A stretch of DNA of 36,965 nucleotides from Deltaproteobacteria bacterium (GTDB lineage: Bacteria > Desulfobacterota > Desulfuromonadia > Geobacterales > Pseudopelobacteraceae): assembly GCA_019162745.1 (NCBI GenBank), contig JAFLLC010000228.1:1-36965 (forward strand), in the 5' to 3' direction. The position numbers were made by a program, and so were the translations under genes. The notes beneath the pieces are model-generated. The model ran no database searches. It saw only the letters and a program-made list of their open reading frames with translations, and was not told the DNA's origin. Shown one piece after another: positions 1 through 36,965 of this stretch; the stretch's first letter is position 1; each line of letters opens with the position of its first letter.

Positions 1-930
1 ACCGGCACAAACAGCGCCGGTATCTACGTAACCGAAGACACCGACATCACCGTAACCAACGTTGAAGTAATCGTAACCAACTTTAACGCCGACGCCACTA
101 GCACCGTAGTCACGGACATAAACCTGTCCGACCTTGTAACCGGCAACAATGGCAATATCGTTCTGGTCACCACCAATGGCAGCATCACCTTGATCGACGG
201 CATCGATGCAGACGGCACAGCCGTAAGCGCCAACGGCAGCGGCAACATCCTGCTTGACGCCAACACAACCGGCAGCATAATCGCCAACGCCGATATCCTC
301 AGCGGCAGCGGCCACATCACCCTGACCGCCGCCACCGGCATCACCTTAACCAGCGGCGTAGACGTAACCACCGCATCAACCGGCACCATCAGCCTCGACG
401 CCGAAGCCGGCGCAATCGTCATGGATGGCAGCGCAACCGCCACGGCCACTGGCAGCAGCCTGCGGCTCAACGCCTTCACCGACATAACCATCGGCAACGT
501 AACAGCCACCAACGTCAGCCTTGTCTCCGACAGCGGCGCAATAACCAACGCCACCGGCAGCAGTAAAAACGTCACTGCCACCAACCTGCGTCTGCAGTCT
601 GATGACGCCATCGGCAGCGCACTCAACCACATCACTACCAACGTAGCCACGATAACCGCACTATCCAGCGGCACCACCAGTGCCGGCATCTACATCACCG
701 AAGACGACAGCATCACCGTAAGCGGCGTCAGCGTCACGGTAACCGACTTCAACAGTAATGCCACGACCACCGGTGTCACCGACGCCATACAGAGCGATCT
801 GGTCAGCGGCACTAACGGCAACATCGTGCTTAACACCACCGCAGGCAGCATCACATTGAACGACGGCGACCTGAACGGTACAGCCGTAAGCGCCCATGGA
901 ACCGGCAACATCCTGCTGCAGGCCGCCGGA
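1..930 (+). repeat. Diverged tandem repeat of about 665 bp at the start of the visible adhesin
   Basis: Bases 1 to about 270 resemble about 667-930. Both encode SAGIYxTED, then a TxFNxxAT stretch, then GTAVSAxGxGNILL. The offset is 666 bp near the first motif (4 against 670) and 663 bp near the last (217 against 880), so small in-frame indels have accumulated. The copies are clearly older than the 843-bp pair. Confidence 0.7.
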
Positions 931-3900
931 GCAATAACCCAGAACAGCGCCATAGATAGCGGTAGCGGTCACATCAGTATCGCGACCGGTACCAGCTTCA
1001 CCCAGAAAGCGAACATCAGCACAACTGCCGATGGGACCATCGAAGTATTTGCTGGCAGCAGCATCGCCATGGACGACGGCGCCCTCACCAGCAGCGTCGG
1101 CAACATCCGCTACGCAGCCGCAACCACAATGACCATTGGCAGCCTCTCAACCAGCGGCAACATCAGCCTGAGCGGCACGGCGATCACCGACAGCGGCACA
1201 AATGAAATGGACATCACCGCAGCCACCCTGATGGTACGTGCTTCCACCAGTTTTGGAGCCAGTGACAACCACATCGAAACCACCATCGGCACACTCGCTG
1301 CCAACGTTGGCAGCGGCGGCCTGTTTGTCACGGAGAACACTGGAATCCTTGTCGACACCGTCTCTGCAATTACCGTCAATCGTATCGGTATGAGCGGTGC
1401 AATAGACACAACACCGACGGATGCAACCCTATCTGACCTGACGAGCGGCGGTACCCTTGTCCTTGTAGCCGGTGGCAACATCGACACCTCCATAACCAGC
1501 GGCGACATAACCGGTGCAGGTAACATCCTCCTGCAAACAACTGGAACCGGCAACAGCATCACCCTTGGCGGCACAACCGCAAGCACAGGCGGTAACATCA
1601 GCCTCAACAGCGCCGCCGCCATACACCAGAACAACAGCATCAGTACGGCAACAACCGGTAAAACCATCGACCTCCTTGCCGCCAGCGACATCCTCATGTC
1701 ACAAAACAGCATCACCAGCACCAATAACGGCGCCATCCGCCTTGAAAGCGGCGCCAGCATCACCATAACTGAACTCACCGCTGGCAGCGGCACCATAGCG
1801 ATTATCGCCGGAACCAGCATCAACGACATAAGCGGCGACACACAAACAGACATAACCGCCAACGGCCTGATCCTGACCGCCGGAACCGCCATAGGCAGCA
1901 GCGACAACCACCTTGAAACAGCCGTATCGAACCTGACCACCCGATCAACCAGCGGCGGCGCCTACATAACTGAAAGCGGCAGCCTCACCATCACCACCCT
2001 GATCATCACCGCCAACCGTGTAGACAGCAAAGGTGACACCTCCCTCACAACCGCCTACAGTCAGGAAGACCTGACGAGCGCCACAGACATAAACCTTATC
2101 GTCAGCGGCAGCATCAACGGCACGGGTGGCGACACAACAACAGACATAACCGCCACCACCCTGACCCTGACAACAGGGGCAGCCATAGGCGCCAGCGACA
2201 ACCACCTTGAAACCGCCGTCACCACCATCAGCGCCACCTCAGGAACCGCCACCTTCATCACCGAACGTGACGCCATCACCGTCACCGACCTGACAAGCGG
2301 AGCAGACCTTGTCCTCATCTCCGGCGGCAATCTGGGCACCAGCGGCACCATAACCGCCGCAGGCAACATCCTCCTGCAAACCAGCGGAACCAGCAACAAC
2401 ATCACCCTTGGCGGGCTCACCACCAGCGCAACTGGCAACATCAGCCTTAACAGCGCCGGAGCCATACAGCAGAACAACACCATCAGCACCACTGGCAGCA
2501 ACAAAACCATCGACCTCCTTGCCGCCAGTGACATCCTCATGTCACAAAGTAGCCTCATCAGCACGAATAACGGCGCCATCCGCCTTGAAAGCGGCAACAA
2601 CATCACCATAGCCGAACTGAATGCTGGCAGCGGCACCATAGCGATTATCGCCGGAACCAGCATCAACGACATAAGCGGCGACACACAAACAGACATAACC
2701 GCCAACGGCCTGATTCTGACCGCTGGAAACGCCATCGGCACAGGTGTCAACCACCTTGAAACCAACATCACAAAACTAAGCGGCACGAGCGGCAGCGGCG
2801 GCACCTTCATCACCCAAAGCGGCCCGCTCACCATAGACGCCATTACCCTCACAACAAACCGCGTCGGCATCACCGCAGCCACCACTGGAATTGAAACCGC
2901 CTCAAGCGACCTCTCCAGCAGCGGCAGCATCATCCTGCAAACCACAAACGGCAGCATCACCACCACCGCCGCCACCGGTGACATCACCGCCATCGGCAAC
3001 ATCCTCCTTGGCAGCGGAGAATCGACAGAAACCACCAATGCCGACATCATCTTAAACGGCAGCGTAACCGGCAGCACCATCACCCTGCTCTCAACAGACA
3101 ATATACTCCAGAACACCAGCGGCGACATCAGCGGCAGCGGCATCTACCTCAAAGCCGACGCCGCCATAACAATGGCAACCGGCGCACAGACCACCACCAG
3201 CAACGGCACAATCGTCTACGAAGCTACCACCGGCGACATAACCCTGGCCGAACTGAACGCCGGCACCACAACCGGCAAAATAGCCATCATCGCCACAACA
3301 GGAAACATCAAAGACACCCTTGACACCACCACCGGCATAACAACCCACGACCTGATACTGAAAGCCGGCAACGACATCGGCTCGCTTGACAACCCCATTG
3401 AAGTCCAGGCTGTCAACCTCTCCCACAAATCCGGCAGCGGCAAAACCTACATCGAAACCGGCGCCATCAACCTCAACGTTGCCGACATATCCATCCCCAC
3501 GCCGACAATACAAACTGACGGCACCATAAAAACAGACGTACCACCAATACAGAGTGACACAAGCGCCGACGGCGACATCACCCTCACCGCCACCACCGGC
3601 GACATAGTCATCAACGCCTGGGAAGGCGCCAGCGGCATGACCAAAGCCCACAACATCACCCTGATCGCAAAAACCGGCTCAATCATCATCAACTGCGGAA
3701 CCGCCACCCAGGGCATCGTTGCTACAGACAGCATCATTCTTGCCGCAGAAAACGGCTCAATAACAATCAACGGCAGCGCAAACTCCGCCGGAATGACCGC
3801 CGGCAACAACATTCTTATAAGCGCCGGAGAAACAAACGAAGATACCGCCGCCGACATCACCCTGAACACCTTTATAACCAGCACCGCCGGCAACATCAGC

Positions 3901-5403
3901 CTGCACGCCACAGACAATATTATTCAGACAGCAGACGGCGACCTAAGCGTAACCCTCCCCGGCACAACCATCGACGTACTCGCCGACATGGACATCACCA
4001 TGGCCGACGGCGCTCTAAGCGCCACAAACAACCAGAACATAAAATACGAAGCGGGCGGCGCCATCACCCTTGGCAGCCTGAACTCCGGCAGCGCCAACAT
4101 CTCGCTTACCTCCGGTGGCTCAATCCTTAACGGCAGCGCCACAGCCAGCAACCTCATTGCCAGCGGCCTCAGAATCAACGCCGGAACCGGAGCAGGCAGC
4201 GCCGACAACCACCTCAAAACAACAATCACAACCCTCACCGCCACCACCGGCAGTGGCGGACTCTACCTCACCGAAAGCACCGACATCATCATCGGTAATG
4301 TAACCGACATAACCATAAACCGTGTAGACACCAACGGTAGCCTGACTACCACCACTATCACTGACCTGGCACAGAACAGCCTTGCCAGCAGCGGCAACAT
4401 CTTCCTGCAAACCACCAGCGGCAGTATCACCACCGCCACCGCCACCGGCAATATAACCGCCACCGGCACCGTACAACTGCAAACCGGCGGCAGCGGCACC
4501 AACATCAACCAAAACGCGACCATTACCGCACACGACATAACTGCAGAAGCCGTCAACAACATCAACATGTCAACAACCGCCACAACAACAACCGCCAGCG
4601 GCGGTTCGGTCTATTACGGAGCCGGAACAAACATAAGCGCAGCAACCATAACCGCCGCGAGCGGCGTAATAACCCTTAACGTAGGAACCACCGGCCAAAT
4701 CACCGACGCCGGCAACGACGCCACTATTAACATAACCGCAAACGCACTCAACATAATTGGCCATGGTGTTGCCAACACCAGCGCAAAACCTGACGATCAA
4801 ACGATTGTCGCAATGCGCAGCCAAGCCATAGAAACAAAAGTAGACAGAGTCTTTGTGGCAAGTTATTCAGCTGCAGCGGCAAAACTGGATTACCAGATTG
4901 GCCAAAATATCAGCGGAATTCTGCGTGAGAACGACGGCTGGTCACTCCAGTTGGTTAATCAAGGTTTCATGGTCTCCACAAAGACCTTCAGCTCTTCGAT
5001 TGCTGCGCCATCGTTTGTGTTAACTACCGCTACAGCAAAGAGTGTAGACACCTGGCAATACACGAGAGATCTTGATTTCCAGCTCCTTGAACACCTGTCT
5101 GCAAAATCTGAAGCGGTCAGAAGTCAGCCGCAGTCATTGACTAGGATCGTACCGGTTGACCTGAGCCTGTTTAAGCAAACCGGTCGTGTTGCTGGGATCG
5201 AATCCCATACGACATACTTAGGTATTGCTGCCAATGCCAGCGCTGACCTGTATAACAACACAACGTTGAATGGCGATGTTCTGGCAATTGGCGGCAGTGG
5301 TATTATCCCAACATTTGGAACAGCTGCTTATGACCAGATGGTTGTAAAAAGTACCCATGAGCCGTTAATGTTTGAATATTGGATTGAGGAGATGATGTTC
5401 TGA
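1..5403 (+). CDS. Giant repetitive haemagglutinin/adhesin-like surface protein, C-terminal part (partial at the window edge)
   Basis: The reading frame is open from base 1, so the gene starts outside the window; about 1800 residues are visible. Residues 1 to about 1590 are low-complexity, rich in Thr, Ser, Gly, Ala, Ile and Asn, built from short beta-strand-like units (GNILLQ, GSITL, DITA) as in filamentous-haemagglutinin beta-helices. A recurring landmark, roughly AIGxSDNHLET followed 15-20 residues later by GGxYITE, appears about eight times, near nt 1, 610, 1255, 1890, 2180, 2735, 3375 and 4195. From about nt 4780 the last 205 residues are non-repetitive, use different codons and end in YWIEEMMF. 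This tail is a candidate secretion or anchoring module. No RTX nonapeptides, LPXTG motif or autotransporter barrel is seen. Inferred role: exported adhesin or matrix protein, probably the substrate of the export genes that follow. Exact family unknown. Confidence 0.8.
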   Translation, partial: TGTNSAGIYVTEDTDITVTNVEVIVTNFNADATSTVVTDINLSDLVTGNNGNIVLVTTNGSITLIDGIDADGTAVSANGSGNILLDANTTGSIIANADILSGSGHITLTAATGITLTSGVDVTTASTGTISLDAEAGAIVMDGSATATATGSSLRLNAFTDITIGNVTATNVSLVSDSGAITNATGSSKNVTATNLRLQSDDAIGSALNHITTNVATITALSSGTTSAGIYITEDDSITVSGVSVTVTDFNSNATTTGVTDAIQSDLVSGTNGNIVLNTTAGSITLNDGDLNGTAVSAHGTGNILLQAAGAITQNSAIDSGSGHISIATGTSFTQKANISTTADGTIEVFAGSSIAMDDGALTSSVGNIRYAAATTMTIGSLSTSGNISLSGTAITDSGTNEMDITAATLMVRASTSFGASDNHIETTIGTLAANVGSGGLFVTENTGILVDTVSAITVNRIGMSGAIDTTPTDATLSDLTSGGTLVLVAGGNIDTSITSGDITGAGNILLQTTGTGNSITLGGTTASTGGNISLNSAAAIHQNNSISTATTGKTIDLLAASDILMSQNSITSTNNGAIRLESGASITITELTAGSGTIAIIAGTSINDISGDTQTDITANGLILTAGTAIGSSDNHLETAVSNLTTRSTSGGAYITESGSLTITTLIITANRVDSKGDTSLTTAYSQEDLTSATDINLIVSGSINGTGGDTTTDITATTLTLTTGAAIGASDNHLETAVTTISATSGTATFITERDAITVTDLTSGADLVLISGGNLGTSGTITAAGNILLQTSGTSNNITLGGLTTSATGNISLNSAGAIQQNNTISTTGSNKTIDLLAASDILMSQSSLISTNNGAIRLESGNNITIAELNAGSGTIAIIAGTSINDISGDTQTDITANGLILTAGNAIGTGVNHLETNITKLSGTSGSGGTFITQSGPLTIDAITLTTNRVGITAATTGIETASSDLSSSGSIILQTTNGSITTTAATGDITAIGNILLGSGESTETTNADIILNGSVTGSTITLLSTDNILQNTSGDISGSGIYLKADAAITMATGAQTTTSNGTIVYEATTGDITLAELNAGTTTGKIAIIATTGNIKDTLDTTTGITTHDLILKAGNDIGSLDNPIEVQAVNLSHKSGSGKTYIETGAINLNVADISIPTPTIQTDGTIKTDVPPIQSDTSADGDITLTATTGDIVINAWEGASGMTKAHNITLIAKTGSIIINCGTATQGIVATDSIILAAENGSITINGSANSAGMTAGNNILISAGETNEDTAADITLNTFITSTAGNISLHATDNIIQTADGDLSVTLPGTTIDVLADMDITMADGALSATNNQNIKYEAGGAITLGSLNSGSANISLTSGGSILNGSATASNLIASGLRINAGTGAGSADNHLKTTITTLTATTGSGGLYLTESTDIIIGNVTDITINRVDTNGSLTTTTITDLAQNSLASSGNIFLQTTSGSITTATATGNITATGTVQLQTGGSGTNINQNATITAHDITAEAVNNINMSTTATTTTASGGSVYYGAGTNISAATITAASGVITLNVGTTGQITDAGNDATINITANALNIIGHGVANTSAKPDDQTIVAMRSQAIETKVDRVFVASYSAAAAKLDYQIGQNISGILRENDGWSLQLVNQGFMVSTKTFSSSIAAPSFVLTTATAKSVDTWQYTRDLDFQLLEHLSAKSEAVRSQPQSLTRIVPVDLSLFKQTGRVAGIESHTTYLGIAANASADLYNNTTLNGDVLAIGGSGIIPTFGTAAYDQMVVKSTHEPLMFEYWIEEMMF
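1440..1990 (+). repeat. Long direct repeat inside the adhesin, copy 1 (843-bp offset)
   Basis: This stretch aligns without gaps to 2283-2833 at an offset of exactly 843 bp (281 codons). Anchors at 1522/2365, 1660/2503 and 1780/2623 all give the same offset. Positions 1780-1871 and 2623-2714 are identical over 92 bp, whereas other parts differ by scattered substitutions. This shows a recent duplication or a gene-conversion patch within the adhesin. Confidence 0.85.
2283..2833 (+). repeat. Long direct repeat inside the adhesin, copy 2 (843-bp offset)
   Basis: Second copy of the unit described at 1440-1990. The identical 92-bp core is at 2623-2714. Both copies stay in frame, so the duplication lengthens the protein by whole structural units. 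Confidence 0.85.
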
Positions 5404-5453
5404 ACTGGAAATGCTTCTGCTAAATATGATACAATTTCTTTGCACTATCTACT

Positions 5454-5486
5454 ATGCAGGGGCGAAACAGGTATTCGCTCCTGCAT
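5454..5486 (+). terminator. Intergenic hairpin between the adhesin and tolC-like genes (terminator or processing stem)
   Basis: The arm ATGCAGGGGCGAA (5454-5466) pairs with TTCGCTCCTGCAT (5474-5486), giving a 13-bp stem with one G-U wobble and a 7-nt loop. It is followed by an AT-rich stretch but no clean U-run, so it may be a weak terminator, an attenuator or an mRNA-stabilising stem. It lies inside the 112-bp gap between the adhesin stop and the preferred tolC-like start. A weak -10-like TATGAT occurs at 5425-5430 without a convincing -35 box. Confidence 0.6.
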
Positions 5487-5515
5487 GTTATTTAAAAAAC
5501 TCCTGGAAGCAATAT

Positions 5516-7117
5516 ATGAAAAAAATGAAACTGGTTAATATTTTGTGGATTACGTTTCTTGTCGTGCCAGCTCTGTTTCAGGTGGCATATTGCACTGAAC
5601 AGACCGCTCCACAGAATCCGAAAGTGACGGATGTACACATAACGCTTCAAAAAATGGTGCATGAATCTGTAGTCAGGAATTCCAGCGCCATGAATGACTA
5701 CCTTCAGGCTAAAATGTCCAAGGAACAAGTTGTGGCAGAAGGTGGTGTTTTTGACACAGTTTTTCAAGCATTACTGCAAGCTAAAAGCACACATATGCAA
5801 AATGGGGCAGAAGATGCGGTTAACAGAAGGGCAAATGAATATTCCGATAGAACCGATAGTCTTGAAGTTGGTGTGAGTGGGCTTTACCAGTTAGGTACTC
5901 TTTGGGATTTTAAGTTTAATCAGAATAAAAGAAGCAGTTCTACCATTGATCAGTACACTTCCTATGATCATGAGTATGATAACAGTCTGAAATTGACTCT
6001 GACACAGCCGCTGTTAAAAGGATTTGGTTCAAAGTCTACAATGGCTAAAATAAACATTGCCGAATTGCAGAGCACTATTGATGCAGACAAATTTGAACAA
6101 AAACTGATGGAGCTGGTTGGCGTTACGGTTCAAGTGTATTGGAAATTGTACGGTGCCCAGCAGCTTTTTAACAGTTGGGAAAAGTCCGTAATTATTGCCG
6201 AAGAGGCTATAAAGGACCTTGAACTCAGGGTGCGGGCGGGCAAGATTGCCCAGACCGAGTATTTGGAAAATGTAAGTGCTGTGAGTATAAGAAAGTCTGA
6301 ATTCTATAACGCCAAAAGCAAAGTTAATGAAGCACAGAATCAGCTGCTTACGCTATTGAATATTTCCTTTGCCGATATAAAAAATGTTCAGCTACAGGCC
6401 ATAGACAATCCCTTTGAAGACTGTGGTATGTTGCAGGATGCGGAAAGCTATGTCAGTGCTTCTCTGAGTAAGTGGCCTGAATATAAAGTCGCCAGGAAAA
6501 AACTTGAAAAAGAAAAAGTACAGCTAGGATTTTTAGAAAATCAGTCGTTACCTCAACTGGATATTCTTGGCTCTTTTGGCACAACGAGTCTGGATAGGGC
6601 CTATGGTGATTCATTTCTTAACGTAACTGATGGCGGGTACCTGAACTGGACTGTCGGGTTAAAGTTTGTGTTTCCGTTCGCCAACTCACAGGCGACCAGC
6701 AACCTGAAAATTGCCAAAATGCGCACGAAGCAGGCAGAAATAGAACTTGATGCCTTTGTAAAAAGTTATGGTAATTCAATACATAGCAAGCTTAGTGAGG
6801 CCGGTAATTACCAGAGTCAGTTGCGGGATCTGGAAAGTGGTTTGCGTATAAAAACGGATCTGCTGGAAATAGAACGACAGAAATTGAAAGCAGGGCGTAC
6901 CAGCCTGAAAACAGTGCTTGATAAACAGGATGAGTATATTTCCTATCAACGCAGGGTGCTGAGTGGCGTTGTGAATTACAAACTTGCCGAAGCTTCGCTC
7001 GATATTGCGGCCGGTAAAATTTTATCAAAATATGGTGTTGATCCCCAAACATTGAACTATTCGGATGAGGTGCTTTCAGGCAGGATGGGTACCTTATTCG
7101 GTGAAAGGATAAAATGA
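5516..7117 (+). CDS. TolC-family outer-membrane efflux/secretion channel protein
   Basis: Predicted 533-residue outer-membrane channel of the TolC/OEP family, which forms the trans-periplasmic exit duct in type I secretion and efflux. The frame is open further upstream (a start at 5411 is possible), but I prefer ATG 5516: GGAAG lies 8 nt before it, and it gives a normal signal peptide (MKKMK followed by a hydrophobic LVNILWITFLVVPALF stretch). Family-like features are LTLTQPLLKGFG in the first half, long helical and coiled-coil stretches, QSLPQLDILGSFG, and VGLKFVFPFAN in the second half. Length is near the family norm. The stop overlaps the next start (ATGA, 7114-7117), so it is translationally coupled to the adaptor gene. 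It probably works with the downstream adaptors to export the adhesin. Confidence 0.85.
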   Translation: MKKMKLVNILWITFLVVPALFQVAYCTEQTAPQNPKVTDVHITLQKMVHESVVRNSSAMNDYLQAKMSKEQVVAEGGVFDTVFQALLQAKSTHMQNGAEDAVNRRANEYSDRTDSLEVGVSGLYQLGTLWDFKFNQNKRSSSTIDQYTSYDHEYDNSLKLTLTQPLLKGFGSKSTMAKINIAELQSTIDADKFEQKLMELVGVTVQVYWKLYGAQQLFNSWEKSVIIAEEAIKDLELRVRAGKIAQTEYLENVSAVSIRKSEFYNAKSKVNEAQNQLLTLLNISFADIKNVQLQAIDNPFEDCGMLQDAESYVSASLSKWPEYKVARKKLEKEKVQLGFLENQSLPQLDILGSFGTTSLDRAYGDSFLNVTDGGYLNWTVGLKFVFPFANSQATSNLKIAKMRTKQAEIELDAFVKSYGNSIHSKLSEAGNYQSQLRDLESGLRIKTDLLEIERQKLKAGRTSLKTVLDKQDEYISYQRRVLSGVVNYKLAEASLDIAAGKILSKYGVDPQTLNYSDEVLSGRMGTLFGERIK

Positions 7118-7917
7118 GAGTAATAGCGCAGGCTCTGTTTTTCGTACTGGTCTCAGGAATTGGCCAGGTGTACGCGTCGGCAACTTTTGAAGGGATAGTT
7201 AATCCGCTGTACGAGATTAAGCTGGCACTGCCGCTTGATGGGGTAGTTTCAAAGATATTCGTCAAGGAGGGTGATCATGTCGTAAAAGCGGCAAAACTTC
7301 TGAAACTTGATGATGCCTTGCAGAGTCTGGAGGTCACACGTCGTAAGGAGGTGTATGAGGATAACTCCGAACTGGATGCTAATAAAAAGAATATTGTGAT
7401 ATTAAAAGCGCTGCTTGATTCTTCACAAAAGCTCTTTGAAAGTACGGCATCAATAAGTCGCGATGAAGTGACTAATCTTGAAATGCAGTACCATACGTTA
7501 AATGGCAGGATAAATGTTGCAGACGCAAAGAAAAAGCAGGAGTTGATAGAGTACAATATCTCGCGGGAGGTGCTGGCCCGCTATATTTTATTAGCCCCGA
7601 TTGATGGCGTCGTGACCTCAGTCAGGATTAAGGAGGGTGAGTGGGCAAAAACCGGTGAGATGATGATCACCATTGTGGATAAGTCTGTCTGTGTTGTCGA
7701 TTTCAATATTGAAGAAAGATTCGTCAGGACTTTAAAAACGGGTAGAACAGTGTCACTGCGGGTGCGAGAGGGTGACACAATGACGCTGAAAAAAGGGAAA
7801 ATAGTTTTTGTTTCTTCCGTTGCCGATCGAGCCAGTGCTTTGGTCAAAGTAAAGGTGGAGTTTGAAAATAAAAACGGTACTGTTATTCCCGGCGTTATTG
7901 CCCAGATTTTATTTTAG
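7114..7917 (+). CDS. Periplasmic HlyD/RND-type membrane-fusion (adaptor) protein
   Basis: A 267-residue adaptor that would bridge an inner-membrane component to the TolC-like channel. It starts with a signal peptide (MRVIAQALFFVLVSGIGQVYASA) and no lipobox, so it should be soluble in the periplasm. A lipoyl/biotinyl-type half-motif (GVVSKIFVKEGDHV, about residues 39-52) precedes a helical hairpin (about 65-150). The second half-motif (APIDGVVTSVRIKEGEWAKTG) and a beta-barrel domain follow, as in the HlyD family. It is shorter than most adaptors and seems to lack a full membrane-proximal domain. It overlaps the preceding stop by 4 bp and is followed after 29 bp by another, larger adaptor. No inner-membrane pump is encoded beside it. 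Confidence 0.85.
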   Translation: MRVIAQALFFVLVSGIGQVYASATFEGIVNPLYEIKLALPLDGVVSKIFVKEGDHVVKAAKLLKLDDALQSLEVTRRKEVYEDNSELDANKKNIVILKALLDSSQKLFESTASISRDEVTNLEMQYHTLNGRINVADAKKKQELIEYNISREVLARYILLAPIDGVVTSVRIKEGEWAKTGEMMITIVDKSVCVVDFNIEERFVRTLKTGRTVSLRVREGDTMTLKKGKIVFVSSVADRASALVKVKVEFENKNGTVIPGVIAQILF

Positions 7918-7946
7918 ATACCGATTGATTTGATGAGGCAACTTCC

Positions 7947-9809
7947 ATGTCTGAAATAAAGCAGTCTCTCTCACAAGAAAGTGGGAAATCAGTTCTTGAG
8001 GCTATCAAAGGTCTGCGCTGTTTTGAAGGTGATGAAGTCGCATTTTGGGATGTTTATTTAAAGTATATCAGTGTGTTGTGCAAATCTCCGCTCGCGGTTC
8101 ACTATGTAGTGCAGAATGCTCAATGGCGTGCCATGCATGAATGTTATGGTGATGAAGGATTCTCTCCCCGTATCGACCTTGCGCAAAATTTGGCCGAGCG
8201 GGCACTGCAAAACAGTTTTGCTTTTGAACGTCTTGAAAAACCACTCCCCGGCTTTTCCCAGCCATTCTCCGTTGTTGTCAAGCTGGATGCTGCTGCCAGC
8301 GGTAATCAATCTATTCTCCTGGTAATTCTTGATAAAGCAAACGCGCAACAATTTAATGACTTGATAATCAGGATTCAACTCGTTACGGACATCCCGGAAA
8401 ATTATTATCGTAATAAGCAAATCATCCCCGCAGTAACAGTCAATCCTGGCGAACGATTATTGGCCAGCGTTATTGATATTGCCACGATTGTAAACAGTAA
8501 GGACCGGTTCCTGCTGGCTTGCATGACTCTTGTTAATGAACTGGCGTACCGGTTTGATTGTTCACAAGTGAGTATCGGGTGGCTAAAGAACGGGTATATT
8601 CGCACCGTAGCAATCAGCAACAGGGAAAACTTTGAACGGCAAAGCGAAATAATCAGTGACCTCGAAGCGGTTTATGAAGAAACGTTCGATCAGGGAACTC
8701 CATTGGCGTGGCCGCCGCTGAGTGAGACCTATTGCGTAGATAGAGCCCATTCAGCGTACTGCAATAACTACAATATGTGTCAGATTGTCTCGGTTCCGTT
8801 GAGCATTCAAGGTTCTGTCATGGCTATTCTTGTGCTTGAGAGAAAAACCTCTGGACTTGAAAATGGCTCTCTGGAGGCAACCAAAGTTCTGGTGGAGCAG
8901 GTCTCCCCATGGCTTGAAATGTTACAACACAGAAATAGATGGTTTGGTGCCAGAAGTGCGACCGCTTTGGCGCGTACGCTCGATAATTTGTTAAGTGTTG
9001 AACATAGTCTGGTGAAAATTGCGGTTACTGCTTTGTTAGTTGGCATGCTGTACCTCTTTTTTGGTGAGTTGGAATATACCATTGAAGGGAGCGCGGCGCT
9101 AAAAACTGACTCTGTCGGATATTTGTCGGCGCCTTTTGACGGCGTTATCAGCGAGGTAAGCGTTCACGAAGGTGATCTGGTGAAGAAGGGTGACGTGCTC
9201 CTAAAGCTTGATACCAAAGAGCTTGTTCTGAGAGCGGCACAGAGTTCAGCCGATGTAACCCGTTATACGCGTGAATCTGAAAAAAGCCGTGCACATGAAG
9301 CGTTGGCAGATATGAAAATTGCCCAATCGCGTGTAGATGAAGTACAGGCGGAGTTGTCCCGCGTACAGCACCACCTTGGTCAAGCAGCAATAAAAGCTCC
9401 TTTTGATGGCGCAGTGGTCGAAGGTGATAACAAAAAGCTGATGGGTGCGCCGGTTTCAAAAGGAGACATGCTGTTAAAAATTGCCAGGATCGATGCCATG
9501 TATCTGACGGTAAAGATTCACGAACGCGATATTGGTGAATTCAGGGAACATGAAAAAGGGAGATTGTCGCTGCTGAGCAGGCCGAACGAGACCTTCGCGA
9601 TTACTATCGATCAAATTATCCCGATGGCTGAGGTAGATCAAAAGGACGGCAATATTTTTGTGGTAAAAGCGGATATAAACGATGCTGCACAGGCTTGGTG
9701 GCGGCCCGGTATGAGCGGCATTGCAAGGATTGACGTTGGCAAGCGGAGAGTTATATGGATACTCTCACACCGACTGATTGATTTTATCAGAATGCAGTTG
9801 TGGTGGTAA
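7947..9809 (+). CDS. GAF-domain/HlyD-type adaptor fusion, inner-membrane anchored
   Basis: A 620-residue fusion. Residues 1 to about 180 are an unassigned cytoplasmic region. Residues about 185-328 have the look of a GAF domain (CSQVSIGWLKNGYIRTVAIS, later QIVSVPLSIQGSVMAILVLER). One hydrophobic segment at about 354-373 (VKIAVTALLVGMLYLFFGEL) should cross the inner membrane. The rest is a HlyD-type adaptor: a lipoyl half-motif (PFDGVISEVSVHEGDLVKKG), a helical hairpin, a second half-motif (APFDGAVVEGDN) and a beta domain. A cytoplasmic small-ligand sensor is thus fused to a periplasmic adaptor, suggesting that export is gated by a cytosolic signal. GAF domains are known to bind cyclic nucleotides and other small ligands; the ligand here is unknown. 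It is separated from the next gene by 1 bp. Confidence 0.8.
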   Translation: MSEIKQSLSQESGKSVLEAIKGLRCFEGDEVAFWDVYLKYISVLCKSPLAVHYVVQNAQWRAMHECYGDEGFSPRIDLAQNLAERALQNSFAFERLEKPLPGFSQPFSVVVKLDAAASGNQSILLVILDKANAQQFNDLIIRIQLVTDIPENYYRNKQIIPAVTVNPGERLLASVIDIATIVNSKDRFLLACMTLVNELAYRFDCSQVSIGWLKNGYIRTVAISNRENFERQSEIISDLEAVYEETFDQGTPLAWPPLSETYCVDRAHSAYCNNYNMCQIVSVPLSIQGSVMAILVLERKTSGLENGSLEATKVLVEQVSPWLEMLQHRNRWFGARSATALARTLDNLLSVEHSLVKIAVTALLVGMLYLFFGELEYTIEGSAALKTDSVGYLSAPFDGVISEVSVHEGDLVKKGDVLLKLDTKELVLRAAQSSADVTRYTRESEKSRAHEALADMKIAQSRVDEVQAELSRVQHHLGQAAIKAPFDGAVVEGDNKKLMGAPVSKGDMLLKIARIDAMYLTVKIHERDIGEFREHEKGRLSLLSRPNETFAITIDQIIPMAEVDQKDGNIFVVKADINDAAQAWWRPGMSGIARIDVGKRRVIWILSHRLIDFIRMQLWW

Positions 9810-9810
9810 A

Positions 9811-11967
9811 ATGAAAGGCAGCCTGTTTAGTGAGTCATGGTATAAAGTCGCTAATATCAAGGTCAGTCTGCTTGATGCGGTTGATGTGCAGAAGCAGTTC
9901 TATCGGGGTGAGTTGTGGTATGTGCTGAAGGATCGTTTTAATAACAGCCATTTCAAGGTGACCGCTGAAGCGTACAGATTTATTGTCATGCTGGAAACGG
10001 ATAAGACCATCAATGAGGTTTGGGAAGAGTGTATTGCCGAATATGATGACAGTGCGCCGACTCAGGATGAGGTTATATCACTGCTTTCACAGTTGCATAT
10101 AAATAATCTGCTCAATTATAAAAACCAGCCAAATAATGAGTTTATTTATGAACGTCAGTCTGAAAAGAGAAAAAAGGAGCTAAAAAATAAAATAATATCG
10201 CTGATGTCGATCAAAATCCCACTCTGGAACCCTGATAAATTCCTGAACATTGTCGCACCGTTTCTGAATGGAATCGTCAGTAACAAGGGGTTGATGGTAT
10301 GGTTGCTGGTCGTTGTCTCCGGCATAAAAGCGACGATAGACAATAGACACCTGATTTATGACAATACTCAGGGGATGTTGGCGCCATCAAGATTGTTCTA
10401 TCTCTATATTGCGCTGGCACTTCTTAAATTGCTCCACGAAATGGGGCATGCAATCATGACCAAACGCTTCGGGGGGGCGGTGCACACGGTCGGCGTCATG
10501 TTTCTGGTTTTTACACCGCTTCCGTATATGGATGCAACCAGCAGCTGGTTTTTCCAAAGCCGCTGGCAGCGGATGCTGGTAGGATCAGCCGGCATGCTTG
10601 TCGATTTCTTTTGTGCTGCGGTTGCGGCACTGATATGGTCACAAACGGGTGACGGCCTGCTTCATACGGTCGCCTTTAACGTTATGATCGTTGCCTCAAT
10701 ATCCAGCTTCGTCTTTAATGCGAACCCGTTAATTCGCTTCGATGCCTACTATATTCTCTCCGATTTTCTCGAAATTCCGAATCTTGCCCAACGTTCACGG
10801 CAGCAGTGGATCTACTGGATAGAAAAATACCTGTTTGCTGTGGAGCATTCTGTCTCTCCGTCTCTCAGCCATAAGGAAGCGTTCTGGCTTTCTTTGTACG
10901 CTGTGACCAGTTTTCTGTATCGAGCTTTCATCGCGGTCGTCATTGTCCTGTTCATCGCTGACAAGTTTTTGGGTATCGGCTTATTGCTGGCGATCCTGTC
11001 GATTGCCGTAGCGACCATATTGCCGGCCAAGTCACTTGTTACCTATCTGGCAAAAAATCCGAATCTTGTACGCTCCAGAAAACGGGCAATATCTGTCTCG
11101 GCGCTTGTGTTGCTGGTGATAATAATTATGGTCACTCTCATTCCTTTTCCTTACGCTATTCGTGCCCCGGTAGTTGTTGAGGCGAAGGAATTTTCAAAGG
11201 TGTATGCGACGACAGAGGGGGTTTTGCACAAACTGTCCTTCAAAAACGGCGATCATATCTCAAAGGGGGATGTCATTGCGCTGCTTTCCAATATTGATCT
11301 GGAATCTGAAATTGCTACAGTCAAGGCTGGTATGCTCCAGAATATGGCGCTGAAGCAGCGGGCAATGTCCGAGGCAAACGACGACTTGAAGCCCCTTGCC
11401 GTGCGGGAACAGATGCTGCGGGATCAACTGAGGCATCTTGAACAGAAGAAAGCCGGAATGAGCATAGTTGCCGAGAATACTGGCGTTTTTGTTGCGCCGG
11501 ATGCGGGGGCGTTTATGGGGCGGTGGCTGAAGCGTCAAACACGGCTTGGCTCAATTATTTCTTCAGGGAATTTTAAATGTTCGGCGATTGTTTCCCAGGA
11601 GCAGGCTTTTGACCTGTTTAAAGAAAAGAACCTTGCCGCATCAATAAAGCTTTACGGAAGTAATACTGAAAAATTGAAAGTTCACGATATTGTCGTTATC
11701 CCTTATCAAAAAGAAGAGCTTCCTTCAGCTGCACTTGGCTGGTTTGGCGGCGGTGATGTGTCCGTCTCGTCATCAGACAAAAGCGGCACAAAGACCATCG
11801 AACCGTTTTTTGAGGTGATTGGTACAATAGAATACGGAACAACTGCCAGCGCGAAACTGTTACATGGACGGTCAGGTGTTTTGAGGATGAAGTTGCCGTC
11901 TGTGCCGTTGTCTGTCCAGTTGTACCGATTGGTTAAACAGACCATACAAAAGCGCTATAAGGTGTAA
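9811..11967 (+). CDS. PqqD-like / M50 site-2-protease / HlyD adaptor fusion membrane protein
   Basis: A 718-residue multi-pass protein. Residues about 15-100 resemble a PqqD-type (RiPP-recognition-like) winged-helix domain. The M50 zinc-protease core follows, with HEMGH at 209-213 inside a membrane segment and NPLIRFD at 305-311, which supplies the third zinc ligand; both active-site motifs are intact. Several more transmembrane segments lead to a HlyD-like lipoyl/beta region from about residue 455 (KVYATTEGVLHKLSFKNGDH). This is the 'putative peptide zinc metalloprotease' architecture. It could cleave or guide the exported protein while contacting the TolC-like channel. I chose ATG 9811 over an in-frame upstream start at 9778 because it sits 1 bp after the previous stop, with GGTGG upstream. 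It is followed after 30 bp by the SecA-like gene. Confidence 0.82.
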   Translation: MKGSLFSESWYKVANIKVSLLDAVDVQKQFYRGELWYVLKDRFNNSHFKVTAEAYRFIVMLETDKTINEVWEECIAEYDDSAPTQDEVISLLSQLHINNLLNYKNQPNNEFIYERQSEKRKKELKNKIISLMSIKIPLWNPDKFLNIVAPFLNGIVSNKGLMVWLLVVVSGIKATIDNRHLIYDNTQGMLAPSRLFYLYIALALLKLLHEMGHAIMTKRFGGAVHTVGVMFLVFTPLPYMDATSSWFFQSRWQRMLVGSAGMLVDFFCAAVAALIWSQTGDGLLHTVAFNVMIVASISSFVFNANPLIRFDAYYILSDFLEIPNLAQRSRQQWIYWIEKYLFAVEHSVSPSLSHKEAFWLSLYAVTSFLYRAFIAVVIVLFIADKFLGIGLLLAILSIAVATILPAKSLVTYLAKNPNLVRSRKRAISVSALVLLVIIIMVTLIPFPYAIRAPVVVEAKEFSKVYATTEGVLHKLSFKNGDHISKGDVIALLSNIDLESEIATVKAGMLQNMALKQRAMSEANDDLKPLAVREQMLRDQLRHLEQKKAGMSIVAENTGVFVAPDAGAFMGRWLKRQTRLGSIISSGNFKCSAIVSQEQAFDLFKEKNLAASIKLYGSNTEKLKVHDIVVIPYQKEELPSAALGWFGGGDVSVSSSDKSGTKTIEPFFEVIGTIEYGTTASAKLLHGRSGVLRMKLPSVPLSVQLYRLVKQTIQKRYKV

Positions 11968-11997
11968 TCCGGGTATTCGCGATGTGTTGGATAATGG

Positions 11998-13932
11998 ATG
12001 TTACGAATGAAAGATATTTATAAATTTTATACGGGGGTTGATAGCTTCTTTTACGGTCTTTACGGATGGTATAAAAGAACGGAATTTTCTACAACCCACT
12101 TAAGAAAAGATGCCACAACGGTTTACAATTATTCTTTATCATTGGCTGAACTGGATGACGAAGAGCTTTCAGCAAAAATTCAAACTCATAGAAGACCTTC
12201 GCGAAATGACGCCGAAGAAGTCTCGGCATATTATGTAATGGGTCTGCTCTGTGAGGCGTGTTACCGAGTTCTCGGCATAAGGCCGTATATTGAACAGATA
12301 ATGGGAGCGTTGGCAATTAACCGGAATGTTGCTATTCAGATGCAAACCGGGGAGGGTAAGACCATTACTGCCGCTATTGCCGCCGTGATGGCCGCGTGGG
12401 GTGGCGGCCCGTGTCATGTTGTCACCTCCAATGATTATCTGGCTAAAAGGGATGCGGAGCTAATGCGACCTCTCTATGAACGGTGCGGGTTGTCAGCCGG
12501 CTACGTTATTTCCGGCATAGAGCCGCCTGAACGCAGGAATGCATATAAACGGGACATCGTCTATTCGACAAGCAAGGAGTTGCTGGCGGATTATTTGCGT
12601 GACAGGATGTCGGAAGATGCGGAATCCGCGATTACCTGTGAGGGGATCCGTGCACTTGTTTCCGATGGTGCTGTTAGTGGCAAAGTGATGCGTGGACTTC
12701 ATACTGCGATTATTGATGAAGCCGACAGTGTGTTGATTGATGAGGCAACCGTGCCGCTTATCATCGCTGTTTCCGGCAGTAGCCCTCTTTTAAATGAGGC
12801 AGTCAGAACGGCTTTTGCCATTTCCGAGGAACTTGAGCAGGGGCGGGATTATCTTGTCAGCCTGCAGGCGAAATATGTCTCTATTACCGGATCCGGCAAT
12901 GAAATAATTGAAGCCACTGCTCACCGATTGCCTGCAGCCTGGAGAAACAGTGACCGCTCATCGTATCTGGTAAAACAGGCAATCATAGCCCGGTTCTGTT
13001 ATCACCGCGACGTCCATTATGTGATTGATCAGGGGAAAATTGTTATTGTTGATGAAAAAACCGGTCGTATGATGGACGGCAGAAGTTGGAGCGGCGGTTT
13101 GCATCAGGCGATTGAAGTAAAAGAGCATCTTGAAAATTCTGATCCTACCCATGCTCACATCAAGATGAGCTTTCAAATGTTTTTCAGGTTGTATGATAAT
13201 CTTGCCGGGATGAGTGGGACTCTGCAAAACGTAGAGAAAGAGCTCTGGACGGTATACAATCTGCCGGTCGTGAAAATTCCGACACATGCACCTAAAAAAC
13301 TGCTTTGTTACCCTGAAATAGTTCTGAAGTCGTACGAAGATAAATGGTGTGCGGTTATTAAAGACATCAAACATCATACATCTCGGGGGAGGGCTGTTCT
13401 GGTCGGCATACGGAGTGTCAGGGAGAGTGAGGCACTCTACACGCGATTGTTGGGGGCGGGTATTCCCTCAACTGTTCTGAACGCTCTTCGTCACGAAGAA
13501 GAAGCGCGCATTATCGCCGATGCCGGCAGATGGGGACAGGTAACCATTGCGACAAACATGGCAGGTCGAGGGACCGATATCGTCGTTGATAAAGAGGTGC
13601 TTGCGGCTGGCGGATTGCACGTTATCGCCACGGAGCGTCACGAGTCGCGCCGGGTGGATATGCAGCTGTTTGGTCGAACCGCCCGTCAGGGTGACCCCGG
13701 TAGCGCCCAAATGATTGTCAGTCTGGACGATGAAGTCATAAAAATATTTTCCCCCACACATTTAGCTCCTCTTTTAAAAACCCTGGTACATTCCCGTGGT
13801 CGCATAAATGTTGCTGTATGGTGGTTTCAAGCGGTTCAGTTCTTTGCGGAAAAATCAATATCCCGTTTACGAAAAAAGCTCCTGCAACAGGATCTGGCAC
13901 TGAGCAAGGCGTTGTCCTTTACCAAATATTAA
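11998..13932 (+). CDS. Short SecA-like (SecA2-type) protein-translocation ATPase
   Basis: A 644-residue SecA homologue. The DEAD-motor signatures are complete: MQTGEGKT (115-122), DEAD (240-243), a VDEKTGRMMDGRSWSGGLHQAIE linker region, LAGMSGTL, TNMAGRGTDI (about 519-528) and GRTARQGDPGS. Housekeeping SecA is about 900 residues with a helical scaffold/wing and a Zn-binding tail. Here only about 70 residues follow the second motor domain and no C-terminal cysteine cluster is present. It therefore looks like a dedicated accessory motor that powers export of particular substrates from the cytosolic face of the inner membrane. ATG 12007 is an alternative start (residue 4). Its position after the adaptor and protease genes, with no ABC transporter nearby, argues that it supplies the ATPase for that machine. 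Confidence 0.85.
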   Translation: MLRMKDIYKFYTGVDSFFYGLYGWYKRTEFSTTHLRKDATTVYNYSLSLAELDDEELSAKIQTHRRPSRNDAEEVSAYYVMGLLCEACYRVLGIRPYIEQIMGALAINRNVAIQMQTGEGKTITAAIAAVMAAWGGGPCHVVTSNDYLAKRDAELMRPLYERCGLSAGYVISGIEPPERRNAYKRDIVYSTSKELLADYLRDRMSEDAESAITCEGIRALVSDGAVSGKVMRGLHTAIIDEADSVLIDEATVPLIIAVSGSSPLLNEAVRTAFAISEELEQGRDYLVSLQAKYVSITGSGNEIIEATAHRLPAAWRNSDRSSYLVKQAIIARFCYHRDVHYVIDQGKIVIVDEKTGRMMDGRSWSGGLHQAIEVKEHLENSDPTHAHIKMSFQMFFRLYDNLAGMSGTLQNVEKELWTVYNLPVVKIPTHAPKKLLCYPEIVLKSYEDKWCAVIKDIKHHTSRGRAVLVGIRSVRESEALYTRLLGAGIPSTVLNALRHEEEARIIADAGRWGQVTIATNMAGRGTDIVVDKEVLAAGGLHVIATERHESRRVDMQLFGRTARQGDPGSAQMIVSLDDEVIKIFSPTHLAPLLKTLVHSRGRINVAVWWFQAVQFFAEKSISRLRKKLLQQDLALSKALSFTKY

Positions 13933-13958
13933 ACAATGACGCGGTTTTCAGAGGAATC

Positions 13959-14300
13959 ATGAAAAGGTTTATACTACTGGGCATGGCTGCTGTATTTTGT
14001 CTGTTGTGTGCTGGTTGCGGAGATGCCGGTTCCGACCAGCCGACGAGTTATGTCGGCGTGTTTAAATCTGTCAGCACATCCAATGACAAGATTGTTATGC
14101 TCACCATTACCAAGGATGATGGCACTCTGTATGAAGGTACGATTGATACCCTTCCGATCAAGGGGACATGGGGGATTGCTGAAAGTGACGCTCTTGGACT
14201 GATAACGAATCAGCTGAATAAAGGGTACGACAAATATTTTATTTATTTTTCCCTGGATATCGGCGGGTCAGCCATTTCCGGAACGGCTTACAGGCAGTAG
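13959..14300 (+). CDS. Small secreted lipoprotein of unknown function
   Basis: Start ATG 13959 has a good ribosome site (GAGGA, 13951-13955). The 113-residue product begins MKRFILLGMAAVF, with a lipobox-like CAGC placing the lipidated Cys at position 20. The -3 residue is Cys rather than the usual Leu, so lipidation is likely but not certain. The mature part is about 93 residues, with a YVGVFKS...MLTITKDDGTLYEGTI pattern suggesting a small beta-sheet domain that I do not recognise. It is 26 bp downstream of the SecA-like gene and probably the last gene of the export operon. It might be an accessory or surface-retention factor. An inverted segment (cccg...cggg, 14328-14344) after the stop is too weak to call a terminator. 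Confidence 0.7.
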   Translation: MKRFILLGMAAVFCLLCAGCGDAGSDQPTSYVGVFKSVSTSNDKIVMLTITKDDGTLYEGTIDTLPIKGTWGIAESDALGLITNQLNKGYDKYFIYFSLDIGGSAISGTAYRQ

Positions 14301-14442
14301 AGGTTTGTGGCTGTCTCCCGTTTTGTTTCGCGGGTAACTCCGTCTTTTTCAGGATTCCGCTTACGGTTGTTTTTGAAATAGTAACAATAAACGCATCATT
14401 TTGGAGGATACAATTAAAAGAATGTCTAGTACCATGTAACAG
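14301..14442. other. Intergenic region between the lipoprotein gene and the IS630 remnant
   Basis: 142 bp with no ORF. A TTGAAA-like box at 14373-14378 has no convincing -10 partner. The end of the IS remnant probably lies around 14420-14442, but I could not define its terminal repeat because the other end is missing. Confidence 0.4.
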
Positions 14443-14964
14443 CTATAATTTTGGATAAAGACGCGCTAATCTGATCCGAGCGTCTGATGTTGTGAACTGC
14501 CAGTTAATTTTTTTAGTACGGTTGTTTCTTTCTTTTTCCCCTGCGACCACTGCCGTCTGGATGGTCGGCATACCTGGAATCCGGCGATCAAGGCACTGTC
14601 CCTTAAGGACGCTGAGTTCAATCTCCGCCATGTTCAGCCAGCTGCCATGCTTGGGTGTGTAATGTATGTCAAGTCGTTCCGCCAGTCTTCTGGCCTCTTT
14701 TGGTTCAAATGTTTCGTAGAGTGAGGCGATACTGTGAGTATTCAGGTTATCCATAACCAGACGTACCTTGATCGCATCAGGATAGCGTTCGTCGAGCATC
14801 TGCTTGATCTGCAACGCCCAATCTTTTCTGGTTCGGTGTTCTGTGATAGCAACGTGTCTCTTGCCGCCCAGAGGTTCCACTTCCTTAAAGATTTCTACCA
14901 CTCCGTTTCTGACGTATTCATCGTCAACACGTACCGGGTGTCCCGTATAATCGTAAGCTATGAT
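14443..14964 (-). pseudogene. IS630-family transposase, C-terminal fragment
   Basis: The minus-strand frame is open from 14964 (stop TAG at 14965-14967) down to TAG at 14443-14445; the longest ATG-initiated part starts at 14901. The encoded 173 residues match the C-terminal half of an IS630-type DDE transposase: YDYTGHPVRVDDEYVRNG, VMDNLNTH (second catalytic Asp), HYTPKHGSWLNMAEIELSVL (catalytic Glu) and a terminal ARIRLARLYPKL. The first catalytic Asp and the N-terminal helix-turn-helix region (roughly half of a normal IS630 transposase) are missing, so it cannot be active. No clear terminal inverted repeats were identified. The broken end faces the radical SAM operon, whose first start codon is only 19 bp away. 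Confidence 0.85.
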
Positions 14965-14983
14965 CTATCACCTGAGGTGAACA

Positions 14984-16186
14984 GTGCTGCAAGCCAATCA
15001 TCACCCAAATGAACTTTCAACCAGTGGTAACAGCTTGTCCGCCCATGGAATATTCATCTTAAATACCAGCAAGCGCTGTGAGTCAAACGCACTCTTGTTT
15101 TCCCAGGCTCTCATTTTTTTTGTCGTCAATGGTTACCAGATCAGCCGTGATATTGATCGCTGTAGCATAATACTTATCAACACCTGCTGCGTCTCGGAAG
15201 ATAAAATCGAAACATCTTTGTCCGCTCTGGCCTTGGCCAAGCCCTATGCTGAACAGAAACAGATCGTTCTTCTGGGGTGTCTTGCCACGCTCCCGACGGA
15301 GCGTCTGGAACGGCACCATCTGATCTGCATCGGCCCCAAGGATTTGACCTCTCTCGACAACTATTTTGAACATCATGTTTCTATCCATGACATCCCGGTA
15401 AATCATCTCCCCCCGGAATTGTTCACCTCAGGGCAGGGCCTGGGAGGACGTGACTACTATATTCTTATCGCCCAGGGTTGTTCCAACCACTGTTCATACT
15501 GTAATATCAAACGAGCAAAGGGAAGTGTGAGAAGCGAGCCGATCGTGGTGATTTGTGATCAGGTCAGGCGCGGACTTAGTCGCGGAGTGAGAGAGTTTTC
15601 TTTCCTGGCTGATGATTGTGGCAGTTACGGTGACGATATCGGCACGGATCTGCTGCAGCTTATTGAGACAGTGCTCCGGATTGCCCCCGACTTTACGCTC
15701 AAACTGCTCTACATATACCCGGATTTTTTACATAGGCGCTTTGGCGATCTAAAGAGAATATTCCAATCGGGAAGAATCGGCTATGCCCATATTCCGGTAC
15801 AGTCGGGATCACAGCGGCTGCTGAATTTGATGAGCCGAAACTATGACATCGCTGCGGTTATGAGCTGCATAAGCCAACTGCGTAACATTTCACCGCAGAC
15901 AAAGCTGGTTACCCATATCTTGGTCAACTTCCCCACTGAAACGGAGGAGGATTTTCTCGCTTCTCTTGCCGTAGCCGCCGCCTTTGATGATTCAATCTTT
16001 TTGCAGTTTTCCGAAAACCGGGAAACCGGTGCTGCAATACTGTATCCGAAGGTCACTGGACAGGAAGCAAACGCACGTCTTGATGCCGCCTCCCGGTTTG
16101 TCAATCAGCGCGTAACCGGCAGCGGCTGCGTCATTTCAGACTTCAACTGCACGACTCCCTATAACATTTTGAAGGGACAACGGTAA
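14984..16186 (+). CDS. Methylthiotransferase-like radical SAM protein without TRAM domain, paralogue 1
   Basis: Start is GTG 14984, preceded by GAGGTGA at 14974-14980; no in-frame ATG fits better. The 400-residue product follows the MiaB/RimO/MtaB layout. An N-terminal UPF0004 domain carries the three cluster cysteines (RCESN, NTCCV, LLGCLA). The radical SAM motif CSNHCSYC gives C166, C170 and C173, and DDCGSYGDDIGTD resembles the MtaB/CDKAL1 branch that makes ms2t6A in tRNA. The chain stops about where the C-terminal TRAM domain would begin. TRAM binds tRNA in family members, so the substrate may be something other than tRNA. Known family chemistry inserts a methylthio group at an unreactive carbon. 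It is first in the operon, and the next start is 5 bp after its stop. Confidence 0.75.
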   Translation: MLQANHHPNELSTSGNSLSAHGIFILNTSKRCESNALLFSQALIFFVVNGYQISRDIDRCSIILINTCCVSEDKIETSLSALALAKPYAEQKQIVLLGCLATLPTERLERHHLICIGPKDLTSLDNYFEHHVSIHDIPVNHLPPELFTSGQGLGGRDYYILIAQGCSNHCSYCNIKRAKGSVRSEPIVVICDQVRRGLSRGVREFSFLADDCGSYGDDIGTDLLQLIETVLRIAPDFTLKLLYIYPDFLHRRFGDLKRIFQSGRIGYAHIPVQSGSQRLLNLMSRNYDIAAVMSCISQLRNISPQTKLVTHILVNFPTETEEDFLASLAVAAAFDDSIFLQFSENRETGAAILYPKVTGQEANARLDAASRFVNQRVTGSGCVISDFNCTTPYNILKGQR

Positions 16187-16190
16187 CCCC

Positions 16191-17747
16191 ATGCCTCTAC
16201 CCCAAGTGAAAGTAGTTCAGTTGACCTTAACAAACCGCTGTCAATGCAATTGCCTGCATTGCGGCGTGTCGGGGCTTCGCCAAGTTGTCAGCGATGAACT
16301 CTCCCTGGAACAGATTAACGCCATTTTTCCGGAACTGAAGCATGCGGGATGCCAGATCATCGATCTGTTCGGGGGGGAACCGACACTGCGGAACGACCTC
16401 TTTGAGATCATCTCTCTCGCCAAATCTTTTGGCTTCATTGTGTCGCTGGAGACGAACGGCCTGCTGCTCGATGACACATATATTCAACGCCTAGAGAGGG
16501 CGGGGCTTGACCAGATCTATCTGAGTCTTGATGACTACCGAGCGGAACAGCATGACTTGCAGCGAGGCAAAACCGGAAGTTTTGACCGAGCCTTACGGGC
16601 ATTAGTGGCAGGTGCGAAGAGTCGCATCATCATGCATGTGTCTGTTGTGCCAAGGTCGCGCGAGTTTTTTGAAAGTGGGGACATCAACCGATATATGCAA
16701 TTTGTTCTTGACCATGGTGCCAAGCAGGTGCGGATGCTGTTGCCCCGGTTTGTCGGCGATTCGACCGGGGCGGCGGGGGGGAACCTTGGATCGGGATCTG
16801 AACGGGAACTCTTTGCCCATGTTGATCCCTGTTTTGCCGACTATCTGTATGTCCATACGCCGGGGACGCCGCTTGGGGAGAACAATGTCTGTACGGCCAA
16901 ACATGTGTTCTGCCATATCATGAGTAACGGCTGGGTTGCCCCGTGCCCCTATTTCCCCCTGGTGTTCGGCGACGCTACTCGCGAACCGCTGGTTGATGTT
17001 TTCGAACGGATCCAGTCTCACCCGCTTGTGCGGCTGGGAGGACAATTCTGTCCGATGCGGAACGAAGAGTACCTTGATGAACATATCAACAAACTGCTGA
17101 AGGATAGCCCGTTCCACCAGATCTACGTTGAAAATCAGATAGATCTTGGTGCCCCCTGTCTGCAGGGGTGTAGCGGTTGTTCTTATGGCGATATTGTGGA
17201 GGCAAGACCGGTGGCGGAGCTGTTGCGAGAGGTACATCAGCTTGATCCGGAATATTGCCAGGTTGAGTTCTTTGGTGGCGATGCGCTGCAGCATGATGAT
17301 CTTTTTGTAATTCTTGATGCGTTACCATCCAAAATTAAAGTGACGCTGTGGACATCAGGGCGCCAGGCGGAGCATTCCGAGGACTTCTGGAGGCGGTTGC
17401 GTTCCTATCGTATCAACGCCGTCAAAATCCTGCTGCCGCTGGACCTCACCGCTCATGGCGCCACCCCGGACAGCCGGTTCGTTCTGGAAAACGCCCTGCA
17501 TACCATACGAACGCTTGTCGATAACAGAATCCCCGTTTATCTTTATTTGCCAATGGTAAACCTGCAGGCTCCCCAGTCACTCGGCAAACAGCGTCTGTTA
17601 CGTTCCGGAGTCGAACGGATTTATGCCTTTGCCCGTGACGAAGAAAAACCTTTATCCAATGCGGTTGCCTGTTTTGGCCGGGAGTTGGGGAGGGTCAGGT
17701 TATTATGGGCACAACAGCAGGATCGCCTGCCCAGGGTTCCGCAATGA
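16191..17747 (+). CDS. Tandem (two-domain) radical SAM protein with SPASM/twitch-like cysteines
   Basis: A 518-residue protein. Domain 1 has CQCNCLHC (C17, C21, C24), the SAM-binding FGGEPTL motif and LETNGLLL, followed by cysteines around 240-300 (VCTAKHVFC, VAPCPYF, QFCPMRN) that look like a SPASM or twitch auxiliary-cluster region. At residues 323-330 a second CxxxCxxC motif occurs (CLQGCSGC: C323, C327, C330), followed by FFGGDAL and LWTSGRQ at the spacing expected of GGEP and TNG in a radical SAM barrel. The second barrel is about 190 residues, so probably partial or regulatory. Radical SAM/SPASM enzymes often modify ribosomal peptides (established for the family); the substrate here is unknown. 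ATGA overlap with the next gene. Confidence 0.78.
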   Translation: MPLPQVKVVQLTLTNRCQCNCLHCGVSGLRQVVSDELSLEQINAIFPELKHAGCQIIDLFGGEPTLRNDLFEIISLAKSFGFIVSLETNGLLLDDTYIQRLERAGLDQIYLSLDDYRAEQHDLQRGKTGSFDRALRALVAGAKSRIIMHVSVVPRSREFFESGDINRYMQFVLDHGAKQVRMLLPRFVGDSTGAAGGNLGSGSERELFAHVDPCFADYLYVHTPGTPLGENNVCTAKHVFCHIMSNGWVAPCPYFPLVFGDATREPLVDVFERIQSHPLVRLGGQFCPMRNEEYLDEHINKLLKDSPFHQIYVENQIDLGAPCLQGCSGCSYGDIVEARPVAELLREVHQLDPEYCQVEFFGGDALQHDDLFVILDALPSKIKVTLWTSGRQAEHSEDFWRRLRSYRINAVKILLPLDLTAHGATPDSRFVLENALHTIRTLVDNRIPVYLYLPMVNLQAPQSLGKQRLLRSGVERIYAFARDEEKPLSNAVACFGRELGRVRLLWAQQQDRLPRVPQ

Positions 17748-18856
17748 GAGTAAAGATCGAAAACCTGCACAATATGTGCGAAAACAATACCCATTCCCTC
17801 ACCAGGGTCAGGAACTATTTTCTGGTCAACGGCCACACGGTATCGGATGCTGATTCTGCCGCCGATATGGTGTTCGTTGGCGGTTGTACGGTTACGGACC
17901 TGATGCGTGTTCGTTGCGTACGGAATATTGTCAAGATGATGCGGGAGCAACCGGAGGCGCAATTCGTCGTATTTGGCTGCCTGTCTGCTTTTCCGGAAGA
18001 GTTGAGGACCATGGCTGCCTCAGAGCTGAAGCGCCTGCACATTGTCACCTATCAGGAGTGTCATGCGCTGGACCGCCTGACCGGTGCGCGGATCCCATTC
18101 CAGGCGGTCAGCGCCAACCTGTTGCACGGTCATGTTCCCTACCAGTACCGGATCGGGCCGTCGGACTCCTATGTCCTGATTGCCCAGGGGTGCGGCAATG
18201 ATTGCAGTTACTGCAATATCAAGAAGGCCAAGGGGTATGTCGCGAGCCGTTCAATAGAGGTGATTGAGGAGGAAGTCCGCGAGTTATGCCGGAACGGCGT
18301 AAATGTGATCACATTGCTGGGCGATGACTGCGGTTCTTACGGACTTGATATCGGTACTGATCTTCCTGCCTTACTGACTCGCCTGGCCTCAATTTCTCCC
18401 GCTTTGAAGTTCAAGCTGTTCACTATATTTCCTTCCCTGTATCTGCAGTATGCCAGTCAGCTTGAACCTTTTTTCGCCAGCCGCCGTATCCCGTACGTAT
18501 GTTTGCCGGTTCAGTCCGCTGCTCCGAGAATTCTCGAACTGATGAACCGCAGCTATGATCCCGACCTCCTGGCCGACGCTATTGCCACAATTCGCTTTCT
18601 CGACCCGGAAGCCTACATATATTCTCATTTCATATACAATTTTCCAACCGAAACACGTGAGGAGTTGGAACTGAGCGTCGCTTTTTCCAGATACTTTGAT
18701 CACTGCGTGTTTATCGCCTATGGCGAAAACAGTGCCACGCGCGCGGCTGGGATAACTCCCAAGGTGAGTCGGCAGGAATGTGACGCCAGAACCGTTTATC
18801 TGAAAGAGCTGATACGGCAGAAGCGCCTGACAGCGTTTTTGGTGCCGCAAACATGA
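17744..18856 (+). CDS. Methylthiotransferase-like radical SAM protein without TRAM domain, paralogue 2
   Basis: The 370-residue paralogue of the gene at 14984. ATG 17744 is preferred over 17705 because it overlaps the preceding stop (ATGA) and has AGGG upstream. UPF0004-type cysteines are MCENN, GGCTVT and FGCLS; the radical SAM motif CGNDCSYC gives C150, C154 and C157. The DDCGSYGLDIGTD signature and the LIAQGC and YCNIKKAKGYV stretches are shared with paralogue 1 (LIAQGC, YCNIKRAKGSV). TRAM is again absent. NTC is replaced by GGC at the second N-terminal cysteine, a departure from the usual N-T-C. The two paralogues probably descend from one duplication and may act on different positions of one substrate or as a pair. 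Confidence 0.75.
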   Translation: MRVKIENLHNMCENNTHSLTRVRNYFLVNGHTVSDADSAADMVFVGGCTVTDLMRVRCVRNIVKMMREQPEAQFVVFGCLSAFPEELRTMAASELKRLHIVTYQECHALDRLTGARIPFQAVSANLLHGHVPYQYRIGPSDSYVLIAQGCGNDCSYCNIKKAKGYVASRSIEVIEEEVRELCRNGVNVITLLGDDCGSYGLDIGTDLPALLTRLASISPALKFKLFTIFPSLYLQYASQLEPFFASRRIPYVCLPVQSAAPRILELMNRSYDPDLLADAIATIRFLDPEAYIYSHFIYNFPTETREELELSVAFSRYFDHCVFIAYGENSATRAAGITPKVSRQECDARTVYLKELIRQKRLTAFLVPQT

Positions 18857-19776
18857 TGTCGCGCGAGAGCCAAGGTAACGGTATTGATCTGTCAAGATAT
18901 GCGGTTATACCGGTCTGGTATAGCTGCAACAATGATTGCAGTATCTGTATGCTGGCCAACGTAAAGCATAAACTTGGTACAGTGAAACCGGAGGCGTTCC
19001 GGTCATTGGTGCGCGGACTCGTTAAAGATGGCCGCTATGACGGCCTGATCCTTTCCGGTGCCGAGATCACAACTTTTGAGTATCTTGAACGGTATGTCAA
19101 AGAAGCTTCTTCTTACGGCCGGTTTAATAAAATTCAGCTCCAGACTAACGGTCGGCGGCTGGCGGATCGTGACTACGTGCACCGCCTTGTCGATGCCGGT
19201 GTTAACGAGTTTTTTGTCAGTGTCCACGGTCTTGAGCCGGTTCATGACGCTATTACCCGCGTACCGGGCTCATTTCGGGAGACCATGGCCGGGATCGTGA
19301 ATCTGAGCAAATTTCCGGTAAACATAATCACGAATACAGTCCTGACTCGCTGCAATTACCATGGAATTGTGCCGCTGCTGCGCCTGCTCTGCGACGGTCC
19401 GATATGCGAACTGCATATGTGGAACTATTTCCCCATGGAGCGGAGCGATACGCAGGATATGATAGTAAGCATGCACGATGTTATGGCGCTGTTTCCCGAT
19501 GTTGTGAAAATATTGCTTGCCACCGGTAAACAGCTGGCTCTGAAAGGTTTTCCAGAGTGCATTTCCCCCGGTGCCCCCTGCTTTGTTGATAGTCGATTTC
19601 CGCTCAATCTGATTCAGGATGACTTCTGGTCAGAATTTGGCAAAAACGGTTTTGCAACATGTTGTTTTCGGGAAATATGTACCTCTAAAAGGTGTTGGGC
19701 CTTATCCCGCGCCTATATTGAAAAATACGGAGATGAACACCTGATTCTGACACCTCGCACAGGAGGACAGCAATGA
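18853..19776 (+). CDS. Radical SAM protein with C-terminal cysteine cluster
   Basis: A 307-residue radical SAM enzyme: CNNDCSIC at residues 25-32 (C25, C29, C32), then LILSGAEITT in the GGE position and LQTNGRRL in the usual later strand. The GGE motif is degenerate (SGAE). A C-terminal group of cysteines (PECISPGAPC, then ATCCFREICTSKRC) could bind one auxiliary Fe-S cluster, as in SPASM/twitch proteins, but the spacing is not canonical. The start ATGATG (18853 or 18856) overlaps the preceding stop, and its own stop overlaps the following ATG by 4 bp, so it is made with its neighbours. The substrate cannot be told from sequence. Confidence 0.78.
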   Translation: MMSRESQGNGIDLSRYAVIPVWYSCNNDCSICMLANVKHKLGTVKPEAFRSLVRGLVKDGRYDGLILSGAEITTFEYLERYVKEASSYGRFNKIQLQTNGRRLADRDYVHRLVDAGVNEFFVSVHGLEPVHDAITRVPGSFRETMAGIVNLSKFPVNIITNTVLTRCNYHGIVPLLRLLCDGPICELHMWNYFPMERSDTQDMIVSMHDVMALFPDVVKILLATGKQLALKGFPECISPGAPCFVDSRFPLNLIQDDFWSEFGKNGFATCCFREICTSKRCWALSRAYIEKYGDEHLILTPRTGGQQ

Positions 19777-20642
19777 CCGGAACACCTTTTGCGCTCGAAT
19801 ACGCTTCAAATAACGAGCGGCTGATGAACTATTGTCTGGCCGAGTACCCACCCGTGGCCCCCACCGCCGGGATGCTCAGATCGTCGAACCTGCTATTCCA
19901 AACGTTTGTCGATACTGTTGATAGTGAAAAACAGTTCAAGCTTGTGGAACTGATCAGAGCAGCATTTGGTGAATCCAATGCCGTTTGGGGGGTCAAATGG
20001 GATGGAAACGAAATACGTTGGGAATATTATTTTTACGATTACCGCCGCCGCATGCGCGAGAGATCAATTTCCCTGTTCATCGATGCTATCTCAACTCTGG
20101 CTGTCTGCCCCGTAGCAATCAACGAAAATCTGCACTACTTCATGTTTTCCATCGATATTGACCAACAACTCCTGAATTCAGGGCAATTGAATGAGATCCA
20201 TATGTATATGGGCAACGTATTAAGCAGGTACGGGTCAGGGATCTGCTATTCGTTGACAGCGAGTGGGAAACGTTTGGAAAATTTCTATTTCTTCCTTGAT
20301 GCCCATAAGAATATCGAGGCTATCATCGTCAAAATCTGCCACTCAGCAGTTGTAGACGTAGATAGACAAAATGTTGGCATCATTTTGTGGCCTGAATTGG
20401 CAAACTGCCGCATCATCTGTATTGCAAACAAACAGCAAAACGATTGCATCTACTTCTCAGGCATTACGATCCACCAGCTGCTGTTCTTTCTTCGTCGGCT
20501 AAACTATCCGGCTGACGTCATCTCGTACATCGACGCCAACAAGGCACAGCTGGATTATATGCTCTATGATGTCGGCTTTGATTATCGAATGGAGGGGGGC
20601 GAATTGCTGATCGTCAAGAGTGGCTATTATGGCATTTTCTGA
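19773..20642 (+). CDS. Unrecognised protein, possibly ABBA-type prenyltransferase-like fold
   Basis: 289 residues with a strong ribosome site (AGGAGG, 19761-19766) and a 4-bp overlap with the previous stop. No signal peptide, transmembrane segment or metal motif. The chain has repeated 'G-x-x-(W/S)-x-(D/S)-G-x-x-(hydrophobic)-x-x-x-(Y/F)-F' beta-hairpin units: VWGVKWDGNEIRWEYYF, ICYSLTASGKRLENFYFF and a last YDVGFDYRMEGGELLIV unit. By eye the final 50 residues (LRRLNYPADVISYI...) align with the end of the large protein at 22697 (CRHYNIPAHQAESYF...). The order of units recalls cyanobactin PatF/LynF-type aromatic prenyltransferases as I remember them. This is a weak, unverified resemblance; I would otherwise call it hypothetical. 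Confidence 0.5.
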   Translation: MTGTPFALEYASNNERLMNYCLAEYPPVAPTAGMLRSSNLLFQTFVDTVDSEKQFKLVELIRAAFGESNAVWGVKWDGNEIRWEYYFYDYRRRMRERSISLFIDAISTLAVCPVAINENLHYFMFSIDIDQQLLNSGQLNEIHMYMGNVLSRYGSGICYSLTASGKRLENFYFFLDAHKNIEAIIVKICHSAVVDVDRQNVGIILWPELANCRIICIANKQQNDCIYFSGITIHQLLFFLRRLNYPADVISYIDANKAQLDYMLYDVGFDYRMEGGELLIVKSGYYGIF

Positions 20643-21678
20643 TCCGGAAGCGGGTGAACTGCAATTCGACTATCTGCTGGTAGACGCCTTCATCGTCGAC
20701 CTGGTGTCTGCGCGGGCGCTGTCGTCGGCCCTTGAAATGGGCGTAGTCGATCTGTTTCTTGACCATGGCCGGTTGACTGTCGCAGAGTTGCAACAGAGGG
20801 TCACTTTTGAACCGAGCTGCATAAAATTGTTCCTGGATCTGCTTATCCATGCCGGGGTGATTGCCGGAGATAATGAGGGGTACGTTCTGACCCCCCGTTT
20901 TATGAAGGTGCTGCCTTACCGGGATCTGCTGGTCGCCAAACTCGATTTTGCCCATTTTGCGGCCCATGATTTTATTGACTCATTTTCGTTCATGATTTCC
21001 GATGTCCGTGCGTTCAGAAAGCGCGCCGGGATGTTCCGCTTGTTCAATTACGGCAACAGTACGGTGCAAACGCCCGAAAACCACCAGCGCACCATGAAGT
21101 GGATGCGGATAACAACGGTGCTGACCAAGTATGAGGCACAGGCATGCTTCTCTAAACATAGCTTTTCAGGCTATCGCCATATGCTTGACATCGGCGGGAA
21201 CAGCGGTGAATTCGCCCTCCAGGCTTGCAGAAACTACCCTGAATTACGGGTGACTGTCTTTGACCTGCCGGTGGTTTGTGATATCGGGCAACAACACCTC
21301 GCCAAAGAGCCGGAATCGGGCAGAATAACTTTTACCCGTGGCAATGCATTGGTCGAAGTGTTGCCGGCAGGTTTCGATCTCGTTACGTTCAAGTCTGTGC
21401 TGCATGATTGGCCGGAACGGGAGGCCCTCATGTTTCTCGACAAGGCGTGCCGTGCCCTGCAAAAGGGAGGAACAATTCTGGTCTTTGAACGGGGAGCGTT
21501 TGAGACCGGTGCGTCAGGGCTTCCATATTCGCTCATCCCGATGGTGCTTTTTTCCCACACGTTCCGCACTCCGGAATGGTACTGCGATTACCTTGCGGCG
21601 CACGGCTTCGTCTCGATTTCAGTGCAGTGGGTTCGTCTGGACGTGCCTTTTATGCTCGTAACGGCAGTAAAAGAGTAA
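20629..21678 (+). CDS. SAM-dependent O-methyltransferase (COMT/AcsN-like)
   Basis: A 349-residue class I methyltransferase of the Methyltransf_2 type. Residues 1-110 form the helical dimerisation/winged-helix part (ALSSALEMGVVDLFLDHGRLTVAELQQRV is typical). The SAM-binding glycine loop LDIGGNSGEF is at 186-195, an acidic end-of-strand VFDLP follows, and HDWPE (259-263) holds the His that acts as general base in family members. These enzymes methylate hydroxyl groups on aromatic or polyketide-like substrates. Two starts are possible, GTG 20620 and ATG 20629; AAGAG at 20616-20620 favours ATG 20629. Either way the start lies inside the preceding gene, giving a 14-bp overlap. It may methylate a hydroxyl introduced by another enzyme of this operon. 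Confidence 0.8.
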   Translation: MAFSDPEAGELQFDYLLVDAFIVDLVSARALSSALEMGVVDLFLDHGRLTVAELQQRVTFEPSCIKLFLDLLIHAGVIAGDNEGYVLTPRFMKVLPYRDLLVAKLDFAHFAAHDFIDSFSFMISDVRAFRKRAGMFRLFNYGNSTVQTPENHQRTMKWMRITTVLTKYEAQACFSKHSFSGYRHMLDIGGNSGEFALQACRNYPELRVTVFDLPVVCDIGQQHLAKEPESGRITFTRGNALVEVLPAGFDLVTFKSVLHDWPEREALMFLDKACRALQKGGTILVFERGAFETGASGLPYSLIPMVLFSHTFRTPEWYCDYLAAHGFVSISVQWVRLDVPFMLVTAVKE

Positions 21679-21702
21679 TGCTCCGGCTGGAGTTGTGAAC
21701 AA

Positions 21703-22704
21703 ATGCATATAGACCCTCGGTCTGATCGCCCTCCCATATCCCGTTTGACCCTTCAGGTCACTGATGCCTGCAACCTGCGGTGTGTCTACTGTTTCAGCGG
21801 GGAAAAGGGGTGTGCCGATACATTCGTTTCGGAAGAGGATTTTGGTTACTTCCTCGGCTTCTGCCTGAGAAACGGTATGCGTGGCATCCGTCTTACCGGC
21901 GGTGAAACCATGTTGCATCCGCATCTGCACCGGTTTGTCCACCTTGCGGTCCAGGTGGGTATGCCGGTGCATATTTTCTCAAACTTCACCCTGAAGGACT
22001 GTCTCAACGCGTTTGACGTTCCGGGAAAAGCCTTAAGTTTTCTCGTCAATGTGAATGACAGAGATACTTATGACAGCAGTGCCTGGGATAATCTGACCAA
22101 AAACCTGGAACTGGCTGCGAGCTGCGGTTATTCGACTGTTCTCGGCTACACTGTCCATGAGGTCCCGTTTAAAATACCGCATATTATGCAATTGGCCGCA
22201 GAGTACTGCGTACAAAAAATCCGGATCTCACCAGCCAAGCCGACTATCGGCGCAGGCAAAAACCGGTGGCTGAAATCTGACGAAATGCGGGCATTTGCCG
22301 AGTCAGCCATGCAATTGTCGCAGGAATTAAAATCGGTCGGCAGGCTGCTCGTACTGGATTGTCCCATTCCGTTTTGCCAGATTCCTCAAGAGCATATCCA
22401 CTTTTTTACCAAGGAGCTGAAGCTGACCGGTAAATGTGATTTTGGCACCTCGGTTAATGTGAACCTTGAGGTAGGCCACTGCTACGTCACCAACTCACTG
22501 CTTGCGAAACGGCCGCTCAGCAGTTTTCGCAACGCATTTGAGATGCTTGATTATAAACTGGGATTAGTGCGGGAACTGGATCTTCTCTACCCGCCGTTAT
22601 CCACATGCGTGGGGTGCCGCTTCTTGGCACAGGGGGTATGCGATGGTGGCTGTTATGGTACGCGCCATCAGGCCATCGTTGGGCGGGAGGTTTCTCATGA
22701 TTGA
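21703..22704 (+). CDS. Radical SAM/SPASM-domain protein
   Basis: 333 residues with a textbook radical SAM start: CNLRCVYC (C23, C27, C30), IRLTGGETMLHPHL and FSNFTL. The C-terminal part carries SPASM-like cysteines (KCDFG, VGHCYV, STCVGCRFLAQGVCDGGCYGTRH), including the CxxC...C...C pattern that holds auxiliary [4Fe-4S] clusters. SPASM proteins are mostly peptide-maturing or other protein-modifying enzymes (PqqE, AlbA and anSME are family examples). The ribosome site GGAG at 21689-21692 is 10 nt from the ATG. The stop overlaps the next gene by 8 bp. A methionine at 22643 inside its 3' end also opens a frame but is not the likely start of the next gene. Confidence 0.82.
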   Translation: MHIDPRSDRPPISRLTLQVTDACNLRCVYCFSGEKGCADTFVSEEDFGYFLGFCLRNGMRGIRLTGGETMLHPHLHRFVHLAVQVGMPVHIFSNFTLKDCLNAFDVPGKALSFLVNVNDRDTYDSSAWDNLTKNLELAASCGYSTVLGYTVHEVPFKIPHIMQLAAEYCVQKIRISPAKPTIGAGKNRWLKSDEMRAFAESAMQLSQELKSVGRLLVLDCPIPFCQIPQEHIHFFTKELKLTGKCDFGTSVNVNLEVGHCYVTNSLLAKRPLSSFRNAFEMLDYKLGLVRELDLLYPPLSTCVGCRFLAQGVCDGGCYGTRHQAIVGREVSHD

Positions 22705-25700
22705 TATGGACTCCAGCGGCCCGGCCATGCACGGGAAAGCCCCATCCTTACTTGATCTTGGGATGCGGCTGCATGTGCCGTACAACAATGATTTTGGTCT
22801 GATCAATAAGCTCATCCCATATGCGCCATATATCAGATCAATTTATCTCCCTTGCAACCATAACGTGCTCGGATCAGGCCGAAACGAGGGTAGGGCCACC
22901 AACAGGAACTGGGATAGCTATGATGCCGAGGTGAAGGATATCGCGAAAATAGTCGCTCCCCACGGTATCAAGGTGAATATGCTCCTGAACTCCTTGCATG
23001 TTTCAGCTGACATTCTCAATAATTTTCATAGCTCTGCACTGTATCGCTATCTTAAAGAGTACGAATTCAGCGATGTTGAATGGTTGACAGTGGCGAACAT
23101 ACAGTTGGCGATGCTTTTGCGGCGGCATTTCCCACGTTTTAAGCTGGATGTCTCGGTGCTTGCCCTGATTGATTCGGTCAAAAGAGCCCAGTACTGGTAC
23201 GATCTGGTCTGCCCGGATCTCTTCTGTCTTGATCTTGATCGAAGCAAAGATCTGCATTTGATCGAAAATATCACCTTGCGTACCGGAGTGCCGGTAAAGG
23301 TGTTGGTTATGGACTTTTGCCTGCCGGACTGTCCCTACAAGCCGTGGCATTATATTCACAATGCCCTGAAAGAAGAGAATCCCTTCAGCTGCTGGCAGCT
23401 TAGGGCTGACAAGCCCTGGTACTATTACAAGGGGAGGAGCATCCCTCCTTATTATCTGGGCCGCTACGCCGGGTTGATTCATGATATTAAAATTGTCGAG
23501 CGCAATTCGGATAGCGAAACAATACTCCGGAACGTTCTCCATTACGCTAAACAGAGTGATTCTCGATATATGCTCCCTGATGGAGGCATTGTACAAGCGG
23601 GAGTTATGCCTCCTGCCATATCGCCAAGTGTCGATAAACTGTATTACAATCTCAATTCAAAGCATCCGCTGTTTAAGCCGCTCCCTGACAATGTCTTCGA
23701 ACGGACCCTCGGCTGCGACCTGAACTGTGGGAACTGCACCTTTTGTTATGACGTCTGGAAAGTTGAATGGCAGGTCCGGGAAAACTATGAACTTCTCGCC
23801 GGATATGTGCGGGAAATGTTTCCTGATCCGGCCTCGCAGCGTTATTATCTTGGCCTGCTTGATAACCTTCACGGCCAGCGTCATAATGTTGCATTTATTG
23901 CTGCAATCAGGGCGATGGAGGAGTACGTGGAAGAACCGTTCCGAACGGTGCTCGACTACTTCCTGGGGCTCGCATTAATTGAACTGAAAAATCCTTTGGC
24001 TGATGTCTATATCAAGCGCCTGAATGTTCCAGAACTGTGTGAACATCTGCGTCAGATGCAGGTCGTTTGCCGTGGTCAAGAGGTCATCACTTATACCGAC
24101 TTTGATCCATACGATAAGAATTCATTTGTCTATCTGCGGCAGTTGGCATTGGATGCGAGCTCAGACAGTTCCGCTCGCTATAACCTGATAGAATCATATT
24201 TAAGGATGCGGGAGGAGAATACTGCTCAAGAACTGCTGGAATCAGTTGAACTGGATGAAGAGCTGCTCAAGAGGTTCTGTCTGGCCGCCTTTGATTCCAG
24301 TTGCTATGATATCGTAATCCTGCTGACTGAGCATCTTGAAAACGTTGCCGGTTTATCTGCCCCGTTATGTGCCAGATTCTCTGTTGTCAGGCAGTTTTCG
24401 AGGTTGGTGAAGGGGATGGCCCAAGAGGAGGGCGCTCCCCGTGTTTTTGGGACATCCAGCAGCTATAGTCAGAAAGAAAACTTTGCCCATCTCTTTCTGA
24501 ACAGTATGTGCAATGGTATCAGGCCAAACCGACACGAATTGGAAGTGCTGGCGGTATATTGCGTAACCCTGCAAACAGAGAAATCCAGAGCGTTTGCCAA
24601 GATGATCTATGATTTCTATTTGACGCTTTTCCCGGATCAGCTGAAGATCTTAACTAAATTCCAGGAGCTCTTGTTCGATATGAACAAGAGAACAGAGGCT
24701 GATGAGGTCAGCAAGTTGATTGATCGGCTGAACCTGAAAAACAGGGGCGAATTGAACCAGTTATCTGACGTGAAATTATCTTTGAACGGGCAAACATATA
24801 TGACAAATACTCCGGCAGCGCAACAGGAACAGTTTTTATTTGTAGATGCGCCACCGCTGGTGCGGAAAAAGGAAACGGATAGATTCAGAGGACATCCGGT
24901 CAGTAAGCGGATGCTTGAACTGATCGATACTCTCGGCGGCTGCTACCGTGTCGAACGCTCTTTCAAATTCACACGTAACCATCTCCTCTGTAACCGCTTT
25001 ATCGTGACGGTTCCCCTGCGGGAAGGCACTGTCTGCCATAACCAGGCCGTCTCAATAATTTGCAGGGAACTGGCTATGCCAGAGTCCTACTGTAATTATT
25101 TTGTCCAACAAATTTTGACCGCAAAAAAGGTTCATTTCGGCTTTGAGGAAAATGGTAAAGATTGTGTTCTGAAGGTTTATCTGGAATTTCCTTATGACCA
25201 CTCACAGCAGCTGCAGGCAGTGTCACTCTCCGATCCGTGGCTGTTGTTGCTGGGGTTTAAGTGGGATCCGTATGCACCCGGAGTCAGACGTGTCATTAGT
25301 CGTTACTCTGGACTTCCTTCATACACTCCGCAGCAAGTCCATGCCCTGGTTACAGAGCGATTTCCGCATACACAGGGCGGTATCATTTTGCCATTGGTTA
25401 CGTCTATTCTCAAGATGTATGACAATAGCGCACCGAACATGCCGATGTGGTATCTTGATGTCACTGAAGAGGGAACGCCAAGACAGTCCTTTGATGTCAA
25501 AACATATCGAGCAAGGTTGCAAATCTCACATGTTTTGCCGATGTTGCGGGATTTATGCCGACATTACAATATCCCAGCCCATCAGGCTGAAAGCTATTTT
25601 AATACCATAAAAGGGCACAAATTCGGCCATCTGTCGTGTGGCATTGGCAGAGATGGCGAAGAATATATTGCCATTTATCATGAAGTTTTTGGTCAGAGCA

Positions 25701-25717
25701 AGTCATCATTGTTATAA
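22697..25717 (+). CDS. Large fusion: U32-like Fe-S domain, cysteine motif, helical linker, prenyltransferase-like C-terminal domain
   Basis: About 1006 residues from ATG 22697, chosen for GGGAGG 6-7 nt upstream; the frame also opens at 22643. Residues 1 to about 330 resemble U32 'peptidase' family TIM-barrel proteins: VMDFCLPDCPYKPWHYIHN (C208, C212), FSCWQL, and GRYAGLIHDIKIVERNSD near the end. Several family members (UbiU/UbiV, RlhA, TrhP) are O2-independent Fe-S hydroxylation enzymes. At 340-350 lies CDLNCGNCTFC, with CxxxCxxC spacing but no following radical SAM barrel. Residues about 380-700 are mostly helical, TPR-like. Residues about 735-1000 contain VHFGFEENGKDCVLKVYLEF, LLLLGFKWDP and MPMWYLDVTEEG, which resemble PatF/PagF-type ABBA prenyltransferases as I recall them; the same fold seems present in the protein at 19773. 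Function unknown. Confidence 0.6.
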   Translation: MIDMDSSGPAMHGKAPSLLDLGMRLHVPYNNDFGLINKLIPYAPYIRSIYLPCNHNVLGSGRNEGRATNRNWDSYDAEVKDIAKIVAPHGIKVNMLLNSLHVSADILNNFHSSALYRYLKEYEFSDVEWLTVANIQLAMLLRRHFPRFKLDVSVLALIDSVKRAQYWYDLVCPDLFCLDLDRSKDLHLIENITLRTGVPVKVLVMDFCLPDCPYKPWHYIHNALKEENPFSCWQLRADKPWYYYKGRSIPPYYLGRYAGLIHDIKIVERNSDSETILRNVLHYAKQSDSRYMLPDGGIVQAGVMPPAISPSVDKLYYNLNSKHPLFKPLPDNVFERTLGCDLNCGNCTFCYDVWKVEWQVRENYELLAGYVREMFPDPASQRYYLGLLDNLHGQRHNVAFIAAIRAMEEYVEEPFRTVLDYFLGLALIELKNPLADVYIKRLNVPELCEHLRQMQVVCRGQEVITYTDFDPYDKNSFVYLRQLALDASSDSSARYNLIESYLRMREENTAQELLESVELDEELLKRFCLAAFDSSCYDIVILLTEHLENVAGLSAPLCARFSVVRQFSRLVKGMAQEEGAPRVFGTSSSYSQKENFAHLFLNSMCNGIRPNRHELEVLAVYCVTLQTEKSRAFAKMIYDFYLTLFPDQLKILTKFQELLFDMNKRTEADEVSKLIDRLNLKNRGELNQLSDVKLSLNGQTYMTNTPAAQQEQFLFVDAPPLVRKKETDRFRGHPVSKRMLELIDTLGGCYRVERSFKFTRNHLLCNRFIVTVPLREGTVCHNQAVSIICRELAMPESYCNYFVQQILTAKKVHFGFEENGKDCVLKVYLEFPYDHSQQLQAVSLSDPWLLLLGFKWDPYAPGVRRVISRYSGLPSYTPQQVHALVTERFPHTQGGIILPLVTSILKMYDNSAPNMPMWYLDVTEEGTPRQSFDVKTYRARLQISHVLPMLRDLCRHYNIPAHQAESYFNTIKGHKFGHLSCGIGRDGEEYIAIYHEVFGQSKSSLL

Positions 25718-25723
25718 GATAAG

Positions 25724-25740
25724 GTGGCGGGAAACGCCGC
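25724..25740 (+). terminator. Possible weak hairpin after the radical SAM operon
   Basis: GTGGCG (25724-25729) can pair with CGCCGC (25735-25740) across a GGAAA loop, a 6-bp stem with one G-U pair, 7 nt after the last stop. The following bases are TGTGCTTCTT rather than a U-run, so termination here is uncertain. Confidence 0.3.
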
Positions 25741-26276
25741 TGTGCTTCTTCTGAATAGACTGTGGGTCATTTTCGCCAAGAGTAACAGAGAAATATTCTT
25801 GCCATGCGCATCAGAATTACCAATCAGGTAGTTAAATATCACCCAATTAAGCAGTGACAGTACATCTTTCCCTGATCTGCTGCTGACATTACGGACCAGA
25901 TTAAAACATGCCGCCAGTGATGCTCCCTCTTCTCCTTCATACTGTTGAGTTCATCAAGAGAAAGTTGGCGATACGTATCGGGTTCGCGTTTTGGTATTCC
26001 GGCTTCCGGATAGAGGGAAACCGCTCCTGCGCAGGCGCCGCCAATCCGCTCCAGAAGACCGTAGTCGTTGTTGAGTGAGACACCAGGATTCCGGGCGATT
26101 ACCGCACGTATTTTTTTCTTCAGGCAGGAGATTGGCGAAGTACGGATGCGATTCATCATCAAGATACGGTTTATCTCGTAACGGCAGTGAGAGTGACAAT
26201 GGTATTCTTGAATTTGCCAGCCAAATTTATTTTTTAGTACTTTACAAATAAATAAAAATGTAATAGATGGTTGCAT
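25741..26276 (-). pseudogene. hipA: hipA-type toxin kinase pseudogene, frameshifted and internally deleted
   Basis: Reading the minus strand, recognisable HipA pieces occur in changing frames. WLANSRIPLSLSLPLRDKPYL, then DDESHPYFANLLPEE (about 26230-26110), are in one frame. NNDYGLLERIGGACAGAVSLYPEAG, then LSLDELNSM (about 26100-25930), are in another. SLAACFNLVRNVSSRSGKDVLSLL and NWVIFNYLIGNSDAHGKNISLLL (about 25920-25745) are back in the first. The kinase N-lobe with its ATP-binding Lys, and the C-terminal end, are missing, although the catalytic NSDAHGKN segment survives. HipA is a Ser/Thr kinase toxin of HipBA toxin-antitoxin systems; no hipB antitoxin gene remains. A continuous minus-strand frame (26276-25839) is an accident of this decay and not a real gene. 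Confidence 0.8.
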
Positions 26277-26346
26277 TGTTTTAATCGAATCGATACCAGG
26301 TTTTAGAACACTCTGGCTCCACTTCCACTTAAGAGGAATTAATTAT
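26277..26346 (+). promoter_or_regulatory. Leader region of the exopolysaccharide cluster
   Basis: AT-rich leader directly upstream of prsT, with AGAGGA at 26331-26336 as ribosome site. It should contain the promoter of the cluster because the flanking genes are a decayed minus-strand toxin and a separate operon. I see only a poor sigma70-like candidate (TTTACA 26241-26246 with TAGATG 26264-26269) and no sigma54 GG-N10-GC pair. Confidence 0.3.
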
Positions 26347-28992
26347 ATGAACATCAAAATTATATTTGTCATATTTTTGTTTACACTTTCAGCATGCAAC
26401 AGCAAGACAAAAGATGAATTATATGCTCAGGGAATCAAACAGCTTGAGGCTTCAAATCCGGGCGGTGCAGTTATCCTGTTCAAGAGTGCTCTGGAGCAGG
26501 ATGAAAACTATCTGGACGCCCGCTTTCAGCTGGCTAAATGTTACGCAAAGTTGGGTAAGCTGGAACAGGCAGAAAAAGAGTTCAACAAAGTCCTCAAGCA
26601 GAATCCCGCCCGGGACGAGGTATTGATTGAATTGGCCGGTGTTCTTAATGCTTCAAAAAAGGGAGACGAGGCCTTCAAACTGGGACAACAATATCTTGCC
26701 ATACACCCCGGCAGTGCCGAAGGTTTTGAAGTCCTCGGGATCGCCAGTGCAGTAAATAAACGTTTTGACGATGCTGAACGGTATCTGCTGCAGAGCGTTG
26801 CGGCTGATCAAACCCGTGCGAAAACCAAGCTGGAACTTGCCGCCGTGTATGTCTCTGTCGGCAAAGAGGCAAAAGCAAAAGACCTTCTGAATGAACTGAT
26901 CAGGACAGATCCGAAAAATGCACGACCACTCTTTATGCTTGCCGCCATGGAAACACGAGCCGGTAATAGAGACAAGGCCCTGGAAATATATCATACGATA
27001 ATGGTAAACCACCCCGAAGAGGCGGTTGCTTCGTACAAAATCGGAATTATCCATATAGAGAAAGGGGATCTGGATAAAGCCGACAAGACAGCCGATGATC
27101 TGTTGAGCAGGTTTCCAAAGCGGGCAGACGGACACCGCTTGAAGGGGCTTGTCAGTTATCATCGGAAAAACTATGCCGAAGCGATGAACTATCTGCAAAG
27201 CTCCCTAAAAATTGCACCGACACTTGAAGCATACCATTTTCTCGGACTCTGTTATTATAATCGCGGTGAATTGGAAAGCGCCCTGAGCCAGTTCCGTATA
27301 ATCCTCGATCATGTTCCTGACTCACGCCAGGCCCGTCTGATGACCGGCACGATTCTGCTTGCCCAGAAACGGCTTGATGACGCCGTAACTGAAATTCAGA
27401 AGGTGCTGCAAAAAGACGACAGGGATGCTGTGGCCCATAATCTGCTTGGTAACGCATATATGGCCAAAGGCATGTTTGAAGATGGTATGCGTGAGTTTAA
27501 CAAAGCGACAAAGATTGACCCCAAGATTGTCGACGCCTATCTGAAAAAAGGGTATTTCTATTTCAGCCGTGGAAAAAACGTCGAAGGCGAAACGGAGCTT
27601 ACAACCGCTGTCCAAGCTGCGCCGGATGCTCTGAACAGCAGATTGCTGCTGGCCTCATACCATCTCAGATCTGGAAAAGGTGACAAAGCGCTCTCAGTTC
27701 TAAAATCCGGTTTGACCGGCAAAAAAAGTGACGCTTTCCTCTATAACAGCATAGCGGCGGTGTACTTCTCGCTGAACAATCAGGGTGAAGGGCTGAAAAG
27801 TATCCAAAAGGCCAAGGATTTGGACCCTGCCTTTCCCGCTTCGTACCAGAATATGGCGACTTATTTTATTGCTACGGGTAAATACGATAAAGCGATCGCC
27901 GAGTACACCGCCCTGTTGCGTAACGTTCCGACGAATGTCCAGGCGATACTCGGCCTGGCCGGGTTGTATGAAATTAAAGGCAATGACAATGAAGCGCTTG
28001 CGTACTACCAGAAAGCCGTGGACACAAAGCAGCCGGCGGCATTTATGGCAAAGGCCGGTTATCACCTGAAAAAGCGGGAAAATTCCAAGGCACTCAAGGT
28101 GCTGGATGAAGCGCTGGAAATTGATGCCAAAAACGTCGCAGCGCTGGAAATGAAAGGGCGGCTGCTGGTCAGCGATAAAAAATACAAAGCTGCGCTCAGA
28201 GTTTTTGAAGACGTTGAAGCGATCAACCCTGAGGCCGGTATAGCGCTGAAAATAGGCGCGTATGTCACGATGAAGGACACTGAAAAGGCGGTTGAGCAGG
28301 CGCAGAAGATTATTGAAAAATATCCGAGCTCGGCACGGGGCTATATGGTCCTTGGCTCTATCTACGAAAGCCAGAAAGATTACGCCCGTGCCATCGGCGA
28401 AGTTAAAAAGGGTCTCCGGGTGGATGGCAATAATCCTCAGGCGTTTGTCTATCTGGGAAATCTTTATGAAGCGTCGCGTGATTATACTCAGGCAATGACG
28501 GCATACGAGGAAGCCTGCCGTAAAAAACCGGATTTTGTGCCGGCACTCTTTGCTCAAGGGGCGCTTCTCGACCAGAGCGGAAAAAAGAAAGAGGCCGTGA
28601 GCAAATATAGAACCGTACTCGAAAAATCGAATAATTATGTGCCGGCACTCAACAATCTTGCCTATCTCTGCGCCTCGGGTTACGGCAGCAAGGAAGAAGC
28701 ACTGAGGCTGGCGATTACCGCGTTCAAGCGGGAAGCCGGAAACGCCGGCATAATGGACACACTTGGTTTTGCCCTGCTCAAAAACAATCGCCTCGAAGAC
28801 GCCAAAAAAGTACTGGAAAAAGCGGTCAGCATGTTGCCGGATAACCCTACCGTAACGTATCACCTCGCTCTGGCATATAAAGAATCAGGGGATAAGCCAA
28901 ATGCCCTGAAAACTCTGCAAAAAGCCCTGAAACAGGGAGATTTTGCCGATGCAAAGGCCGCTGCGTTACTTGTTGCCGAACTGAAAAAATAA
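26347..28992 (+). CDS. prsT: PEP-CTERM/XrtA-system TPR-repeat lipoprotein PrsT
   Basis: An 881-residue lipoprotein. The signal sequence MNIKIIFVIFLFTLSAC has a perfect LSAC lipobox with Cys17. The rest is an unbroken chain of about 23-25 TPR units of 34 residues; recurrent patterns are LDARFQLAKCYAKLGKLEQAEKEFNKVL and FVYLGNLYEASRDYTQAMTAYEEA. The length and architecture match PrsT (the PEP-CTERM-system TPR lipoprotein family), which accompanies exosortase A and its exopolysaccharide genes. TPR lipoproteins usually act as periplasmic scaffolds for secretion or assembly of polysaccharide. Followed by a TTG-started glycosyltransferase 11 bp later, so probably first in the operon. No frameshift or truncation seen. 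Confidence 0.88.
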   Translation: MNIKIIFVIFLFTLSACNSKTKDELYAQGIKQLEASNPGGAVILFKSALEQDENYLDARFQLAKCYAKLGKLEQAEKEFNKVLKQNPARDEVLIELAGVLNASKKGDEAFKLGQQYLAIHPGSAEGFEVLGIASAVNKRFDDAERYLLQSVAADQTRAKTKLELAAVYVSVGKEAKAKDLLNELIRTDPKNARPLFMLAAMETRAGNRDKALEIYHTIMVNHPEEAVASYKIGIIHIEKGDLDKADKTADDLLSRFPKRADGHRLKGLVSYHRKNYAEAMNYLQSSLKIAPTLEAYHFLGLCYYNRGELESALSQFRIILDHVPDSRQARLMTGTILLAQKRLDDAVTEIQKVLQKDDRDAVAHNLLGNAYMAKGMFEDGMREFNKATKIDPKIVDAYLKKGYFYFSRGKNVEGETELTTAVQAAPDALNSRLLLASYHLRSGKGDKALSVLKSGLTGKKSDAFLYNSIAAVYFSLNNQGEGLKSIQKAKDLDPAFPASYQNMATYFIATGKYDKAIAEYTALLRNVPTNVQAILGLAGLYEIKGNDNEALAYYQKAVDTKQPAAFMAKAGYHLKKRENSKALKVLDEALEIDAKNVAALEMKGRLLVSDKKYKAALRVFEDVEAINPEAGIALKIGAYVTMKDTEKAVEQAQKIIEKYPSSARGYMVLGSIYESQKDYARAIGEVKKGLRVDGNNPQAFVYLGNLYEASRDYTQAMTAYEEACRKKPDFVPALFAQGALLDQSGKKKEAVSKYRTVLEKSNNYVPALNNLAYLCASGYGSKEEALRLAITAFKREAGNAGIMDTLGFALLKNNRLEDAKKVLEKAVSMLPDNPTVTYHLALAYKESGDKPNALKTLQKALKQGDFADAKAAALLVAELKK

Positions 28993-29003
28993 CAGAGGCC
29001 TCC

Positions 29004-30395
29004 TTGAAGTTCAAAGCAATTACTCTCATAGTTGTCGATGCCCTGCTTGCCCTTGTAGCGCTTTTTTCAGCCGCTACAGTGAGGTTCGACTATTCTGAAA
29101 TTAGCCAGAGGCTGCTTGAGCCCTTCACAATGTATATTGTGGGCGTTTTTATTGCCATTATTCTGTTTTCTTCGCATCTGATGGAAGTCTACGATCGGAA
29201 CAAAAATCTTACCAAGCGGGCAATACTCATTAATGTAACGTTCGGGACGGTCACCACCTTTTCCCTCCTCTCGGTAGTGCATTATCTTGTCCCTGATCTT
29301 GTCCTGGGACGAGGAGTACTGGTAATTTCCCTCGGTATTTTTGCGTTGTTACAATTCTGCTGGCATTCACTCTATCTGGTCGGAAAAAAGCACCCCGGTT
29401 TTTTGCAGAGGGTTCTGGTTCTTGGGACCGGTCCCCTGGCTGCCCAGATAGGAGAGATGGTCTCCTCAAAGGGACAGAACTTTACACTTGCCGGGTATGC
29501 TTCCTGTCATACCAATTCAAAAGGAGATGATCAGGAACCGGCACAGATTGATGTCCCTCAGGATATGGTCCTGGGTAATTGTGACACTCTTCTGGATATA
29601 GCGCTGCGGGCTCAGGCTGATGTTATTGTCGTGGCCCTTTCAGAGAGGAGAGGGGTGTTCCCGCTTAAGGATGTTCTTACGTGCAAACTGAACAGCATTC
29701 AAGTCATGGATGCCCCGTCATTTTACGAGCTTATACAAGGCAAGCTGATGCTTGAATCGATCACTCCGAGTTGGTTCATCTTTTCCAGCGGCTTCCGCAG
29801 GACAACCATCTTCAGCATCAGCAAGCGTGCTATTGATATTATTTTGGCTATGACAGGGTTGCTGGTTACGCTGCCATTCTTTCCTTTGATTGCCCTTGCA
29901 ATCAAGATTGATTCCAGAGGGCCGGTTTTTTTCAGACAAAAACGTGTTGGCAATAAGGAAAAACCTTTTATTCTCTATAAGTTCAGGACAATGGGGCAGG
30001 ATGCAGAGAAGGGAACCGGCGCGGTCTGGGCAGAGAAGAATGATCCCCGTATAACCAAACTCGGGCGTTTTTTCAGGGGGTCACGGATCGATGAAATCCC
30101 TCAGCTGATCAATGTGCTGAAAGGCGAAATGAGTTTTGTCGGGCCACGGCCGGAACGCCCTGAATTCGTGGAAAAGCTTAAGCTGGTCATCCCCTATTAT
30201 TCGAAGCGGCACTTCATCAAGCCGGGCTTGACCGGATGGGCCCAGGTCAGGTATCGTTATGGTTCTACCGTTGAAGATGCTGTGGAAAAATTACGTTACG
30301 ACCTGTACTACATAAAAAATGTCTGCCCGGCTCTGGATACGCTTATTTTCTTTGAAACCATCAAGGTCGTCCTCTTCGGCTTCGGCGGGCGATAA
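29004..30395 (+). CDS. EpsB-type undecaprenyl-phosphate sugar-1-phosphate transferase (XrtA system)
   Basis: 463 residues starting at TTG 29004 with AGAGG 5-6 nt upstream; the N-terminus MKFKAITLIVVDALLALVALF is the expected first membrane helix, so the rare start is convincing. Four N-terminal transmembrane helices are followed by a Rossmann-like region (VLVLGTGPLAAQIGEMV). A last helix at about 274-298 precedes the bacterial sugar-transferase domain: GPVFFRQKRVG, ILYKFRTM, RIDEIPQLINVLKGEMSFVGPRPERPEF and KPGLTGWAQVRYRYG. The enzyme attaches the first sugar-1-phosphate to the lipid carrier at the inner membrane to start repeat-unit synthesis. The PEP-CTERM-associated EpsB_2 family has this length and layout. 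Confidence 0.88.
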   Translation: MKFKAITLIVVDALLALVALFSAATVRFDYSEISQRLLEPFTMYIVGVFIAIILFSSHLMEVYDRNKNLTKRAILINVTFGTVTTFSLLSVVHYLVPDLVLGRGVLVISLGIFALLQFCWHSLYLVGKKHPGFLQRVLVLGTGPLAAQIGEMVSSKGQNFTLAGYASCHTNSKGDDQEPAQIDVPQDMVLGNCDTLLDIALRAQADVIVVALSERRGVFPLKDVLTCKLNSIQVMDAPSFYELIQGKLMLESITPSWFIFSSGFRRTTIFSISKRAIDIILAMTGLLVTLPFFPLIALAIKIDSRGPVFFRQKRVGNKEKPFILYKFRTMGQDAEKGTGAVWAEKNDPRITKLGRFFRGSRIDEIPQLINVLKGEMSFVGPRPERPEFVEKLKLVIPYYSKRHFIKPGLTGWAQVRYRYGSTVEDAVEKLRYDLYYIKNVCPALDTLIFFETIKVVLFGFGGR

Positions 30396-30428
30396 GTAAT
30401 TAACCTGGTAAAATTTATAAGGAAACTG

Positions 30429-31235
30429 ATGCATATGAAACAGATATTTTTGGCACTCGCGATGATTCTGCTGGTTTCGCTTCCTGCCGCTGCCGGAGAT
30501 TATCTTATCGGCGAAGGAGATGGACTTGATATCGCGGTATGGGGAGTCAAGGAACTGACCTCTTCCGTTAAAGTTCGTCCTGATGGGAAAATAACCGTTC
30601 CCGGCCTGGGTGATGTCTCCGTCAGTGGCCAGACCCCTGCCGACCTGCAGTCTTCTTTGTCAATCAGGCTCAAGGAACTGGTTAAAAATCCCATCGTAAC
30701 CGTCACGGTCAGGGACATTACCAACAGTAAAGTCTACATCTTCGGGGGAGGGGTCAAGGCCGGAGTATATGATCTTTCCCGAAGGACATCACTTTTGCAG
30801 CTGCTCTGCACTGTTGGTGAGATGAAAACTGCAGACCTGAAAAAATCGTATCTGAAGAGAAACGGTAAAAAAATCAGAGAGAATTTTTACCAGCTGTTCA
30901 TCACTGGTGAAAGTGATGACGATCCAATCCTTGAATCGGGTGATTCGCTGTTTATACCGCTGCTGATGGATAAAAATGTCTTTGTGCTTGGGGGCGTCAA
31001 TCTGCCTAAAGCAATAGAATACCGTGATGGCATGACGGTTATGGAGGCAATTCTTGAATCGGGTGGATTTACAAAGTATGCCAGCCAGAACGACACCCAA
31101 ATTCTCAGAAAAGAAGCCGGCGCCGAGGTCTCAATTCCTGTGCGGGCAAAAGATATAACCAATGCCGGAAAGATGGAGCTGAATATCAAGCTCAAGCCTG
31201 GCGATTACATTATCGTCAAGGAGAGTATGTTCTGA
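30429..31235 (+). CDS. XrtA-associated polysaccharide export protein (Wza/EpsE-like)
   Basis: 268 residues. ATG 30429 has AAGGA 5 nt upstream; ATG 30435 (residue 3) would give nearly the same protein. Signal peptide MHMKQIFLALAMILLVSLPAAAG with no lipobox cysteine, whereas many Wza relatives are lipoproteins. A Poly_export domain follows (YLIGEGDGLDIAVWGVKELTSSVKVRPDGKITVPGLGDV), then two SLBB-type beta-grasp segments (KVYIFGGGVKAGVYDLSRRTSLLQLL and NVFVLGGVNLPKAIEYRDGMTVMEAIL). These proteins form the periplasmic/outer-membrane exit for exopolysaccharide. It is 33 bp after the sugar transferase and 32 bp before the chain-length regulator. Confidence 0.87.
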   Translation: MHMKQIFLALAMILLVSLPAAAGDYLIGEGDGLDIAVWGVKELTSSVKVRPDGKITVPGLGDVSVSGQTPADLQSSLSIRLKELVKNPIVTVTVRDITNSKVYIFGGGVKAGVYDLSRRTSLLQLLCTVGEMKTADLKKSYLKRNGKKIRENFYQLFITGESDDDPILESGDSLFIPLLMDKNVFVLGGVNLPKAIEYRDGMTVMEAILESGGFTKYASQNDTQILRKEAGAEVSIPVRAKDITNAGKMELNIKLKPGDYIIVKESMF

Positions 31236-31267
31236 GTCCCAATAGCAATATAACTGCGGAGAACTAG

Positions 31268-32728
31268 ATGGCAACAAACGAAATGGATTACAAAAAATAT
31301 ATAGCCCTGGCCAGGAAGAACAAAAGGCTGTGTATCGTGAGTGCGTTGGTGATAATGACCGTGGTCACGGTCATAAGTTACGTACTACCCAACAAATATG
31401 AAGCCAAAAGCACCGTATTTGTAGAGAAGAGTGTTATTGCCGATCTGGTCAAGGGGTTGGCTGTCACCCCTTCCGTCGAAGACAAGATAAAAGCGCTGAC
31501 CTATGCACTAAACAGCAGAACCCTGATAACGAAAATAATTGACGAACTGGACCTGAAAAAAGGGGGTGGAGCCGAACAGGAAAAACTGATCAAAAGCCTG
31601 CAGGATCATACCCAGATAAAGATCAAGGACAGAGAAGGTCTGTTTATAATCTCGTTTCAAGATGGCAACCCCAAGTTGGCCCGCAACTATGTCAACGCTC
31701 TGGTGAGGCGTTACATCGATGAGAACTCCTCCAGCAAACGAGAGGCATCCTACGGGGCAACCCAGTTTCTTTCCGAGCAGCTGGTCACCTTCAGGGAAAA
31801 GCTGCTGAAGTCCGAAGAGGCGGCAAACGCCTTCAAGCGCGGTTCGGGATCAATTGCCACCATGGATCCGACGTCACTGCTGAAAGATATCAATGATTCT
31901 CAGCAGCGGGCAGATGATCTGAGCATAAAAGAGGCCCAACTGGAAACAGTTATCGCCAATTTACCCAAAGAGAATTCTCCCCAGTCGAACCTGCCGGCGC
32001 TGCAGAAAAGACTGCAGGAACTGCAGCGGCAATATACCGACAAATATCCTGATATCTTACAACTGAAAGCGGATATTCGGGCGCTGGAAGATCAGCAGAA
32101 GAGCGGCGGTCAGAGCAGGAGTCATCCGGCAGATTCGCTCGAGTACAAAAGGGCCATTTCCGAACTGAAAGCGATGCGGCAGGCCGAAAAGAACCTCCGT
32201 GCTAACATAGCGAAAAATCGTGCGTTGCTGCAGGATATTCCCGCGGCGAAGTCAAAGCTTGAGGACCTTGAGCGTGAAAAAGAATCACAAAAAACCCTTT
32301 ATGAGACTATGGCCGCCCGGCAGGGACAGTCAGAGGTTTCCAAGCAGATGGAGCTTCAGGATAAATCCACCGTTTTCAGGGTTGTCGACCCGGCAGTGCT
32401 GCCGATCAAGCCGGTCAGTCCAAACCGTGTTAAACTGATATTGCTCGGTATTATCGCCGGTATCGGCGGAGGGCTTGGGTTGGCTGTGCTCAAGGACCAA
32501 ATGGATGACTCGGTCAAGAACGTGGATATGGCAGCGCACTTCGGTTTGCCGATTCTTGCCATAGTACCCCAGATTGAGGATCCGCAGCAGATCGAAATTC
32601 AGTCCCGACAAGACCGCAGATTGTACCTCGCTTCCGGGTTGTACTTCTTGGTAATTCTGGCGGTGCTTGGGCTGGAAGTTCTCGGTATCACCGTGATCTC
32701 GAATCTGGTGGGCAGGATCTCCAGCTAG
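31268..32728 (+). CDS. XrtA-system polysaccharide chain-length determinant (Wzz/BCA type)
   Basis: 486 residues. A Wzz-type N-terminus (DYKKYIALARKNKRLCIVSALVIMTVVTVISYVLPNKYEAKSTVFVEK) has the first transmembrane helix at about 18-38. A long periplasmic coiled coil (about 140-370) contains a tyrosine-rich LQRQYTDKYPDILQLKADI turn. The second transmembrane helix is about 396-416 (VKLILLGIIAGIGGGLGLAVL) after the proline-rich AVLPIKPVSPN motif, and a third hydrophobic segment ends the protein. No Walker motif is present: the kinase is the separate gene at 32977, as usual for this family. Sets polymer length with the export protein and kinase. Ribosome site GCGGAGAAC just before the ATG. Confidence 0.88.
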   Translation: MATNEMDYKKYIALARKNKRLCIVSALVIMTVVTVISYVLPNKYEAKSTVFVEKSVIADLVKGLAVTPSVEDKIKALTYALNSRTLITKIIDELDLKKGGGAEQEKLIKSLQDHTQIKIKDREGLFIISFQDGNPKLARNYVNALVRRYIDENSSSKREASYGATQFLSEQLVTFREKLLKSEEAANAFKRGSGSIATMDPTSLLKDINDSQQRADDLSIKEAQLETVIANLPKENSPQSNLPALQKRLQELQRQYTDKYPDILQLKADIRALEDQQKSGGQSRSHPADSLEYKRAISELKAMRQAEKNLRANIAKNRALLQDIPAAKSKLEDLEREKESQKTLYETMAARQGQSEVSKQMELQDKSTVFRVVDPAVLPIKPVSPNRVKLILLGIIAGIGGGLGLAVLKDQMDDSVKNVDMAAHFGLPILAIVPQIEDPQQIEIQSRQDRRLYLASGLYFLVILAVLGLEVLGITVISNLVGRISS

Positions 32729-32799
32729 CGGTGGAGCGGTATGTGACTGGCAACTGAACTAATTCCAACTATAGCATTAGTCCTATAAAAAACATCTTA

Positions 32800-32934
32800 A
32801 ACACGGAGACACGGAGAACACGGAGTAACATCTGAGAATTACAGGTAAATAAGAAGCCTTATCGTTCACCAAAAAGGTATTATTGTTTAGATCTTAAGTC
32901 ATTGATTTCTCAGTGTTCTCCGTGTCTCCGTGTT
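32800..32934. repeat. Intergenic inverted repeat of the 'acacggag' family, element 1
   Basis: Positions 32800-32821 are the exact reverse complement of 32913-32934 (22 bp). The arms enclose a 91-bp AT-rich centre with no ORF. The element fills most of the 248-bp gap between the chain-length gene and the kinase gene and could fold into a long hairpin in the transcript. Related 'acacggag' sequences recur near 33930, 34040-34090 and 36810, so this is an interspersed repeat family. Confidence 0.8.
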
Positions 32935-32976
32935 ATTGAACTGTCTAGCTTAATTTATCCAACAACAAGGTGGAAC

Positions 32977-33819
32977 ATGAGTAAAATTGAAAAGGCGATG
33001 GAACGAGCAGCACAAATCAGACAGGAGGGCAAGGCCGCACCAGCAGCTTCTCAACAGCTTCAGCAACCACGGCGCATCCCTTTTCACACCCCCCCTCCGC
33101 CTGCGGCAGTCACTGAAACGATGGTGCTCAATAACCCCTTTTTGATAAACATTAATGACCCTTATTCACCCATCAGCGAAGAATTCCGCAAGCTTAAAAC
33201 AGAGCTGATAAAATTGACCAAGGGGGATACGCTCAAAAATACGGTCCAAATTACCAGTGCGGTTCCGCATGAGGGAAAGAGTCTCACGGCGTTAAATCTC
33301 GCCATAAGCCTTGCTCAGGAATACGACCATACGGTGCTGCTGATTGATGCCGATTTTCGCAGGCCATCCATCCATCGTTACCTTGGCATTGAACAGCAAA
33401 AAGGGTTTTCTGATTGCCTTCTCGGTGAAGCAGAAATTGGCGAAGTACTCATTCCGACCGGCATCGGCAGGCTTTCGATCATTACCTCCGGCCGCGAAGT
33501 CCTCAACCCGGCGGAACTTTTTGCATCGCAAAAAACCGAGGCGATGATAGCGGATATGAAGAACCGCTACCAAGACCGTTTCATTATCTTTGACAGCCCT
33601 CCGGTGCTCCCTTTTGCCGAAGCCCGCACGTTGGCGCACCTTGTCGACGGGGTTCTGTTTGTCGTCAAGGAACAGCTCGCGTCGCAGAAAAACGTTAAGG
33701 AAGCCATTAGTGCCCTGAAAGGGTGCGGTTTACTGGGTATGGTCTATAACGATGTGGTCATTGACCGCAAGGATGAGAAGTACACCAGCTATCATAATTA
33801 TGGACAACCAGGGCGGTGA
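32977..33819 (+). CDS. XrtA-associated tyrosine autokinase (BY-kinase, stand-alone)
   Basis: 280 residues from ATG 32977, which has AAGGTGGA just upstream; the frame opens further at 32902, but that extension runs back through the repeat element and is unlikely. N-terminal MSKIEKAMERAAQIR is typical for the PEP-CTERM tyrosine kinases. Walker A is VPHEGKS (96-102), Walker A' is LLIDADFRRP with D124 and D126, and Walker B is FIIFDSPP. The tail DEKYTSYHNYGQPGR supplies three Tyr residues as autophosphorylation candidates, fewer than the cluster of Wzc. It partners the chain-length protein to regulate polymerisation and export at the inner membrane. Confidence 0.87.
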   Translation: MSKIEKAMERAAQIRQEGKAAPAASQQLQQPRRIPFHTPPPPAAVTETMVLNNPFLININDPYSPISEEFRKLKTELIKLTKGDTLKNTVQITSAVPHEGKSLTALNLAISLAQEYDHTVLLIDADFRRPSIHRYLGIEQQKGFSDCLLGEAEIGEVLIPTGIGRLSIITSGREVLNPAELFASQKTEAMIADMKNRYQDRFIIFDSPPVLPFAEARTLAHLVDGVLFVVKEQLASQKNVKEAISALKGCGLLGMVYNDVVIDRKDEKYTSYHNYGQPGR

Positions 33820-33840
33820 AGCGGAGAAAGGCATTATTAT

Positions 33841-34153
33841 CCGCAGATGAACGCCGAGTTAGAACCAAGATATAACCAGAAGATGTTGGTTTACCCCAAA
33901 AGATTTAAACCTAAAACCGGCAGTTCAATAACACAGAGACACGGAGTACACGGAGAAATCAAAGGCTTAAGGTTTAAAACTAAAGACCCTTTTGGTGAAC
34001 CATAACACTTGTTATTCCACCAATAACTATCCGATTTTACTCCGTGTTCTCGCTTAGAAGCGCCTACTTTTGGCCGTGTCTCCGTGTTTCAAGTGCTTTT
34101 TCTGGTTAAATGGTTTTTCGCCTTTCTCGGCGTGTATCGGCGTTCATCTGCGG
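33841..34153. repeat. Intergenic nested inverted-repeat element of the 'acacggag' family, element 2
   Basis: The outer arms 33841-33857 and 34137-34153 are exact reverse complements (17 bp). Further in, a TAACCAGAA/TTCTGGTTA pair and 'acacagagacacggag' (33931-33946) against 'ccgtgtctccgtgttt' (about 34074-34089) also pair, so the 313-bp element could fold as a long interrupted hairpin. No ORF is present. Bases 33873-33934 recur exactly at 36751-36812. Confidence 0.75.
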
Positions 34154-34232
34154 TTAAAAGACTGAAAACTTTTGTTGGAACCGCAGTTGAACACTTTATC
34201 CCTGTTAATTGATTTAACTGGAGTTAGCACGA

Positions 34233-35429
34233 ATGTATAAATCCTATTTTAATCTTACCGCCAAGCCGTTTGACCTGCTTCCGGACCCCCGGTTCATCTA
34301 CCTGAGCAAATCTCACAAAAAAGCGCTTACCTATCTGGACTATGGCATCATGGAGCGCTCGGGATTTGTCCTGCTGACCGGAGAGGTCGGCTCCGGGAAA
34401 ACAACCTTGATCCGTGACCTGTTGGAAAAACGCTACGAACAGGTGGTTGTGTCCAAAATATTCAATACCCGCGTAACATCCGAGCAGTTGCTGGCAATGG
34501 TCAATGAAGACTTCGGACTTGCCGTTCAGGGAAAAGACAAAGTGACCCTGATCAGGGATCTGAACGAATTTCTGATCGATCAATATGCCAGCGGCACCCA
34601 ACCGGTCCTGATCATTGACGAAGCTCAGAACCTTTCTGGCGAACTGCTTGAAGAGGTGCGCATGCTCTCCAACCTCGAAGCTACCAACAGCAAACTGCTG
34701 CAGATAATACTCGTCGGGCAGCCGGAGCTGAGGGCAACGCTTGCCGCCCCGGAACTGCGCCAGTTGCGGCAGCGCATCAATATCAACTGCCACCTGCAGG
34801 CGCTGACCCGCGCAGAGATTGAAGAGTACATCGTCCATCGCCTCGAAGTCGCGGGAAACATAGATGCGGTACATTTCACGTCAGACTCGTTTGATGCTAT
34901 TTTTCGCTACAGCCGTGGAATTCCCCGGCTGATCAACATAATCTGCGACTTTCTCATGCTCTCGGCCTTTGCGGATGAAACCACCTCAATTACTATTGAG
35001 ATGATCCACGAGGTCATCGGTGAACTGGACTTTGAAAACTATTACTGGGCGGCTGCCGCAGATGAACAGGAGATTGAGCCGGACAGCATTTTATTGCCCG
35101 TAATGGCAACGTTACATCCCTCCATAGAGCAGCAAAACATGTTTGCTGATATTTTACGGCGCATCGAATCAATTGAACACACCATCGACTCTCAACTGCA
35201 TAGCGCGCTCAAAGGGCAAAATGATCGATTCAACTCTTTTCAGGCGACGGTACAGTCACATATTGGTAAAACAAATTCCAATTATCTTGATTTAAACAGA
35301 AAACTGGAAAAAATCACGGACACGGTAAACAGTTTTAATAAGGGAGTGACATATCATGATACGCACAAAAAATATGTGGGCAACCAGTCCCTGGTCTTTA
35401 ATGACACTTCGTCACCTCCGCCCAAATGA
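34233..35429 (+). CDS. XrtA-associated ATPase, ExeA/GspA-like AAA protein
   Basis: 398 residues beginning MYKSYFNLTAKPFDLLPDPRFIYLS, the usual start of the ExeA-like family. Walker A GEVGSGKTT is at 50-58, Walker B LIIDEAQNLS has D129 and E130, and a sensor-like VGQPELR and GIPRLINIICD follow. The C-terminal 130 residues are charged, with a coiled-coil-like end (ILRRIESIEHTIDSQL...). The PEP-CTERM-associated ATPase family sits in XrtA exopolysaccharide loci, and its exact job is not established; relatives help assemble envelope secretion complexes. The following gene overlaps by 4 bp (ATGA). Confidence 0.87.
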   Translation: MYKSYFNLTAKPFDLLPDPRFIYLSKSHKKALTYLDYGIMERSGFVLLTGEVGSGKTTLIRDLLEKRYEQVVVSKIFNTRVTSEQLLAMVNEDFGLAVQGKDKVTLIRDLNEFLIDQYASGTQPVLIIDEAQNLSGELLEEVRMLSNLEATNSKLLQIILVGQPELRATLAAPELRQLRQRININCHLQALTRAEIEEYIVHRLEVAGNIDAVHFTSDSFDAIFRYSRGIPRLINIICDFLMLSAFADETTSITIEMIHEVIGELDFENYYWAAAADEQEIEPDSILLPVMATLHPSIEQQNMFADILRRIESIEHTIDSQLHSALKGQNDRFNSFQATVQSHIGKTNSNYLDLNRKLEKITDTVNSFNKGVTYHDTHKKYVGNQSLVFNDTSSPPPK

Positions 35430-36703
35430 ATAATTCCATAAAATCCGGCATCATAAAAGCCAGAATATCCTGCATAGGTATGTGCGTCCTGCTGATCTGC
35501 AGTACGCTCCTCTGGTCTCCAGACCACCTGTCTGCCGCGGACACGACTTTCAAGCCGTTCGTGTCTATCAGTGAGGAAGTGACGGACAATATTTATGAAC
35601 AGCCCACCGGCAAAAAGACGGAATTTATCACCAGGCTCAGGCCCGGCGCTACCCTGCGCTATCTGTCGCCTTTATGGACCTGGGATGCAGCTTATACCTT
35701 CGAATTTCGCAACTATGCCAAAGACAGCAAAGGTAACGAATATACCCATGATGCGGCGCTGAAGGGGAATATCGCCCTGATCGAAAAATTCCTTTTTCTT
35801 GATCTTGGCGAGACATACCGCCGGGTAACACTCGATGTTTCCCGCGACGCGGCAACAGAAAGCAGTCTGTTTCTCAACCAGACTGATCAGAACATCGCCA
35901 CGGTTTCCCCCTATATGCTCTGGCACTTGCGGGGAGACAGCACCCTCAAGACCGGCTACAGCTTTACCGACACACGCTATTGGGACCCTCTCGGAATCGA
36001 CAAGCAGGAACATCGCGGTTTCGCCGACCTGAACCACAAGGTAACCGAAAGATTCAGCCTCACCTCAGGATATATGTACACGAGGTTAGAATCTCTGCCT
36101 ACCCGCTTTAATCAACATGATATTTACGCCGGTTTCAGATATGAATATGCCGATAAGTCGTTTTTATTCGGCCGGGTCGGCAACACCTGGCAGCAATTCG
36201 ACTCCGGCCTCGACGTGAATTATCTATTCTGGAACGCCGGTATCACCCATGATTCCCGCTTTGGCCTGGCGACGCTTGAAACCAAAGTTGCGACGACCGA
36301 AGACCCGCTGGCTGTCTCTACCAAAGAGACCAGCTACAGTGCAAAGCTGGATAAAACCCTGCAGCGGGGTACAATCGGATTGTCCGCATCCTACTCAGAA
36401 TATGCCAACACGGTGACCGACCTCACGGACCGGCGTAAACTCGCTTTTTCAGCAACGGGGCGCTATGAAATCATGCAGGACCTCACCGTCAGCCTGGGTG
36501 CAACCGGGGAACGATTCAGCCAGAAAACAGCAGCCGATTATCCGTATCGCTTCACCGGTGTCGCCGGACTCAGCTATGCGCTCAAGAACGAACTCACCCT
36601 CGGCCTGACGTATACCCACGTCTCTAATCTGTATGACCTGGACACGACCTCACGGTCAAACCAGATCAACAAAGCGGTGGTAGAAGTTAAAAAAGCATTT
36701 TAA
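35426..36703 (+). CDS. Outer-membrane beta-barrel protein of the XrtA/PEP-CTERM exopolysaccharide locus
   Basis: 425 residues. Signal peptide with its hydrophobic core at about 13-30 (ISCIGMCVLLICSTLLW) and a probable cleavage after LSA (about residue 37). The mature part alternates polar and hydrophobic residues with aromatic girdles (FKPFVSISEEVTDNIYEQ, LSYALKNELTLGLTYTHVS), typical of a transmembrane barrel of about 16-18 strands. It ends in VVEVKKAF, with the terminal Phe that BamA recognises. This matches the uncharacterised PEP-CTERM-associated outer-membrane protein family. It might be the polysaccharide exit pore or a modifier, but no function is proven. Coupled to the ATPase gene by a 4-bp overlap. 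Confidence 0.83.
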   Translation: MNNSIKSGIIKARISCIGMCVLLICSTLLWSPDHLSAADTTFKPFVSISEEVTDNIYEQPTGKKTEFITRLRPGATLRYLSPLWTWDAAYTFEFRNYAKDSKGNEYTHDAALKGNIALIEKFLFLDLGETYRRVTLDVSRDAATESSLFLNQTDQNIATVSPYMLWHLRGDSTLKTGYSFTDTRYWDPLGIDKQEHRGFADLNHKVTERFSLTSGYMYTRLESLPTRFNQHDIYAGFRYEYADKSFLFGRVGNTWQQFDSGLDVNYLFWNAGITHDSRFGLATLETKVATTEDPLAVSTKETSYSAKLDKTLQRGTIGLSASYSEYANTVTDLTDRRKLAFSATGRYEIMQDLTVSLGATGERFSQKTAADYPYRFTGVAGLSYALKNELTLGLTYTHVSNLYDLDTTSRSNQINKAVVEVKKAF

Positions 36704-36965
36704 CATTTGAAGACAGTTAACCGCCGCTGAACGCAGATTAAACCAAGATGTAACCAGAAGATGTTGGTTTACCCCAAAAGATTTAAACCTAAAACCGGCA
36801 GTTCAATAACACGGAGACACAGAGTGTTTTAGCTTCAGGGTTACCCATGATTAACGCTTTTGAGGTTAAAATCCAGAGTAATCGAAGTAATCCCGAGGCT
36901 GAAAAAAAGGTTTAGCTTCAGGATTACTCAGGATTACTCAGGATTAAAGCTTTCAGGATTAAGAT
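36704..36965. repeat. Intergenic repeat region: second copy of the 62-bp repeat plus a 10-bp tandem repeat
   Basis: No ORF. Bases 36751-36812 are identical to 33873-33934 (62 bp), followed by another degenerate acacggag stretch. Near the window end, 36919-36946 is a tandem repeat of the 10-mer CAGGATTACT (2.8 copies), with looser TTCAGG(A/G)TTA echoes around 36833 and 36952. These are typical of mobile or slippage-prone intergenic repeats. Confidence 0.8.

Follow-up and report, generated by a model that had tools for sequence, protein, structure and literature searches.

Enzymes of the ABBA prenyltransferase superfamily are described from cyanobactin pathways (LimF, PagF, KgpF and PatF) and from tryptophan prenylation (CymD, 5-DMATS, FgaPT2 and TleC), the latter not known to be tied to an exporter. 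In DMATS, Arg100, Asp178 and Lys187 belong to the donor site, and the last two are replaced in the apparently inactive PatF (PMC3668578). In TleC the residues named are Arg119, Lys187, Arg248 and Arg378 with Tyr252, Tyr317 and Tyr382 (PMC4786772). The other systems closest to the locus studied here are the MiaB/RimO methylthiotransferases, RiPP systems with PqqD-like leader binding and an M50-type protease (e.g., daptides), type I secretion through HlyD and TolC, and the LEPR-XLL giant proteins (NCBIfam NF012209).

We analysed a 36,965-bp contig (JAFLLC010000228.1, hereafter the window, meaning the whole stretch of DNA analysed) from the 4.5-Mb genome of a Deltaproteobacteria bacterium of the Geobacterales (GCA_019162745.1, hereafter G000; other G-numbers denote genomes, L-numbers denote loci and C-numbers denote contigs). 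The genome is in the same genus as G106, G076 and G088 (likely corresponding to the Geobacteraceae contigs CAIRBT010000105, MGZJ01000055 and JANXZX010000056), and a further relative, G071, matches PJFB01000001 of Geobacter sp. The original prediction described eight tightly coupled genes (A to H) with five radical SAM proteins bearing six CxxxCxxC sites, an O-methyltransferase, a U32-like Fe-S domain and two proteins of possible ABBA fold, and this observation was confirmed. The junctions from A to H were a gap of 4 bp, overlaps of 43, 4, 4 and 23 bp, a gap of 24 bp and an overlap of 62 bp, thus six of seven overlapped or lay within 5 bp. Some overlaps shrink if internal starts are used, as the alignments of F and H to the nearest relative (G106) began at residues 17 and 18, and C has an internal ATG. 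The coordinates were right, but linked genes extend upstream to the contig edge.

Features of the window and their supporting evidence.
Feature	Position	Strand	Description	Evidence
Giant	1..5403	+	C-terminal part of a long repeat protein (candidate cargo)	Frame open to base 1 at the contig edge; no Pfam or NCBIfam match
TolC	5411..7117	+	TolC-type outer membrane channel	OEP match; TolC model below its cut-off
HlyD	7114..7917	+	HlyD-type adaptor	Profile matches
GAF-HlyD	7947..9809	+	GAF-HlyD adaptor	HlyD match; GAF just below cut-off in the window, above it in L036
M50-HlyD	9778..11967	+	PqqD-like / M50 protease / HlyD fusion	Peptidase_M50 match; weak PqqD-like match
PqqD-like domain	9811..10107		Start of the M50-HlyD protein	Also in relatives, including loci without E
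SecA-like	11998..13932	+	Short SecA-like ATPase	SecA_DEAD, preprotein cross-linking and P-loop domains; no SecA_SW match
u6	13818..14300	+	Small putative lipoprotein	51% to a G106 protein (G106_17)
IS630	14443..14901	-	Transposase fragment (152 aa) between u6 and A	G106 has a B12-binding radical SAM gene here
A	14984..16186	+	MiaB/RimO-like radical SAM protein (add-on)	UPF0004 and Radical_SAM above cut-off; CSNHCSYC; TIGR00089 193.9 bits (cut-off 251)
B	16191..17747	+	Tandem radical SAM protein (add-on)	Two Radical_SAM stretches; CQCNCLHC and CLQGCSGC; homologues in G106 and G071
C	17705..18856	+	Second MiaB/RimO-like protein (add-on)	UPF0004 and Radical_SAM; CGNDCSYC; TIGR00089 175.4 bits (cut-off 251); probable start 17744
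D	18853..19776	+	Radical SAM protein, nearest model HxsC4 (core)	Radical_SAM above cut-off; CNNDCSIC; in 11 of 13 E-bearing loci
E	19773..20642	+	Predicted ABBA-fold protein (289 aa) of no known family, non-canonical donor site by register (core)	No NCBIfam match; two sub-threshold Pfam matches; model pLDDT 87.8
F	20620..21678	+	O-methyltransferase (core)	Methyltransf_2 plus O-MT dimerisation domain; in 12 of 13 E-bearing loci
G	21703..22704	+	Radical SAM protein (add-on)	Radical_SAM above cut-off; CNLRCVYC; only window and G106 among 13 loci
H	22643..25717	+	Last protein of the run	
H, N-terminal part	22643..24712	+	Weakly U32-like region with Cys-rich motif, then uncharacterised region (add-on)	Only window and G106 among 13 loci
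H_C	24713..25717	+	Predicted ABBA prenyltransferase-type domain, canonical donor residues by register (core)	No family match; model pLDDT 80.0
XrtA/PEP-CTERM	26347..36703		Exopolysaccharide genes following the operon	

In general, the run of genes is more than a chance arrangement, as all eight occur in the same order in G106. Protein identity between the two was 55–68% for A, B, C, E, F, G and H, with pN of 0.22–0.31 against saturated pS of 0.70–0.80, indicating purifying selection. D, located in G106 by tblastn, was 68% identical over 295 aa. A and C carry UPF0004 plus radical SAM domains as in MiaB/RimO methylthiotransferases, but both scored below the subfamily cut-off and had no TRAM match at E-values up to 0.05. 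The U32 match in H was weak (E-value 3.4e-4, 20.4 bits against a cut-off of 22.4, residues 132–188). It was below the cut-off in the window and in G106, and one of three related proteins tested from other genomes passed. No plasmid copies of H were detected at an E-value of 1e-5.

To evaluate the proposed ABBA fold, E was aligned from 11 loci (74 invariant columns) and H_C from 9, and the structures of both were predicted. Foldseek placed ABBA prenyltransferases on top for both, with LimF as the best hit (E-value 7.7e-7 for E and 2.3e-7 for H_C). VIA-align gave a best Z of 13.7 for E (rmsd 3.9, 248 aligned) and of 16.8 for H_C (rmsd 3.6, 254 aligned), the latter to CymD. The fold guessed in the original prediction is thus supported for both proteins by prediction and fold search. 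The cyanobactin enzymes shared only 9–15% identity in the listed alignments, and no cyanobactin family matched the window genes tested with NCBIfam. E and H_C showed no detectable sequence similarity to each other (hhalign probability 0.3) and are related by fold only. Profile searches against solved structures returned only hits with E-values of 0.3 or worse for H_C, E and the PqqD-like domain, and none for the H N-terminus, and no tryptophan prenyltransferase was matched by profile.

The donor-diphosphate residues were compared hairpin by hairpin, by register on predicted strands rather than by superposition. H_C has R74 in the first hairpin, E124 and K133 in the second (nine apart, like Asp178 and Lys187 of DMATS), R176 and Y177 in the third, Y244 at the fourth and Y301 in the fifth. 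All are invariant in 9 of 9 rows except R176 (7 of 9). E has an invariant tyrosine in the second strand of each hairpin (Y86, Y145, Y172, Y227 and Y285), but no Arg/Lys at the first two donor positions. H_C thus looks competent, while E may be a partner, a pseudo-enzyme or a user of another donor, and we refer to E as an ABBA-fold protein and not as a prenyltransferase.

The original prediction did not consider the genomic context. We collected 13 E-bearing loci: the window, ten from a single scan of genome contigs with two short peptide patterns (four of which are G106, G076, G088 and G071), and G262 and G519 from a search of 395 genomes of the phylum. The list is a lower bound, and as L036, L037 and L038 are close relatives, the 13 loci are fewer than 13 independent cases. 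The quartet of D, E, F and H_C was complete in 11 of 13 loci, the other two (L032 and L037) being cut by contig ends. A/C-like genes occurred in 4 of 13, B in 3, G and the U32-like N-terminus of H in 2, and the B12 radical SAM gene in 2. The only matches to the latter in the window's genome were of at most 33% identity. The eight genes are therefore not the minimal unit, as relatives keep only the quartet.

Genes for M50-HlyD, SecA-like or GAF-HlyD proteins lay in the same locus in 10 of 13 (the window, G106, G071, G076, G088, L031, L036, L037, L038 and G519). The exceptions were L032 (a 3,986-bp contig), L034 (7,852 bp) and G262, of which the rest of the contig was left out of the annotation. 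An RTX-like giant was found in 6 of 13, in addition to the long repeat ORF of the window (7 of 13 in total), a kinase-like protein in 8 of 13 (in L034 a fragment at the contig edge) and a stand-alone DUF3467 protein in 8 of 13. Unlike in type I secretion, a SecA-like ATPase accompanies HlyD and TolC, and no ABC transporter matched in the six upstream genes. The position of the cassette varied: after the exporter in the window, between SecA and HlyD in G088, after SecA-HlyD in G076, on the opposite strand in G071, between giant and exporter in L036, and divergent from it in G519. In G106 the order was TolC, HlyD, GAF-HlyD, M50-HlyD (across a contig break inferred from the two halves of that gene), u6, B12 radical SAM, A to H and SecA, and thus the whole run sits inside the exporter genes.

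Repeat-protein frames without stop of at least 5,954 (G071) and 7,814 (G088) codons lay upstream of the exporter genes. Giants beside (G517) or near (G519, second locus) the same type of exporter carry the LEPR-XLL motif, whereas the N-terminus of the window's giant is not in the contig. A LEPR-XLL giant start (2,385 aa, open to the contig end) lies beside a SapC gene on contig C129 of G000 (3-7157 and 7293-8048, both on the minus strand), but no end overlap or protein similarity to the window's giant was found.

E is rare, detected in 4 of the 395 genomes of the phylum sample. The ABBA part of H_C was matched in 6 of 395 (G000, G071, G257, G262, G338 and G519), and the other 52 of the 58 matched genomes matched only the DUF3467 part. 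M50-HlyD matches were found in 294 of 395 genomes, but most were short HlyD-type hits, and only 10 genomes had matches of 700 bits or more, of which 3 have E and 7 lack it. In relatives H_C bears an N-terminal DUF3467 domain (E-value 4.9e-14 in G262 and 1.8e-7 in L036), the family of the small stand-alone protein beside the exporter (1.5e-21). The window and G106 lack both, representing a single split and not independent support. H_C is doubled in one frame in G262 and occurs again, in pieces, in G519. In G338 it follows the exporter without D, E or F in the region examined. The distance matrices of E and H_C correlated with those of M50-HlyD, SecA and GAF-HlyD (Pearson 0.84–0.92, 7–9 loci), those of F at 0.81–0.84 and of D at 0.66–0.73. 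However, these were not corrected for shared descent, which alone could give much of this.

To seek evidence for a substrate, we searched 840 small ORFs (18–250 aa, outside the known genes) for a conserved precursor. The only families shared between loci were among the close relatives L036–L038 (one antisense ORF also in L031) and one pair, L033/L035, outside the cassette. The M50-HlyD proteins begin with a PqqD-like domain, with 9 of 9 members matching PF05402 with and without E in the locus. Each match was weak (best E-value 8.9e-5), the window protein scored below the curated cut-off (16.6 against 23.4 bits), and a profile of the domain hit no PqqD structure. The C-terminal motif of the giants (DRxSFxxL...RxRRFxxW, read by eye) was considered as the cassette's target but rejected, as it was present with E (G071, G088, G076, L031 and L036) and without E (G009, G343, G338 and G386, of which G338 has H_C). 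It was absent in the window, G262, G466 and G226, and the end of the G517 giant was not seen. The stand-alone DUF3467 protein was likewise rejected as a cassette-specific substrate, as its core was the same in both groups. Thus no cassette-specific target is seen and no target site can be named.

Taken together, the region is best read as a modification cassette wired into an export locus for giant repeat proteins, a reading that we consider about as likely as not. In its favour are the two predicted ABBA folds, the donor residues of H_C by register, the co-location with export genes in 10 of 13 loci with the cassette at different places, the DUF3467 domain of H_C in relatives, the weakly matched PqqD-like domain of the M50-HlyD proteins, the lack of a conserved precursor peptide among the small ORFs searched, and the purifying selection. 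In this view, a ribosomal substrate of the export system, perhaps the giant protein or a segment cut from it, would be recognised through the PqqD-like domain of the M50-HlyD protein and, in most relatives, DUF3467 domains. D would make a radical modification, H_C would transfer a prenyl group with E as partner or second transferase, and F would methylate. In this lineage A and C may add methylthio groups, and B, G and the U32-like part may add further radical or oxygen-independent chemistry. The SecA-like ATPase, HlyD adaptors and TolC would then export the product and M50 would process it. Gene content, conservation and co-location were demonstrated here, whereas the ABBA folds and, by register, the donor residues of H_C are predictions, and all activities (including prenyl transfer), the order of steps, the identities of substrate, donor and product, and the direction of transport are inferred. 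Several findings weaken a strict link: G262 has quartet, giant and DUF3467 but no M50-HlyD match in its assembly, G257 has an H_C on a 9.8-kb contig without exporter genes and is not among the 294 matched genomes, most strong exporters lack E, and E lacks the canonical Arg/Lys positions.

The interpretation in the original prediction, a candidate new pathway adding methylthio, hydroxyl, O-methyl and perhaps prenyl groups to a peptide or cofactor, was partly supported. The methylthiotransferase-like and O-methyltransferase relationships are real, and the homologues were found together, whereas homologues never found together had been set beforehand as a result that would refute the idea. However, hydroxylation rests only on the weak U32 match, and the cassette is not shown as a free-standing pathway. 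No conserved short precursor ORF was found among those searched, and the weakly matched PqqD-like domain of the export protease favours a ribosomal substrate, but a small-molecule or cofactor product is not excluded. No described pathway with this set was found in the open-access literature searched, nor any paper describing ABBA prenyltransferases, radical SAM modification and a SecA-like export route for giant proteins together. The parts belong to known kinds (ABBA prenyltransferases, radical SAM maturation and dedicated export), with a real chance that the system as a whole is new.

A bolder version is rather unlikely but not excluded: a maturation-and-export system of a new kind, in which giant exported proteins, or segments cut from them, would be decorated in the cytoplasm by the quartet (here also by methylthiotransferase-like enzymes), docked on the exporter through PqqD-like and, in most relatives, DUF3467 domains, and driven out by the SecA-like ATPase through HlyD/TolC. 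H_C would then be, as far as we know, the first ABBA prenyltransferase acting on a large exported protein, and E an ABBA protein with a changed donor site. If true, the link would extend enzymatic prenylation from small molecules and short peptides to exported proteins, give a role to DUF3467 domains and to an undescribed protein family (E), and suggest what modifies some very large proteins. The fold and donor-site results make it directly testable.

Among the alternatives, a small-molecule pathway survives best, though we consider it unlikely. Here the cassette would build a prenylated, methylated aromatic compound (cofactor, signal or meroterpenoid) from a metabolite, exported by the TolC/HlyD apparatus. 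Many of the fold hits act on free amino acids or small aromatics (CymD, DMATS and PriB), F belongs to a fold family common in small-molecule O-methylation, no precursor peptide was found, and G262 and G257 lack M50-HlyD matches. On the other hand, the co-location with a SecA-like protein exporter in 10 of 13 loci, the (weakly matched) PqqD-like domain on its protease and the fusion of DUF3467 to H_C argue against it, and no scaffold-forming enzyme is seen among the core genes. A RiPP pathway with a short or unusual precursor (very short, overlapping a known gene or encoded elsewhere) is less likely still. Radical SAM proteins, a PqqD-like domain and an M50 protease are typical of RiPP loci, and the window's M50 protein matched the daptide protease model (E-value 1.1e-45, below its cut-off). 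However, no small ORF family was shared beyond close relatives in a search that left out ORFs under 18 aa or largely inside known genes, and the recurrent other partners are the giant and DUF3467 proteins. A chance neighbourhood of two systems sharing a genomic hot spot, for which the IS630 remnant, the rarity of the cassette, G257 and G262 could speak, is very unlikely given the same partners in 10 of 13 loci with several gene orders, the cassette inside the exporter genes in G106 and G088, and the DUF3467-ABBA fusion.

In L034, a betaproteobacterial MAG contig, F, D, H_C and E lie near a RimO-like gene, suggesting transfer between phyla or mis-binning. A second, distant M50-HlyD gene is present in the genome of the window (contig C49, 6803-8359, minus strand).
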